Source: a candidate division SR1 bacterium (lineage in GTDB: Bacteria > Patescibacteriota > Gracilibacteria > Absconditabacterales > Absconditicoccaceae). Taken from it: DNA of 64,000 nt. Positions within the stretch are counted from its first letter, which is position 1. Each line of letters starts with the position of its first letter. This document shows positions 1 to 64,000 of the stretch, in pieces. The stretch is from the NCBI GenBank assembly GCA_026397395.1, contig JAPLUV010000023.1, forward strand, positions 23,810 through 87,809, in the 5' to 3' direction. The notes below the pieces were generated by a model. The model was not told the origin of the DNA, made no database searches, and saw nothing but the letters and a program-made list of their open reading frames with translations. The position numbers and the translations under genes were made by a program.

Positions 1-92
1 TGTTATTCCCCGGCCAGCCGGGGTGCGACCGGGATCTTATTAAATCTAATGGGCTACTAAGATTCCGGCCGCAAAACTTATCGCCGGAATGA
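1..92. repeat. Pair of GC-rich REP-like palindromes
   Basis: Two inverted repeats lie in otherwise AT-rich DNA. CCCCGGC and GCCGGGG (8-14, 17-23) form a tight hairpin. ATTCCGGC and GCCGGAAT (62-69, 83-90) form a second one. The outer bases (TTATTCCC, GGGATC, GGAATGAC) resemble the widespread GTCATTCC/GGGAATC-type extragenic palindromes. The second hairpin sits 3' of the small minus-strand gene that ends at 111 and may help end its transcript. The family assignment is by resemblance only. Confidence 0.5.
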
Positions 93-110
93 CAACAATA
101 TGGGCGGAGA

Positions 111-374
111 CTATTTCTTTTTCCCTCCAAGCAATTGTTCCAATTGTTTCTGAGCTTCTGCCTTCGTCATAGTTGGCAAAGCCTTTCAGGTATCTACAGC
201 AGGAGTTTCCACGACAGAAGTCTGCGCTCATGAAAGTGAGTCCGCTCATGAAGCTACGTCAGTTGTTGGTCATTTTCCAGCCAAATACATCACAGAAGTC
301 AAAGCTGTAGCAAGCAAAAATACAGCAAGGATAATAATTATAAAAAATTTCAAAATTCTTCTTTGCGTTGTCAT
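111..374 (-). CDS. Small N-terminally anchored membrane protein
   Basis: An 87-residue protein that is only seen when UGA is read as glycine; four UGA codons are used. It starts MTTQRRILKFF and has one hydrophobic segment (about residues 9-32) preceded by Arg/Lys, so it is probably a signal anchor with the C-terminus outside. The rest is a Ser/Thr/Ala-rich linker (about 35-65) and a short charged tail, KAEAQKQLEQLLGGKKK. I do not recognise a family. The length, codon use and clean ATG-to-TAG reading support a real gene; the function is unknown. Confidence 0.6.
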
Positions 375-483
375 ATAAATAATAAGAAAAATAAATACCC
401 CCATAATAGAGAAACTGGACCATTTTTCAATACTTCTTGAGATTGTAATTCTTTCAGAAATACATATTACGGAGAAAATTTAT

Positions 484-1443
484 TTGCTACTATACAGATT
501 GAGTATGAAATTACGTATGAATCTTAGTCAAAAATTTTCAGATACCATCGCCCAGATATATATTATTTGCGTCTATATACCTATTTACCTGCAATTGGGC
601 CGACTGTGTTTACGATACAAAAGGAAACCAACTATTTTGCGAAAGGTGAATCCAGATTTTCCTTATGGGGGACTCATTTGTCCCAAGTCACTCATTGTGG
701 ATAAATTTTTACAAAAAGAAGGAAACGAACTATTCTTCACCAAAACATTACCCATTGCGACCAGTGATGCTTTAGCAAAAAAGATAAGTAAAGTAGAGCA
801 ATTTATGAAAGAAGAAGCTATAAGTTACCCTATCATTCTCAAACCTGATGATGGTATTGGTGGTGTAGGATTGAAATTGATTACTAATAAAAAAGAATTA
901 GAATTAGCACTTAGTGAAATCAAAAAAGATTATGTAGCACAAGAATATGTGGCACGACAAAATGAATTTTCCGTATTTTTCATTAAACATCCGAATCAAA
1001 GAGCCTGAGGTATCTGGTCCTTCACCAAAAGATACACAGTAAAAGACGCCGAAGATCCAGAATTAATTATTCCAGGAAGAAGGATTATTTGCAAGGATGA
1101 AAGTGAACTCATAACACAAAAAGTAGAAGATATATTCAATCAAATTGGCGATATTCCATGATTTCATTTTGGAAGATTTGATATACGTATCAAAAATGTG
1201 GAAACATTTCTAAAAGAAGCTAAAGATTTTACTATTCTAGAAGTGAATGTTGGAGCCCATAGTATAGCACTGCATGCATTTGATCGTAGATATGGATGGA
1301 CCAAAAGATATAGAATATTTTTTGAACAACTAAGATATGCATTTGAGATAGCAGATCACAATGCTGAAATAGCATCTCCTTACCCTAAACAACATTTCAA
1401 AGATTTTCTCAAGAAATTTATGGGCATATTCAATAATAGCTAG
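484..1443 (+). CDS. ATP-grasp domain protein
   Basis: About 319 residues with two in-frame UGA glycines. The central part carries an ATP-grasp signature: a nucleotide-binding lysine and glycine-rich loop (PIILKPDDGIGGVGLKLI) followed by a YVAQEYV segment. The C-terminal part has FGRFDIRIK and ILEVNVGAHS, which match the D-x-R and E-x-N metal-binding strands of the family. Such enzymes join a carboxylate to an amine or thiol with ATP; the substrate cannot be told. The TTG start at 484 is chosen because GGAG lies 9 nt upstream. ATG codons at 505 and 517 are alternatives. An amphipathic N-terminal helix may touch the membrane. Confidence 0.75.
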
Positions 1444-1450
1444 AAACGAA

Positions 1451-1500
1451 AAAGATTTAACTATCAGACCATACAACATGGTGGTAATAATCAAATCTTT
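1451..1500. terminator. Bidirectional hairpin between converging genes
   Basis: AAAGATTT (1451-1458) pairs with AAATCTTT (1493-1500), with an inner ACCA/TGGT stem. It lies between the plus-strand ATP-grasp gene and the minus-strand gene ending at 1511, where a two-way terminator is expected. Confidence 0.45.
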
Positions 1501-1510
1501 ATGCAACTCG

Positions 1511-1873
1511 CTAATCATAAAATACAGCGAATTTAGGTGTGGCTTCTTTGTAAATAATCATAATCTGATTGACTTCGAGCAGCATAGTATCTTCTTCTTC
1601 AGAACCTTCTCTGATAAAAGTAATTTCTGTTGCTAGCATCGTTTCTCCTTCTTGAGCATCTTCTTTGGTAGAAGGGACTCTTATAGTTTTCATATCAATA
1701 AAGGTATAAAACGGCGAAGGAAAGAGTTTTTCAAAATCATCATGTATAACTACGAACTGAGATTTTCTCAATCTATAATTATAATCATTACTACTCAGAA
1801 TTCTCATTACCTGATCGATAGTCAATCGAGATAATTCGATCAAATTTTTTAGTGTTAACGGTGATGTTTCCAT
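1511..1873 (-). CDS. Hypothetical acidic protein downstream of RND pump
   Basis: A 120-residue soluble protein with no signal or membrane segment, many acidic residues and alternating beta-like stretches in the second half (EDTMLLEVNQIMIIYKEA). It starts 68 bp after the RND transporter stop on the same strand, so it is probably the third gene of that operon. No in-frame UGA is used. I do not recognise a family. The start ATG is supported by ORF extent only. Confidence 0.5.
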   Translation of the reverse strand: METSPLTLKNLIELSRLTIDQVMRILSSNDYNYRLRKSQFVVIHDDFEKLFPSPFYTFIDMKTIRVPSTKEDAQEGETMLATEITFIREGSEEEDTMLLEVNQIMIIYKEATPKFAVFYD

Positions 1874-1941
1874 GGTATTCTTGTATTTATGTTTGTTTTA
1901 TTTCAACAATGGTATACGTATTTACAAAACAAAGTCAAGCT

Positions 1942-4900
1942 CTATTCGTGATATTCTTTATTCACCAGATTCATCAGTGAAGGAATATAGAGTAAAGTAA
2001 TAAAGAAGGACATAATCAAGCCACCGATAAACGCAACTGCCATTGAGCCAAAGAGCTCATCTTTGACTGCTAAGATAATAAGTCCAATAATTGTTGTTGC
2101 TTTGGTAAGAAAGATAGGAATAAATCTCTCCGCAATACTCTGCTGGAAACTATCGACCACAGAGAGTCATTTTTCTCTATAGAAATATTTGAAATCTTCT
2201 ATATGAATCAGCGCTTGATTGACTCAGACTCCCATCACACCAAAGATTCCTATCATTGCAGGGAAGGTCATGTTAATTCTCATCAGCGCAAGCAAGCCAA
2301 TCGTACCACCAATAGACAAGAAAACACTGGAAACTATTACAATGGCATATTTGAAATTATTAAATTGAACAACCAAAATCAATATCATGAGAATCAATCA
2401 GATAAGCATAGCAGTTCCCATATCACTCATACTTTGAGCAAGATCTGCAGCGGATCATCAGGTAATATTTGTTAATCATGCAGGCAAGGGATGCGCAACT
2501 AAAATTGCATTAACCTTGGCAGTAATATCAGTAAGTACAGCAGACGATTCTTTATCCGCAGTAACAGAGATTACTCTTTTCCCATCTTGTCTTTGGATGG
2601 CATTAATTTCTGGCTGTAATTGTTTTTCTTGGATAATTTGATCCAAAGTAATTTTTCACAATTTCGTTTGTTCTACCGGTAAATCTGTAGATAAGAAAGC
2701 TTTCAAAGATAAGGTATCGCTACCAAAATCAGAAAAATCTTTGATCTTGACGCCATTGGATTCATAGTCAGAATTTTTGAGAGCGATTAAACTCATGACG
2801 GACGAGGCACTCGTGATGCCGAGAGATTTTGCTTTGTTTTCATCCAAAACGTAGACAATCTTTCAGTTTGTATATTCCAAAGACGTGGTCACATTATAGA
2901 TACCAGGGATAGCTTTAATTTCAGGCAAGATAGATTGTATATAGGCATTTACCTGTTGATAATCTTCACCAGCAATATCAAAGGAAACTGGTTTTCAGGA
3001 ACTTGCTCATGCTTGCTGGGTAAAAATAGACATATCTTGCAACACCGGATAACGACCAACAACGAGAGGAAGAAGTTGTTTCTGCATTTGTTCAACAATC
3101 TTGTACGAGGGAATATTTCTTTGGGTGGTATCACTCAATCTGATAGTAAATGAAGCCACATTGCTTCACACTCCTCCAGCTCATCTGAGCGAATATCACT
3201 GTCCCAAATCTATCGTCATATCTTGCAAAGTACCTGACAACACAGACTGAAAATATTTTAACGTTGCATCTGCAATCTCAGAGGTATCCTGTTGATTTAC
3301 AGACAGACTTGTTCATGGTTTATAGGTCAAATTCATCCATATATTATTAGAATCCAAGTCACCCATAAAAGAAAACTTCACCACACCAAGTGGCACAAGC
3401 GACATCGCTCCAACAAAAAAGAGCAAAAACAAGAATACGATACTCCTTGATCCTCCTCTGCTTTGATTGACACGATGATATCGATTAGCAAATTTCTTTC
3501 CTGTCTTTTCCAGAAAGGAAAGTGATTGTGTAGGAACATATGTTCTTTCCGTCTTATAGAAAAACAAGGCAAGCACAGGTAAGATAACCATGGTCACAAG
3601 TAACGAAATTGCTAAGTTGGAAATAATAGTAACTGGCATCGCTTTGATATATTCTCCAATCATTCAAGAAACTCCGAAATACAAAGGAACAAAAATCGCT
3701 ATCGTAGTAGAAGTTCAGAACATCAAAGCTCTTCCATAGTTATGTAAGGAACTACGAATAGCTTCCCAAATATTTCATGCATGTTCTTGTAATCATACCA
3801 CGATTCCCTGAGTCACTACAATGAGATTATCCACCATAATTCATAAGACCAGAATCAGTGCGAAAGAAATAATATTATTGAAACTATAACCAATGCTCTT
3901 GAGATAAATAAAATTCCCCATATACACAATCAAGAAAGAAAGCATAATCAACCAAGAAGCTCTGAAACCTAGAAACAGCATAATAATCACGAACACAAGT
4001 AATGCCGTTTCCCAGAAATTTTCTAAAAACAAGCCATAGGTACGCTGAATACTTTCCGCCTGAGATAATGTCTCTACATATTTCAATTGAGGGGTTGTTT
4101 TCTTAAACGCATCTACCGTTGTTTTAATAGTAGCAACGAATGTTTCTACACTATAGCCTGGAGACTTTTTAATCTGAAAAGAAAGTGCATTTTGCGTTTC
4201 TCCAACGTTCGCATCCATAACAAAGGATTTTTTTGCCTGTTGTGCATAGCCAAGATAGACCGAAGCGACATCTTGTACCTTTACTGACTTTCCATTACTA
4301 TCCATGAGATCATAATTTTTCACTTGCTCTACCAATCAGGTCAGATCAGCATCATAGCTCGTTACCTCAAAGGAATATAATTTTCCATCAACATCTTTTT
4401 TGTCTACAGGAAATTTTACAAAAGCAGTTTTCAATTGATTCACTGCAGAAGAAAAATCCATATCCAGCGTAGCCAATTTCTGCTCATCAAAAACTAGTTT
4501 AATTTCTTGTAATGGTTTCCCAACAACCGAGACATCAGAAACACCAGGAATAGCTTTAATCTGATCTTCTAAAGCCTTAAGTTGTTGATAGATAATTTGT
4601 GTCGGCACATCTCCAGCGACGGAAAAGGTATATACTGGCGTATCCGTAATATCTACTTTATTAACAGTTGGTGTACTTGCATCAGTTGGCAAGGTTGGAG
4701 CAACCTGATCTATAGCAGCTTTCAAATCATTTGTGGCATCTACAGCACTTTTTGTTTTTTCAAATTCCACCGTAATCGTTCAGAAATTATAATAACTAGA
4801 TGAAGAAATTTTCTTGACCAAAGTAATTCACTTAATCTTCTGTTCAAGAGGAATCACGAGTTGCTGTTCTATAGAAGAAGGATCAGCTCAGACATAGGCA

Positions 4901-5040
4901 ACACTAACATAATAGTAGGGAATATTAATTGATGGTTGCGCTTCTTTGGGTATTGTAAAAATACTCATCGTACCATAGACAGCGATAAACACCGTCAAGA
5001 TAAGAATAGAAATTCTATTGTTTTTTAAGAAGTTAATCAT
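1942..5040 (-). CDS. RND-family efflux transporter (AcrB/HAE1-like)
   Basis: A 1032-residue protein, the normal length for an RND pump, continuous only when UGA is glycine. The N-terminus MINFLKNNRISILILTVF is the usual first transmembrane helix. It is followed by a periplasmic porter domain and then the hydrophobic block FLENFWETALLVFVIIMLF with the conserved VDNLIVV region. The second half repeats this fold, ending in FITLLYIPSLMNLV. These pumps sit in the cytoplasmic membrane and export small molecules by proton antiport together with a membrane-fusion adaptor, which is the gene just upstream (53-bp gap). No outer-membrane TolC partner is seen here, in keeping with a cell envelope unlike that of proteobacteria. 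The substrate is unknown. Confidence 0.9.
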
Positions 5041-5093
5041 CGTATATAGTCTATAAAGTCTAAAGTCTGTAAAGTCTGAAATACTAAATATTA

Positions 5094-6809
5094 TTAATAT
5101 ACTATCTGATCATTTACTTGCAATCCGCTCATCACTTGCACAACACTACCATTAATTTCTCAAAGCGTAACAGCAGTCTCTTGTGGAGTTCCATTAACTA
5201 ATTTCTTTACATAATTTCCTTCAAGTCTTGGAATAATATAGGGTAAGGGAATCCAAAGCTGTCCATTGCCTTGAGCAGCAGTAAATTTTACCAGTACTTT
5301 TTCTCAGTCTAAAACTGGTAAAGAAGTACCGACCATTTCATAGATATAATTTTGGGTAGCTGCATCTTTGTAAGGAAGTTCATAAATTATTTTCCCGTTA
5401 CCAAGCAAATCATTCCCACGATAAAACGATATCGCTTGGCCCAATGCAATACGCGTATAAGAATAAATTTGAATTTTAAGATTTTGATCACCGTCGGGGA
5501 CAATCTGACAAATCATCGTACTAGGATTTACTTTGTTTCCTTCCACGACGGACTTGGTTTTGATGACACCGTTAACTCATGCAAGTAAGGTTTCTCATTG
5601 AAGATTATTGCCGAGCATTGCTTCATTTTGTTGAAGCGTAAGTAATTGCGAATTGAGCGTAGCGAGCTGGATAGCTTTTGTATTGTCCAACGATGCAAGT
5701 TGACTCATAACAGACGCTTGAGCTAAGGTCATATTAGCAATCTGCGTATCTGAACCAATACGCGAAAGCTCCGATTTATTATTTGATAAACTTTCGATAC
5801 TGGTATCAATAGTATCCAATTGCAAATTATCAGCATTTTTTAATGATACAGCACTAGCAAGTAAACTATCATAACTACTCTTACTTGCAACCATACTGGT
5901 AGACAATCCGAGATAACTAGTATAAAGCCCATCAATAGAGACACCCGCGGCAGCAGTCTGGGGTAAAGTTTGTGAAGCCGTAGACGCAGCCATAGCAAGT
6001 GCAGCATTTTTCAGCATAAGAGAAAGATGAGACAGATAGGTAGAAAAATCTTCATCTGAAATATCTTGTATGGTTTGATATCTATCACGAAGGTTTTGGT
6101 ATTGATCGAGAACTTTGCTCTTGAGGGATGAATTATTCGTACCAACCAAAGCACCATAGGTGGAACTATTGAAAATGTCATTTACCTTTTTTAATGCATC
6201 AGAAATAGCTATATCCAACTGATCTCTCATATTTTGGATACTCATGTCCATTTTGTCCATATCACGATTTTGTGTATCTTCCAAAGCATTTTGCTGATTT
6301 TCTAATGATTTCACAGAGAGTTTCATATCATTAGCATTCAGATCTTTACTCTGTTGCAAATTATCCATGAGATAAGCATTATTTTCTTTTTGCTTAGTCA
6401 AAATATCTTCCTGGACACCAAAGTTGTTTTCTGTAAGTGAAATAATCTTTTGCATATTATCTATCTGTTGCTGAAGTGACAAATATTGAATCTGTGAATT
6501 TTGTGTAGCAATATCAGTACTTGCGCCAATTTGAGCAATCACAGAATCAGCAGTGACATGAGCACCAGGCTGACAATTCAGTGCATCTAGATTTCCGCCC
6601 ACACTGGTAACAATATTTTTGACATTATCTGCGATAACAAGTCAATAAGCAGTATTTTCCGATGGCTGAGAAGTTCCAACGACAAAAAGACTAGAAGTGT
6701 CATATCCAGCACCCGTAAAGACAACCGTATCAATTACGGCAGGCGCCTTTCCACAGCCAACGAGCAGAAGCGGAGTCAATCCAAGAATCAAAAGTCAGAT
6801 CTTTTTCAT
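5094..6809 (-). CDS. Lipoprotein membrane-fusion adaptor for the RND pump (HlyD-like)
   Basis: A 571-residue protein with a lipoprotein signal peptide: MKKIGLLIL, then LLLVGC with Cys19 as the likely lipidation site. A lipoyl-like segment comes next (NIVTSVGGNLDALNCQPGAHV). Then a very long alpha-helical hairpin rich in Gln, Asn and Leu (about residues 95-400) is followed by a beta-barrel region. This is the layout of periplasmic adaptor subunits, although the coiled coil is longer than usual. The gene precedes the RND transporter on the same strand and should be co-transcribed with it from the promoter at 6850-6877. Several UGA glycines are used. Confidence 0.8.
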
Positions 6810-6828
6810 TATTTTCCGTATATAATAG

Positions 6829-6851
6829 TAAAAAAAGTACGTTTCCGTACT
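6829..6851 (-). terminator. Terminator after the AlkD-like gene
   Basis: On the minus strand AGTACG-GAAA-CGTACT forms a tetraloop hairpin followed by seven T residues. It lies 39 bp past the stop of the AlkD-like gene. It overlaps the start region of the RND operon promoter. Confidence 0.7.
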
Positions 6852-6877
6852 TATAGTTATTTAAGGTAAAAAGTCAA
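6850..6877 (-). promoter_or_regulatory. Sigma70-like promoter of the adaptor/RND operon
   Basis: Minus strand: TTGACT (-35), 16-nt spacer, TATAAG (-10). It lies about 40 bp upstream of the adaptor ATG. The predicted transcription start falls inside the upstream gene's terminator hairpin. Confidence 0.55.
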
Positions 6878-6889
6878 TACAAGCAAGAT

Positions 6890-7585
6890 TTAAATTAGCC
6901 CCTTAAGGTAGGCTTGTCTCCTAGATTCTTCAAATTTTTCAATGGCATATCTCAACATTGTTCTTGGCATGGTTTTATAATGCTTTTTGAGAAACGTTTC
7001 CTCTTCAAATAAGCTTCTCTTGCCTACCTCCCTCAACATCCACCCGACAGCCTTGTGAATAAGGTCATGGGTGTCCGTTAATAGGATTTCAGCAATTTTG
7101 AAACAATCCTCATAGTCCCCTACTTTCAAAAAAGCAAAGGTAGAAATAATCGCAATCCTCTTCTCCCGTAAATGTTTGGAACGAGCAAAAGTATATAATA
7201 ATTTTTTATCTCTCTCCAGTAAATAGTTTCCCATAATACCGGGCGCCGTCAGATCTACCAAATCCCAGTTATTAATATTTCTCGTATTCTTGATATAAAA
7301 ATTAAATATCTGATCTTTCATCAACGGATCGGCTTTTTTATTTCTTAGGACGAGAATCAACAACGCAACCATCCTATATTCATGAATCTTAGAATCTAAT
7401 AATATTTGAAGCGTAGCAAAATCTAGATCAATATGTTTTTTTGCTACTATTCTCACTTCGGGCACTTTCAAACCAAGAAAAATATCGCCTTCACCATAGT
7501 CACCTTCTCCTGTTTTAAAAAATCTCTGCAAGTTTTTCGCTTGCTCAGGGTTAGCATAGGAGTGAAGGTCAGAAAAGATGGTCAT
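6890..7585 (-). CDS. DNA alkylation repair protein (AlkD-like HEAT-repeat glycosylase)
   Basis: A 231-residue all-helical protein that matches the AlkD family in length and in recognisable segments: LGLKVPEVRIVAKKH near the N-terminus, NNWDLVDLTAPGIMG in the middle and HDLIHKAVGWMLREVG toward the C-terminus. The Trp and Asp of NNWDLVD and the Arg of WMLREVG correspond to DNA-binding and catalytic positions of AlkD. The family removes bulky or positively charged alkylated bases. All of its glycines use GGN codons, with no UGA, unlike most neighbours. This may reflect recent acquisition or selection. Confidence 0.85.
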   Translation of the reverse strand: MTIFSDLHSYANPEQAKNLQRFFKTGEGDYGEGDIFLGLKVPEVRIVAKKHIDLDFATLQILLDSKIHEYRMVALLILVLRNKKADPLMKDQIFNFYIKNTRNINNWDLVDLTAPGIMGNYLLERDKKLLYTFARSKHLREKRIAIISTFAFLKVGDYEDCFKIAEILLTDTHDLIHKAVGWMLREVGKRSLFEEETFLKKHYKTMPRTMLRYAIEKFEESRRQAYLKGLI

Positions 7586-7609
7586 ATATATAAGAAGAGT
7601 AAGTACAAT

Positions 7610-7662
7610 TAGCCAGAGATGGGAATTGAATCCCGCTGGTGCGGGACAGGCCCACTCACAAT
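7610..7662 (-). pseudogene. tRNA 3'-half remnant
   Basis: On the minus strand this ends in a T-arm-like GGGATTCAATTCCC and an acceptor strand CTCTGGC, but it has no matching 5' half next to it. A CCCGC/GCGGG palindrome sits where the variable arm should be, and the T-stem spacing is irregular. Its acceptor strand would pair, with one G-U, with the GCCAGGG of the 5' half at 7793-7799. The intact tRNA-Thr lies between the two. Confidence 0.5.
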
Positions 7663-7670
7663 TGTTGATT

Positions 7671-7743
7671 AGCCAAGGACCGGAATTGAACCGGCAACCT
7701 ATGGTTTACGATACCATTGCTCTGCCAATTGAGCTACCTTGGC
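7671..7743 (-). tRNA. tRNA-Thr (anticodon CGT)
   Basis: A complete cloverleaf on the minus strand. The acceptor stem is GCCAAGG/CCTTGGC, the D stem GCTC/GAGC, and the anticodon stem ATGGT/ACCAT with loop ATCGTAA (anticodon CGT, reading ACG). The T arm is GCCGG-TTCAATT-CCGGT. CCA is not encoded. It is flanked on both sides by broken tRNA-like pieces. Confidence 0.9.
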
Positions 7744-7750
7744 TTATAAT

Positions 7751-7799
7751 CGTTGCTCGGACTTTATCCCGCTTTAGCGGGAAACTGAGCTACCCTGGC
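7751..7799 (-). pseudogene. tRNA 5'-half remnant with palindrome in the D loop
   Basis: On the minus strand it begins GCCAGGGTAGCTCAG, a normal tRNA 5' end. The D loop is replaced by a TCCCGC/GCGGGA hairpin before GAGCAACG, and the sequence then runs out of tRNA pattern at the anticodon arm. It has no complete anticodon arm or 3' half adjacent. Confidence 0.5.
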
Positions 7800-7806
7800 A
7801 TTATAT

Positions 7807-7879
7807 TAATTTCACACCACTGCTCGGACCGAACGAAGTGAGCCCCGCACAAAGCTGCGGGGAGCTGAGCTAAGGAGGC
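7807..7879 (-). pseudogene. Second tRNA 5'-half remnant with palindrome in the D loop
   Basis: The minus strand starts GCCTCCTTAGCTCAG. A CCCCGC/GCGGGG hairpin then fills the D loop, followed by GAGCAGTGGTGTGAAAT, where a Phe-like GAA anticodon would sit. The tRNA pattern stops right after the anticodon loop. It shares GTCCGAGCA after the palindrome with the neighbouring remnant, so the two probably arose the same way. Confidence 0.45.
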
Positions 7880-7882
7880 AGG

Positions 7883-7911
7883 TGATGATGTTTCGAAAAA
7901 AAACACCATCA
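7883..7911 (-). terminator. Hairpin after aspS
   Basis: TGATGATGTTT pairs with AAACACCATCA with one mismatch, about 20 bp past the aspS stop. The T tract is in the loop rather than after the stem, so termination activity is uncertain. Confidence 0.4.
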
Positions 7912-7931
7912 TTAAAAATTTAAAATTATAT

Positions 7932-9248
7932 CTATGGTGTAATTCTACCCATATCTCTTGGGAATAAATCAGCATCTTTTACATTTTCCAATCCAATTAT
8001 TTTTTGGACAAATCTAGATATACCAAGTCAGAAACCACCTTCATCGGGCATACCATATTTAAAGGCATCCAAATAATGCTTCAATCCAGGATGTTCTGCA
8101 TCCAATCCTTGTGATGTAATTTGATGTACTAATCTCTGATAATTGACCTCACGCTGGGTTAAGGTAATAATCTCCACTCCTCTAAAAATCAAATCCGCTC
8201 TATCTGCCACTTCAGGATTTTTCTCATTTTGATGATGATAAAACTTAGCATCAGCCCATGGGAATCCATCTACGATAACGAAATCAGATCCTCGAGTTTT
8301 AGCAGCATATTCACAGATGAATTTCTCTTCTGCAGGAACCAAGTCTAATACTTTCGTATAATCTTCACCTGTTTCCTTTTTCATCAATTCATGAAGATCA
8401 TTGACAGAAATACGAGGAAAGGTTTCTTTGATCAATGGCTTCGTAGCTCACAAATCAGTTAATAGTTTCTCCGCTTCTTCCCAAGTCTTTTCTACAACAT
8501 AACTTACAAACCTTTCTGTCATTTCGATAATATCATCGAAACTATCAATAAATCACATTTCCATATCCAGCATCAAAATTTCTGATACATGTCTACTTGT
8601 ATTGCTTTTTTCGGCTCTATAGGCTTTGCCGATTTCATAGACTCTCTCAAACACGGGAACCATAATTTGTTTATAAAACTGTGGACTTTGCGCGAGATAT
8701 GCTTTACGATCAAAATATTGAAGTTCAAAGACCTCAGCCCCACCTTCTGTAGGGAATCAAATAATCTTGGGCGTATTGATCTGAGTAAAATCATTTTGAT
8801 CTCGGAAAGCTCTCATATGTTTTTCTACAATTGCAGCAACTTTAAAGATTTTCATCTGTCTAGGATGCCTCAATGCCACCACTTTATTTTCGTGAATAGT
8901 CTCTCCATCTGCATTGATAGTATCTTTGGAAATATCTATAGGACTTGGAAAAGTAATTTTTCTGACTACATTCACGCTTCCCTTTTGGATTTCAAAACGG
9001 AATTTACCTTTTGGCATTTCTGCCACCGTTCACGTAGCACTCAATACCGTACCGAGTAAACAACCATCCAATTTTTTAATCTCTTCTGGATCTTCTATCA
9101 CAACTTGAAAAAGTCCATCTCTATCTCTTACGATAAGAAAAGCTAAATTAGCAGAAACTGCACGCAAGGTATGCAAGAATCCACGTACAGATACTTTTTG
9201 TCCTACGAAATCCTGTAATTGTCAGGAAAGAATCATTTCTTTGTACAT
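7932..9248 (-). CDS. aspS: Aspartyl-tRNA synthetase (archaeal-type)
   Basis: A 438-residue class II synthetase charging tRNA with aspartate. An N-terminal OB-fold (VSVRGFLHTLRA, then FLIVRDRDGLFQVV) binds the anticodon. The catalytic core follows with YLAQSPQFYKQ and the motif 2 region KAYRAEKSNTSRH. Motif 3 is near the C-terminus (GGFGLGISRFVQ, one Gly from UGA). The short length without a bacterial insertion domain is the archaeal/eukaryotic AspRS form, which in some bacteria also charges tRNA-Asn. Seven or more glycines are UGA. Confidence 0.9.
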
Positions 9249-9328
9249 CTTATTACATAGAAAAATAAAAGTGATACTTGTATATGCAAATAGCTTTTTT
9301 TATCAAGCTATACATAACAACATTTTTT

Positions 9329-9360
9329 AAAAAAAACTCTTCTTGTATCTAGACAAGAAG
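9329..9360 (-). terminator. Intrinsic terminator
   Basis: Minus strand: CTTCTTGT and ACAAGAAG form an 8-bp stem followed by eight T residues. It lies downstream of the laccase-domain gene, about 165 bp past its stop, and upstream of aspS. Confidence 0.75.
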
Positions 9361-9526
9361 GGCTGGCATAACAAAGATATATTCATGGCCAAAATTACCT
9401 TCTTGCGGTAAGAAGAGCATCATCATCACGACCAATCATATAAGATCTTTGCATAGGGATGTGAATAATATATAAATTATTATTACACTACATATAAGAA
9501 AAACGAAATAATTATCAAGAGAATAT
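9361..9526. other. Intergenic segment with second CTTCTT/AAGAAG hairpin
   Basis: No convincing gene. The minus strand could encode a 19-residue peptide (MQRSYMIGRDDDALLTARR), with nothing more to support it. A second short hairpin, CTTCTT-gcggt-AAGAAG, lies near 9399-9415 and echoes the stem of the terminator that follows. The stretch could be the 3' end of the upstream message or a small RNA. Confidence 0.3.
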
Positions 9527-10138
9527 CTAAAATACTTTTTCTACAGCGATCATTATTCTTTGATCTCTATCACCTCCTCTATAACTAAAATGCTTTGAAC
9601 TGCAACAGGTACAGTGAGAATCAAAAATAATATTTTTTTTATCCACTCAATTATCCATCAATGTATCCAAGATGATTGCATCCATATCCAAATAAAGTTT
9701 TTTTCATTTCAGAACAAAATATTTTTCATCAAAGTAATCTTTAAATTCTGGTCATACCTCATAGCAACAGGACTTAATATTCGGTCAAACAAACACATCC
9801 AGCTTCTTTTCTCCTTTGGCATAAAGGAGTTTAATTGTCTTATCAATAATCCCAGATTGTAATCATCTCCATCCTGCATGGACAATAGCAAAATAGCTTA
9901 CTCACATAAGCACAATAGGTGAACAATCAGCCACGCGAACAGCAATTTTTGTATGGAGTTGATTGGAAATAATTGCATCTCACTTTTGTTGGACAAACAT
10001 TTCTCCATCTTCCCAAACATACACAGCATCTGAATGTACTTGTTCACATTTATAGTACGTTCCAAGGACGGTCTGCAAATCCACGTCCTGCTTGTCGGTA
10101 ATGTATATATGATAGTTTTGAACGTCTATAGTCTGCAT
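9527..10138 (-). CDS. Laccase-domain protein (YfiH/PgeF polyphenol oxidase family)
   Basis: A 203-residue protein with the family signatures in order: EQVHSDAV, ADCSPIVL, IVHAGWRG, VGPNIKSCCYEVG and SHCTCCSSKHFSYRGG. The His and Cys residues in these motifs form the metal and active site. Family members act on purine nucleosides or peptidoglycan-derived compounds in the cytoplasm. Eight UGA codons are used as glycine, including those in VGPNI and EVGPE. It appears to be a single gene with its own terminator downstream. Confidence 0.88.
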
Positions 10139-10319
10139 AGAACAAGGGAAAGTAAAACAGTATTTTTGTATCTATTTCGTCTATTTTATCAAGATATAGT
10201 TGTATAGAAAGCCATTGCCACTAGATATAGACATATAGATAATAAGGTTGAATTGTATTGATTTTATAATACAAATATATATAGCTAGCGTCTAGTCTTT
10301 ACATAAAAGATTATTGTTT

Positions 10320-12509
10320 ATGATAAAATCAGACATAAACACCATTCAATTCCCCAAAACACCGGGCAAAAACCAGTTTGTTAATTTTCTCAAACCCAAA
10401 TTTAAACAAGAAGATCTACCAGTAGAAAATAAACGAAGCGAATCAGAGATTAGACATATTATGGCAGAAAAGATATATGATATATTTTTTCTTAACAGGA
10501 TGAATGTACAGAGTGATGGTATAGCAGCAATAGTCATGAATGGTTCAGATATATTAGACGAGATCAAAAAATGATATCCAGACTTGGAATCATTCATAAA
10601 AAAACTCCAATGAGCTGTTAGCAAAAACTTATTTCTAAATGATGATTTTACTCAAAGAGCAAAAATAGCCAAAGACAAAGGTTTAGAACCATTCGCAGAT
10701 ATGTTAGCTGAAAACACATTAAGCGAAGAAGAGATTATCACGGAAGCAGAAAAATTTAAGAAATGGGATCCTGAAGACCTAAATAAGTGTGTGCAAGAAG
10801 TAGAAGAAGCAATTCAATGAGCACGAGACATTCTCTCCATGAGGGTGGTCGAAGATGAGTATCCCCCAGAAAAACAAGAGATATTAATGCAACTCCCTTG
10901 AATAAAAGAAAGATTAGAGGTTATAGATATAAGAGATCATATAATTGCATGCCAAAACGGAGCTCTTTTTGATGTTCTCTCCAGAGAGATAGACGACATG
11001 AATAATAAGATGATATGGGAACCATTTCTCAGTTACATAGAGGGAAAGTTTTGACATCAAGATGTAAAATATATAGAAAACAACTTTGAAATAGATAAAG
11101 AACAATATCCAAAAATAATATTAAAGACTGATAAAGATGCTAATTATACCATCTTTGAAGAAAAATACGTAAGAATATTCTATGCATTTGTTTCTACGTT
11201 ATGAAGAAGATTTTGATGATATAGCATTACCAACATAAAAAAAGATAACACTAATTCTCAATGACTCAACACCACAAAAAAGCAAGAGAGAGAATGAAGA
11301 CTTACAGCAAAGACACATCTACAATATAATCGAGAAAATTTTATTGGAGACAAGATAAAGACAGAAATAAAAGATCTTATTTTCAAAGGGAAAAACATCT
11401 ATATCGAGTGATGAACATGATCTGGGAAAAGCCACGTATTACAATGACTTGCAAAAGAGTTACATCAGATAAAACCACAAGAAGATATTCTCTATATGAC
11501 AGGAATGGATTTTTATAATGAATATCAGAAATATGCTACTGACAACAGAAAGGAAGCAGCAGAAGCAGAGAAAGAGAAAACGGGAGAGAAAGGAAAGACA
11601 GGGATACAACCTAAAAATACAAATAAAAGCAAAAAAGAGAAAGATAAAGAATATAAGCCATCTTTTATAGATCAGTTTTTTTGAAAGATAGTTATAATTG
11701 ATGGAATAGATCCTATATTTACAGGGAAAAAAATACGAAGTAAAGAAACATTTATCACTGCAGCAACAGCCGCAAAACAAGTTATTTTTTCATGACGTCG
11801 TCCAATAGGAGAAATGGAAATTCCTAGAGAAGGCGGAATAGTAAAAATTTCAAGCGAAATAAATCTTAGTCTCGTAGACATGCCAGCACAACAACCAGAA
11901 AACAACAAAAGAGCTATCATCAAAAATATGCTTATAGAGATGGGAGATCTCTTCACACAAACATTACCAATAGATGGCATCACAAATATATTACTAGATC
12001 ATGTACCTGCTAGTGACTATAGAATGATCATTGAATGATATCTCAGAACAAGAAACATAAACGAATGAGACCCATTAAGCATAAAAGAATATATTGAAAA
12101 GAAATTAAGCAAAAAAGATGGATTAAAATTACCTATAGATGATATCATCAAAAACGTATATGAAATATTAGTATGCGATGAAGAAATTCGCAAAAGTATG
12201 CCATGAATCATATGGAGCGAAATTGATAACTATACACCAGAAGAACTCATGAAAAAAATGGCAGACTATGTAAAAGGAGACAGTGCATTAGGACTATTTA
12301 TGGAACTTGTTATTTATTTTATTATGAATGCCAACCCAGAGCTCACTCAGATAGAAATTGGTAAAATGATAGGTAAACCTGCAAGTATCGGATCAATCTC
12401 ACGTGCGACTAGAGACAGAAGAAATGCAAGCCCACGAATATTCCAAAGAATAGAAAGCTGATTAACTGCTGCTCTGTATAAAAAGTATTGATTAGAGCCA
12501 CCAAAGTAA
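10320..12509 (+). CDS. Divergent DnaA-like replication initiator (AAA+)
   Basis: A 729-residue protein using many UGA glycines. About 345 residues of unfamiliar, charged, helical sequence precede an AAA+ core. Walker A is EGGTGSGKSHVLQGLA, Walker B is KIVIIDGIDPIF, and the sensor-1-like strand KQVIFSGRRPIGEME closely resembles DnaA KQIVxSSDRPPxE. A Lys/Glu-rich insert of about 45 residues separates Walker A from Walker B. The C-terminus (ELTQIEIGKMIGKPASIGSI, then SRATRDRR) matches the helix-turn-helix of DnaA domain IV. It is much longer than a normal DnaA (about 450). I infer a role in replication initiation; a DnaA-related ATPase of other function is possible. No DnaA-box cluster was seen nearby. 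Confidence 0.7.
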
Positions 12510-12517
12510 ATAATTCG

Positions 12518-12553
12518 AAAAAAGCTAGTCCATCTAAGGAATCTAGCTTTTTA
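12518..12553 (+). terminator. Terminator after the DnaA-like gene
   Basis: AAAAAGCTAG pairs with CTAGCTTTTT around a 14-nt loop, just past the stop codon. The T-rich 3' arm (and A-rich 5' arm) would work in both directions, serving the converging minus-strand gene as well. Confidence 0.8.
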
Positions 12554-12571
12554 TTAACATTATTCTTTCAA

Positions 12572-12952
12572 TTAGAACTTAGCCATTCCAGCCCATACCA
12601 AAAACGCTGCAAACACGATAGAGATAATTCCCATAACGATTGTCCACATTTTGTTTTTGTAGAACATGGTAAATTTCTTCAACATCATAGCAGGAAACCA
12701 CAATCCAACTACTGACTTGATAAGCATCAACCATCCCAAGATAGAGATAAGCATCAACCGTCCGCCTTTGAGTAAAGGATACATAGCGAGGAAAAAGAAT
12801 GCAAGGAACATAGTTCGCAAACTCATCATTCTGACGATATCAGAATTTTTTGCCATTCCTCCAATCACTTTCATAAATTTATTTGGCACAAAAAGAGCTG
12901 GTCCACCAATGACCACCATAATAAATGCCAAAGCGTAAAGAACAAAAGACAT
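12572..12952 (-). CDS. Small polytopic membrane protein
   Basis: A 126-residue hydrophobic protein with about four predicted membrane segments: residues 1-22, 44-63, 66-86 and 102-124. Short Lys/Arg loops such as VPNKFMKVIGG and MLKKFTMFYKNKMW lie between them. No family is recognised and no catalytic motif is visible. It lies 26 bp downstream of the HIT gene on the same strand and may share its transcript. All glycines use GGN codons. Confidence 0.6.
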   Translation of the reverse strand: MSFVLYALAFIMVVIGGPALFVPNKFMKVIGGMAKNSDIVRMMSLRTMFLAFFFLAMYPLLKGGRLMLISILGWLMLIKSVVGLWFPAMMLKKFTMFYKNKMWTIVMGIISIVFAAFLVWAGMAKF

Positions 12953-12978
12953 AGTAGTATAATAAAAAAATAAAAATA

Positions 12979-13431
12979 CTAGATTACTTGTTTGATCTCA
13001 TCAGCTAGTTTTTGTAATTCACCTATATCTGCTCTTGGTCACAGTTGAGTAGAAATATATCAGGCATACTGATCAAAAAACACCTCATCTTTTGCCCAGT
13101 ATTCTTTCCAATCTTTATCCAATCCATGCAAAGGATACAATTTGATATGAGCATGATCAACTCACATACCTTCCATCACCATACATACTCTATGTACTCA
13201 TAGTCACTTTTTCAAAAATCCCTGAACTTTTTTAACGGTTAACAAATATTGCGTATACAGACTTTCGTCCAAATCAAACACATCTGAACCAAAATGATGT
13301 TTGGGTAAAACTAATGTCATTCACCTTGTATTGGGGAATACATCGAGTATCGCGACAAAATTATCATCTTCCCAGATTTTTACACTAGGTATCTCCCCTG
13401 CTACAATCTTACAAAAAATACAGTCAGACAT
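12979..13431 (-). CDS. HIT-family nucleotide hydrolase
   Basis: A 150-residue protein with the HINT/HIT layout: MSDCIFCKIVAGEIPSVKIW at the start, AILDVFPNTRGMTLVLPKHH in the middle and the active-site segment DHAHIKLYPLHG. HIT proteins hydrolyse or transfer nucleotide phosphoramidates or dinucleoside polyphosphates. In the usual H-x-H-x-H triad the last His is Lys here (HAHIK), so catalysis may be altered. CxxC near the N-terminus may bind zinc. Seven glycines are UGA. Confidence 0.85.
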
Positions 13432-13440
13432 AGAATGATA

Positions 13441-13469
13441 AAAAGATAAAAGGTCCGGCATATCGGACC
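13441..13469 (-). terminator. Intrinsic terminator after the four-helix-bundle gene
   Basis: Minus strand: GGTCCG and CGGACC form a GC-rich stem followed by TTTTATCTTTTT, 18 bp past the stop. Confidence 0.75.
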
Positions 13470-13486
13470 GATAAAATGATAAACTG

Positions 13487-13837
13487 TTAATATAAACTTT
13501 GTATAAATCTGTATATTTTCACACTCAGTTCTTTACATGCAGAGTGAAAATCTTCAAATTGAGTATCTGTTATATATCATAAATCTAACGCCGTATACAA
13601 CATACTTCTTACTTCACCAATAGATCACTTAGCAAAAGCAAGAAACTGAGTAAACCATTTATTAGTTCATCTCTCACGTCATTCAGCAATATTATTTGAG
13701 ACAGAAATTGCGGCTCTCATAATTTGATCTTGAAAGCTATAGTTTTTAAACGAAGGTTTATAAAAAATTTCTCATAATGATTTTGTAAGCTTTCTAGATA
13801 AACTCCGAATCTCTAAATCCTCAAAAGTTTGCGCCAT
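13487..13837 (-). CDS. Four-helix-bundle protein (S23/IVS-type)
   Basis: A 116-residue helical protein with the typical pattern of the 23S intervening-sequence protein family: FEDLEIRSLSRKL, YSFQDQIMRAAISVSNNIAEG, then an acidic-aromatic helix and a YITDTQFEDF turn. The glycine of NIAEG is encoded by UGA, as are GTN, KGS and DLGY. The family is common in CPR genomes. It forms a pentameric bundle and its function is unclear. There is no sign here of an rRNA intervening sequence. Confidence 0.85.
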
Positions 13838-13964
13838 TGAAAATTCAAAAAGAAGATAAACTTTTTCGTTATTCTATCATTTTATCTCGTATTTGCAAGA
13901 AAAAAAGACTTCATCATTTTATCACTTTAGCATTTTATCTCCTCGTTAACAAAAACTACCAAAA

Positions 13965-14305
13965 CAAAAAACTACTCGTGAAAGCAGTTTATACATAAAT
14001 AGTAAGGTTAGGAAGAAGACCAAAAAAGGAAACAGGCAGTTTTTGATGCCGGGCTCAAAGCAAAAAGCAAAGAGGAAACCGCCAACAGACAACAGCAAAG
14101 CCATCATCAAATAACTAACCAGTACCACGAGACATATACGCAGGCAAAGGCGTAGGCTGGAATTGTGGTTCAACACCAAAGAGCAAGAGCCAAAAAAAAG
14201 ATAAAGATAGATAAGAGTTTTTGTTTTTGTTTGAGTGGCTCAAACATAGGTAAGGAACAACCAGCATTTCGTAGAACAGTGTGACCTAATAATGAACTTC
14301 TTCCT
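13965..14305 (-). ncRNA. Candidate non-coding RNA 1 (about 340 nt)
   Basis: A minus-strand unit bounded by a promoter (14312-14339) and an intrinsic terminator: ACTGCTT/GAGTAGT stem at 13971-13988, then TTTTTTG. The RNA is rich in G and U and poor in A. It contains a 7-bp hairpin GTTTGAG-CCA-CTCAAAC near its 5' part and a stretch of CTTTGCTT-type repeats. Open frames exist on this strand, but they are short, hydrophobic and overlap in all frames, as expected when A is scarce. No known RNA family is recognised. It is paired with a second unit of the same size and layout. Confidence 0.5.
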
Positions 14306-14311
14306 GACTTA

Positions 14312-14339
14312 AGTATACTCGAGAAATGAAATAAAGCAA
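14312..14339 (-). promoter_or_regulatory. Promoter of candidate ncRNA 1
   Basis: Minus strand: TTGCTT (-35), 16-nt spacer, TATACT (-10), followed by AGGAAGAAG near the expected start. The order and the post-promoter sequence match the promoter of ncRNA 2. Confidence 0.6.
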
Positions 14340-14366
14340 ATATTTAGAGGCTTTTTTTATCATTTG

Positions 14367-14433
14367 CTCCCGGGAGTAGAATTTCGAAAATAGGCATTTA
14401 TATGCTGATATATACACTTTCACTCCCGGGAGT
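14367..14433. repeat. Two CTCCCGGGAG palindromes
   Basis: CTCCCGGGAG occurs at 14367-14376 and again, extended to a perfect ACTCCCGGGAGT, at 14422-14433. The centres are 56 bp apart, in very AT-rich sequence between the two candidate RNAs and just upstream of the ncRNA 1 promoter. They look like a pair of operator sites, but no regulator is known. Confidence 0.5.
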
Positions 14434-14449
14434 AAGATTCTAGAATAAC

Positions 14450-14784
14450 AAAAAAACTACCCACAATGAGTAATTTTTTTAAGGAAGAAAGAAAACATAA
14501 AGCGACAGAGTAATTTTGAAGTAAGCAGACCAGAAAGCCAACAAACCACGACCAATGGAGTGAACCAGAGGAAATAAAACTCGGTAGCATAGCACAAAGA
14601 GCAAAGCAAAAGCAAGACAAAGAGCAAAGCTACAAGAGCAGAACAAAAAGTAGAGCGAAAGCAAGTAACCAAAGCAAGACAAGCAAGCAGACCCGAAAGC
14701 CAACAAACAAGCGCAAGCAAGGAAACAAACCAAGCAAAGCAAACGTGAATATACTACACATAACTTTATAAAGACCTTCTTCCT
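14450..14784 (-). ncRNA. Candidate non-coding RNA 2 (about 335 nt)
   Basis: A second minus-strand unit with promoter (14791-14818) and terminator: ACTCA-TTG-TGGGT hairpin at 14459-14471, then seven T residues. The RNA is strongly A-depleted and full of TTTGCTTTGCTT-like units. Two copies of a 26-nt segment, near 14521 and 14683, differ at only a few bases. Several overlapping hydrophobic reading frames exist only because stop codons need A; none has the UGA use of real genes here. Tandem arrangement, equal size and matched promoter suggest duplication of one RNA gene. Confidence 0.5.
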
Positions 14785-14790
14785 AATATA

Positions 14791-14818
14791 ATTATACTCC
14801 ATTTTATTTATTTGTCAA
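14791..14818 (-). promoter_or_regulatory. Consensus promoter of candidate ncRNA 2
   Basis: Minus strand: TTGACA, 16-nt spacer, TATAAT, both boxes perfect. AGGAAGAAGG follows at the expected transcript start, as in ncRNA 1. Confidence 0.75.
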
Positions 14819-14885
14819 ATATTTAAGGATTTTTTTTACATATATGGAAATAAGCTTAAGAAGTTGATTTTAAACATATTTAAAG

Positions 14886-14915
14886 CAAAAAGACCCACTT
14901 CCGCAGATCTTTTTG
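14886..14915 (-). terminator. Terminator of the giant surface protein gene
   Basis: Minus strand: CAAAAAGA pairs with TCTTTTTG in a long hairpin whose 3' arm ends in T residues. It begins 23 bp past the stop codon. Confidence 0.65.
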
Positions 14916-14938
14916 TTGCTATAGATGAACAAATAGGA

Positions 14939-17900
14939 CTATTTTTTATCAAATACCCTCTTGAGCATGACCATCACTCGGCCCCTCAATTCTTTCTGAT
15001 TTGGCGTGGCAATCTTAGTCATAATACCCTCTGTTTTCAGAGCACTCAAATGATTGGTATAATACATCACTCCTCCATTATTCTTGGTTCCTCGAATAAG
15101 TCTGGAAAGAATGGTACCAAACTGAGCTCTATCAACTTCCACATTCGGATCAAAGGTATGTTTGACTCTCACGCCGTCACTTTCATATCACATCAGTCAT
15201 AATCTACAAGCTGCGATAGCATAATATTGAGTTTCCTTAGATAATGATTTCATATCAAGGAAATCACATTTTACTCATGTAGAGACATTTTTACCCATCA
15301 CATTGATGGCAAAGTTACTAATCATCTTAGCCATATCTTTTCTCAACAATGGACCATTCATATTTGCTCTTTGGATAGTAGGCATGGTAGTAATATTATA
15401 GCCATATGACCAAAGATATGCATTATTCAGTTCAAGAGAGAATAGAGATCCTACGATACTTCCTGGTTCTTTACCAGCCGCTCCATGCACAAGTGGCTTA
15501 GTATCGATCAAAGGACATGGACCACAAATTCTATCATAATAACTATCAGAACAATCCCTTTGAACTGGACAGGCATCTTTGAGAATAGCTGGTCAGCCAC
15601 TACCATGCGAAGAACTTGGTGGATTCTCTACTGGAGTATTATCTACGGGAGTTTGTGTTGGAATTTTGAAGTAAGAGAAATGATTAGTTACTATTTCATA
15701 GGTATAGAGCATATCAGATACCCTTGTTCCAGTAATATCATCTCGAGTAATTCCATCAGTGGAAACTTTTACATTTATAGTTTCACCAAGATCTGATCAC
15801 ATATATATTCTAACAGAAACTGGATTGGAGAAGAAAAGAGAAGTTCCTGTACATGCAGATCAGATTTTAAATGCTTTGAGTACTCCAGAGAATTGGTCTG
15901 TCATATCTTGCGGTGCAAGTAATTCATTAACCAAACAAGAAAGTCCAGTCGAGATTACCGTTGTATTAGGAGGAAGAACTGCTTCTATATTTGCACTACG
16001 GATGCTGATTTCTTGTGCTGGAGTCGTATAGTTACCATCTCACATATCAACGAAACTGGTAACGATAATTGCATTATCAGCTAAGTCTGGGAACAATGAA
16101 CTCGTGTCATCGATAGTTATAATTCCAGCATCATAGCTAAATCAGAATCTATTGTTTCTAATATGATTATCTGATCGTAACTCATTAGTGGAAAGGATAT
16201 TTAGACTATTAGAGAAGCCATTATTTTTTAAATCATTAGAGAAAATTCCGGCAATATCAATAGTTCCTGCATCTCACGAAGCTAAATAACCAACATCAAA
16301 GACATATACATTTCTTCCTCCTGATCCACAATTTGGCACTAATCAGATATCTGCATTCCAATCATCAAACCAAGAAACAAGTTCTTGTCTCCAGTCACTA
16401 ATAGGACCATCATCATCTACAACATAATCTATAAACCACTTTCCTACGCCAGATGAATCTCCATTATATCCTTCTCGATCATTCATCATCTCAGCAAAAC
16501 TGCTATATTCATCATAATTTCGAGCATACTGATCGAAGAAATCTTGATACGGTCAGGTACCACTATTGTACCATTCATCAAAACAAGGATCACCAAATCC
16601 TGGATATGTCGTACCAATTCTTTCCTCTGAATATTCTGTATCAGTTTGGATATCCATACCATCTACCTTATCATAGTAGATAATGTTGGAGTCCATATCC
16701 TGTGGTCAATTGTTTTGATATCATAAATGGAGAGTAAATGTGTTTCCATCTATATAATCAATCGTTCATGATAAGACAAGATCAGCAACCATATATTGAT
16801 TCCATCGACCTCGGAAATAATTATTCAAGTGATCCACAAAGTCACTATCCGATATATCAGTATTAAGATAGTTGTATGCTATATTTCATCATCGATTCAT
16901 AGGCAGTGATGTAAGACAAGATGGAATCTCATCGGCGAAACGATTATGATCCGCGATTAATTGATTCAACGAAGTAAGGGAACAGAAGATATCCAAGGAT
17001 CAAGCAATTTGGTTATTATTAATATACAATGACATAAGACTAGGAAGATCATTAAATGTATTTAATCCTATAGAAGCAATTTGATTATCATTAAGATACA
17101 AATAAGAGAGATTAGAAAGTCCTACAAATGCTCCACTCTTAACAGAGATAATGGTATTGTCTGAAAGATTTAATTCTTGCAAGTTAGATAGATCAGAAAA
17201 AATATAGTCCTCTAATGAGACAAGACTATTACTATCAAGACGCAAATTATAAAGATTAGATAGCCCTGCAAATGCTCCACTCTCAATAGAAGAGAGTCTA
17301 TTGTAGGAAAGATTTAATTGCTCTAAATTTGATAGATTAGAGAAGATATTGGCATCCAATGTAACAATCTGATTATTATAAAGATACAAATAATAGAGAT
17401 TCGAAAGTCATACAAATGTACCACTTCCAAGAGAAGTAATATTATTGTATGAAAGGTCCAATTCTTCTAAACTGGAAAGATCTGCAAAGGTAGTATCTTC
17501 CAATGAAGTAATTTGATTATTATCAAGATACAGATAAGAGAGATCAGAGAGCCCAGCGAAAGTACCACTTTCGATAGAAACAATATGATTATCATTCAGA
17601 TACAATTCTTCTAGACTAGGAATATTTGCAAAAGTATTATTTTGGAGCGCTGTGATAGTATTCTCATCAAGATACAGATAATAGAGATATGGAATGTCAA
17701 CAAATGCACCGTTTGCAATAGAGACTATCTGATTATGACTAAGATACAATCCTCCTAGACTAGGGAGATTAACAAATGTTCAACTCTCGATAGATGTAAT
17801 CTGATTATAATTAAGATACAAATCAGAGAGATTTAAAAGTCATGAAAATGTTCCACCTTCGATAGAAGTAATATTGTTATACCTAAGATCTACATAAGAC

Positions 17901-20900
17901 AATGAATTAAGATTACTTATTTGTACAGGAAGAGCCCCAGATAGATTATTCTCATCAAGAGACAGATCATATACATGTCATTCACCCTCTCCACAACCTA
18001 CACCATACCAATCACAGGCAGTTGTAAGTGAAGTATCTCAATTTCATAACCAATTACTATTATCATACCAATTATCACCATCTGTACTAGTATACAAAGC
18101 AACAAGTGCTTCACACTCTGGCACAGGAATATCAGTCACAAGTTGTTCACAATATTTATCTATACTAGAAATATATCCGATAGTTTTGGTGATAGTTCTC
18201 TGACTAGCTCCTGTCGTATATACGACACGAAAAGTTTTGACTCCATATCCAGAACTAAAAGGAACATCTAAGGTTGTGAGATTTGATATAGTTCCTGTGA
18301 GAGGAGATCCTTCGAAGTCACCAGACAGTTCATAGTTTACCAGGTTAGCCGTGACGAGTTGAATCTGTATTCCTGTATTTGTGGTATATGATTGATGTGG
18401 AATAAGTACCAAAGATCAATTAAGCAATGGATTAACCTGGGCTATATATTTGTCTGTATCAAAAGATACATCTGACCAAACATACGCAGGAGTCCCCTCT
18501 CAGGTATCCTGGAGAACAGCGCTTTGTTTACTCACATGCATACCATAAAGATATTTGGTGGGAGTAGCTACGGACCAAGAATAGTTTTTTCATTTTTGAT
18601 CACAGTTAGGATAATTACTCTCATCAACAAGGAATATTTCATTTGCATTCATAGGATTGGTAATCCAATCACAGGACATGATACCTTCGGTATCCAAGAC
18701 TCATCACGACAAGAAATCAGTTGCTTCTCATGCACTAATAGAACCATTGATGTCACTATTGTTAGCGAACACCTTCGTTGTTCAGTAATATGTATTAGAC
18801 CAAGAATTTCGATTAATGGTAGCTCCATTATTATTATCATACAAATTAACTCCATCAAAAACATTATTACTGGCATTGTAGATATTAACTCAATATTCAT
18901 TATTATAAAGACTAGAGTTGTGTATCGTATTATTATTGGAAGAATATTGTATATAGAGTCCATAACCATTATTATATGCTTGAGTATTATTTATTACGTT
19001 ATTACTGGAATAATACAAAATCATACCATAATTATTATTATAGGTTTGGATATTATTGAGGACATTATTGGTTGATCAATCAAGGTGAAAACCCTCATTA
19101 TTGTTATAACTCTGGATATCTGTAAAGATATTACTGTTGGAGTTTGATAAAGAGGCTCAATAATTATCATTATTATACAACTGAGCGTCACTAATCTCGT
19201 TATTATTGGAATAACTCTCCAAAACTAATCCATAAGAACTATCATGTGATTGAACATTATGGATGGTATTGTTACTAGCATCATCAGATAATTGGATACC
19301 AGCATAATTTCTATAATGAGAGTTTCCATCACCAAATCATCTTCCATCTATTTTGATAGTATCTACAATTGCATTCGTCACTTGATAGAAAAATACTATT
19401 CTATTGAAGTATCAGTTTGAATATAATGTCACATCACCACTTCCTACAAGGGCCGAACAATGTGCAGGATAGATATAGTCCGAAGTAATAAGATAATTTC
19501 AAGAACTTAAAACATAGACAGTATTTTCAGATAAGTGATTAGGAATGGTATCCGTTCATGGTTCTATATATGCTACTGTCATATCAGCAGGATTACAGGT
19601 ATTTTGGGCTCGCTGTGTTGTATAGGTAGAACCAGACCCAAAGTACGTAAAAGGAAGTCAATTAGGATCGACATAATTAATATGTTTATTAATCGTTCTT
19701 GTTTTATCTCCCGTACTATATACTACGGAAATATTTTTTGTTCCATATCATGAAGTGAAAGCAATATCTATTGTTGTTGTGCCAGTCACAACACCCATCA
19801 GAGGGGATCCTTCGAAGTCACCAAAAAGTTCATAGTTTGCAGGAGTTGCTACGGTCATTTGAAGTTGAATACCTGTAGCTAATGTAGACGATTGTCCTCA
19901 TGCCAGAGTAAGAGATCCATTGAGTAATGGGCTTATCTCTGCAATATACTTTGCCACATCCCAAGACAAAGATGTCAAAGAAAAAGCAGAAGTATAGATG
20001 GTTCATGCATCGCCAATAGCTTGGAGTTGTTTGTTTATAGATAGTCCATACAGATAAGAGATATCAGAAGCTCAGATTCGAAAATTTTGTATTCATCTAG
20101 CATCACAGTTTGGATGTTCTGTTTCATCTATGAGAAATGATCCGTCAATATCCATTGGATTCGTAATTCGATTACATGACATACTTTCTGTATTTTCTTG
20201 CAACAATCATCCAGAGAAAAATTCAGAATCATCTCCAGCAGAAAGTTGTTCATTAACATTGATATTTATAGTATTGTCAAAGACTTTTATCGTTCAATAA
20301 TACTTGGCATTTGGAGATCCATTGGGATAGCTGTAAATTCACTCATAGTTATTATAGAATTGACTATTTACAATAGTAGTATAAAAAGAATAGGTAAAAC
20401 TAAGTCAATCACCAGCATTATTATACAGCTGACTATTGTTTATAGTCGTATTGGATCAGTGATACAAATCAATTCATTCATTATTGTTATAGCTTTGACT
20501 ATTATTGATAGTATTATTGTAAGCAGATTGAATATATATTCACCTGTCATTATTATACGATTGGGCATTGTTTAAGATATTATTAGAAGAGTCATAGAGA
20601 TATATTCCATATGCTCCATTTTTATATGTTTGGACAGTATTAATTAGAGAATGACTAGTATTCTCTAAAGAGATTCCATAACCATTCCCAAACGACTGAA
20701 CATTATTAATCGTAATATATGAGGAAGCACCCAAATAGACACCATGGTAAGCATGATGATAGGATTGAATATGAGTAATTGTACTACTGGAAGAACTATC
20801 TACACGGACTCCATTATAATTTTGACTATGAGTATTCCCAAGTCCATCATGACCTCAATCTATAGCGACATTATCTATAATAATATTTTCTTTTCCATAT

Positions 20901-23900
20901 AACCAAAAGGTTGCTTGATAAGGAGCACTTTCCATATATAAGGTAACATTTCCGCTTCCAACGATAGCCGAACAATTTTCTGGTCGTATACTATCAGTAG
21001 TAATATGCACTCATGAGAGTAAGACATAGATAGTATTGCCGGTAAGTGTTTCTGGAAGTGTATTTGTTCATGCATCTATATATTCCACATTCATCAGAGC
21101 TGGTTCACAGGTATTTTCTAATCGATGAGTAGTGTAGGTAGATCCAGATCAGAAATACGTAAATGGTAATCCATTGGGGTCAGTATACACAATACTCTTG
21201 TTAAACGTTTTACTTTGGTCTCCTGTAGTATAGGTAACAGAGAAATGTTTAGTCCCATATCCTGGAGTGAAAGTCATATTAAGTGCCATAACAGAAGCCA
21301 ATGCTCCTGACCTAGGAGATCATACAAAGTCACCAGACAATTCGTAGTCTACAAATTCAGATGAATGTAATGCTATCTGGGTACCTGTATTAAATGTATA
21401 TATTTGATCTGGTCACACAAACGAAAGAGATCCATTGAGTAACGGATTAATCTTGCCTATATAGCTAGCTGGATCAAAAGATATCTCTGACCACGAATAC
21501 ACAGGTTCTCCGCTTCCCACGTCTTGGAGTGCTTGTGTTTGTGTATTTATAGACATTCCATAGAGGTAAGTAATACCAGATGTTGCTGTCCACTGACTAT
21601 TTCTTCATCTCAAATCACAGCTAGGATAATTAGTTTCATTTATAAGATAGATTCAATTAGCATTTTTGGGATTAGTAACCAAATCACAGGAAATAGTTCA
21701 TCTCGTATCCACAACTCATCATGACAAGAATTCTGATGCCAATCATTCAGTAATAGTGTCTCCTACGAAATTATACGCATTATCAAATACCTTGAATGTT
21801 CCATAATAGCTATTATCAGATGATGAATTCAGATAGATGCCATAGCCATCATTATACAGCTGAGTGGTATTAAATCTATTACCAGTAGAGTTAGCTTCCA
21901 AATACACTCCATATACATCATTGTATGCTAAGAAATTATTCATCGTATTATTATTTGAACCATACATATGGAGTCCATTCTGATTATTATAGACTTGGGT
22001 ATTGTTGATCGTATTATTATTTGAAGATGATTGGAGATAAATTCCGTCGTATCAGTTATTATATGATTGGATATTATTGAGAATGTTATTATTAGAACTA
22101 TCCAAGAAGATTCCATAGGTATCGGAATACGCTTGAATATTTTCAAAGACATTACTATCACAATAATTAGTGAGATAAAGTCAGTCATAATTGCGATAGA
22201 CCTGGGTATTGGTAACGATATTGCCTGTAGCATAATTAGAGAGGTGAATACCATAATCAGTATCATAGACTTGAGTAGTATCGATAGTATTGTTTGAAGA
22301 TCCATCTATATAAATTCCTTGACTAGTTTTATGTACTTGTGTGCCATAAACAGTATTATCAGTAGAATGGTTAGTAAACACGATTCCATAACTATTTGGA
22401 TAATGAGTACTTCATTGTCCAGCATTTTGACCATCCAACGAAATTCCATCAATAATAATATTTTTCTTTCCATTAGCTGACAGCATAGCATTTACATCAG
22501 CAAAAGAATGTAACGATGAATAGCCACTTCCTACGATAGCCGTACAATCAGATAGACTTTTGGTAGTAGAATAAGAAATATGAGCTCAAGAAAGCAAGAC
22601 ATACATCGTATTGGCAGCCAAAGTATTTGGCAAGGTAGACCAAGTTTGCGTAGTCTCATAGCTATCTACATATACGACATCCATAGTCGTTGGATCACAG
22701 GTATTAGTAGTTCGATTGGTAGTATACTTTGATCCTGATCCATAGTAGACAAATGGCAATCCAGCAGGATCGGCATATTTGATTGTTTTGGTAATTATTC
22801 TTGTCCTATCTCCTGTACTACAGCTAAGACTTACATTTTTTATCCCATATCATGGCGTAAGAGTGATATCAGAAGCAAGGGTATCTTCTAACACTCCCGT
22901 GATAGGAGATCAGACAAAATCACCTATAACTTCGCAGTCTACAGGTTCAGTAGTCGTTGCTTCAGCGTGGATATCAGGATCGGTAGTTCATCAGTTTCCA
23001 TCATTCAAGACAAGAGATATATCAATCAGTTTATTTATTTCGGCTGCATATGCTCCTTTAATCCAAGATAATGCTGAGAATGAATAATCAAAAACACCTG
23101 CTCCGTTATCTTGGAGCGGCTCGACTTGTTTAGGAATATGTGTCCCATAAAGATACTTTATATTATATCAGCTTCGAGTATTAATATTTCATCTCTGATC
23201 ACATCTATCTGTAGTCATAAGAAAGTTTCCATCAGCATTCATAGGATTAGTAACTCGATCACAAGTAATTCAACCAATTATGCTTGATTGATTTCATCAC
23301 GAAAAAGTTTCTGTATCTACTCAAATAGTAAGATAAAGTGTGTTGTCATTATTGCCAAATATCTTTAGGTCTCCATAATAGGTATTATTTTCTGCATTTG
23401 TATCTATTGCATGCTGATTATTATAGACTCAAATATTGTTGAGCACATTGTTTGCAGAGTTATTCATCTCTATTCCATAGGTGTTATTATAGATTTGAGT
23501 ATTATTGATCGTATTATGATTAGAGTTAGAATTCATAAAGACAATTCCATAATAACTATTGAAAGTTTGGGTATTGTTGATGGCATTATTAGCTGAATTA
23601 AATAAGTAAATTCCTGCGTCACTATTGTTATACGATAAAGAATTATTGATTACCATATTGTGAGTTTCAGAAGCTATGATACCATATTGGTTATTATATG
23701 CTTGGACAGCATCTATCATAGTAGCATGAGTATCAACCAGATTAATTCAATTTGTATCATTATAGAATGTACTATCACTAACTTTCGTATTAAATGCATG
23801 CCAGATATCCACTCATTGCGACTGGTCATGAAATTTACTATTAGTAATCGTGTTGTTATCAGAATTTTCTACGAAAACACCACGATACGTATTATTGTAG

Positions 23901-24703
23901 ATAGTCACATCATTAATAGTGTTGTTATTGGAATGATTTTGTAACAAAATTCCGTTATAATTTTTCCATTCATTTGGATGCATACTACCATTCCCATCAT
24001 ACCATCCATCTATGGAAATATGATCGATGATAATATTTTCCTTAGCACTTGCGGCTAACATACCACCTAACCGACCAACATCAGAATAGATGGTCACATC
24101 ACCACTTCCTATGATAGCTGAACAGGTAGCCATATTTATTTGACTCCAAACGATATGAGTTCATGAAAGCAAGACATAGATAGTATTTTCTGATAAAGTT
24201 TGAGGAATGACAGATCATGGTCGTATATACTCCACTGTCATCGCACCAGTAGAACAAACATTACCAGTTCGATTAGCCGTATATGAAGAACTTAGCCCAT
24301 AATAATGGTCAATTATATCAACATCTGTAGTATCATACATACAATTCCCATCATCCATAGTTGCTGATACATCATAATTAATCGCTGCAGGATCAGTACA
24401 ACCATAGATATCTCCACCTCATTGTCCAGGATCTCAATTATCCTCAGGAACAGTTCCATCACAAGACACATTACAATATCATGGTTGTCCATTGTTTTCT
24501 CCATTATCACAGACTTCTATTCACTGAACTATACCATCGCCACAATATCCATCATCAGCGAAAGTTCCTCAATGAGTGAGGATACTAAAAAATCCAATAA
24601 GCAGGACAAACATCTTAACGACAGCAAATCCTGCAAACAATCAGCCCACATATTTTTTGTGGTGTTGCTTGAGATGAGCATGGATAGCGTGATGAAATTT
24701 CAT
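14939..24703 (-). CDS. Giant modular cell-surface protein (beta-helix, LRR, SLH-like)
   Basis: About 3254 residues in one uninterrupted frame once UGA is glycine. The N-terminus has a positively charged start and one membrane segment (about 20-45), then a Cys-rich CGDGIVQGIEVCDNG motif of the kind seen in myxobacterial surface proteins. Four modules of about 500 residues follow (about 130-2180). Each has a right-handed parallel beta-helix with N/T-rich repeats (NNTINNTQIYNNTYGI), a cysteine-containing link and an Ig-like domain (YELSGDFEGSPLTG). Then come an LRR domain (about 2190-2600, NLEQLNLSYNRLSSIESGAF), a long unique region, a Pro/Ser linker and a C-terminal part (about 3060-3254) with SLH-like VDRAQFGTILSRLI. 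It is likely exported and held at the surface for adhesion to a host cell or carbohydrate; that role is inferred. Confidence 0.85.
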
Positions 24704-24747
24704 AGTAGAAAGGGTTATCTGTAAAAGAAAAACAGTTACATATATAC

Positions 24748-24775
24748 ATTATATCCACAAATCAAAATATGTCAA
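24748..24775 (-). promoter_or_regulatory. Consensus promoter of the giant surface protein gene
   Basis: Minus strand: perfect TTGACA and TATAAT with a 16-nt spacer. The -10 box is about 45 bp upstream of the ATG. Confidence 0.75.
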
Positions 24776-24889
24776 AAAAAATGGCACTTTTTTTCCTTCG
24801 TTTTACTCAGGACCTTGTGCAGTCCTTCCTCCTTTGAAATAAACAAGAGGAAGGGCAAATATTGAGGCACTTTTTTACTAGCTATTTCC
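24776..24889. other. Divergent intergenic segment with hairpin
   Basis: No gene. CCTTCCTC pairs with GAGGAAGG in an 8-bp hairpin near 24824-24854, and GGCACTTTTTT occurs twice (about 24783 and 24865). It separates the giant gene from the divergent glyS. The hairpin may be regulatory. Confidence 0.35.
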
Positions 24890-24917
24890 ATTGCAAAACT
24901 CCCCTATTTTCCTATAT
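24890..24917 (+). promoter_or_regulatory. Candidate promoter of glyS
   Basis: TTGCAA, 16-nt spacer, TATATT, about 55 bp upstream of the glyS ATG. Confidence 0.45.
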
Positions 24918-24972
24918 TTTCAATAGAAAATACATAATAGTATTCCACTTTTAGATATTTTACGCTGTTTTC

Positions 24973-26388
24973 ATGTCATTTGATCTAGAAACCATTGTAT
25001 CACGAGCCAAAAGAAGATGATTTGTGTATCCAAATTCCGAGATTTACGGCTGATTGGCAAATGCTTGGGATTTTGGACCATACGGATCTTTGCTCAAAAA
25101 AAATATTGCAGACCTTTGGGTAAAACATTTTACTCAAGAAAGAGATGATATCCTATTTATGGATACTACGATTATAGCACATCCTACGACATGGAAAGCT
25201 AGCTGACATTTAGCATCTTTTGCTGATGCATTGATTGATGACAAAAAAACTGGTCAAAGATTTCGTGCGGATAAACTGATTGAGGATTTCTTCGAAAAAA
25301 ATAGAGATGGACTCGACGACGAAGCATTAGTCAAAAAATTAGGAGTAAAAAATTTATCTCCAGAATCTCGAGGGAATGAAGGAATGAGAGAATTTATTCT
25401 AAAAAACATTCCCAATAATCCTGACAGCAAAAAAACAGCTGAATGGACAGAGTGTAGAAATTTTAATCTCATGCTAGACACCCATTTAGGTCCAGTGGCA
25501 AATGATGCATCCAAAGTCTATATGAGACCAGAAACATGCCAATCACTCTTCACTGATTTCAAAGCAGTATTGGATACGACAAGAGCAAGAATCCCATTTG
25601 GATTAGCTCAGATAGGAAAAGCGTTTAGGAATGAGATCACTCCAGGACAATTTCTCTATAGAACCAGAGAATTTGAACAAATGGAAATAGAATATTTTGT
25701 AGAAGACGATGAAAAAAAAGCTATGGAAACATATAAGCAACGAAAAGATATATGTATGAACTATTGGACAGAAATTATTTGAATAGATAAAGAGCATCTA
25801 AGATTCAAAGATCATGAAAAACTTGCTCATTATGCTGCGGCAGCAACCGATGTAGAATATTTGTATCCACGAGGATTTGGAGAAATCCAAGGAATCCACA
25901 ATAGAACAAATTTTGATCTCACCCAACACCAAGAAGTCAGTGGCAAAAGTATGCAATATGCAGATCCTTTTACCGGCAAAAGATATATTCCACGATGTAT
26001 TGAAGCTTCCTTTGGTCTAGGAAGACAGGTAATGGTGACTATGCTAGAGTTTTATGATGAAGAAAAACTAGAAGACGAAGAAACTCGTGTAGTAGTCAGA
26101 TTCCCAAAACAGTTAGCCCCAGTAAAATTTGCGATCTTCCCTTTAGTAAAAAAGGATATGAAACAAGTAGAGATAGCCGAGAATATTTTCAAGAAGCTCA
26201 GTAAACAATACAAATGTGAATACGATGATGGATGAGCAATTGGAAAAAGATATCGTAGACAAGATGAAATCGGAACTCCTTATTGCATCACCGTAGATCC
26301 ACAAAGCGTGGAAGACGGGACTGTAACCGTCAGAGAGAGAGACTCTATGAAACAAGAAAGAGTAAAAATAGAAGACATAATATTTTAA
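24973..26388 (+). CDS. glyS: Glycyl-tRNA synthetase (homodimeric type)
   Basis: A 471-residue alpha2-type Gly[22 protein letters not shown] and [13 protein letters not shown] at the start are the family motif 1 region. [16 protein letters not shown] and [20 protein letters not shown] form the motif 2 region. [14 protein letters not shown] is motif 3, and a C-terminal anticodon-binding domain follows. In this organism the enzyme must also charge a tRNA-Gly with anticodon UCA that reads UGA. No such tRNA is in the window. UGA itself supplies about five of its roughly 35 glycines. Confidence 0.95.
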
Positions 26389-26404
26389 TTATTTTCTTCA
26401 TTGC

Positions 26405-27445
26405 ATGCCAAGCAAAGACAAAAAAGTACATCACAAAAAAACCAAACACGAAATCGAGTCAGCCCAGACAATCGAACAAGCTGAAGTAAGTGAAGAAAAA
26501 GCTACAGAAACTGATGTCCAAATTATAGAAAAAATAGTGTACAAAAAACAAAGAGTACATGGATTTTTCAGAACATTGACGATTATTGTACTCTTGGTTA
26601 TTGGCTTCTTGATGCTAGGTGAATCCGTGGGTATTGCCAAAGTCACTATAGGAAATTTTTCACTAAATATCATCTACCCTCTTGTAGTGATCTTTAGTAC
26701 TATCGTAATTCGAAGTTATAAAGGACTATTCGGTAAATTATTTGGACTGCTTTTGTTTCTTGGCGTATTTGGATGATTTTTCACTATTAGGATTTATAAT
26801 GGATTGGATGAAAATACTAAGACGACATTTGCAGAGCCTATTGCATTTGAGATTACTGGAAATAGATCAGAAAACATTAGCATCAAAAATCTAGCCAACA
26901 ACCTCGATCTAGAAGGTAATACCAAATCGCCTTATCTCCAAGGCACGCGAACATCAGATAGAGACATGCTCACGAGCAGATCCACAACAGGTGGTCAGGA
27001 AACTCTTCTTATCCAAGAAAACAATACCCTCAACCTCCTCCAAGATTTTGTTTCTCAGTTAACACTTTTTACTCCATCCAAAACAGATTTTCAAAACATC
27101 TATATTCGCAACGCACGAGGAACAGAAAATATAAACACACAGGATCTCAATCGACATAAAATGACGCTTCACGGTGGCATCAACAAAATTGTATTGGATA
27201 TCAACAACGTTCCCAAAGACGCAGTGATAGAAATCCAAGGTGCCGTGCAAGATATTACCATAAACATTCCTCAAGGCATGGGTGTCCAAATGAAATATAG
27301 GAACAAAATTGGTTACAAAAGCATTCCAGAATTCACGAACCAAACCGGTCATCTCTACACATCCAATAACATCGCCCAAGCGAAGAAAATACTCAATATA
27401 AATATCAATATCTTCATGGGCAGATTACAAATCAATTGGAAATAA
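26405..27445 (+). CDS. Membrane protein with LiaF-like (toastrack) C-terminal domain
   Basis: 346 residues, starting 16 bp after glyS. A Lys/Glu-rich cytoplasmic N-terminus (1-52) is followed by three hydrophobic helices (about 53-75, 80-100, 107-130) and a soluble beta-rich C-terminal part. The stretch AVIEIQGAVQDITINIPQGM has the repeating short-strand pattern of LiaF/DUF2154-type toastrack domains, which are linked to envelope stress sensing. One UGA glycine lies in the third helix. The exact role is unknown; it is probably in an operon with glyS by proximity. Confidence 0.6.
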
Positions 27446-27451
27446 GAAAAT

Positions 27452-27496
27452 GGAATTCGTTTAATCGGAAATAGTTCATTCGTCCGACCGAATTCC
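27452..27496. terminator. Inverted repeat between membrane protein gene and smpB
   Basis: GGAATTCG (27452-27459) pairs with CGAATTCC (27489-27496) across a 29-nt loop that itself contains CGGAAAT/ATTCGTCCG-like pairing. There is no clear T tract, so it may be a weak terminator or a processing site. Confidence 0.35.
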
Positions 27497-27547
27497 GAAT
27501 AACCAATAAACGAATAACTGTTTCACTTATTATCCTCAATAACCTCA

Positions 27548-28003
27548 ATGAAACTAATAACTAAGAATAGACACGTGTACCACGATTATGCTATCGACAA
27601 GGAATATGAAGTCGGTATCGTTTTGCGTTGACACGAAGTCAAATCAATCAAAGGAAGCCATGTAAACATCAAAGACGCCTTTATTAGGATTGAAGACAAA
27701 GAGCTCTATATCTTGAATATGGACATTCCTTTGTACGAAAAAACCTCTCACGTACTGGTTCCTGGCTATTTACCCAAAGGAAAGAGAAAATTATTGATAA
27801 CCAAAAAAGAATTGGCTAAAATGAGCGCATTGACTGACAAACCTGGCTACACTATCATTCCTCTGGAGATTTTCATCACGAAGACTGGCTTTATCAAGAT
27901 CAAAATTGGTGTCGGTAAACTTATGAGAAAAGTAGAAAAGAAGCAGATTTTGAAAGAGAAAGATACGAAGAGACAAATGGATAGAGAGATGAAACATTTA
28001 TAA
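27548..28003 (+). CDS. smpB: SsrA-binding protein SmpB
   Basis: A 151-residue protein that brings tmRNA to stalled ribosomes. It starts MKLITKNRHVYHDYAI, then GIVLRGHEVKSIKGSHVNIK with UGA for the Gly of LRG-H-EVKS, a position that is conserved in the family. The rest covers the OB-fold core and a basic C-terminal tail (KRQMDREMKHL) that enters the ribosome. Length and order match the family. The tmRNA gene itself is not seen in this window. Confidence 0.93.
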
Positions 28004-28014
28004 AATTAAATGGC

Positions 28015-28042
28015 AAAAAAAATCCTCTTTTGAAGGACTTTT
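28015..28042. terminator. Bidirectional terminator between smpB and a converging gene
   Basis: TCCT/AGGA stem flanked by A-runs on one side and T-runs on the other, between the two converging stops. The stem is short. Confidence 0.45.
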
Positions 28043-28062
28043 ATGTTACTAGGAATATTTTT

Positions 28063-29016
28063 CTATTGTTTCTTTTTTCCAAGAATAGGGCTTTGAAAGA
28101 ATTTTAGTTGAGTATCAAGAGTTGCATCTGTTTTATTATAATCTTGCTTAAATTTAGCTCATGCTCACGCATAGAATTCCATTCTCATACCATTTCTAGA
28201 AATAATAAGCATCGATCAATCTTTCAAAATAGTGGTTTCATTTATTGTTTTCTGTGGATTAGGAGAAGGATTTTTCTTGTTTTTTCTCTTTAGATATGAG
28301 GTAACTTCATGGGTTGCTTGTTGGATATTAAGTAGTCTCCTCAAAGTAAACAAAGAGCCAGCTTCTTCATCTTTCTTAAAAACTTTTATATGTCACCCAT
28401 AAGGTATTCAAACAATATTTTCCAAACATTCGGCTAAAGCATTTGTATATTTCATTCTACTTTCCAAATATGTTTTATGTTTAGATAAACTTTGAACTAC
28501 TTCATCAACAGCAGTTCTATGAGCAGTTACATCAAAAGTATTCTCATCGAGGAGGATATCTTTTCTAAGTTCTGACATTATATGACCCTTATCGCTTAGA
28601 TTAATAACAGATGTATCTACAGCAGGAATACCTGGATGAAATCATAAAGCAGAATTTGTCTTGATATTGTCTATTCTGGTTGGGATTGTTGCTATATCTT
28701 CAATCATTTTCTCATAAGAAAAACGAATAAGAGAAATATTGTCTTTTAATTTTTGCTCAATATTATTGATTACATAACGATTTACTTGTGGATCATTAAG
28801 AAATTTTTCAAAAAGCGATTCTTCTTTCTTAGTAAGATATTCATTGTTACTCAATTTAGAAAAAGCCTGATTCATGAATTTTCAATCATAATTTTCAAAA
28901 TTTTGTAAAAGCTCTTGGTATCTATTGAAAAAGGATTCTGTTTTTAAAGCTACTTTGAAGTCATCAATATTAGATCACAAACTAGATCTTTCTGACACTT
29001 TTGATTGAATCATCAT
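28063..29016 (-). CDS. Hypothetical soluble helical protein
   Basis: A 317-residue, mostly alpha-helical, charged protein with no signal peptide or membrane segment. It has long helices such as KLKDNISLIRFSYEKMIEDI and a short Gly-containing region (LGFHPGIPAVDTS) in the middle. It ends in a beta-like tail (GSMLIISRNGMRMEFYAGAG). Five or more UGA glycines are used. I recognise no family. Two adjacent ATG codons (29016 and 29013) are possible starts. It is flanked by the tRNA-Cys locus and converges on smpB. Confidence 0.5.
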
Positions 29017-29077
29017 CTATATATTATAGGATAAACACAAGTAATATACTTATTTAACAAACAAAGTCAATGCTAAT

Positions 29078-29363
29078 GAGTACTCCGTGGTAAGCAGACC
29101 CGTTAATGAAAAAACAAAAAAAACTTCATGAAAGAAGCTTCTTTTGGTGACGGAACTTGATCTAATTCGCTTGGTTGTATAGCCAGAGTGGATATGGAGG
29201 CACCTGCTGGATTCGCCACGGAGTACTCCGTGGTAAGCAGACCCGTTAATGGAAAGAAAACAAAAAAAACTTCATGAAAGAAGCTTCTTTTGGTGACGGA
29301 ACTTGATAGTATTCGCTTGGTTGTATAGCCAGAGTGGATATGGAGGCACCTGCCGGATTCGAA
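29078..29363. repeat. 143-bp tandem duplication ending in tRNA-Cys
   Basis: Two direct copies start at 29078 and 29221. Each holds, on the minus strand, a tRNA-Cys 3' end, a short spacer and an intrinsic terminator hairpin with eight T residues. The copies differ at only a few positions, for example one insertion near 29253 and C/T at the T-arm. Only the second copy leads into a complete tRNA. The junction carries a perfect 18-bp palindrome, CCACGGAGTACTCCGTGG (29216-29233). The first copy is therefore a truncated tRNA-Cys. Confidence 0.85.
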
Positions 29364-29417
29364 CCGGCGAACCAAGGTTTTGCAGACCCGTCTATTGGAC
29401 CACTCTAGCAAGGTGCC
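29341..29417 (-). tRNA. tRNA-Cys (anticodon GCA), CCA encoded
   Basis: The minus strand reads GGCACCT at the 5' end and AGGTGCC-T-CCA at the 3' end. The anticodon loop is CTGCAAA (GCA) and the T arm is GCCGG-TTCGAAT-CCGGC. The anticodon stem has one weak pair. It closely resembles other bacterial tRNA-Cys genes. Confidence 0.9.
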
Positions 29418-29468
29418 AGATATGCGAGGACGAATATACAAATTTCCCCTAAGATTGCAAATAAATAA

Positions 29469-29495
29469 CAAAAATTCTGCCACGAGGACAGAACT
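29469..29495 (-). terminator. Terminator after serS
   Basis: Minus strand: TTCTG and CAGAA stem followed by TTTTTG, just past the serS stop. Confidence 0.6.
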
Positions 29496-29513
29496 TTCGA
29501 TATATGTCATATA

Positions 29514-30752
29514 TTATTTTCCAATAAACTTCTTTCCCATATACGGCACCAACACATCTGGAATCTTAATCGTTCCATCTTTTTGCTGATTATTTTCTAT
29601 CAAAGCGATTAATATCCTTGGGGTTGCAATTGCTGTATTGTTCATGGTGTAACAATATTTCATTTTTCCCTCACTATCACGATAACGGAGATTTAACCTA
29701 CGTGCCTGGAAGTCGAGAAATGAAGTCACTGAATGCGTTTCTCCGTATGCCTTACGTGACGGCATCCAGCATTCCAAATCATGAGAGTTGTATTTTCCTA
29801 TAGCCATATCTCAGCTACAAAGTTGCAAAGTACGATAAGGAACTTTGAGGTCATCCAAGATATCCATAGCATTTTGGAAGATTTGCTTATGATATTCATT
29901 AGACATTTTTTCGTCTTCTGGTAAGATTACTACTTGTTCTACTTTCATAAACTGGTGCACTCTATACAGTCCTGCTGTATCTTTTCCGTACGTTCCTGCT
30001 TCTCTACGATAACACGCAGAATAGCCACAGTATTTCTTGGGCAAGTCTTTTTCTTCCAAGATTTCATCCATATGATAGGCAGTAACAGGGATCTCTGAGG
30101 TTCAAATCAGCCATTGATTATCTCTTTCCATCCAATAGGCATCCTCTTCTCCACCAGGGAAATAGCCAGTACCAACAAGGCATTCTGGATTCACAATATT
30201 TGGCACATTGAGTGGGGTAAATCACTTCTCTACAAGTTTTTTCAAAGTATATTGAAGTACTGCTTGTTCAAGAAGCATACCATCGCCCTTGAGAAAATAA
30301 CTACGAGCTCAAGCAAGTTTCACTCCTCTTTCCACATCAACCATATCATACTTCTTCATCAGCGTCATATGATCTAGAGACTCAAAATCGAACATAGGTA
30401 CATTGCCATATTCTTTCATAACAACATTTTCTGATTCATCCTTACCAATAGGTACTTCTGGATGAAGAGAAGTATTTGGCATCGTCAAAAGCTTTTTGTC
30501 CAATTCAGCAACAATAGCTTCATATTCTTTTTCTAATGCTTGGATTTCTTCTTTCAGCGCCTTAGCACCATCATAATCTTTCTTGGCTGCTAATTCTCTT
30601 TGTTGAAATTTCAATCCATCGACTTTTTGTTGAAACTCTTTTCTCTGTTCATCCATAGCAAGAATTCCATCTACATCAATATCTTTGCCCTTATACTGGC
30701 ATATAAGCTTATAGGCCGCAACATCATCACGGACTTTTTTTAAATCTATCAT
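29514..30752 (-). CDS. serS: Seryl-tRNA synthetase
   Basis: A 412-residue class II synthetase. The N-terminal long helical hairpin (about 30-100, KKDYDGAKALKEEIQALEKE) binds the tRNA-Ser long arm. The catalytic part has LVGTGYFPGGEEDAYW, YRREAGTYGKDTAGLYRVHQF (motif 2 region) and NNTAIATPRILIALIENNQ (motif 3). Only two of about 27 glycines use UGA, far fewer than in the accessory genes further on. It lies 28 bp downstream of the frameshifted glycosyltransferase. Confidence 0.95.
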
Positions 30753-30780
30753 TAGTGTACTTGTTTAAAATTTAAAATAA

Positions 30781-31916
30781 TTACCTGAAAAATATTTTCT
30801 TATAAATCATTTCTATTCCCAGTTTCAAACTATCCGAATTTTTATTTCTATGTCACTTACTAGAACTATGCATACTATAATCGGTATAACGTATATGCAC
30901 AGGCACTTCTTCATACCTCAATTTATTTCTTTTTATCTGTTCATTCAATTCATTAGCATAATGCATTCAGTCAGAAGTAAGCCACAATGAGGATCAGAGA
31001 TAGCTGCTCCATAGAAAACTTTGGTAACAATCTGAGCAAAGAAAAGAACAACTTTTCTAAATGTGGGAATATTGTCTGCTTTTCCCCCGAGAACAAACCT
31101 CGACCCGAGATACACCGAAGGTTTTTTATTTTCCAAGTCCAAACCCAGTTTTTCATTCTGGGATATCCTTTTCATAAAGACCTCCATATCTTTGATATCC
31201 ATCTGTCCATCAGCGTCAAAGCCAACAAATCGACGAATTTTCATTTCATCACCATATTTTTTGATAAAATTGTATCATGTTTGATTGGCTGCTCATCAGC
31301 CTCTATTGATGGTATGAGACAAGACAATAATCATTTTATCAGGGTATTGCTGTCTCTTTTTTTCTAAAACGGACAAAGAATTGTCCGACGAACCGTCGTT
31401 GATCAAGACTATTTTGGAAAATCCATGAGCAATGATTTCATCAATCACACTGCCAATAGCTTCTTCTTCATTATATACTCTAATATTAAACACAAACTGA
31501 TCTTTGACATCCGCATTGGTTCGTGCTTGGATGGATTCCTGGTTAACCAAGTATCCCTTCCATATCGCGTCTTGAGAGATTAATCTTGTAAGCTGAAATT
31601 TATCTTTGGTATGTTTATTCAGTACATCTATATAGAAGTAGAATAAGAGAATCAGTGAGATATAGACAAGTAAATCAGCACCTCTTGCTATACCGAAGAA
31701 TTTACCAAATTGATCAAGCAATGACTGATTGAAAGCAAATGCAATAACCACCCCTCATCATAGGAAAAAGACCATGAAATGGAGAATATTCATCTTCTTG
31801 CGCTTATACAAGTCAATCCCAAAGAGGATAAATACTGCAGCAGCTATAATAACCATAAATTGCAAAAGTGACATCAGTTCTTTGTATGAACTAAAATAAG
31901 ACGCCGAAACTTCCAT
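30781..31916 (-). pseudogene. Glycosyltransferase family 2 with DUF2304-like N-terminus, frameshifted
   Basis: An N-terminal part with three membrane helices and a cytoplasmic helix (DUF2304-like, about residues 1-115) is fused to a GT-A domain with YNEEEAIGSV, VLINDGSSDNS and GFDADGQMD. After SDPHCGL the frame changes near 30970-30985. In the original frame it ends at a TAA at 30933. The neighbouring frame continues with SDGMHYANELNEQI and VPVHIRYTDYS to a TAA at 30781, which is the normal family C-terminus. About 14 residues expected between GL and SDGMHY are missing, so this looks like a deletion with frameshift, or an assembly error. Confidence 0.7.
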
Positions 31917-31932
31917 AAGAAGTTTAACGTCG

Positions 31933-31974
31933 TTTTTATCTATAGGAACATTTTTTAAATTCTATAGATAAAAA
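31933..31974. terminator. 13-bp hairpin upstream of the glycosyltransferase
   Basis: TTTTTATCTATAG pairs perfectly with CTATAGATAAAAA. It lies between divergent genes, so it is more likely a regulatory element or a leftover terminator than a normal gene end. Confidence 0.45.
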
Positions 31975-32077
31975 ATCAGTAACTTTATAGTTACTTTTAG
32001 CACAAAATCAAGCTATTTACTATTGAAAAAATAGAGGAAATAGCTAATGTTAGACCAAACATATAACTAAATCGAAT

Positions 32078-32173
32078 ATGAAATGGTGGTTAACGTTTTT
32101 TGAAAAAGCTCCAGTGACAACAACATTAATAACAATAGCATCTATTATTGCCATTATTATAATATGCTCGTAA
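32078..32173 (+). CDS. 31-residue membrane peptide, copy 1
   Basis: The sequence begins MKWWLTFFEKAPVTTTLITI and ends in a hydrophobic run closing with CS. It is an amphipathic N-terminus followed by one membrane helix. The FxEKxPVT segment and the terminal Cys recur in the neighbouring copy, and each copy is followed at once by its own terminator. This paralogy and layout are why I call such a short frame. A toxin, a holin-like peptide or a regulator are all possible; nothing is known. Confidence 0.45.
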   Translation: MKWWLTFFEKAPVTTTLITIASIIAIIIICS

Positions 32174-32189
32174 CGTCATAGAGCGCATT

Positions 32190-32226
32190 AAAGATCAGTT
32201 GCATATTGTGCGGCAGATCTTTTTTC
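32190..32226 (+). terminator. Terminator after membrane peptide 1
   Basis: AAAGATC pairs with GATCTTT around a 19-nt loop, followed by more T residues. Confidence 0.65.
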
Positions 32227-32314
32227 AAAAAAAGTGTATCCCTTCAAAGAAGAGATCAAAAAAAGAAGTCAATATTGAAAATAAAAAGGAATTATATATA
32301 TACAAGAAAAAAAC

Positions 32315-32422
32315 ATGAATATACATAATTTTATCGAAAAACGACCAGTTACTTTTATGATAATAATAGGACTGGTCTTATGGGCAGCCATAATCATTGG
32401 AGGATATTTATCCTCATGCTAA
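32315..32422 (+). CDS. 35-residue membrane peptide, copy 2
   Basis: Begins MNIHNFIEKRPVTFMIIIGL, then a membrane helix and GGYLSSC. It shares FxEKxPVT near the N-terminus and a Cys near the C-terminus with the peptide 240 bp upstream. The gene is followed by its own strong terminator. Both peptides run opposite to the flanking hisS and glycosyltransferase genes, so each is a separate small transcript. Confidence 0.45.
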   Translation: MNIHNFIEKRPVTFMIIIGLVLWAAIIIGGYLSSC

Positions 32423-32443
32423 ACATCATTCTATTTTCTACGA

Positions 32444-32480
32444 AAAAGACCGCGCTGTTTATCCAGAACGGACTTTTTTT
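32444..32480 (+). terminator. Terminator after membrane peptide 2
   Basis: AAAGACCG pairs with CGGACTTT (one A-A mismatch), followed by a T run. The A-rich arm also serves the converging hisS gene. Confidence 0.65.
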
Positions 32481-32515
32481 ATTACAAATAAATAATGTAC
32501 TATGTAAAATCCTAA

Positions 32516-33817
32516 TTACAAATTGACTGTAGTCTCTTCCCCTGTTTTCATATGCTTAATCTTATATATTTTATCTTTCAGTTCTCATTCACCTAAAATC
32601 ACAACATTTGGGATTCATTTCTTATCTGCATAGGCAAATTGTTTCGCAAGTTTATCTGGAGTAGGATATATTTCAATATTTTTTCCTTCATTGACAAAAG
32701 TAGTCACCAAAGCATAGATATCAGCAATCGTAGATTCAAAATTAACAAAGAGATAATCAGCAACAGTAGCTTGTGTAGTTTTGATCGTTTCCAAGATCAA
32801 GAAGGTCATCCTAGACAATCAAATACTTCATCCTACTCATGAATAAAAATTCTTCTTGGGATCAATATAACCAGTCAGATTTTCATATCTACCTCCACCA
32901 CTAATACTTCCTAGTCACATATCATCATCAAAATAGACCTCATAAACTGTTCCCGTATAATAATCCAAACCTCTAACAATAAAAGGATCATATACAAAAG
33001 AGAAATCATATGACACATTGAGTAAATCAATATGCTTCATGACTTCCTTGAGCTCTGTTAGTCACTTTACAAATTTTTCACTAGAAGCTGAAGATTCTGT
33101 TAAATCTGCAAGTTTTGTTGTTGTAAAAGCGATTATCTTCTTTTGTTCAACAGTAGACAATCAAATCATAGCTAATTCTTCTATAAATTTTTCTTGTCCG
33201 ATCTTATAATATCTATCAAAGAGTGAATAGATAAGTTTAGGATCCACAGCAAATTGTTCAAGAAATCAGCTCAAAAGATATCTATTATTAATATGCATAG
33301 AAATTTTTCTTTTTGGCAAAAAGGTAGTTTTAATTTCCTCTAATGTTTTCAATAAGACAAATAATGTTTCACTGTCATAAAATAGATATTTTCCTACTCA
33401 TCAAGCATTTTGGTCATTCCAAATAACATCAATATCTGCTTGCCAAAGTTCTTTGAATCTACCTCTCTGACTTCTCTCCCCTCTTCGAGACGGCTGTATC
33501 TGATATCTTTTGAAAGGAAAAACAATATCATTTTCATGATCCAAGACATACCTTGCAAAAGGAACCGTGAGATCAAAGTGAAGCGAATACTCTTTGGTGT
33601 CATCTTTACCTTGTGCCAATCAATACAGTCAAAAAATTTGTTTGCCCGCATCTTCTCAATTTTTGGACAAGAGAACACTGTTTGCTTCTACCGCAGGAGT
33701 TTGAATATGTGCATATCCATATTGGATATAATTCTTTTCTATAATTTTTTGGATTTGATCAAAAATAATCTGCTCTGCAGGATTATATTCTGGAAATCAC
33801 CCTGGACGTAAAACCAT
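32516..33817 (-). CDS. hisS: Histidyl-tRNA synthetase
   Basis: A 433-residue class II enzyme. [12 protein letters not shown] with [20 protein letters not shown] is the motif 2 region, and [18 protein letters not shown] is the family's HisA motif. [13 protein letters not shown] and the motif 3-like VGGSIGLSRM (four Gly from UGA around here) follow. A C-terminal anticodon domain completes it. It charges tRNA with histidine in the cytoplasm. Thirteen or so UGA glycines show that even core genes use the code here. Confidence 0.93.
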
Positions 33818-33896
33818 TTCTCTAATTTAGAATTTAAAATTTAGAATTTTGAATTCACTAGTAATGTATGTTCTTAGTAAACAATTTCAAGGGAAA

Positions 33897-35045
33897 CTAA
33901 GCCACCTCACGATGAAGATATTTTCTCGCATAGACATAGGCTACGATCAACAGCAAGGTAACCATACTAAAAGGAGACATTCCAAGATCAATGATATACC
34001 CGCCAATAAGAGGTCAGAAAATATTTGCAAGGTTAGCAAGCGCAGCCATATTACCATTTATCAATCCAATATCCTGATTTTCTCCAAGAATCATATTTTG
34101 AAACACCGGACGAAAAATACCCTGAAAGACACCACTTACACCAACAAATGTAATAACCAACCAAGCCGGGCCAGCAAAGAAAGCTCCGCCATAACATCAT
34201 ATCATTCAGAGAATACTAATACTTACCAAGTATTTATTACTAAAGGTTTTGAGCCAAAATTTCAATAAAAATCACTGATTGATAATCATCACGGCGCCAA
34301 TCATTGCCATGACATATCCGCTGACCTCTCCCGTCATCCCAAAACGTTCACTAAGGAAAAGCACAAAGGACATCTGATAAATCATCAATGCAAGATTGAT
34401 AACAAAAAATACAAAATATTCTTTCTTCTCCTTGGATACAAACATATTCTTGAAAATTGTAACAATATTAAGGGAAATATTTTTAGCTTTATTCAAAAAT
34501 TTATTCGTCTCTGGTAATCATCGGATGATAAAGAGTACATTCAACAAACACAAAAAGAAACTGACTATAAACGGCATCTTGATCCCATATCATAGGAGTC
34601 GTCCACCTATCGCGGGACCCATAATAAATCACACACCAAAGATTGCTCAGAAAAGTCAAAAGTTAGCACTGCGCTCTTTTTGATTAGCTGAAATATCACT
34701 GAGAATAGATTGGATGGAACTAATATTTCATGCAGCAGCTCCATTTACAATTCTCGACAATAAATACATCCAGATATTTCCACCGATCCACAAAATACCA
34801 TAGCTTATCAAGCTAGAAATTACCGACACAAGCAGAACAATTTTTCTCCCATATTTATCAGAAATCGCTCCAAGAATCGGTGTAGAAAACAAACCGAACA
34901 AGGAAAAAACTGTTGTTCCAAGGGAAATCATAAAATAAGTACTATGATAATAAGTTACTAAATTAGGAAATGCTGGTATCATAATCGTCATTCACATCAT
35001 ATCCAGAAACAACGTGAAAATTACTATTCGTTTTATTCTTTTCAT
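33897..35045 (-). CDS. MFS transporter (TetA/multidrug-like)
   Basis: 382 residues, about 12 membrane helices. The signature between helices 2 and 3 is GAISDKYGRKIVLL, the classic MFS A-motif. The second half has a shorter equivalent after GEVSGYVMAMIGA. Its size and the SIQSILSDISANQKERSANF loop resemble the drug:H+ antiporter-1 group (TetA-like). It likely exports a small molecule. Many UGA glycines lie in the membrane helices. Confidence 0.85.
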
Positions 35046-35144
35046 ATATATATCAAAAAATAAATTAGTGTATAGTTAAAAGTGTATAGTTCAGATTAGA
35101 GTTCAAATTATATAATGTTGGTTTCAACTCTACACGCTACACTA

Positions 35145-36158
35145 TTATTGAGATGTATTTCCAATCTTATAGTCTGATAAAATCATAGCATATGGTTGTT
35201 GAGCATATTGATCTATTTTGACATTAGATTTTAATCCAATACCAGAAGAAAGATAATTGTAATTCATATTATTTCTCCATAAAGAGAATAAGACATACAC
35301 TTTTTGAGGAGCATCCAATTTAATAGTAGCAGATTGATTGTATGCTGGTGAATTACCTCCATTATTTAATATTCTCACGGCATCATCTCCAGATATTTTT
35401 TCAGACGTTCTTTTGGCTCATTTGAAGAGCAAAAGTCTAGCATTTGCACTCATAACTCCGTCAGCTGACACTTCCAATTGGATACCAATTCTATTCCCAA
35501 ATTGGTCTCGAACTTCCTGACCATTGATCATATATGGGTACATAATAGAGAATGACATATATTCTGGAGTAACCTCACCACCAGTATCATTGGTGTCTAT
35601 TTGGATATCAGAACCATTTTGGACATTGGTAGTAGATGAATCTTTCATCATTGGGTAGATTGGCCCATTACTATTTTTGTAGACAACAAATGCTTTTCCT
35701 AGCTGATAATATACTTTATCCTTGAGATAAGAGTCTTTCATAAATACTGCGGCAGAATCTAACGCTTGTTGCTCAGTCAATGATTTGGAATAATTGTACG
35801 TATTATTTACTTTGTTAGCTCGAAGAGAACAATTTTTCATATCAAAAGTATATTCAAATCCATTTGCCTCTATGCCTACAGAAAATAATTTTTGAGTAGA
35901 AGATCCGAATCCCAAAACAGTCATAATCGCAGAAACATTGCAATTAACTTGAAGTAATGAATTATCTTTAGCCACAAGCGTTTTAACTGCTGCTGCATCA
36001 AAAGAATACTGCGATGTTGGTTGTGGTTGTATAGGCATAATTGACGAAGCTGCCAACTTAGGATCTGTCACAGGAACATCAATACTTCCACCTGCCAACG
36101 TAACATTAAGGAAACTAAACGCGAAAATACCTAATGATAATACAAGTAATTTTTTCAT
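35145..36158 (-). CDS. Secreted protein of unknown function
   Basis: 337 residues with a clear signal peptide (MKKLLVLSLGIFAFSFLNVT, then LAGG). The mature part is beta-rich with Ser/Asn/Thr, one Cys pair (VNCNVS and KNCSLR) and a conserved-looking SFSIMYPYMINGQEV region. No enzyme motif is visible. The frame could extend upstream to 36257, but the ATG at 36158 gives a normal signal peptide and is preferred. One UGA glycine is in LLLFKGAKRTSE. Confidence 0.6.
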
Positions 36159-36243
36159 GAGAAAATATTTAAAAGAATAAAATTTATATAAACAAAAGAC
36201 TCCGAAATTCCTAACTCTTAATTCTTCATTCCTAATTCTTGTT

Positions 36244-37470
36244 TTATATGGATTCAATTTTCACACCAATCTTTTTCAATTTCTCTACAATATTATCATA
36301 ACCTCTTGCAATAATATCTTCATTAGTAATGAATGTAGTCCCCTGTGCCATCACTCCAGCCAAGACCATTGCTCCTCCACATCTCAGATCAGTACTCGAA
36401 ACATATTCTCCTTTCAATTTTACTGGTCAGATAACAATAGCTTCATGGGGATTCAAAATTTCTATATGAGCTCCGAGATTTTGCAACTCTGATAAGTAGC
36501 CAAATCTGCCTTCATACAAAGTTTCAAATATCTTGGATACACCACTTGCCTGAGTAAGTAAGGTTCCGAAAATCGATTGTAAATCCGTAGGGAAACCAGG
36601 ATAGATTCTTGTTTCCAATTTTACTGCTTTATAATTTTTCTTATTGGCTGATGAGACACGAATCGTATGTTTATCTACTATTTTGAAATCTATCCCTATC
36701 CTACTTGCAATACTATACATAGAAGACAATTCATCTACATGACATCACTTAATCGTTAATTCTGCATTGTCTGCTCCAGCACCGATAGCAAAATAGGTTC
36801 CAGCTTCGATATAATCAGAGATAATTTCAAATTCTTTTTTAGCAATCTTGCGCGTACCAGGTTTAATAACAATACTATGATCTACATTGAGATGAATATC
36901 AGCTCCAGCATTATTCAAGAAATCAATAAGATTTCTCACATGTGGTTCTATAGCAATTTGATACACATTAATTTCATAATCTACATCTTTAGCAAAAGCC
37001 AAATAGGTAAGCAAGGCCTCTATCGCAGTGACAGAAAATTCTTGCATCATAATATTTCTCTTAGGTTTAGCTATCACTTCATAGGTTTTAAATTCATCTT
37101 GCGTCATCTTTACCCCAGCCTGTCTCAATGCATCATCGAAACTATCCAGCGGTCTCTTACCGATATTACATCATCCACTACCGACAAATTTTACCTTTCC
37201 ATATTTTACTAAACCAAAAGGAATAAGCAAAATAGACGCTCTAAACTTCTTCGCCAAATCGTCTGTAAGGTCAAAAAAACTTTCTGACTTTTCTATGGAT
37301 GTCTGAGCTAGTGATTCCATGGACGTAACGTCTTTGATATTTGGTTTGTTATTCAACTTTACCTGGTTGTCTATACAAAAATTAGCTGCAACAATCGGCA
37401 ACGCTGCATTCTTACTTCCAGAAATAGTCACTTCTCATTTCAGATTAGGTGAATAAGAGATTTTAAACAT
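36244..37470 (-). CDS. murA: UDP-N-acetylglucosamine 1-carboxyvinyltransferase
   Basis: A 408-residue enzyme for the first committed step of peptidoglycan synthesis: it transfers enolpyruvate from PEP to UDP-GlcNAc. It has SGSKNAALPIVAA near the start (Lys/Asn substrate contacts), FRASILLIPFGLV and GSGGCNIGKRPLD with the catalytic Cys. YPGFPTDLQSIFGTLL and TDLRCGGAMVLAGVMA lie in the C-terminal half. Several glycines are UGA (for example the first Gly after KL in LKGEV). It shows that this organism makes at least part of a cell wall. Confidence 0.94.
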
Positions 37471-37507
37471 TGAGACAAGAAATATAATAAAATAATGGTT
37501 ATGAATC

Positions 37508-37605
37508 GTAATGTGTAGTAATTGATTGTAATGTATCGTAGATTTTGCCATTTAAAACAACACATCACACGAACATCAGTGAGTACATTACACGAAGTAC
37601 ATTAC
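37508..37605. repeat. Inverted GTAATGT/ACATTAC heptamers
   Basis: GTAATGT occurs at 37508 and 37528, and its complement ACATTAC at 37585 and 37599. The four could fold into a long interrupted hairpin in the gap between murA and the small gene upstream. They could be regulator sites. There is no gene in this stretch. Confidence 0.4.
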
Positions 37606-37645
37606 CTTTTCCAGTGTAACAAAAGCCGTTTCGTTTTCAAGATAA

Positions 37646-37667
37646 GAAAAAAGCTCCCTAAGGAGCT
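37646..37667 (-). terminator. Terminator of the oxidoreductase operon
   Basis: Minus strand: AGCTCC-TTAG-GGAGCT followed by TTTTTT, overlapping the stop codon of the small gene ending at 37666. Confidence 0.8.
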
Positions 37668-37893
37668 AAAATTGCGAATCTTGATACAATCAAGGAAATG
37701 AAGCAACTTCTAATTTCTTGTAGAGTTCTTTCTGCGATGAAGAGAGTTTCTCACCACGAGAAAGCTGAGATAATGCAATTTGAGCCTCTTTTATATAAGA
37801 GTCATAAAGCTCTGCTCCCTCTCCAATGGAACTCTTGTTCTTCTTAGCTTTTTTTATCAAATCAGCTAAGTCTTTCTTTCTTAAATCCGCCAT
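37666..37893 (-). CDS. Small basic helical protein
   Basis: A 75-residue protein that begins MADLRKKDLADLIKKAKKNK and continues as helices, ending ASFPGLYQDSQF with the Gly from UGA. Lys-rich, soluble, with no recognised family. The last gene on the minus strand before a strong terminator. The frame could begin earlier (37980), but that would add an implausible hydrophobic N-terminus, so the ATG at 37893 is preferred. Confidence 0.55.
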
Positions 37894-38027
37894 AGAATAA
37901 GTATTAGTGAATATTTTTGTTTTCGAAAAAAATACTATAACTATTTTATTTAAAATATCAAGAAAAGAAAAAGTCAGCATATAGCCAGTAATTTTCCATT
38001 TTCAATCTTCCATTTTCCATTAGAAAA

Positions 38028-38630
38028 TTACCATCTTCTCCAACTAGGACAAGCTTGATCTACATCTATATGAGAAAATCACTCATGTAATATTCCATCT
38101 ACAATTGCCTGGGTTAATAAGGGCAAATCTTTGTCTACCATACGAACAGAATAGCCACAACCAGCAGACTTAGCAAGACCATTGGGATCAAAGGGCAAAG
38201 AGACATTTCCTTCTGGGGTAGATCTGGTTTTGACGTGAAGTGGAGTCGTCGGAGACGCCTGACCTGTAGTCAATCCGTAGTTTTCGTTATTTGCGACGAT
38301 GTAGGTCAGATTTATGTTTCTTCTACACGAATGTAAGAAATGCCCAAGTCAAATTCCATATCCATCACCATCACCTCAGTAACATATTACCGTCAAATCA
38401 GGATTCCCCAGTTTCACCCCAGTAGCAAATGCCAGCGATCTGCCGTGCAAAGACTCGCAACCATAACTATCAATATACTGAGGAATCTTACTCGCACAGC
38501 CAATACCAGAAACCACCACGACCTTATGTTTGGGCAAATTAAGTTGCTTCAATGCATTTTTAATGGCTACATGGATAAGAAAATTTCCACATCCTGGACA
38601 TCGCTGAATTTTGTTTAGATTTGTTCTCAT
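38028..38630 (-). CDS. 2-oxoacid:ferredoxin oxidoreductase, beta subunit
   Basis: 200 residues. RCPGCGNFLI near the start holds the Cys ligands of a [4Fe-4S] cluster. GIGCASKIPQYIDSYG and the thiamine-diphosphate motif CYGGDGDGYGIGLGHF follow, ending in NNENYGLTTGQASPTTP. This is the KorB/PorB fold, shorter than usual (about 280), so the C-terminal part is trimmed. It works with the fused alpha/gamma subunit two genes upstream. Together they oxidise a 2-oxoacid (pyruvate or 2-oxoglutarate) to acyl-CoA and reduce ferredoxin. Confidence 0.88.
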
Positions 38631-38654
38631 AGACAAGAGACAAAGAATAAAATT

Positions 38655-39068
38655 TTATATCGTTTGTAAGAATTCTGCCATTGCTAAGTTTGCTTCTTCT
38701 ATAGTTGTATAATTTTTAACGATTATAGATGGCGATCCATCAATCATCGCAGATAAGGATTTACCATCTTCTGGATTATACAGGCAAAGAATCGGTTTAT
38801 GTAATTCCACTGCCCTACCCAGTTCATATCATACACCAAGACTAGTAATCGTAACATCAGCGATGACAACATCGGCTTCCATAATCCAAGCCAAATCTCT
38901 ATCATGTATTTCACGTGAAGACATGCTTTCTCATAGCGCTGAGAGATATTGATTCCCCACATGTTCAGTCAATACTTCACCATGTTGATGTAAATACTCT
39001 ATCATAGCCATATAGGTATCTTGGAGTTCTCTTCCTCATCTAATAGATCATGCAAAATATATTTTCAT
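38655..39068 (-). CDS. 2'-deoxynucleoside 5'-phosphate N-hydrolase (DNPH1/Rcl-like)
   Basis: A 137-residue protein closely following the DNPH1 pattern: KIYFAGSIRGGRELQ at the start, GEVLTEHVG, HDRDLAWIMEADVVIADVT and SLGVGYELGRAVELHKPILC. UGA codons encode several of these conserved glycines (AGS, RGG, VGY). The enzyme cleaves the N-glycosidic bond of deoxynucleotides and would clean up abnormal nucleotides or help salvage. It sits between the two subunit genes of the oxidoreductase, which is unusual. Confidence 0.85.
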
Positions 39069-39091
39069 TATATCACAAAGAATATAAATAA

Positions 39092-40735
39092 TTAATTCCC
39101 TTGAATTTCTTCCAAGAAGATTGGATACAAGGTATACTTTCTATGATGAGAAATTTTACCTTCTCGTTTTTTGTCATGTAGCCAGCACTTATTTGTCACT
39201 CGTTCTTGCATCTGTCATGACGCATTCATTTCAACGAAGGTGAGCAATTTAATCTTAGCACACTTTTCATCTAAAAATGTTTTCAGTCTCATATCAAACG
39301 GCTGAAAGACTTTCATAATAATCAATCCGAAATCTTTTCTATCTTTAACATAATCAGCCAAGACATAGCGATTGACCCCATAGGTAATAAAGAAAACTTC
39401 AGCATCAGGATTAATGATTTCATACCCATAGAAATTTTCATTAAATTCTTGGTGGATGAAGGTGCCTAACTTTCTATCTCTTTTGTCTTGCTGAGCTTTT
39501 TTCATGATCGGATCTTCGTTGGTCGCACCAGTTTCATCGTGTTCGTATGAGGTGGTAATAAATTCACCATTTTCCGTTCAGGGGATGAGATAAGGTGAAA
39601 TTCCATCATCTGACTCTGCATATCTTCTATAGTCTCCTTCATATTTTGGTCCAGTGAATAATTTTCCGCGATTAATTTCTTCCGCAATCAACGCCTTTGG
39701 ATCTATGGAAAGATATCATTCAGATAATTGCTTATCAATAAGATAAATGACAGGATGTTGATATTGGTCGGATCGGTTTAATGCCTTACCAATCAAACGA
39801 TAGGATTCTTCAAAGGTTGATGGAGCGAGAACGATAGGAAACGTATCTCCAAAGGAAGCGTTTAATGCATAATTCAAATCGCCCTGACCGGTAAAGGTCG
39901 GCGTACCTGTGCTTGGCCCATCGCGTTGAGAGAGAATATAGAGTCCACCAATTTCTGCCTGATTAGAAAAGGAAATACTTTCCGTCATCAAGGCGAACCC
40001 TCATCCACTCGTCCCACACGCTGCTCTCTTGCCAGCGAATTTTGCACCAAGCATGGATATACTAACTGCAATCTCATCCTCTCATTGAAAGAAAACATTT
40101 TTTTTATTCTCTGGAATATTCTGGTTCATTCTCTGGAATTCTTCTGTTACTACATCAATAAGTGAACTTGCAGGCGTCATAGGATATGCTCCATAGAAAT
40201 CCATTCATGATGCAATAGCGCCTTTGGCAATGACTTCATTCCCAAACATAAACTTTTTTTCTACTCCTAAATTTTCTACTTTCCACTGTGGATTTTCTAC
40301 GAGAAAGTCATAGCCCTGTTGTAAGCACACAATATTTTGTTCCAAGATATCCGCCGAATAGAGTTCAGCAAGTTTCTGTTTTCCTTCTTCAAATGGAATT
40401 CACAAGAGCTTCAATGCAGCTCAGAAGCAAAAGGTATTTTTAAATTTGGTCGTCTGATCTTTGATGTTCTCGACCTGTTTCAACGTGTATAGATTGGTGT
40501 TTTTCGTGACCGCATAGTCATCAAAGGCAAAAAAATAATCTATGGTCTGAGTAATAAAGTAATCCGTATCAGAAATATAGAGGAAAAAATCATTATTATC
40601 TCCTTTGATAATAGAAGCATATTCTTTGTCTCACAAGACAGAGTATCCTTTCTTGGAAAGTAATTGGCCAAGCAAGAGTCCTGACGTATTTACGCCACTT
40701 CCAGCAGCTCCAGAAAATCAGATAGAAATTCTCAT
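39092..40735 (-). CDS. 2-oxoacid:ferredoxin oxidoreductase, fused gamma/alpha subunit
   Basis: A 547-residue protein. The N-terminal gamma domain (MRISIGFSGAAGSGVNTSG, about 1-185) is joined to an alpha/pyrimidine-binding domain. Key segments are SGMDFYGAYPMTPASSLIDV, QGEDEIAVSISMLGAKFAG and ALMTESISFSNQAEIG. A C-terminal part ends in LTFVEMNASGQM. This is the fused KorA form common in archaea and CPR. With the beta subunit it forms the complete enzyme. No ferredoxin-like delta subunit is seen here. It is the first gene of the operon (promoter at 40778-40805). Confidence 0.9.
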
Positions 40736-40777
40736 GTATATATTTTTATTTAATAAAATAGAAAAGTTGTCTCCTCA

Positions 40778-40805
40778 TATATAGTAAAAAAATCCAGCAA
40801 AACAA
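40778..40805 (-). promoter_or_regulatory. Candidate promoter of the oxidoreductase operon
   Basis: Minus strand: TTGTTT, 16-nt spacer, TATATA, about 45 bp upstream of the ATG. GGAG follows in the leader. Confidence 0.45.
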
Positions 40806-40839
40806 CATTAAAAGATAGACGATTTTTTCTTTAACAGAA

Positions 40840-40882
40840 ATGACCTCTGTAATCGTAGTAAACTACAATATACAAAGGTCAT
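40840..40882 (-). terminator. Hairpin after the 109-residue hypothetical gene
   Basis: ATGACCT and AGGTCAT form the outer stem with an inner GTAGT/ACTAC stem, 25 bp past the stop. There is no long T tract directly after it. Confidence 0.45.
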
Positions 40883-40906
40883 AGCATTGCTGTAAGTAAT
40901 GAGATC

Positions 40907-41236
40907 CTATCCAGTCTTACCAAAAGGAGATGCGAGATCTTCCCCTTCGATATACACGATTCCTGTGGAGAAATCGAAGATATACCAGATTCCAATATCG
41001 CCACAACCTGCACCATAAGATACAGGTTCGTCAAAGCTAACAGCAGGAAGGTTATAGGATACTACACTCTTCATAACTGAAGGGGTATCCGTACAAACTA
41101 TCTGCGTTGTTACTATCCCAGAATCATTAATTCTGAAATCGTATGCTTTAGAAAGCGCAGACTTTATAAGATCCAACGGTACTGGACACGTAAACGTATT
41201 AATCCCATTAACTAAAAAATTTGGTTTGTTATTCAT
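40907..41236 (-). CDS. Hypothetical 109-residue protein
   Basis: A compact soluble protein with two mid-chain Cys (FTCPVPLDLI, QIVCTDTPS) and a Gly/Tyr-rich second half (VSYGAGCGDIGIWYIFDF). It has no signal, no membrane segment and no UGA glycine. I do not recognise a family. It is divergent from the GHMP-like gene and just outside the putative RiPP region, so any link is speculative. Confidence 0.5.
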   Translation of the reverse strand: MNNKPNFLVNGINTFTCPVPLDLIKSALSKAYDFRINDSGIVTTQIVCTDTPSVMKSVVSYNLPAVSFDEPVSYGAGCGDIGIWYIFDFSTGIVYIEGEDLASPFGKTG

Positions 41237-41297
41237 GGTTTCTTTTTATTTTGGTTTCTAACTACATAGTAGTATACATATATGATAAATAAAGTCA

Positions 41298-41326
41298 ATG
41301 ACATTATTACTTGAAAATGATATACT
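41298..41326 (+). promoter_or_regulatory. Promoter upstream of the first GHMP/winged-helix gene
   Basis: ATGACA (-35), 17-nt spacer, TATACT (-10). It lies inside the longer possible reading frame that starts at 41298, so translation should begin downstream, at the ATG at 41385. Confidence 0.55.
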
Positions 41327-41384
41327 TTTGTCTACAACAATAGATGTATTCCTACCTATGTATTTTAGTTTTTTACAGCGTGTA

Positions 41385-43187
41385 ATGAACTCTAAGCAAC
41401 TCAAGGAACGTTTTAAAAAAACTTATGAATCTTTTTTCCAGAAAAATCAAATCGTAATATCCGCGCCATTTTTGATGAATCGAGCATGAGATATCTCCAA
41501 AGAATATAGTGGCATAACCATCAAACAAAAGATACCACTCCGCTTATATATAGGAATCAGCAAGAGCAATACCAAAAAGATACTAATCAATGATATTTCT
41601 TATTATGACAAAACACAAGATGAATTCATCACGACTAATGCATTGGAATATGCACCACACTTTTACAATCTCAACGATCACATAAATAGTGAACGGAAAG
41701 CTATTTTGGATATCTATGATGGCATCAATATAGATATATTTTCTGAACTACCAAGATGAATGGGGCTTTGATTTGAATCTATATTAGCATTTTTGCTAGC
41801 CACAGGACTCAATAGATTAGTAAACAAAATAGATCATTCTACCATAGATGATATAAACAATCTCACCATCGAAGACGCTCTCAAAAGAGAAGATCAAACC
41901 GTCAGCAATTGGCTGAAAGATGGGATTATTTTTGATAAAATTGTTTTTGGCACGATCATCTCCTCTGTCAAAAGATCATCTCTTTTTGAATCATACTACC
42001 CTATCATCAGCATTATCAAAGACCAAGAAAAACAAGATGAGAATGTACTTATTTCACTAAATAAATCATATACATTCAGATTCAATGAGTTGTTTGAATG
42101 ATGGAAAAAGATACCATATCTTCCTATCGATTATGGAATCATTTATTCTGGAAAACCTGTATTATTGGAACAAATCGTTACCTGTAACAAAAAAAATGGA
42201 TCATATAATGATGCCATCAAACCAGAATTCAAAAATATTTTTTGAAAGTATTTTGATAATTTAAAAGATGCGGAAATACCTAAATTTTATAAAGATCTAA
42301 TCGATACCGACAACAACAAGATAGAGAGTTCGCTCTATGGTAAAGTAATGGGAATGCTTAGCATTAAGATATTTCACCTTATGATTCAATTATACTCTCG
42401 TGAATACAATGAAGAAATAGTCAAAGAATTTATATGAGCACTCAATAAATTTAGACGATGAAATTATGTGACCAAAAACAGCTCTAATTTTTTTATGGAC
42501 ATCGTCAGAAAGCTTACTGAGGAATTCAAAGCAAACCACAGTTTATTTTGACTCTTTCCAAATGATACGACCATTATGGGTGGAACAATTTGATTCGCTT
42601 TGCCATTAGAATGATTTAGAAAAAACTTTTTGAATGCAGTCGAAGAGACCAAAAAAGAATTTAATGGAACAGATCTTATTTACTGCAGTTGGACGGATGG
42701 AATCGAACACAAATGACTATATTTCGAGCAAGATATAGAAAAAAATATTTATTCAGAATTTATTGATTCCAGAAAGCACATACTCAAATCTAGTGACGGG
42801 CAATGCTTTCTGTGAGACTACGAAGAATTATTAGAGAAGCAGATCCATAATATTGTTTTGGATTGCATCAATGACAAGATATTTGTAAATGGGAAAAAAG
42901 TAACTTCGGATAGTCTTCATTCCCAGAGTGCAACCATAGGGATATTAAAAATATTGATTGAAAACATTGGGAAAGAAGTTCACAACAAGGAACTACCAGC
43001 ATCATGATATTGTAAGAACAAAAATGAGATGACAGGAAAGATTATTCTTCCTCTGATCAAATTGATCGAAAAAGAAATAGGAAAAAAGATACCACTCATC
43101 TGTAAATGATCTATCTATGAATTTTATATTAAGCTCAATCATTCAGACATCACTATAGCTATTATAGACAGAATCAACGACAACTAA
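41385..43187 (+). CDS. GHMP-kinase-like protein with C-terminal winged-helix-like domain, copy 1
   Basis: A 600-residue protein with many UGA glycines. The N-terminal half looks like a GHMP kinase: VISAPFLMNRAGDISKEYSG matches motif 1, and LPRGMGLGFESILAFLLATG matches the Gly-rich ATP loop. YLPIDYGIIYSGKPV follows. The C-terminal 100 residues (INDKIFVNGKKVTSDSL, then NKNEMTGKIILPLIKLIEKE and CKGSIYEFYIKL) have the pattern of an OmpR-type winged helix. Start at 41385 is chosen from the promoter position and alignment with copy 2. It could be a metabolite-sensing regulator or an enzyme with a nucleic-acid-binding tail; both are inferences. Confidence 0.6.
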
Positions 43188-43216
43188 TTTTCGTTAAGAT
43201 ATAATACTCATAGACT

Positions 43217-43250
43217 TATTTTCTTGGTTTTGTCAGTTTTTTTCTTTTTT
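43217..43250 (+). repeat. T-rich repeat after GHMP copy 1
   Basis: ATTTTCTTGGTTTTGTC followed by a T/C run. A near copy lies at 45631-45666 after GHMP copy 2. It follows each paralog and precedes the next gene, so it may be a shared terminator or operator. Confidence 0.5.
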
Positions 43251-43297
43251 GGAAAGTTTACAAAAGCGGATGATTTTATATCATCACCGACTAACGT

Positions 43298-43609
43298 ATG
43301 ACAAAGATCATCGATCAGCCAGAAGTAGCTGAATCCGTAAGTAGATTCATCAATGATCATAAGCACGGAGACATTTCTCCAATGATAAAACAAATTATAC
43401 ACAACTTTCTAAGGAGAGAAAAGGAGATAGCAAAAATAACGATTTTTTTTAGTAAGATCTATGATAAGCTCTATTATGATGTACTATTTAAAAACATTAA
43501 AATAGAAAAGAAAACATTTAGAATTCTGGAAAACCTCGCTTCACCGACCTATAGCAAAACAGAAGAAGAATGGGAGAATATACTCCATAAAGCACAAACT
43601 ACCAAATAA
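43298..43609 (+). CDS. Hypothetical 103-residue protein between the GHMP paralogs
   Basis: A soluble, mostly helical, charged protein starting MTKIIDQPEVAESVSRFIND and ending ENILHKAQTTK. No UGA is used; no motif is recognised. A possible promoter (TTTACA, 16 nt, TATCAT) lies just upstream, near 43257-43284. It might be a small partner of the flanking GHMP/winged-helix proteins, judged on position only. Confidence 0.5.
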   Translation: MTKIIDQPEVAESVSRFINDHKHGDISPMIKQIIHNFLRREKEIAKITIFFSKIYDKLYYDVLFKNIKIEKKTFRILENLASPTYSKTEEEWENILHKAQTTK

Positions 43610-43694
43610 TAAGCAACAGTAGCCCATATGTATAGAATTGTTAGATCAAATATTTTCTTAAAATCTAGGTCAATAAGACAATTAATAATTATAA

Positions 43695-43722
43695 TTGACA
43701 TTTTGCAGGAGATGAATATAAC
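43695..43722 (+). promoter_or_regulatory. Promoter of GHMP/winged-helix copy 2
   Basis: Perfect TTGACA, 16-nt spacer, TATAAC. The transcript would start near 43729, upstream of both candidate start codons. Confidence 0.65.
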
Positions 43723-43783
43723 TTTTTGCAGTTAGTTCTTTATTCTGTTAGCAAGATAAGAACATATGGAGAATAGAATTCCC

Positions 43784-45529
43784 ATGAATACCAAGTCGCT
43801 ACAAAATCAATTTAGAAACGATTACGAAGAATTTTTTGCAAAGAATGACTTAATCATAAGTGGATGCTTCACTGGTGCTTTAGCTCCTACTTGAATTGGA
43901 CATGTATCCAGATTTATGCGTATCAAGTTCAAGTTACCGATAAAAATGTATCTATGAATAAATGGGAATCAAAACTGAAACATATGCTTCAGTAATTTTT
44001 TCATATACAATATTACAGCACATAATTTTGAGAACAAAGAGCTTCGCGATATGGTGGATGGCGAAACATCCAAAATCATAGAATACATAAAAAGTTTTTT
44101 GAAAGAAAACAAGAAAGAGCAAGGAATCGATATAAATGTTCTTGCAGAATGAGGCAGGCGGTATTCTTTTTCTTTTTCAGCAACATTCACAGCAGTACTA
44201 GCTACAGCACTTTATCTATTTGTTGGGAAAATTAGCTCCAAAGACTTGGAAAATTATGAAGAATTTATGAAATCAGATATTTTTCGCGAGATAGAAATCA
44301 CAGCACGAGAAATGTCATTGTTGACAAGATATGGCAACGCGTCAGGAGGCATGCATGTATTATACAAGTCATATACACCAGGACTCTTTTATTGTGAAGC
44401 TTTTGAGAACAACATTAACATAGAAGAAGTTAAAGGGCTCCATCGCTCATTTACTCCATTTTCTACATTGTTTGACGTAGAAGAACACAACTATCTTCCT
44501 TTTGATTATGCAATAATTTATTCTGGATCACAGAGGACATATGAAAAGATTGAACAAGGGATCCAATTAGACAAAAAAAAATTTCAAAAATACCAAGAAT
44601 TTATAGAAAAGAGCGTTCTTCCCATTACCCAACTAGCCAAGGATATTCGCTTTATAGAGATTTTGAAAAATGGCATATATAACCAATTTGTAGATATGTT
44701 CTCTTTATCTACAGTTATGATTTTGGAGAGTTTAGAAAAAATCTATACCGAAGGAGAAGATATTAATAACATAGATCATCTAATTGATACTGTAAATAGA
44801 GTGAGATATCTTTTTTATATGTTAGAAAAGAAACCATCTGAGTTTATTGAGAAATTTTCTTCATCCTTTGAAGAGACATCTCACAACAAAGAAAAAATAG
44901 GTATCGTGAATAGTTATTCTAGTAAAATTGGAGACAACTGTATGGTAATAATGAAAGATGGGACTAATAAAAAGCATTTCTTCGAAGCTATAGAAAAACT
45001 AAAATCTGAATATCCAGATGTAGAAGTACCGTACGCTTCACGAATAGACGGGATCTCTAACGATGGGATTAAAATAGAACAACATATTTCAGAGAAAAAA
45101 TTTTCTTCTTATATACAAAAAGATAAAGTATTCTGCAAAAATAACCAAGGAGAAAGTTTCCTAGGAAATTATCATGAAATCATTAATTCTCACAAAGAAT
45201 GATTATTATTAGATGGGATAGACAATAAAATCTATCTCAATGGTAAAAAATTAACATCAGTCAATCTTTGTTCTCAAAGTTCTACCATTAGCATTCTAGG
45301 AAAACTATTAGACAATATTGGCAAAGATGTAGGAAACAATGAATTGGAGGTATCTAGTTATAGCAAGAACAAGAACGAAATGCTAGGCAAGATTGTTATT
45401 CCGATTATCTCCCTTATTGAGAAGGAGACAGGTGCAAAACTCCCTTTGATATGTAAGTGAAGTATATATGATTTTTATATGAAACTTAATACAGACGATT
45501 TCAAAGTATTTATGGTCAAAAAAATATAA
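43784..45529 (+). CDS. GHMP-kinase-like protein with C-terminal winged-helix-like domain, copy 2
   Basis: A 581-residue paralog of the 41385 gene with the same layout. The N-terminal LIISGCFTGALAPTGIGHVS corresponds to motif 1. GGRRYSFSFSATFTAVLATA is the ATP-loop region and YLPFDYAIIYSGSQRTYEKI the later conserved strand. The tail (IDNKIYLNGKKLTSVNL, SSYSKNKNEMLGKIVIPI, LPLICKGSIYDFYMKL) is the more conserved part of the pair. ATG at 43784 has GGAG upstream and aligns with copy 1; ATG at 43766 is an alternative. The motif 1 Asn is replaced, so kinase activity may be lost. Confidence 0.6.
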
Positions 45530-45630
45530 TATTTCACGAGATTAATAACCAAATCCTCTATCAACTGCGAATAGAAGACTTTTTGATATAGAAAGTTACT
45601 AGGTAAGAAGCTAGATTCGTATTTCTAGAA

Positions 45631-45666
45631 ATTTTTCTTGGTTTTGTCCGTTTTTTTCTTTTTTTG
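45631..45666 (+). repeat. T-rich repeat after GHMP copy 2
   Basis: Near copy of the element at 43217-43250: TTTTCTTGGTTTTGTC, one base change, then a T/C run. A nearby AAAAAGACCGCG also occurs in the terminator near 32444. Confidence 0.5.
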
Positions 45667-45739
45667 TAAGCATAAAAAGACCGCGTCGGGAAAAATATTA
45701 ATTTGAATAAAGCATCCTTTTAGTTAGACAGATGACACA

Positions 45740-47059
45740 ATGACCTACAATGTGTACAAAGAAGTTATAAAATCGAATGTAAATCCTGCAATGTGATGCA
45801 CAGAACCAATCTCTGTAGCATATGCAACCAGTGCGCTCAAGAAATACATTGATAATATATCAGATATAGAAAACTTAAACATCCAAGTAAATTGAGAATT
45901 ATATAAAAATGCGATTTGAGTATATATTCCAAATTCTCAATGAGAAAAATGATTAGAGATAGCAGCAGCATTAGGAATTATAGGAGGAAATTATGAAGGG
46001 AAACTAGAAGTTTTGAAAGACATAACAGCTTCTGATATAGAAAAAGCAAAAGAAATGGTAAAAAAAAGGATAGTTAACATAGCAATCAACAAGGAAGAAA
46101 AAGAGCTCTTTATAGAAGCAAATGCACATCTAAAAAACGGTGAGAATGTTAGCTCAACAATAAGGAACACTCATACCAATCTCATCAACATTATTTCAAG
46201 AGATAAAGAAATCCCCTTATACAATATCCAATATGATGAGACAGTAAATGATCAAAATTATTACGAAGAGATACTTAAAAATTCATCAATAAACGAATTA
46301 ATCGAGATGGCTAAAGCAATCGACGAGAATGATATTGAATATATTAAAAAATGAATAGAGATGAACTTAGCAATGGCAAATAAAGAGGTGGAATACAAAG
46401 GAGTGTGAGCATCTCTAGATGCTTTAACAAAAAAGTGATTATTAACAGATGACATAATAGGGAAAATAAAAATATTAACAACAAGAGCAACTGATGCAAG
46501 AATGTCATGAATAAATATGCCAGTAATGAGCAGTGGTGGAAGCTGAAATCAATGAATAATTTCCATACTAGTCCCCTATCTTTATGGGAAAAATGTACCT
46601 TTGGAGATAACTGGAGAATCCATTGACGAAAGGATTATATACGAAAGCATAGCCTTTTCTCATTTATTAAATTCTTATGTAAAATGTTTCACAGGAAAAT
46701 TATCTGCAATGTGTTGATGCGCTGTCGCAGCAGGGTTATGAGCTACTGGAGCGATTGCATACCAAAGAACCGATAGAAATATTGAAACGATTACCAATGC
46801 AATAAACAATTTAATATCTGACATTGCATGAATATTATGCGACTGAGCAAAGTTATGATGTGCGAACAAAATAAACACAGCCGTAGAATGTTCTATCGTA
46901 TCTGCGTTAAAAGCAATTGAATGATACCATGTAACTTCCAACGATTGAATTATAGGGAAAACAGCCGAAGAAAGCATAAAAAATCTATGAAAAATTACCA
47001 AAATAGGGATGAGTAAGATGAATAACTCAGTATTAACGATAATGGATGAAAAAATATAG
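45740..47059 (+). CDS. L-cysteine desulfidase-like protein (CyuA/UPF0597 family)
   Basis: A 439-residue protein with the family marks: VNPAMGCTEPISVAYATSAL near the start, VMSSGGSGNQGIISILVPY in the middle, MCGCAVAAGLGATGAIAY and GILCDGAKLGCANKINTA toward the end. The cysteines of GCTEP, CGC and GCA are the [4Fe-4S] ligands of this group. Members break L-cysteine to pyruvate, ammonia and sulfide, or act on related amino acids such as serine. More than 15 glycines are UGA, including inside these motifs. Its position before cysS suggests cysteine or sulfide supply for the pathway. Confidence 0.85.
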
Positions 47060-47093
47060 ACTGTTTATTTAAGAATTTTTATATTTTAAATAT

Positions 47094-48617
47094 ATGCTCA
47101 TGCAAAAGACATCAGAAGTAATCACAGAGAATAAAAATCAAGAAAAAAAAGTGCAAAACTGAAGTTTGAAACTAAAGATATATAACACTCTATCAAATAG
47201 TATGGAAGATTTTGTTCCATTAGAACCAAATAAATTAAAAATGTATGCTTGTTGAATAACTGTGTATGATGAAGCCCATATTGGGCATGCCAGACAGGCA
47301 ATGTCTTTTGATATCATAAGAAATTATCTAAAATATTCATGATATGATGTTACCTATGTAAGAAATTACACAGATATTGATGATAAAATAATTAATAGGG
47401 CAATCAAAGAAGATAAAGAATGTTCATCAATATCAGAGTATTACATCAATGAATCTAAAAATGATCTTAAAAGAATAAAAGTAAATGAAGCAGATGTAGA
47501 ACCAAAAGTTACCGAGCACATACCAGAAATAATAAAGTATATAGAGACATTAATTACTAAAGGATATGGATATGTAAGTAACGGTGAGGTACTTTTTGAT
47601 GTTTTAAAAGTCGAAGACTACGGCAAACTTTCAAACAGAAAAGTGGAAGATTTAATATCCAACGAGAATAGTCCAAACAAAAGGAATCAGGTTGATTTTA
47701 GTTTACGAAAACCTGCAAAAGAAGGAGAGCCTTCGTGGGAGTCTCCTCGATGAAAAGGAAGACCAGGCTGGCATATAGAATGTTCAGTGTTAGCCAATAA
47801 ATATTTATGAGAAAGTATTGATATTCATGGATGATGATTAGATATCATGTTTCCTCACCATGAAAACGAAATTGCTCAAAGTGAAGCATTTTCGTGAAAA
47901 CAATTTTCTAAATATTGGGTTCATAATTGAATGGTAAACGTAAATGGACAAAAAATGGGAAAAAGCTTAGGAAACTTTCTAACAATAAAAGACGCTTTAA
48001 ACGACTACAACGCGGACATTATTCGCTACGTCATCCTATCATACAACTTAGCTACGCCAATGGATTTCAATCCTGAAATGTTCAAAATTGCGAGTAAGAG
48101 AGTCTATTATTTTTACAAATCATTAAATATGATTGACGACTTTTTATCGCAGAATAAAGATGTCGCATGAGGAAAGGATCAGCTCATTTGAGAACAAATT
48201 CATAATTTAGAAAGTGATTTTGTAAATGCTATGAATGAAAATTTTAACTTCCCAAAAGTATTGGGAGCTTTGTCGAATATATTTTCAGAAATGAACGAAT
48301 TAATGACTTCAAAGAAGATCCCAGATCAAGATAAGATATACACGCTAAGTAGTTTTAGAGAGAAACTAACCAAGATAACAGATGTTATAAGAATATTTGA
48401 TGATGACCCAAAAGAATATGTAGATTCCTATAAAAAAAACTTTTTAAAAGAAAAAAATATTGATGATGGATTTATAACTGAAAAAATCAATCAAAGGAAT
48501 CAAGCAAAAATCAAAAAGGAATATACAACAGCGGATCAGATAAGAGAAGAGTTAAAAGAGTTATGAATTGGATTGCAAGACAAAGGAGGAGAAACAGATC
48601 GAGACATAATAATTTAG
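47094..48617 (+). CDS. cysS: Cysteinyl-tRNA synthetase
   Basis: 507 residues. After an N-terminal extension of about 25 residues, it has [20 protein letters not shown] (zinc Cys and HIGH motif), [23 protein letters not shown] (zinc Cys and His residues) and the KMSKS equivalent [12 protein letters not shown]. The C-terminal helical domain is complete. It may be the only CysRS of the cell or an extra copy tied to the cluster. Related CysRS-like enzymes such as MshC join cysteine to amines. Full tRNA-binding domains favour a true synthetase. UGA glycines are frequent. Confidence 0.9.
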
Positions 48618-48648
48618 ATACCACTTCTTAAGACGAGAAAAATAATGA

Positions 48649-48732
48649 TATAATCTATTTCTTAATAAATAGAAATCAAGACAAAGAAAAGTCTTTAAAA
48701 CTCAAGTTTTTTTATCTCTTATACATAGATAA
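48649..48732 (+). promoter_or_regulatory. Candidate promoter and structured leader of the precursor peptide
   Basis: TATAAT at 48649-48654 with a poor -35 box. The leader holds small stems (CTATTT/AAATAG and AAGAC/GTCTT) and a seven-T run before the start codon. It could allow separate control of the peptide, but the evidence is thin. Confidence 0.3.
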
Positions 48733-48831
48733 ATGGAAAATGAAATGAAAAAAGAGACAGAACAAGTAAACGAGTGGACGATGGATGTAGACGAATTCGA
48801 AAAGAATGGGTGTATGTGTAATGGAGACTAG
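48733..48831 (+). CDS. Putative RiPP precursor peptide
   Basis: A 32-residue peptide: a 25-residue acidic leader (MENEMKKETEQVNEWTMDVD, then EFEKN) followed by GCMCNGD with Cys27 and Cys29. A leader rich in Glu/Asp with a short Cys/Gly end is typical of peptides altered by radical SAM enzymes. Directly after it come a strong terminator, a PqqD-like leader-binding protein and two radical SAM/SPASM enzymes. The product would be a short peptide cross-linked or otherwise altered at its Cys or neighbouring residues; this is inferred. I know of no described family with this core. The frame is short, so the context carries the call. Confidence 0.6.
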   Translation: MENEMKKETEQVNEWTMDVDEFEKNGCMCNGD

Positions 48832-48838
48832 TTTAGAG

Positions 48839-48870
48839 AAGGCTAGTAATAATAGATACTAGCCTTTTTA
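48839..48870 (+). terminator. Strong terminator between precursor and enzyme genes
   Basis: AAGGCTAGTA pairs with TACTAGCCTT (10 bp) and T residues follow. Placed between peptide and enzymes, it would keep peptide mRNA in excess, a common arrangement in RiPP operons. Confidence 0.85.
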
Positions 48871-48889
48871 AAAGATGTAAACCAAAAAA

Positions 48890-49102
48890 ATGTATAAGCT
48901 ATCAAAAAGTATCTCATGGACAGAAAAGAAAGACATTATTGTTGTTTATCTGAACTACAATTACTACTTTTTTAGAAACAAGAGTAAAAATCGGATTAGA
49001 AAGATTTTAGAAAATAATAAAAACAATAGCCAAAAGGATATTCCAGCAGAATTTTATTCATATTTAATTCAAAAAAATATTCTAGAAGATGAAAGAAAGT
49101 AA
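48890..49102 (+). CDS. PqqD-like RiPP recognition element
   Basis: A 70-residue protein with the PqqD/RRE fold pattern: SKSISWTEKKDIIVVYL and NYNYYFFRNKSKNRIRKIL form the beta-strand and first helix. NIPAEFYSYLIQKNILEDE-type helices end the domain (residues about 50-68: DIPAEFYSYLIQKNILED). Such domains bind the leader of the precursor and present it to the radical SAM enzyme. It lies between the peptide and the first radical SAM gene, and its last five codons overlap that gene. No UGA is used. Confidence 0.7.
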   Translation: MYKLSKSISWTEKKDIIVVYLNYNYYFFRNKSKNRIRKILENNKNNSQKDIPAEFYSYLIQKNILEDERK

Positions 49103-50180
49103 TTGTATCAATTGATTTGAGTATAACGAGCTTTTTGATCTAGCGATTAAAAAGCCAGAATTTGCTCAGTTATATGTAACCAATAATTGTGTACAAAGCT
49201 GTACGTTTTGTTTTAATTGATGTAATATCAAAACAGGATTTATAGATTTAGATTTGGCTGATTGGAAGTATATTATAACTCAATTGGTAAAGATATGAGT
49301 AACAGGAGTAAACTTAAGTGGTTGAGAAGTTTTTTTATACAAAGATCTCAATGAGCTTATTTCTTTTATCAAAGATATTTGAATAAAAAGGATAATCATA
49401 AATACGACCTGATTGATTGATATAACTAAATATAAGTTTCAATATTTTGATGAAGTTGTTTTTTCCATCCATTGAACGAAAGATATTCATGATAAAATCA
49501 CAGGAAGAATATGAAATTACGAAAGACTGATGGAAACTCTTGAAAAATTCAAAAAAGCAAAAAAAGCGGAAACCATTATATGAATAAACTGTATAATCAC
49601 AGAGGAGAATATTGACCATATTGATACAATCTACCACAATCATCAAAAATTAGCTACTGATTATATCGCCTTCAATCTAGAGATTGATAAGCAAAAAATC
49701 CAGGATACAGACAAAAAACGCCACCAAACGATAGATTCGTATTTTAAATTTTTAAGAACTATACCGACAGATAAAATAAAATTTAGACATGGAATGAAAC
49801 ATCTAATAGGGAAAGGAATAGATAACTACGAAGAGAAGGTTCCGCTCCCCGATTGTGCCGCAGGAAAATTCAAACTAATAGTGAACTACAAATGATCTGT
49901 ATATCCATGTGTGTATTTCCAAAATAGTGAGTTTTACTGTTGAAACATACTAAAAGATGATATCCACAAAATATGGACAGATGGAGCCTGATTCAAAAAA
50001 TTTAGAGAGCTAATTTATAAGTGACCAGATAGAGGTTGCTCAGACTGCATAAAAAAACACAAATGTTATTCTTGATGTTTAGCATGGAGACTTTTAAACG
50101 ATAAAAAAACTCATGAAAAAGACATCCGCTGCGAAATTGGGGCTTCATTTATTGGAAATAGAGATAACGTCTCATTGTAA
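49089..50180 (+). CDS. Radical SAM/SPASM peptide-modifying enzyme 1
   Basis: A 363-residue enzyme. CVQSCTFC (Cys34, 38, 41) binds the [4Fe-4S] cluster that cuts S-adenosylmethionine. NLSGGEVFLY is the SAM-contact strand. A C-terminal SPASM domain follows: CAAGKFKLIVNYKGSVYPCV with CSDCIKKHKCYSGC, binding extra clusters. SPASM enzymes that accompany a PqqD domain form carbon-sulfur or carbon-carbon links in peptides. By my count about 14 of 26 glycines use UGA. It overlaps both neighbours, so translation is likely coupled. Confidence 0.88.
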
Positions 50181-51135
50181 TCTAGATTGTAAACACTGTT
50201 ACAATCGTGAAGAAAAAAAAGGAGATCTTCCCATCCAAAAGATTGAAGAATTACTTATTTTTGCAAAAGAGAATTGAGTTAGAACGGTTGTAATTTCTGG
50301 CGGAGAAGCAATGTTATATAAACAGTTTGACAAAGTAGTAGACCTCATAAAAAAAAATAAATGAGACTATCGCGTTGTATTACAAACCAACGGAACATAT
50401 ATAAATGAAATGAATCTAAATAAAATAAAGGCGTTTGATCTCATTCATCTTAGTTACGATTATAGCGATTCAATACGCAAAAGATGAGATGACAATCTCA
50501 AACGCGCAATGTTTTTGAAATCACATTGAATAAAATGTTATCTGTTCTCCAGTATTCATAAAAAAAACAAAAATCACATAGAAGATATGGTCAAAAATGC
50601 TAATGATTCAGGTATTCCGATAGCTTTCAATATTTGTATTCCCATGCATAGATTAACGGATCAAGATCTATTGGATGATAAAGAATTCTTCCAAGTAGAA
50701 TGACTTTTGTACAAACTATACCAAGCATGAAAGATATTACGCTATGGAAGCCCTTTAGTCGCTATACGTGATGAGACAAAAAAAATGGACTATGCAGGGA
50801 ACAAATGAGGATGTACAGCAGGAGTAGCAGCCTGTATAGTTAGCTTTTCTGGGAAAGTCTTTCCTTGTCCATTTCTAAGAATTGAGGCATGAAATATCTT
50901 CACACAAGATTTGAAAGATATCCGACTAAAATCAACTATTTTTAATACATTCAGACAAAGAGATAAGTTTGAAGGGAAATGTAAATGATGTCAGTTTCTT
51001 TCATATTGTGGATGATGTAGATGAAGAGCATATAAATCGACAGGAAAATTAAATGGTTCAGATCCCAAATGCTATAAAGATACCTTTTTACATAATAATC
51101 AGAATGTATGATGAAACAATGTGAAAACTGTTTAG
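50113..51135 (+). CDS. Radical SAM/SPASM peptide-modifying enzyme 2
   Basis: A 340-residue enzyme with CNLDCKHC (Cys22, 26, 29), VISGGEAMLY and, in the SPASM region, CTAGVAACIVSFSGKVFPCP with CKGCQFLSYCGGC. It starts 68 bp before the end of enzyme 1, in another frame. Two different radical SAM enzymes suggest two separate changes to the peptide or a change and a tailoring step. The start ATG at 50113 gives the expected spacing to the cluster motif. Confidence 0.86.
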
Positions 51136-52028
51136 CCCCAATAGAAAGCGATACTGGCACATCTGCCACGTGTGATGCGTGTATAGATATACAATGAGAC
51201 ATGTATCAATTACTTCAAAAGTCACCAATATTTGGAGAGGAAATGGATGCTTTTCTCAAAGAGAGAAAAAAAGTTCTTTTTGCTTATTCTTGATGACTTG
51301 ATAGTACTGTTGTATTACACAAATTAAATCAGGAATGTAAAAACCGCCTTATTCAACTATTTTGTTTCACTGTCGATCATGGCTACAAGTGAAATCAAGC
51401 ATATAAAAACATAGATAATATAATAAAATTTGAAGAACTCGAGAATCAACACACCTGGATAGATATTAAGAACAAACAATCTGGAGAGAAAGAGAATATC
51501 AAATTATACAGTGAATGTATTCAACAAAACATGTTACCTTGTGGACCTACATGTAACAAGATTATAGACAGTAACTATAGGCGTATTATGGACCTTTATA
51601 ATGAAGATACACTCATCACCGGCTGAGATACTCCAAAGTTTAACAAAAGACTAGGGAGATATTCTATTTTACGAGAAAAGCCAGAATTTACGGTATTAAG
51701 AGGAGGTTTAGCATTTTGAATGGACAAGGAATCTAATAAAAATTACCTTAACGATAATCAGATCCCACGAGAGAACCCTTGATGTGGATGATATGATACT
51801 GACTGTCTGATTCCCTGAACCGTACTAAGAAACTTGGTCGAAAAACAAAACTATTCATATAATGATATATGCAAAGATCTTCCACAAATCATATGATATT
51901 TATCGGAAAGAGTAAGACGATGAATAATAGATAAAGAAGATGCTCTAGATAAAATAGAACATCTGGACATAGCAAATGATTCGAGTTATCATGAAGCAAT
52001 GAAAATAGCACATTCAGATGGCAAATAG
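51111..52028 (+). CDS. Zinc-ribbon PP-loop ATPase (TtuA/Ncs6-like)
   Basis: A 305-residue protein. An N-terminal zinc ribbon (CENC and CDAC) precedes the PP-loop VLFAYSGGLDSTVVLHKL, then CFTVDHGYKG, LPCGPTCNKII and TLITGGDTPKF. This order resembles the TtuA/TtcA/Ncs6 group, which activates a substrate with ATP and adds sulfur. N-acetyl-sugar amidotransferases share part of it. In this setting it might place sulfur on the peptide or prepare a thiolated building block; inferred only. It overlaps the preceding gene by 25 bp. Confidence 0.7.
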
Positions 52029-52049
52029 ATTTATCTATAATAGCAAGAG

Positions 52050-52961
52050 ATGATAATCGACTCCCATTGTCATATATGAGAATATAAAGATACGAAGAAA
52101 GCGTATAGCTATGTTTCGAATACCCAAGATTTAATAAATATACTAAATACTCACTGAGTTCAAAAAGCGATTTGTTCGCCTGAACCACATTGAGGATTGA
52201 GTTTCGATGAAAATAATACTTCTCACGAAGAAACAGCTGCTATTAATAATATTCCATATGGGCAAGATAATATCAGTCTATTAAAGCTGAAGAAAGCTTA
52301 TGATATTAGCAATATTTTGCTACCATTCCGAATTATAGATACAAGGAAGAAAATAAAAGAGCAGATAAAATTAGCTGAACAGCAATTAAAGAAAGATCCT
52401 CTTTATGGAGTAAAGTTTCATTGCCAAACCTTAGATGTAAATATAGCTGATATAGACAATCCCACCATTATGCCGTTTCTAAAAGATGCCAAACTACCTG
52501 TCTTACTACATACTTGAATTCGTAAAGACAAATGGCTAGCTAGCCACGTTTTGGATGCCGTTGAAAAACATGCAGAAATAAATTTTAGTATAGCCCACAT
52601 GGGAAGATTCGAAAAAAAGTTTTGGGATAGATACGACAAAAACTGAATGCCATGAAACCTGTTTATCGACACATCACCTTTCTATGCAATATGTAATTTA
52701 TCAGCATCTTACAAGGACAAGGAGAGATTGGAAAGGATACTAGATATAAATTACAAAAATACAGAAGATTGCTTCAAGATGTTTGTGGAAAAATACAAAG
52801 AAAATCTAATGCGAGGAAGTGATTATCCATATATATCTTATCCAGAGTATCAATGATCTTATAAGGAGAATATTGATTTACTCAACACATTAGATGAAGA
52901 AACTAAATGAAAAATTAGCTATAGAAATACTCTAAAATTTTTATGAAATAATATCGTATAA
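52050..52961 (+). CDS. Amidohydrolase-family metal-dependent hydrolase
   Basis: 303 residues with the TIM-barrel metal pattern: MIIDSHCHIGEY (His-x-His) at the start, GVKFHCQT, VLLHTGI and FSIAHMG for the later His ligands, and RGSDYPYISYPE with the catalytic Asp. Members cleave amide or C-C/C-N bonds in small molecules. A role as a peptidase or in trimming the modified peptide is possible. UGA glycines occur in EY-flanking and HTG motifs. It fits tightly between PP-loop and acetyltransferase genes. Confidence 0.8.
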
Positions 52962-53492
52962 ATGGGAAATTCTATCCACAAAGCAAAAGCAACTTCCTAT
53001 AACAAGATTAAAAATGCGACAGAAGAAGATGCCGAACAAATAAGTAATATTCGTGTAAAAGCACGAAAAGAATGATATAAAGGGATAATATCAGAAAAAT
53101 ATCTCGATACTTTAACATCTTCTACCGAACGCATACAAAGTTACAAAAACATCATAAGAATGAATGCTAATATTTTTCTAGTAAGTGAAAGAGATGGCCT
53201 AATAAAATGATTTATTTATGGTTGAGAACCTCGTGATAGAGATGAGATAAGCTCAAAAGAAGTATATGCATTTTATGTAAATCCAGAATGTCAAAGAGAA
53301 TGAATATGATCTCAATTATTCAATGAGTTCTGTAAAAAAATAAGACCAAGAGATGTATATTTACGAACATTATCATGAAGTAAATGAGATGCATTTTATC
53401 AAAAACGATGAGGAATAGCATCAGGGACCAAAAAAATTGAAATTTGAGGAGATATATACAAGGAAATAAAATATGTATTTAAAACAGATTAA
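52962..53492 (+). CDS. GNAT-family acetyltransferase
   Basis: A 176-residue protein starting one base after the amidohydrolase stop. NATEEDAEQISNIRVKARKE is the first strand and helix, VYAFYVNPECQREGIGSQLF carries the acetyl-CoA loop (Q/R-x-x-G-x-G), with both glycines UGA in REGIGS, and DVYLRTLSGSKGDAFYQKRG follows. It would acetylate an amine, perhaps the product for self-protection or maturation. Last gene before the double terminator, so the end of the operon. Confidence 0.85.
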
Positions 53493-53612
53493 TAACATTG
53501 AAAACAAAATTCATAAATAGTTTAAATAAGTCTTGCAATAGAGAGTAAATTAATGATATTTAAGATGGATTTAGCATCATAGTATAGATTATGTCTACAA
53601 AAATATTCAGAG

Positions 53613-53656
53613 AAACCTCTTGTTGTAAAACTTTGTGCCACGAACAAAGGTTTTTC
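53613..53656 (+). terminator. Operon terminator 1
   Basis: AAACCT-TTGTT pairs with AACAA-AGGTTT, followed by TTTTTC, about 120 bp after the acetyltransferase stop. Confidence 0.65.
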
Positions 53657-53687
53657 TAGATAAGCAAAAAAGATGAATAAACTCATG

Positions 53688-53716
53688 CTTCTGGAAGAAC
53701 TTCAGAAGTTTTTTTA
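53688..53716 (+). terminator. Operon terminator 2
   Basis: CTTCTG pairs with CAGAAG around a 9-nt loop, then seven T residues. Confidence 0.75.
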
Positions 53717-53842
53717 TCAAAAGTTTTTTTATATGTAAGCAAATAAGGAATGAGTAAGCTCCAAAAAATAGTACATCGAGATGATTCGTGTTGAAGAAGT
53801 AGAGGTATTTTAGATTTTTTAATTTATTAATTTTTACAAATC

Positions 53843-54748
53843 ATGAAATTGGATATTCAATGACTCATTAAAACTGTACCTATAGTACAAATAAAAAATA
53901 TAAAAGACAATGAAGTATATTCGCTTCTAGAAAAATATAATATAGTTGGATCCGTAAAGGTAAAAACGGTTTATCGGATATTAAAAGACGCTTATGAAAA
54001 GTGACTTTTGGATGATAATAAAATTATCCTAGAGGCATCCAGTGGGAATACTGCCATCGCTTTAGCATATTTATGAAACTTATTTAATCTGAAAGTACAA
54101 ATAATCATGCCAAAGACAACATCTACTTGCAAAAAAAGGCTTATAGAATCATACGGAGCTGAAACGATAGAAATAGATGGAACGACAGATATAGGGATTA
54201 AATTAAGAGATCAAATAGATAGAGACAACCCAGGGAAATACTTTTTACCAGATCAGTTCGGGAATTATGCTAATTTTCGAGCACATTATCATCTAACAGG
54301 GCCATATATAGCAGAAAAACTAGGAAAAATAGATTTTTTCGTAGCAGGATTATGAACATCAGGAACTATTTTATGAGCAGGGAAATATCTCAAAGAAAAG
54401 TTCCCAGATATCAAAATTATTGCTATAAACCCCCTGGATAGAATTGAATGATTAAGAAATTTTAAAGCCACAGATATTGTGATTCCATTCTATGAAGAAC
54501 ATAAGAATATTATAGATGAGATTATAGATGTAAAGTTTGATCCTTGTGTGATACATGGGGTACAAAGTTATTTGGACGAAGGATATTTCGTAGGGATTTC
54601 ATCAGGAGCTATTTTTACATGAGCAGAACAATATCTCCAAAACAAGAAAGGGCTTAAATGAGCAATAATGGCTCCCGATGGATGAGATTTTTATCTAGAT
54701 ACACTCATAGAGCATATGGATAAAGAAAATTTTATATGATGCAAATAG
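53843..54748 (+). CDS. Cysteine-synthase-like PLP enzyme
   Basis: A 301-residue fold-type II PLP protein. VGSVKVKTVYRIL carries the likely PLP lysine (usually SVKDR, changed here to SVKVK). ILEASSGNTAIALAY and QIIMPKTTSTCKKRLI follow, then the phosphate loop VAGLGTSGTILGAG and a Ser near the C-terminus (GISSGAIFTGAEQY). The fold makes cysteine from O-acetyl- or O-phospho-serine and sulfide, or related amino acids. The altered SVKVK motif hints at a different substrate. It could reuse sulfide released by the desulfidase-like enzyme upstream. Confidence 0.82.
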
Positions 54749-54772
54749 GAGAGATGGATTTTGTAAAAAGAC

Positions 54773-54812
54773 AGAAGAAAAGATTCATTGTTTTTAGTTC
54801 TTCTTGTTTTTT
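54773..54812 (+). terminator. Terminator after the cysteine-synthase-like gene
   Basis: AGAAGAA pairs with TTCTTCT, then TGTTTTTT, 25 bp past the stop. Confidence 0.7.
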
Positions 54813-54864
54813 CACCAGATAAAAATACACTTATAGCTAGATTTATCTTCTAGCATAAAATTAT

Positions 54865-55770
54865 ATGAAGACCGTATATTATCTTCAGCCATCCAGCTTT
54901 TGTTTTGGCGTACAAAAATCTATACAAGAACTAGAAAAGCTAATAGCAGACAATCCTAAGAAAAAAATATATTGCATCCATGAATTAGTACATAATCCAA
55001 GGATAAGCAAATATTTAAAGGACCTATGAGTTCGTTTTGTCCAATCTATTTATGATGTATATGATCAAGATGCAATCATAGTGTTTTCTGCCCATGGGAC
55101 AAATAGAGTGATTATATCACAAGCAGAGAAAAAATTTGAACATGTATTTAATCTGGAATGTCCATTTGTGACCAAAATTTACAGAGAAGCCGATGCCTAC
55201 CTCAAAGATGGGATTACAACATTTTTTTATGTAGGGAAATATCATCATCAAGAAGGAAAAAATATAGTAGAATACCTCCTCTCTCACAACGTCAACATAT
55301 ATGTTTTTGACAACAGCAAAAATATTCCCCAAATAGACAAAAAAGAAAAAATTGGTATATTGTCACAAACAACCTTAAATTACCAAAAGACGAAAGAGAT
55401 TTTTGAGATCATTAGGAAAAAGTATAGTAATGCTATATTTCCTGCCCCTTCTGACATATGCAAAGCAACATATGAAAGACAACAAGTCATTATAGACAAT
55501 ATTAATAAGTTCAAAACGCTCGTAGTAATAGGAGGGAAAGAAAGCAACAACGGAAGAGAACTCTACGAAATCTGAATAAAAAGCAACAAACAGACCATAT
55601 TCGGAGAATCGCTCGCCGACGTAATGCAGCTACAAAAAAAAGAACTTTTTGAGAATGAAACGATAGCAGTTACTGGTGGAGCATCAACTCCTAAGGAAGA
55701 CATCCAGGAAGTGGTTGATTTTTTGATAACAAATTGATATAAGAAAGAAATCTTGACCTTAGGGAAATAG
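54865..55770 (+). CDS. ispH: 4-hydroxy-3-methylbut-2-enyl diphosphate reductase
   Basis: 301 residues with the three cluster cysteines of IspH/LytB in their usual places: SSFCFGVQKSI (Cys13), NLECPFVTK (about Cys98) and SDICKATYERQQ. The conserved His and Glu of HELVHNP and the Thr of ILSQTTLNY are present. It catalyses the last step of the MEP isoprenoid pathway with a [4Fe-4S] cluster. No other MEP gene is in the window. Only about three of its glycines use UGA, fewer than in the genes around it. Confidence 0.9.
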
Positions 55771-55805
55771 AAAATACATGTTTTATATATAACGATGAAA
55801 CCAGT

Positions 55806-56741
55806 ATGAAAAAGATTTTAGTCACCGGATGAGCAGGATTTATATGATCTCACCTTTGTAAGAAATTATTAGATCAATGACACGAAGTCATCTGTCTAGA
55901 TAATCTTTTTACGGGAACAAAAAACAATATATATGATATCATAAATAATCCAAGGTTTACTTTTGTTCTCCATGACATTACACAACCATTTCGAGCCCAA
56001 GTAGATGAGATATACAATCTTGCCTGCCCAGCATCCCCTATTCATTATCAAAAAAATCCTGTAGAGACAATAAGAACATCTATTGTATGAGCTATAAATA
56101 TGTTGGATCTAGCCAATAAAGTAAAAGCAAAAATCCTACAAACATCAACATCAGAAGTATATGGAGATCCATTGGAACATCCACAAAGAGAAAGCTACCG
56201 AGGAAATGTAAACCCAATAGGCACCAGAAGCTGTTATGATGAAGGGAAAAGAGCAACAGAAACACTATTCATGGATTATCATAGAGAATATGGAGTAGAT
56301 ATAAGAATCATAAGAATATTTAATACCTACGGACCAAATATGCATCCAGAGGATGGTCGCGTCGTAAGTAATTTTATTATGCAAGCATTAACAAACCAAG
56401 ACATAACTATGTATGGGACAGGAGAGCAAACAAGAAGCTTCCAATATATAGACGATCTCATAGAGTGAATGATCAAAATGATGAATAATGAGCAATGATT
56501 CATCTGACCTGTAAATATATGAACAGAATTTGAGTTTACCATGAAGGAACTCGCACAAACCATAACAAAACTTATTCCTGGAAACACAAGTAATATCATA
56601 TACAAGCCACTTCCATCAGATGATCCTAAACAAAGAAGAGCAAACAACCAATTAGCTAAAGAAAAATTAGGACGAGAACCAAAGATTTGACTAGAAGAGG
56701 GACTAAAAAACACTATTGAATATTTCAAAAGGTTTATCTAA
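55806..56741 (+). CDS. NAD-dependent epimerase/UDP-glucuronate decarboxylase-like
   Basis: A 311-residue short-chain dehydrogenase. The Rossmann loop TGGAGFIGSHLCKKL has two of its conserved glycines encoded by UGA, one of the clearest proofs of the code. [20 protein letters not shown] and [15 protein letters not shown] (Ser) are typical of [14 protein letters not shown] gives the catalytic Tyr/Lys. The enzyme would turn UDP-glucuronate into UDP-xylose for the polysaccharide. First gene of the surface-sugar cluster. Confidence 0.88.
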
Positions 56742-56752
56742 CAGAGAAACAT

Positions 56753-58303
56753 ATGGATTGAGAATTATTAGCAGACCAGCCATTAGGACAAAAGCTAATC
56801 AAAAAAGGATTCTGGTTATATTTTTTTACATTATTTATTTGACCAGCTGGATATATTATAAGAGCATTTATTTCTAATACTATCAGTGTCCAAGATGTAG
56901 GAATCATTTACAGTATACTAAGTTTTATGGGGATCATTGCCACCTATCATGATTTAGGATTTACAGAAGCATTACAATATCATCTTCCCAAATATTGGAT
57001 TACAAAACAATATAATGCATATAAGACCAGCATATATTTTACGCTGGTAATACAGGCCATAAGCTGAATAATTATTGCTTTATTCCTATTCTTTTGAGCA
57101 AATTATTTGGCAGTAAATTACTTTCACTCACCGGAATCTATACATATTATAAAAATATTTTGCATTTACTTTCTAAGCATCATTTTTCATAATATGATAT
57201 ATTCCATATATAGTTCATTTCAGGATATTATACAATCCAAACTTATGGAATTCATCAAAGTATATAGCACGCTAGCATTTACTCTTTGTTTTTTTTGATT
57301 AGGGATCTTAAACATTACAAATTTTACACGGGCACGGATAATATGAACACTAGCATCTTTAGCGATATCTTTCATAATTTTTTTAAAGAAGTATAGATAT
57401 ACTTTAAATAAGTGAGTGATAGAGCGAGATATTAATCTCATTAAGAAGCAATCTAAATATGCACTATGGGTATTTATAGGAACAAATATAGCTGTATTAT
57501 TATCACAGATCGATCAACAATTTGTTATTTATTTTCTAGGACCTCAAGCAGCATGATATTATGCAAACTACCTAAGTTTAATACTATCTTTTAGTATTAT
57601 AACAGGGCCTTTGTTGGTATATCTTTTCCCACTTACGACAGAATTGATGGCAAAGGGACAAAATGACAAACTTATATTATTAAAAAATCTATTTTACAAA
57701 TATTTTTCAGTGTTTGCTATAAGCATATCTGGATTATTCATAGTATTTTGAAAAGAAATAGTTACTACGCTCTTCGGAGAAAAGTTTATATATTCATGAA
57801 TATTACTACAATATTCAGCATTATTTTTGGTATTCAATATATTGTTCAGCATTAACTTCTGATTTTTAGCTTGAATGGGGAAAGTAAAAGAAAGAGCAAA
57901 GATAATTTTCACCACACTAATTATTAATATTATATTAAATTTCATTGCAGTAAAGACCATTTGATTAATCTGAGTAGTATTTACTCTCAACATATCGCGA
58001 ATACTGCTTTGCATATTAAGCTTTAGGCTGATAAATAGGGATAAAAGCATAAAGATCAGTCGAAAATATATAGGGATAAACGTATTTCGAATGATAGCTA
58101 TTTGTTTGATTTTCTATTATTTTAAAGACAAAATCTTTATCTTACAAGATTCTTACAGATACAAAAATCTGTTGTATTTAATGTTGATTACTATTATATA
58201 TTATCTATACATTTTAGGTATAAATTATAAAAGCATATTAATATTTAAAAGTACCATACAAGATATATTAAAATTTAGAAAGATTAAGACAAGCGATGGA
58301 TAA
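56753..58303 (+). CDS. Polysaccharide flippase (Wzx/MATE-like)
   Basis: A 516-residue membrane protein with 12-14 predicted helices. It starts LIKKGFWLYFFTLFIGPAGY and has the family-typical WVFIGTNIAVLLSQIDQQFV and FLVFNILFSINFGFLAGMGK segments. It would carry lipid-linked sugar units across the membrane. UGA glycines occur in many membrane helices. It overlaps the following glycosyltransferase by 8 bp. Confidence 0.85.
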
Positions 58304-59219
58304 AATAATTTCAATAGTTATTCCTATGTATAACGAACAACGTTATATAGCAAGATGTTTAAATAGTTTGTTAGTTCAAACATTTAGAGATTTTGAAGTA
58401 ATCTTGATTGACGATGGTAGTAAAGACAGTACAATATCGATAGCAGAATGATATAAAGACAAACTTAAGCTATCTATTCTTCATCAAAAACATTGAGGTC
58501 CAGGAAGAGCAAGAAATCGATGAGCAAAAGTAGCAAAAGGAGACATAATAATCTTTGTAGATGCGGATATGTATTTTGACAAAAAATTAGTTGAGGAACT
58601 TATTAGGCCAATAGTAAATGGAGAAGAGCTCGGAACATCACATGGATACGAATACGTAGGAAATTTAGAAAATCCTATTTCAACGGCATTTTGATCAATT
58701 AGGTGACTATACGATCCACAAAACAACAGAAGTGGAATATTTAGAGCGATACTCAAATCTAAGTTCATAGAACGATGATGATTTGATGTAAGTAAATGAT
58801 ATGGAGACGATAATCTTACAAGTCATTGAACATGACTAATGGTTCCTGAAGCAATAATATATCACAATAATCCTGAAAGTTTTAAAGAAATATTTAAACA
58901 TAGTATACGGGTTTGAGCATCTCTATACAATAAAGAGCAATTAAAATATTATTTTGGAAAATACATATATTTGGTTATATTCCTAATAATAGTTCTTGTA
59001 ACATGCATAAGCTTTTTAATCCATCTAAAAGAATACAAATATATACCTATATTGATATTGCTGATGTCTGTCTGATTTATAATCGCCAAGACAATAGAAA
59101 GAGCCATTAAAGAAAAAAAGATAAGCCATCTTTTCTATATCCCAATAGTAATGACACTAAGGTGTATATGATATACCATATGAGGAATGAGATTCTTATT
59201 TTTTAAAAAAATATATTAA
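58296..59219 (+). CDS. Glycosyltransferase family 2
   Basis: A 307-residue GT-A enzyme: IISIVIPMYNEQRYIARCLN, VILIDDGSKDST, GPGRARNRGAKVAKGDIIIF and VDADMYFDKKLV (the DxD-type motif). ERGGFDVSKGYGDDN contributes the acceptor-side acid. Two membrane helices and a basic tail follow from about 225. It adds a sugar from a nucleotide donor to the growing unit on the cytoplasmic side. More than ten glycines are UGA. Confidence 0.88.
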
Positions 59220-59220
59220 C

Positions 59221-59763
59221 ATGAAACTTAATTTAGGTTGTTGAAACGATATAAAAAAATGATATATTAACATTGATAAAATAAAACTACCAGGAGTAGA
59301 TATCCTCCACGATATAGAAGATTTTCCCTATCCATTCAATAACGATATATTTGAAGAGATATATTGTGCTATGGTACTAGAACATACAATAAATCTGACA
59401 GGGATTATGGAAGAGTTTATTAGGATAGCAAAAAAATGATGCCAAATCAAAATAATAGTACCATATTTTACATGTACAAATTTTTGGGCAGACCCCACAC
59501 ACGTAAGACTGTTTAATAGCAACTCTTTTTCATGATTTCATGGGAATAGCTTTCTCAAGAAAGACAACATAGTACTTAAAAAGTATAAAATTCATTTTTT
59601 CTCGAACAATAATAATAATTTCATGCAATCAAAACGATACAGCATACTACCAGATTTCATAATAAATCTATGTCCAAAAATATATGAAAGATTTTTTTGC
59701 TATATTTTTCCATCATCTGAAATACATTTTCTATTAGAGATACAAAAAAAAGATTTTATATAA
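59221..59763 (+). CDS. SAM-dependent methyltransferase
   Basis: 180 residues, beginning MKLNLGCGNDIKKGYINIDK, the short form of the nucleotide-binding strand, with EIYCAMVLEHTINL (catalytic region) and VPYFTCTNFWADPTHVRLF further on. This class methylates sugars or other small molecules in surface clusters. It begins two bases after the preceding stop. Confidence 0.78.
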
Positions 59764-59779
59764 TTAATCATCAATACAA

Positions 59780-60613
59780 ATGTATATTATATTCAGTTAT
59801 ATTCTAAACATATTCTATTTATTTAGGTCAAGATTAAGATTTCTAACAAAAATCGGTTTATTTTTTTTGTATATTTTATATCTTATTCTATATCCGATAC
59901 TGAGAATTCTAAACATAAAAACTATATATTTCTGAGGTAAAAAAATATATTGATCATCCTTTGGTATAAACTTTTTTTTATATTGAGAAATATTTATAAA
60001 AAACGAATACGAACCATATTATGATTACAAAAAGCCAATAATTCTAGATATATGAGCTAATATGGGATTTACCAGTATTTATTTTAAAAATATATTTAGA
60101 GAGAGCCATATCTATGCTTTTGAACCAGACATGAAAGCATTCCATATATTAGAAAAAAACATTAAATATAGAAACCTAAAAGATATATCAATATTCAACG
60201 TAGCAGTAACAGACAAAAAAGGGGAAATAGACTTTTTTACCAACGAAACAGTAGGGTTACAAATGAGCATAAACGAAAAACGTTCCAATGTGAAGAAAAC
60301 AACCGTAAATACAATTTCATTATCAGAATTTATCAAAAATAACAATCTACATATAGATATATTAAAGATTGACATAGAATGAGCTGAAACTATAGTTTTT
60401 AGGGATTTATACAAGAACAATTGTCTAAATAAAATCAATGAAATACTCATAGAATACCACCACAACATAGAAGAATCCCCAAATCATTTATCAGAGTTTT
60501 TACAGATGATAGAAAACAGTTGATTTGATTATCAAATTTCATCTAACTATCTAAACAAAAATAAGCCAAAGGAATTTCAGGACATATCAATACATGCATA
60601 TAAAAAAATTTAG
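59780..60613 (+). CDS. FkbM-family methyltransferase 1
   Basis: 277 residues. An N-terminal hydrophobic part of about 55 residues, possibly a membrane helix, precedes the catalytic domain: PIILDIGANMGFTSIYFKNI, HIYAFEPDMKAFHILEKNI, IFNVAVTDKKGEIDFF and ILKIDIEGAETIVF. FkbM enzymes O-methylate sugars. UGA encodes GAN and the G of IEGAE. Confidence 0.82.
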
Positions 60614-60629
60614 ATATAATTCCTAAAAA

Positions 60630-61721
60630 ATGAAAAATATATGAATAGATATATCTCATTATGATACATTATCATGATATGGCATAGTGACAAAGAATAT
60701 CATTGATAGAGTCGTTGAAAATAAAGATTATAATTTTTTTCTTTTTTCAAACAGAGAGGTAAAGAACAAGAATATGTTTGAGAATAGAGATAATATAAAG
60801 ATAATCATAACCAAATGAGTTAATTATCTTTTTTACAGATTTTTTTTTCAAATTTTCTTATTGAAGAGACATAAAATAGACATTTTATTTACGCTGGATC
60901 AGTACCTTCCTCTGATAAAAGTATGTAAATATATATGTGTAATCCACGACATTGAATGACGAAAAAAACACCATGGAATAAAGAAATTTTTCTATAATAT
61001 AAAAACCTATGGAATAATAAGTATATGGCCATACTTTTATAGTTTAAATATCGATCAATTATCGAATGCAAATGCAGACGAGATAATTTGTCCTTCTGAA
61101 TACACAAAAGAGAATTTAATCAAATACTATTTTAAAAATAAAGAGAAGCATATTAACGTAATAAACCGATGAATCGATCATGAGCAATGAAGTAAAATAG
61201 ATGATAAAGAAAACAATTATATACTCTTCCCCTTTTGTCATGCATTTTATGATGATTTTATGGATAAACTTGCCAAAAGAATATTAGAAAAAGGATTAAC
61301 AAAAAAAATAATATTCTTCAAACCTTCAGGAAAATATTTTAATCTAAAAGAATCGAAACAAATAGATATTATACAAAAGACTATATCAAATAAAGAAAAA
61401 GATGAATTGTTTTCAAAAGCGTTTCTATGTATTTATATTTCTACAGGAGATTGATTTTGATTCACACCATTAGAGTCTATGGTTCATGGGATACCGATAA
61501 TTTTCAATGACAACTCATGTTTAAATGAGATATCATGAGATTGAGGCCTATGCCTACCTAGAAAAATCGATACATTTTTAGATAGGATAGAAAAGCTTGT
61601 GGAAAATAGAGAATATTATACATCCATCGTAGAAAAATGAATGAAACATATAAAAAAATTTAAACGAGATAAAACCGTAAGTGGCATTTATAGGATATTT
61701 GAGCACATTACCAAAGAATAA
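60630..61721 (+). CDS. Glycosyltransferase group 1 (GT4-like)
   Basis: A 363-residue GT-B enzyme. MKNIGIDISHYDTLSGYGIV opens the N-terminal Rossmann domain and VIHDIEGRKKHHG follows. The C-terminal donor site has LCIYISTGDGFGFTPLESMV (the E-x7-E-like region) and VHGIPIIFNDNSCLNEI. It transfers one sugar to the repeat unit. UGA glycines are common. Confidence 0.84.
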
Positions 61722-61790
61722 ATATATTGCATTTACAATTAAAGATGATATTATATCACTCTTAAGCTTTAATACTTTCAATAGCAAAAA

Positions 61791-62768
61791 ATGAAAAAAC
61801 TCTGAAAATTATTAATCTTTGTAGTAAAAAAGTTATGATTAAATAATTCAAAACGGTTCCTGAAAATGTATGATAATTTTTTCCCTTATATAGCAAATAA
61901 TGCAGATGGATTTGTTTATCAACTATCCAAATCATTCACATGATATATAGAGAATAAGGAACAGATTAGTAGACTAACATCAAACATGGATCAAGAGTCT
62001 AAAGAGATAGTAAAGAAAGAGATGAGAATGAGAAAGTATGTTTTGGAGAGAAAGGGGAAATTTTTAAGTAAACATTTTCTGTGAATAGATAGAAGACTCA
62101 TCAACAAAATAGATCGTCAGATAGAAAAGATAAAAAAAAACTATATTTTACCAATAAAAGAGTGATTTGGAGAATCTACATTTTACTATAATCATGGGAT
62201 ACATGATATAGAGTGATTAAAAGAATATGTTAAAGGCAAGGATGTAGTAGATTGTGGATGATACATATGAGATAGTTCCCTCATGTTTACTAAAGAATTA
62301 AATATAAATAAATGTTATTGTCTAGAACCCATGGAAGAGAATTTCGAATTAGCACTAAAAACAATAAAACTTAATAATATAGGATGAAAGATTATTCCCA
62401 TCAAAAAGTGAGTATGAAAAGCCAAAGGAATTTTAAAAATAAAAAAAGATTGACCATCAAGTTATATTGATTCAGAAGGAGATTGCAGCATCCAGATTGA
62501 TACAATAGACAGCCTTATTAAAGAATACAATATAAATCCATGATTAATAAAATATGATGTCGAATGAAGTGAATATGATGCTATTTTATGAACAGAAGAA
62601 ACTATAAGAAAATATAAGCCAATTTTGTTAATTAGCATATATCATAAAGGCAAAGATTACTTCGAGATAAAACCACTTATAGAAAGTTGGGGATTGTGAT
62701 ATAAATTTAAAATAAGAAATTATTGCCCAAGAAATCCACGATTCGAAACAATGCTATTGTGTTATTAA
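61791..62768 (+). CDS. FkbM-family methyltransferase 2
   Basis: A 325-residue protein. About 130 residues of helical sequence are followed by the SAM-binding domain: VVDCGGYIGDSSLMFTKEL, YCLEPMEENFELALKTIKL and LIKYDVEGSEYDAILG. It is only weakly similar to the FkbM protein two genes upstream. It is probably a sugar O-methyltransferase. UGA encodes GGY, IGD and LGT glycines. Confidence 0.75.
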
Positions 62769-62787
62769 GTTTTAAATAAATGAGATA

Positions 62788-64000
62788 ATGACTAGAAAGA
62801 TTAAAGAACTCTTTATAAAATATGTTAGATCTCACTTACTCTGGAAAGCAGCCATCTTTTTGGCGAAGATATATCACCACTGCATTAAAATATTTAGAAT
62901 ATTTTCTTTCTGACAATTTCAGTTTTGACCACCAAGCGTACGAGATAAACCAACGAAACAACGGTATGAAAGATACAACACGAATGTTGTTTCAGCAAAA
63001 AAAGCTATCTATAAAGAAATATACCCTCCAAATCAAGTGAACAAGAAGTTACCAAAAACCATAGAAAAAAGAATCCACCCTACTCTACTGAAATATATCA
63101 GTGAGCCACAGCATGAACAGTTCGTAGTAAATATTCCCGAATGAAAAGTAATTTGAACGTACACCAACATAACTCCCGACTATAAGATTCTACGAGATTC
63201 TGCATGATATAAATGATTTAACACTGACACAAACTATTATACATACAAGATATATTTATGAAAAGCTACGAAGATACATGAGAATCTTGCTGTTTTATCA
63301 TGAGACGACACGTTTAAGAACTACCATCATCGATTAATCTTTGGATTACCAAAATACCACCTATTCCAGAAATCATGATTTAAAATAGATAAGTATATTA
63401 CTGATTATTCATTCCCCTTTCATAAGGAAGCTATCAATGCTCTGGGGATAAAAGAGGAACAAATAATCATAGCAAAAAAAACTGCATATATAGAGGCAGA
63501 AAATCTTATTCTATGAAGTACAACAACTATACATGGGAATATACCAAAACGAGCAATAGATTTTCTTAAAAACACATTTCTTGAAGATCATAAGCCAAAA
63601 AAAACTGGAAAAAGACTCTATATAAGTAGGATAACCAATAGAAAAGTTATCAATGATGAAGAAATTTCATCATATCTTCATAAATTTGGGTTTATAAAAT
63701 ATGATAGCCTAGATAATTTATCAATAAAAGAACAGGCAGAATTATTTAATTCTGCAGAAATAATAATAGGGATCCATGGAGCGGCTCTTACTAATGCTGT
63801 ATTCTGCAAGGAATGAACCAAAATAATAGAAATATTTCATGAAAAAACAGTTCGAGGACATTATTATTGTATAGCGAATGCATGTGAATTAGATTACTAT
63901 TATCTCTTGGGAAAATCGATAAAGGATAATCGTAAGATGGAAATGGATAGAGATATGTACATACCTATAGAGAAAATAATTAAGACACTAGAGTTGGCTG
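62788..64000 (+). CDS. Glycosyltransferase family 61 (DUF563-like), partial
   Basis: 404 residues visible; the gene runs past the window. A basic, hydrophobic N-terminus may be a membrane anchor. DYSFPFHKEAINALGIKEEQ and KRLYISRITNRKVINDEEI lead to the core IIIGIHGAALTNAVFCKEGT, the mark of GT61 enzymes. It likely adds a sugar to the same polymer. ATG at 62788 is the first in-frame start after a close stop. Confidence 0.8.

What the first reader, a model, noticed from the sequence alone, without database searches (positions are those of the whole stretch)
48733..53492. Putative RiPP operon with an unfamiliar GCMCNGD precursor
Seen: a 32-residue frame ending GCMCNGD, a 10-bp-stem terminator, a 70-residue PqqD-like protein, two radical SAM/SPASM enzymes, a zinc-ribbon PP-loop ATPase, an amidohydrolase and a GNAT, all on one strand, mostly overlapping or nearly abutting, and closed by two terminators. 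Known: PqqD-like domains bind leaders of radical-SAM-modified peptides, and terminators often separate precursor from enzymes. Inferred: the peptide is the substrate and its Cys/Met/Asn residues are changed. A RiPP pathway in a UGA-glycine CPR bacterium would be new to me. The PP-loop ATPase and amidohydrolase go beyond the usual minimal set.
Basis: partly seen in the sequence, partly recalled or inferred. Interest (0 to 1): 0.92.

Follow-up and report, generated by a model that had tools for sequence, protein, structure and literature searches.

The report
Mycofactocin-like peptide pathway in Gracilibacteria
A tiny bacterium that reads the stop codon UGA as glycine carries a gene set that very probably makes a short peptide and rebuilds its cysteine-containing tail with radical enzymes, and two related genomes carry the same kind of peptide in front of the same kind of enzymes, so this looks like an undescribed branch of modified-peptide chemistry.

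Summary
The features described are present. Under code 25 the order is a 32-aa frame ending GCMCNGD, a strong terminator hairpin, a 70-aa protein, two intact radical SAM/SPASM enzymes, a zinc-ribbon PP-loop ATPase, an amidohydrolase and a GNAT.

In 353 genomes of the class this exact cassette was not found again. However, two related genomes (G010, same genus; G046, same family) have multi-radical-SAM operons with a short acidic frame directly upstream ending FSGCGD, and its last 14 residues are identical despite silent changes. Only 4 of 2,061 short frames scanned share the tail pattern, and three of them are these. The G010 enzyme is nearest to mycofactocin MftC, and MftA ends DGMCGVY; the order precursor, small RRE-like protein, radical SAM enzyme is that of MftA-B-C. 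Nearest solved structures are SkfB, PqqE and SuiB.

The 70-aa protein matches no PqqD/RRE model. Its predicted fold is RRE-like, but sequence tests are marginal or negative.

The acquired block also holds a cysteine desulfidase and a second cysteinyl-tRNA synthetase just upstream.

RiPPs as such are already reported from CPR bacteria. Verdict: new variant of a known kind; chemistry inferred only.

The parts
45740..47059 (+). L-cysteine desulfidase (CyuA-type), probable part of the acquired block; would release sulfide from cysteine
   Evidence: PF03313 153 bits; 32% identity over the full length to E. coli CyuA, none to L-serine deaminase TdcG; absent from the 48 other genomes of the family
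47094..48617 (+). second cysteinyl-tRNA synthetase (CysRS2), 34 nt after cyuA and 115 nt before the precursor frame
   Evidence: TIGR00435 505.6 bits, over cut-off; the genome has another CysRS on contig C9 (36% identity), relatives have only that type; long branch outside the Gracilibacteria CysRS clade
48733..48831 (+). putative precursor peptide MENEMKKETEQVNEWTMDVDEFEKNGCMCNGD (32 aa; a later ATG at 48745 is possible)
   Evidence: codon score rank 2 of 191; tail pattern shared with the frames of G010 and G046 and with MftA
48839..48866 (+). intrinsic-terminator hairpin between precursor and enzymes
   Evidence: 10-bp stem, z = -5.2; the G046 relative has a terminator at the same place
48890..49102 (+). 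70-aa putative stand-alone RRE (PqqD/MftB-type leader-binding protein)
   Evidence: AF2 model beta-beta-beta-alpha-alpha, pLDDT 77; Foldseek: no significant match, but 8 of the top 50 are RRE-bearing chains; no Pfam/NCBIfam match; sequence tests marginal or negative
49089..50180 (+). radical SAM/SPASM enzyme 1 (overlaps the 70-aa gene by 14 nt)
   Evidence: PF04055 68.7 and PF13186 40.9 bits; nearest solved structures SkfB and PqqE; CVQSCTFC and full SPASM cysteines
50113..51135 (+). radical SAM/SPASM enzyme 2
   Evidence: PF04055 73.4 and PF13186 30.4 bits; nearest solved structures SuiB and SkfB; best class-wide match is the G010 enzyme that follows a GCGD peptide
51108..52028 (+). PP-loop ATPase with N-terminal 4-Cys ribbon and a CxxxC...C set; putative sulfur- (or nitrogen-) inserting enzyme
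   Evidence: PF01171 over cut-off; weak LarE, TilS and WbuX matches; cysteines conserved with the PP-loop enzyme of the G010 cluster
52050..52961 (+). Amidohydro_2-family hydrolase; putative release or trimming step
   Evidence: PF04909 35.5 bits; only class relative is in G116, about 32% identity
52962..53492 (+). GNAT acetyltransferase; putative product-capping or self-protection enzyme
   Evidence: PF13508 37.6 bits
53687..53709 (+). terminator closing the operon
   Evidence: neighbouring weaker hairpin

Best explanation
This is a radical-SAM RiPP operon with mycofactocin-like logic. Shown by sequence: a short acidic peptide with a GC...GD tail, a terminator, a small protein with an RRE-like predicted fold, two complete radical SAM/SPASM enzymes, a PP-loop ATPase, a hydrolase and a GNAT. 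Inferred: the terminator lets the peptide be made in excess over the enzymes. The 70-aa protein holds the acidic leader and presents the C-terminal NGCMCNGD core to the SPASM enzymes. These abstract a hydrogen and make a bond, most simply a thioether between a core Cys and the terminal Asp (ranthipeptide-type), since C and D are the conserved reactive residues. The PP-loop enzyme then adenylates a carboxyl or amide and inserts sulfur (LarE/TtuA-like), with sulfide from the neighbouring cysteine desulfidase. The amidohydrolase frees or trims the product and the GNAT caps it. The second CysRS may protect the cell or secure cysteine charging. Confidence given is for the RiPP reading (peptide is the substrate of these enzymes); the thioether and the sulfur insertion are each well below one half.
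For: Frame looks coding. Precursor-like frames sit directly upstream of multi-radical-SAM operons in G010 and G046; the last 14 residues (YYEAESRQFSGCGD) are identical with 5 silent nucleotide changes, and G046 has a terminator at the same place. Tail pattern in 4 of 2,061 frames scanned, three of them these. The maturase of the G010 cluster is nearest to MftC, and two MftA peptides end DGMCGVY, in mftA-B-C order. N-terminal domains of the relatives' maturases group with MftB in a leave-one-out test. Nearest solved structures of both enzymes are peptide maturases: SkfB, PqqE, SuiB. A PP-loop enzyme with the same cysteine pattern sits in the G010 operon. RRE-like predicted fold. Precedents: Cys-Asp thioethers by PapB at separations 0-6 (PMC9413430); [4Fe-4S] LarE with Cys92/Cys96/Cys172 (PMC9283937).
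Against: No orthologous cassette was found, so the window's own precursor is not tested by orthologue conservation; the tail match to G010/G046 needs a 3-residue gap. The 70-aa protein fails PqqD/RRE models, and one of three sequence tests is clearly negative. HMM scores of the enzymes to any named RiPP subfamily are far below cut-off, and the best for enzyme 2 is a heme synthase. No dedicated exporter or leader peptidase in the cassette. The order of steps and all chemistry are inference.
Confidence: 0.72

Rival explanations
1. The 32-aa frame is a regulatory leader peptide. Ribosome stalling at its Cys codons (UGU AUG UGU) when Cys-tRNA is scarce would prevent the downstream terminator from forming and switch on the enzymes; the neighbouring CysRS and cysteine desulfidase would then mark a cysteine-responsive system.
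For: Cys codons lie just upstream of the stop and the terminator; length is in the range of known leader peptides (own knowledge); an 8-pair alternative hairpin overlapping the stop codon exists; cysteine genes are adjacent. Polycysteine leader ORFs are a cited precedent (reference in PMC13236596).
Against: The alternative hairpin is not stronger than chance: p = 0.07 against dinucleotide shuffles and 0.71 against synonymous recoding. It folds at -6.7 against about -20 kcal/mol for the terminator region. The GC-GD tail and acidic leader recur in front of radical SAM operons whose peptides have only one Cys in the tail. Nothing here excludes that the frame does both jobs.
Confidence: 0.13
2. 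The radical SAM enzymes act on a small molecule or cofactor (NirJ/AhbD-like tetrapyrrole chemistry, or a sugar or natural product together with the amidotransferase-like PP-loop enzyme); the short frame and 70-aa protein are unrelated.
For: Enzyme 2 scores highest with AhbD, TIGR04053 and NirJ2; the PP-loop enzyme has weak WbuX sugar-amidotransferase similarity; the window's right flank holds polysaccharide genes.
Against: The nearest solved structures are peptide maturases, and the only plasmid match of enzyme 1 is PqqE. No tetrapyrrole genes were seen in the block. Related operons have conserved GC-GD peptides in front.
Confidence: 0.1
3. Pearlin-like scaffold: the peptide is a reusable carrier to which cysteine from Cys-tRNA (supplied by the second CysRS) is added and then rebuilt and clipped off.
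For: A second CysRS lies directly upstream; in 3-thiaglutamate biosynthesis cysteine from Cys-tRNA is appended to a 50-aa scaffold peptide (PMC9016710).
Against: No PEARL (LanB-like) ligase in the block; the core already contains Cys; the genomes of the related clusters, G010 and G046, have no second CysRS.
Confidence: 0.04

Closest known systems
Mycofactocin pathway (MftA-MftB-MftC, MftE release)
   Same: Short acidic precursor (31-53 aa) whose last residues are the core, with a glycine-cysteine tail; order precursor, small RRE protein, radical SAM/SPASM maturase; a dedicated hydrolase; MftC is the nearest plasmid-borne relative of the G010 maturase (PMC7491314).
   Different: Tail ends in Asp, not Val-Tyr; two radical SAM enzymes; neither reaches the MftC model cut-off (77.6 and 73.2 of 265 bits); hydrolase from another family; PP-loop enzyme and GNAT instead of MftD and MftF.
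PQQ biosynthesis (PqqA-PqqD-PqqE)
   Same: Stand-alone RRE gene overlapping the radical SAM/SPASM gene; enzyme 1 is most similar to PqqE by model and plasmid match and second after SkfB among solved structures.
   Different: No PqqB/C/F; precursor without the Glu/Tyr core; 82.6 of 381 bits to the PqqE model.
Ranthipeptides (freyrasin PapA/PapB)
   Same: SPASM enzymes acting on closely spaced Cys and Asp; PapB joins Cys to Asp across 0-6 residues (PMC9413430), which fits CNGD and CGD tails.
   Different: No repeated CX3D motifs; PapB model 46.9 of 340 bits for enzyme 1; linkage not shown.
LarE / TtuA [4Fe-4S] PP-loop sulfur insertases
   Same: SGGxDS plus a CxxxC...C set with the spacing of LarE Cys92/Cys96, and a 4-Cys N-terminal ribbon as in the WbuX-like enzyme of G010 (PMC9283937).
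   Different: 21 of 150 bits to LarE and 21 of 203 to WbuX; substrate would be a peptide; Fe-S cluster not shown; AF2 model unusable.
CPR graspetide clusters
   Same: RiPP clusters in CPR bacteria (PMC8939145).
   Different: ATP-grasp chemistry, not radical SAM.

Membership tests
RiPP pathway (general) | Genetically encoded precursor peptide next to modifying enzymes | tested here: met
   Frame at 48733-48831 with coding-like codon use, directly upstream of two SPASM enzymes; equivalent frames in two relatives
RiPP pathway (general) | The peptide is modified by the enzymes | not testable with these tools
   Needs co-expression and mass spectrometry
RRE / PqqD / MftB family (48890 protein) | Match to PqqD/RRE sequence models | tested here: not met
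   No PF05402 or NCBIfam PqqD/MftB match; PF05402 finds nothing in the whole genome
RRE / PqqD / MftB family (48890 protein) | Winged-helix fold: three strands then helices | tested here: inconclusive
   Predicted b-b-b-a-a at pLDDT 77; Foldseek non-significant but enriched in RRE chains (TbiB1, ThcOx, LynD); profile tests: reached by 1 of 60 shuffles, 188 of 200, 136 of 3,000
Radical SAM/SPASM enzymes | CxxxCxxC plus full SPASM cysteine motif | tested here: met
   Both enzymes
Mycofactocin | MftA ending in Val-Tyr core | tested here: not met
   Tail is NGCMCNGD
Mycofactocin | MftC above TIGR03962 cut-off (265 bits) | tested here: not met
   77.6 and 73.2 bits
Mycofactocin | Order precursor, small RRE, radical SAM | tested here: inconclusive
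   Same order, but RRE identity of the middle gene is unproven
PQQ | PqqA with Glu/Tyr core and PqqE above cut-off | tested here: not met
   No such core; 82.6 of 381 bits
Ranthipeptide | Cys to Asp/Asn/Thr non-alpha thioether | not testable with these tools
   Motif spacing allows it (PMC9413430)
[4Fe-4S] PP-loop sulfur insertase | SGGxDS and CxxC/CxxxC plus distant Cys | tested here: met
   SGGLDS, C145-x3-C149, C226 or C233
[4Fe-4S] PP-loop sulfur insertase | Model cut-off of LarE or WbuX | tested here: not met
   21.1 bits each
Pearlin | PEARL (LanB-like) ligase | tested here: not met
   None among the block's genes
Cysteine-responsive attenuator | Antiterminator stronger than chance | tested here: not met
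   p = 0.07 and 0.71

The most novel reading that the evidence does not exclude
The block makes a cysteine-derived, sulfur-enriched peptide product of a new 'GC-GD' class, carried by Gracilibacteria, that acts on cysteinyl-tRNA synthetase of competing or host cells. The second, divergent CysRS would be the maker's immunity copy, the cysteine desulfidase its sulfide source, and the Cys codons of the core might also sense Cys-tRNA.
Probability: 0.1. Interest if true: 0.88.

Novelty: new variant of a known kind. Interest (0 to 1): 0.72.

Why it matters
CPR bacteria have very small genomes and are thought to live on other bacteria, yet this one spends about nine genes on what looks like a peptide-derived metabolite. 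A recurring GC-GD peptide in front of MftC-like maturases in two other Gracilibacteria genomes, one with a glycosyltransferase and a carbamoyltransferase, points to an undescribed branch of radical-SAM RiPPs near mycofactocin. It is testable at once by recoded co-expression. A second CysRS and a sulfide-releasing enzyme in the same acquired block give concrete guesses about sulfur source and target.

Tried and rejected
Scans for the cassette outside the class: viral contigs with four protein or alignment queries and a core DNA pattern, phage and plasmid records, genome contigs with the amidohydrolase alignment (only G116/UBA6164 returned). AF2 of the PP-loop protein failed (pLDDT 38) and was not used. 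PqqD/RRE profile tests of the 70-aa protein: one weakly positive, one negative, one marginal; one search timed out. Attenuation by leader peptide: tested, not supported. Resistance-type substitutions in CysRS2: ten positions differ from 36 relatives, but CysRS proteins of other organisms in the PDB alignments carry some of the same residues, so I do not use this as evidence of immunity. Rfam: no match. CysK-like gene 53843: present elsewhere in G008 and G009 without the cassette, so left out of the block.
Full report
OBSERVATION. The genes are there under code 25. Order and coordinates: 32-aa frame 48733-48831; hairpin with arms 48839-48848 and 48857-48866 (z = -5.2); 70-aa frame 48890-49102; radical SAM/SPASM enzymes 49089-50180 and 50113-51135; PP-loop ATPase 51108-52028; amidohydrolase 52050-52961; GNAT 52962-53492; terminator 53687-53709. 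The SAM motifs and SPASM cysteines are complete in both enzymes. The five larger enzyme genes use TGA for 46-64% of their glycines, against 16-54% in neighbours, so they are well adapted to this code and not a recent arrival from a standard-code host. The 32-aa frame has the second-best codon score of 191 frames of like length.

DISTRIBUTION. The cassette is rare. Enzyme 1 has no close relative in 48 other genomes of the order. The PP-loop protein has none in the other genomes of the class (353 searched) or in those drawn from the phylum (380 searched). Enzyme 2 has one distant match in the class (G010, 27%). The amidohydrolase has one (G116, about 32%). So conservation of the window's own peptide in orthologous cassettes could not be tested.

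RELATED CLUSTERS. The distant matches led to two related loci: G010 (same genus; contigs C47 and C120, loci L018/L019) and G046 (same family; L020). Both are multi-radical-SAM operons. G046: a 210-aa protein with an HExxH motif, two SPASM enzymes with an N-terminal RRE-like domain (one fused to a methyltransferase), two further radical SAM proteins, an AstE/AspA-type hydrolase. G010: a fused HExxH-RRE-SAM protein, a SAM enzyme apparently split between the two contigs, a further RRE-SAM enzyme, a WbuX-like PP-loop enzyme, a glycosyltransferase, an AstE/AspA hydrolase, a carbamoyltransferase, a C39 peptidase and a GNAT. The corresponding main enzymes are 48% and 44% identical between G010 and G046.

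PRECURSORS. Directly upstream of each operon lies a short acidic frame: G010 MEEKDVQIKDVAEKEVKSNTADEYYEAESRQFSGCGD; G046 MEEKLLNNEKVCEVKEKEDQEIVKDYYEAESRQFSGCGD, read from an inner ATG. The last 14 residues are identical while the DNA differs at 5 silent positions; the leader has drifted. That is what a RiPP core and leader look like. G046 has a terminator (AGGAGGC GAAA GCCTCC T6) right after the peptide, as in the window. The window frame shares the ME-rich acidic start and the GC...GD end (NGCMCNGD). Among 2,061 ATG frames of 20-80 aa in 273 kb, four match the tail pattern: these three and one antisense chance frame. The pattern was framed after seeing the relatives, so the rate is a guide, not a strict test.

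MYCOFACTOCIN LINK. The best plasmid matches of the G010 maturase are annotated MftC, and in one record the match reaches into MftB. Two MftA peptides fetched there are 34 and 53 aa, acidic, and end DGMCGVY. So peptide tail, gene order and enzyme kinship all point to a mycofactocin-like scheme. It is not mycofactocin: no Val-Tyr core, no MftC-level score, different downstream enzymes.

THE 70-AA PROTEIN. No PqqD or RRE model is hit. AF2 without an alignment gives b-b-b-a-a at pLDDT 77. Foldseek has no significant match (best E 0.8), but 8 of the 50 listed are RRE-bearing chains: TbiB1, ThcOx and LynD (that these carry RREs is own knowledge). A profile test against the relatives' RRE domains gave a score that 1 of 60 shuffles and 3 of 106 other segments reached; with MftB and PqqD added the test was negative; an ungapped profile placed it in the expected register at p about 0.045, well below true members, while MftB and the relatives' domains recognised each other clearly. 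I call it a probable but unproven RRE. Position (between peptide and enzyme, overlapping the enzyme as pqqD overlaps pqqE) supports it.

PP-LOOP ENZYME. SGGLDS, a 4-Cys ribbon and C145-x3-C149 plus C226/C233 recall [4Fe-4S] sulfur insertases; LarE of Thermotoga uses Cys92, Cys96 and Cys172 and is proposed to pass on sulfide bound to its cluster (PMC9283937). C149 and C233 align with cysteines of the G010 enzyme. Inference: it activates a carboxyl or amide of the peptide and inserts sulfur; nitrogen is the alternative.

WIDER BLOCK. Immediately upstream are a cysteine desulfidase (32% to E. coli CyuA, no similarity to L-serine deaminase) found in no other of 49 family genomes, and a second CysRS. 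The housekeeping CysRS is on contig C9; genus relatives have only that type. CysRS2 falls with standard-code lineages on a long branch; it is best read as acquired. In G009 homologues of the genes that flank this region (41298, and the CysK-like 53843) stand close together, with only a small frame and a NUDIX gene between them (homology of 41298 judged by eye), so the stretch from 43766 to the cassette looks like variable or inserted DNA. Whether cyuA, cysS2 and the cassette act together is inference. A 115-nt gap with a weak hairpin separates cysS2 from the peptide, so separate transcription is possible.

MECHANISM AND RIVALS. See the fields above. The attenuator rival was tested and is not supported, though the frame could still do both. 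The small-molecule rival is weakened by the nearest solved structures (SkfB, PqqE, SuiB) and by the recurrent peptides.

NOVELTY. RiPPs in CPR are known (PMC8939145, PMC12153355). A GC-GD-tailed, mycofactocin-like radical SAM family in Gracilibacteria was not found in NCBIfam or in the paper library. I rate it a new variant of a known kind.

Noticed in passing
window 47094-48617: Second, divergent cysteinyl-tRNA synthetase (KMGKS instead of KMSKS) in a genome that already has one; no other genome examined in the genus has this type.
   Followed up: partly
window 45740-47059: CyuA-type L-cysteine desulfidase, the only one in 49 genomes of the family.
   Followed up: partly
L018 2534-2647 (-), L020 7354-7509 (-): Conserved short peptides ending YYEAESRQFSGCGD in front of multi-radical-SAM operons of two other Gracilibacteria genomes.
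   Followed up: yes
L019 2000-6779: The G010 cluster also has a glycosyltransferase, an AstE/AspA hydrolase and a carbamoyltransferase, suggesting a heavily decorated product; it probably continues contig C47 (L018).
   Followed up: partly
L018 about 1900-2509 (-), L020 6678-7310 (-): Unnamed 200-aa protein with an HExxH zinc-protease-like motif next to the GCGD peptides, without a significant Pfam or NCBIfam match; possible leader peptidase.
   Followed up: no
L024 5217-9989 (G116, UBA6164): Different cluster: radical SAM protein, a protein that looks like S-adenosylmethionine decarboxylase, GNAT and the only class relative of the window's amidohydrolase.
   Followed up: partly
window 41298-43187 and 43766-45529: Two related proteins of 629 and 587 aa with no Pfam or NCBIfam match; a relative sits near the CysK-like gene in G009.
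   Followed up: no
window 14939-24703 (-): Open frame of 3,254 aa on the minus strand, a giant, possibly surface-exposed protein.
   Followed up: no
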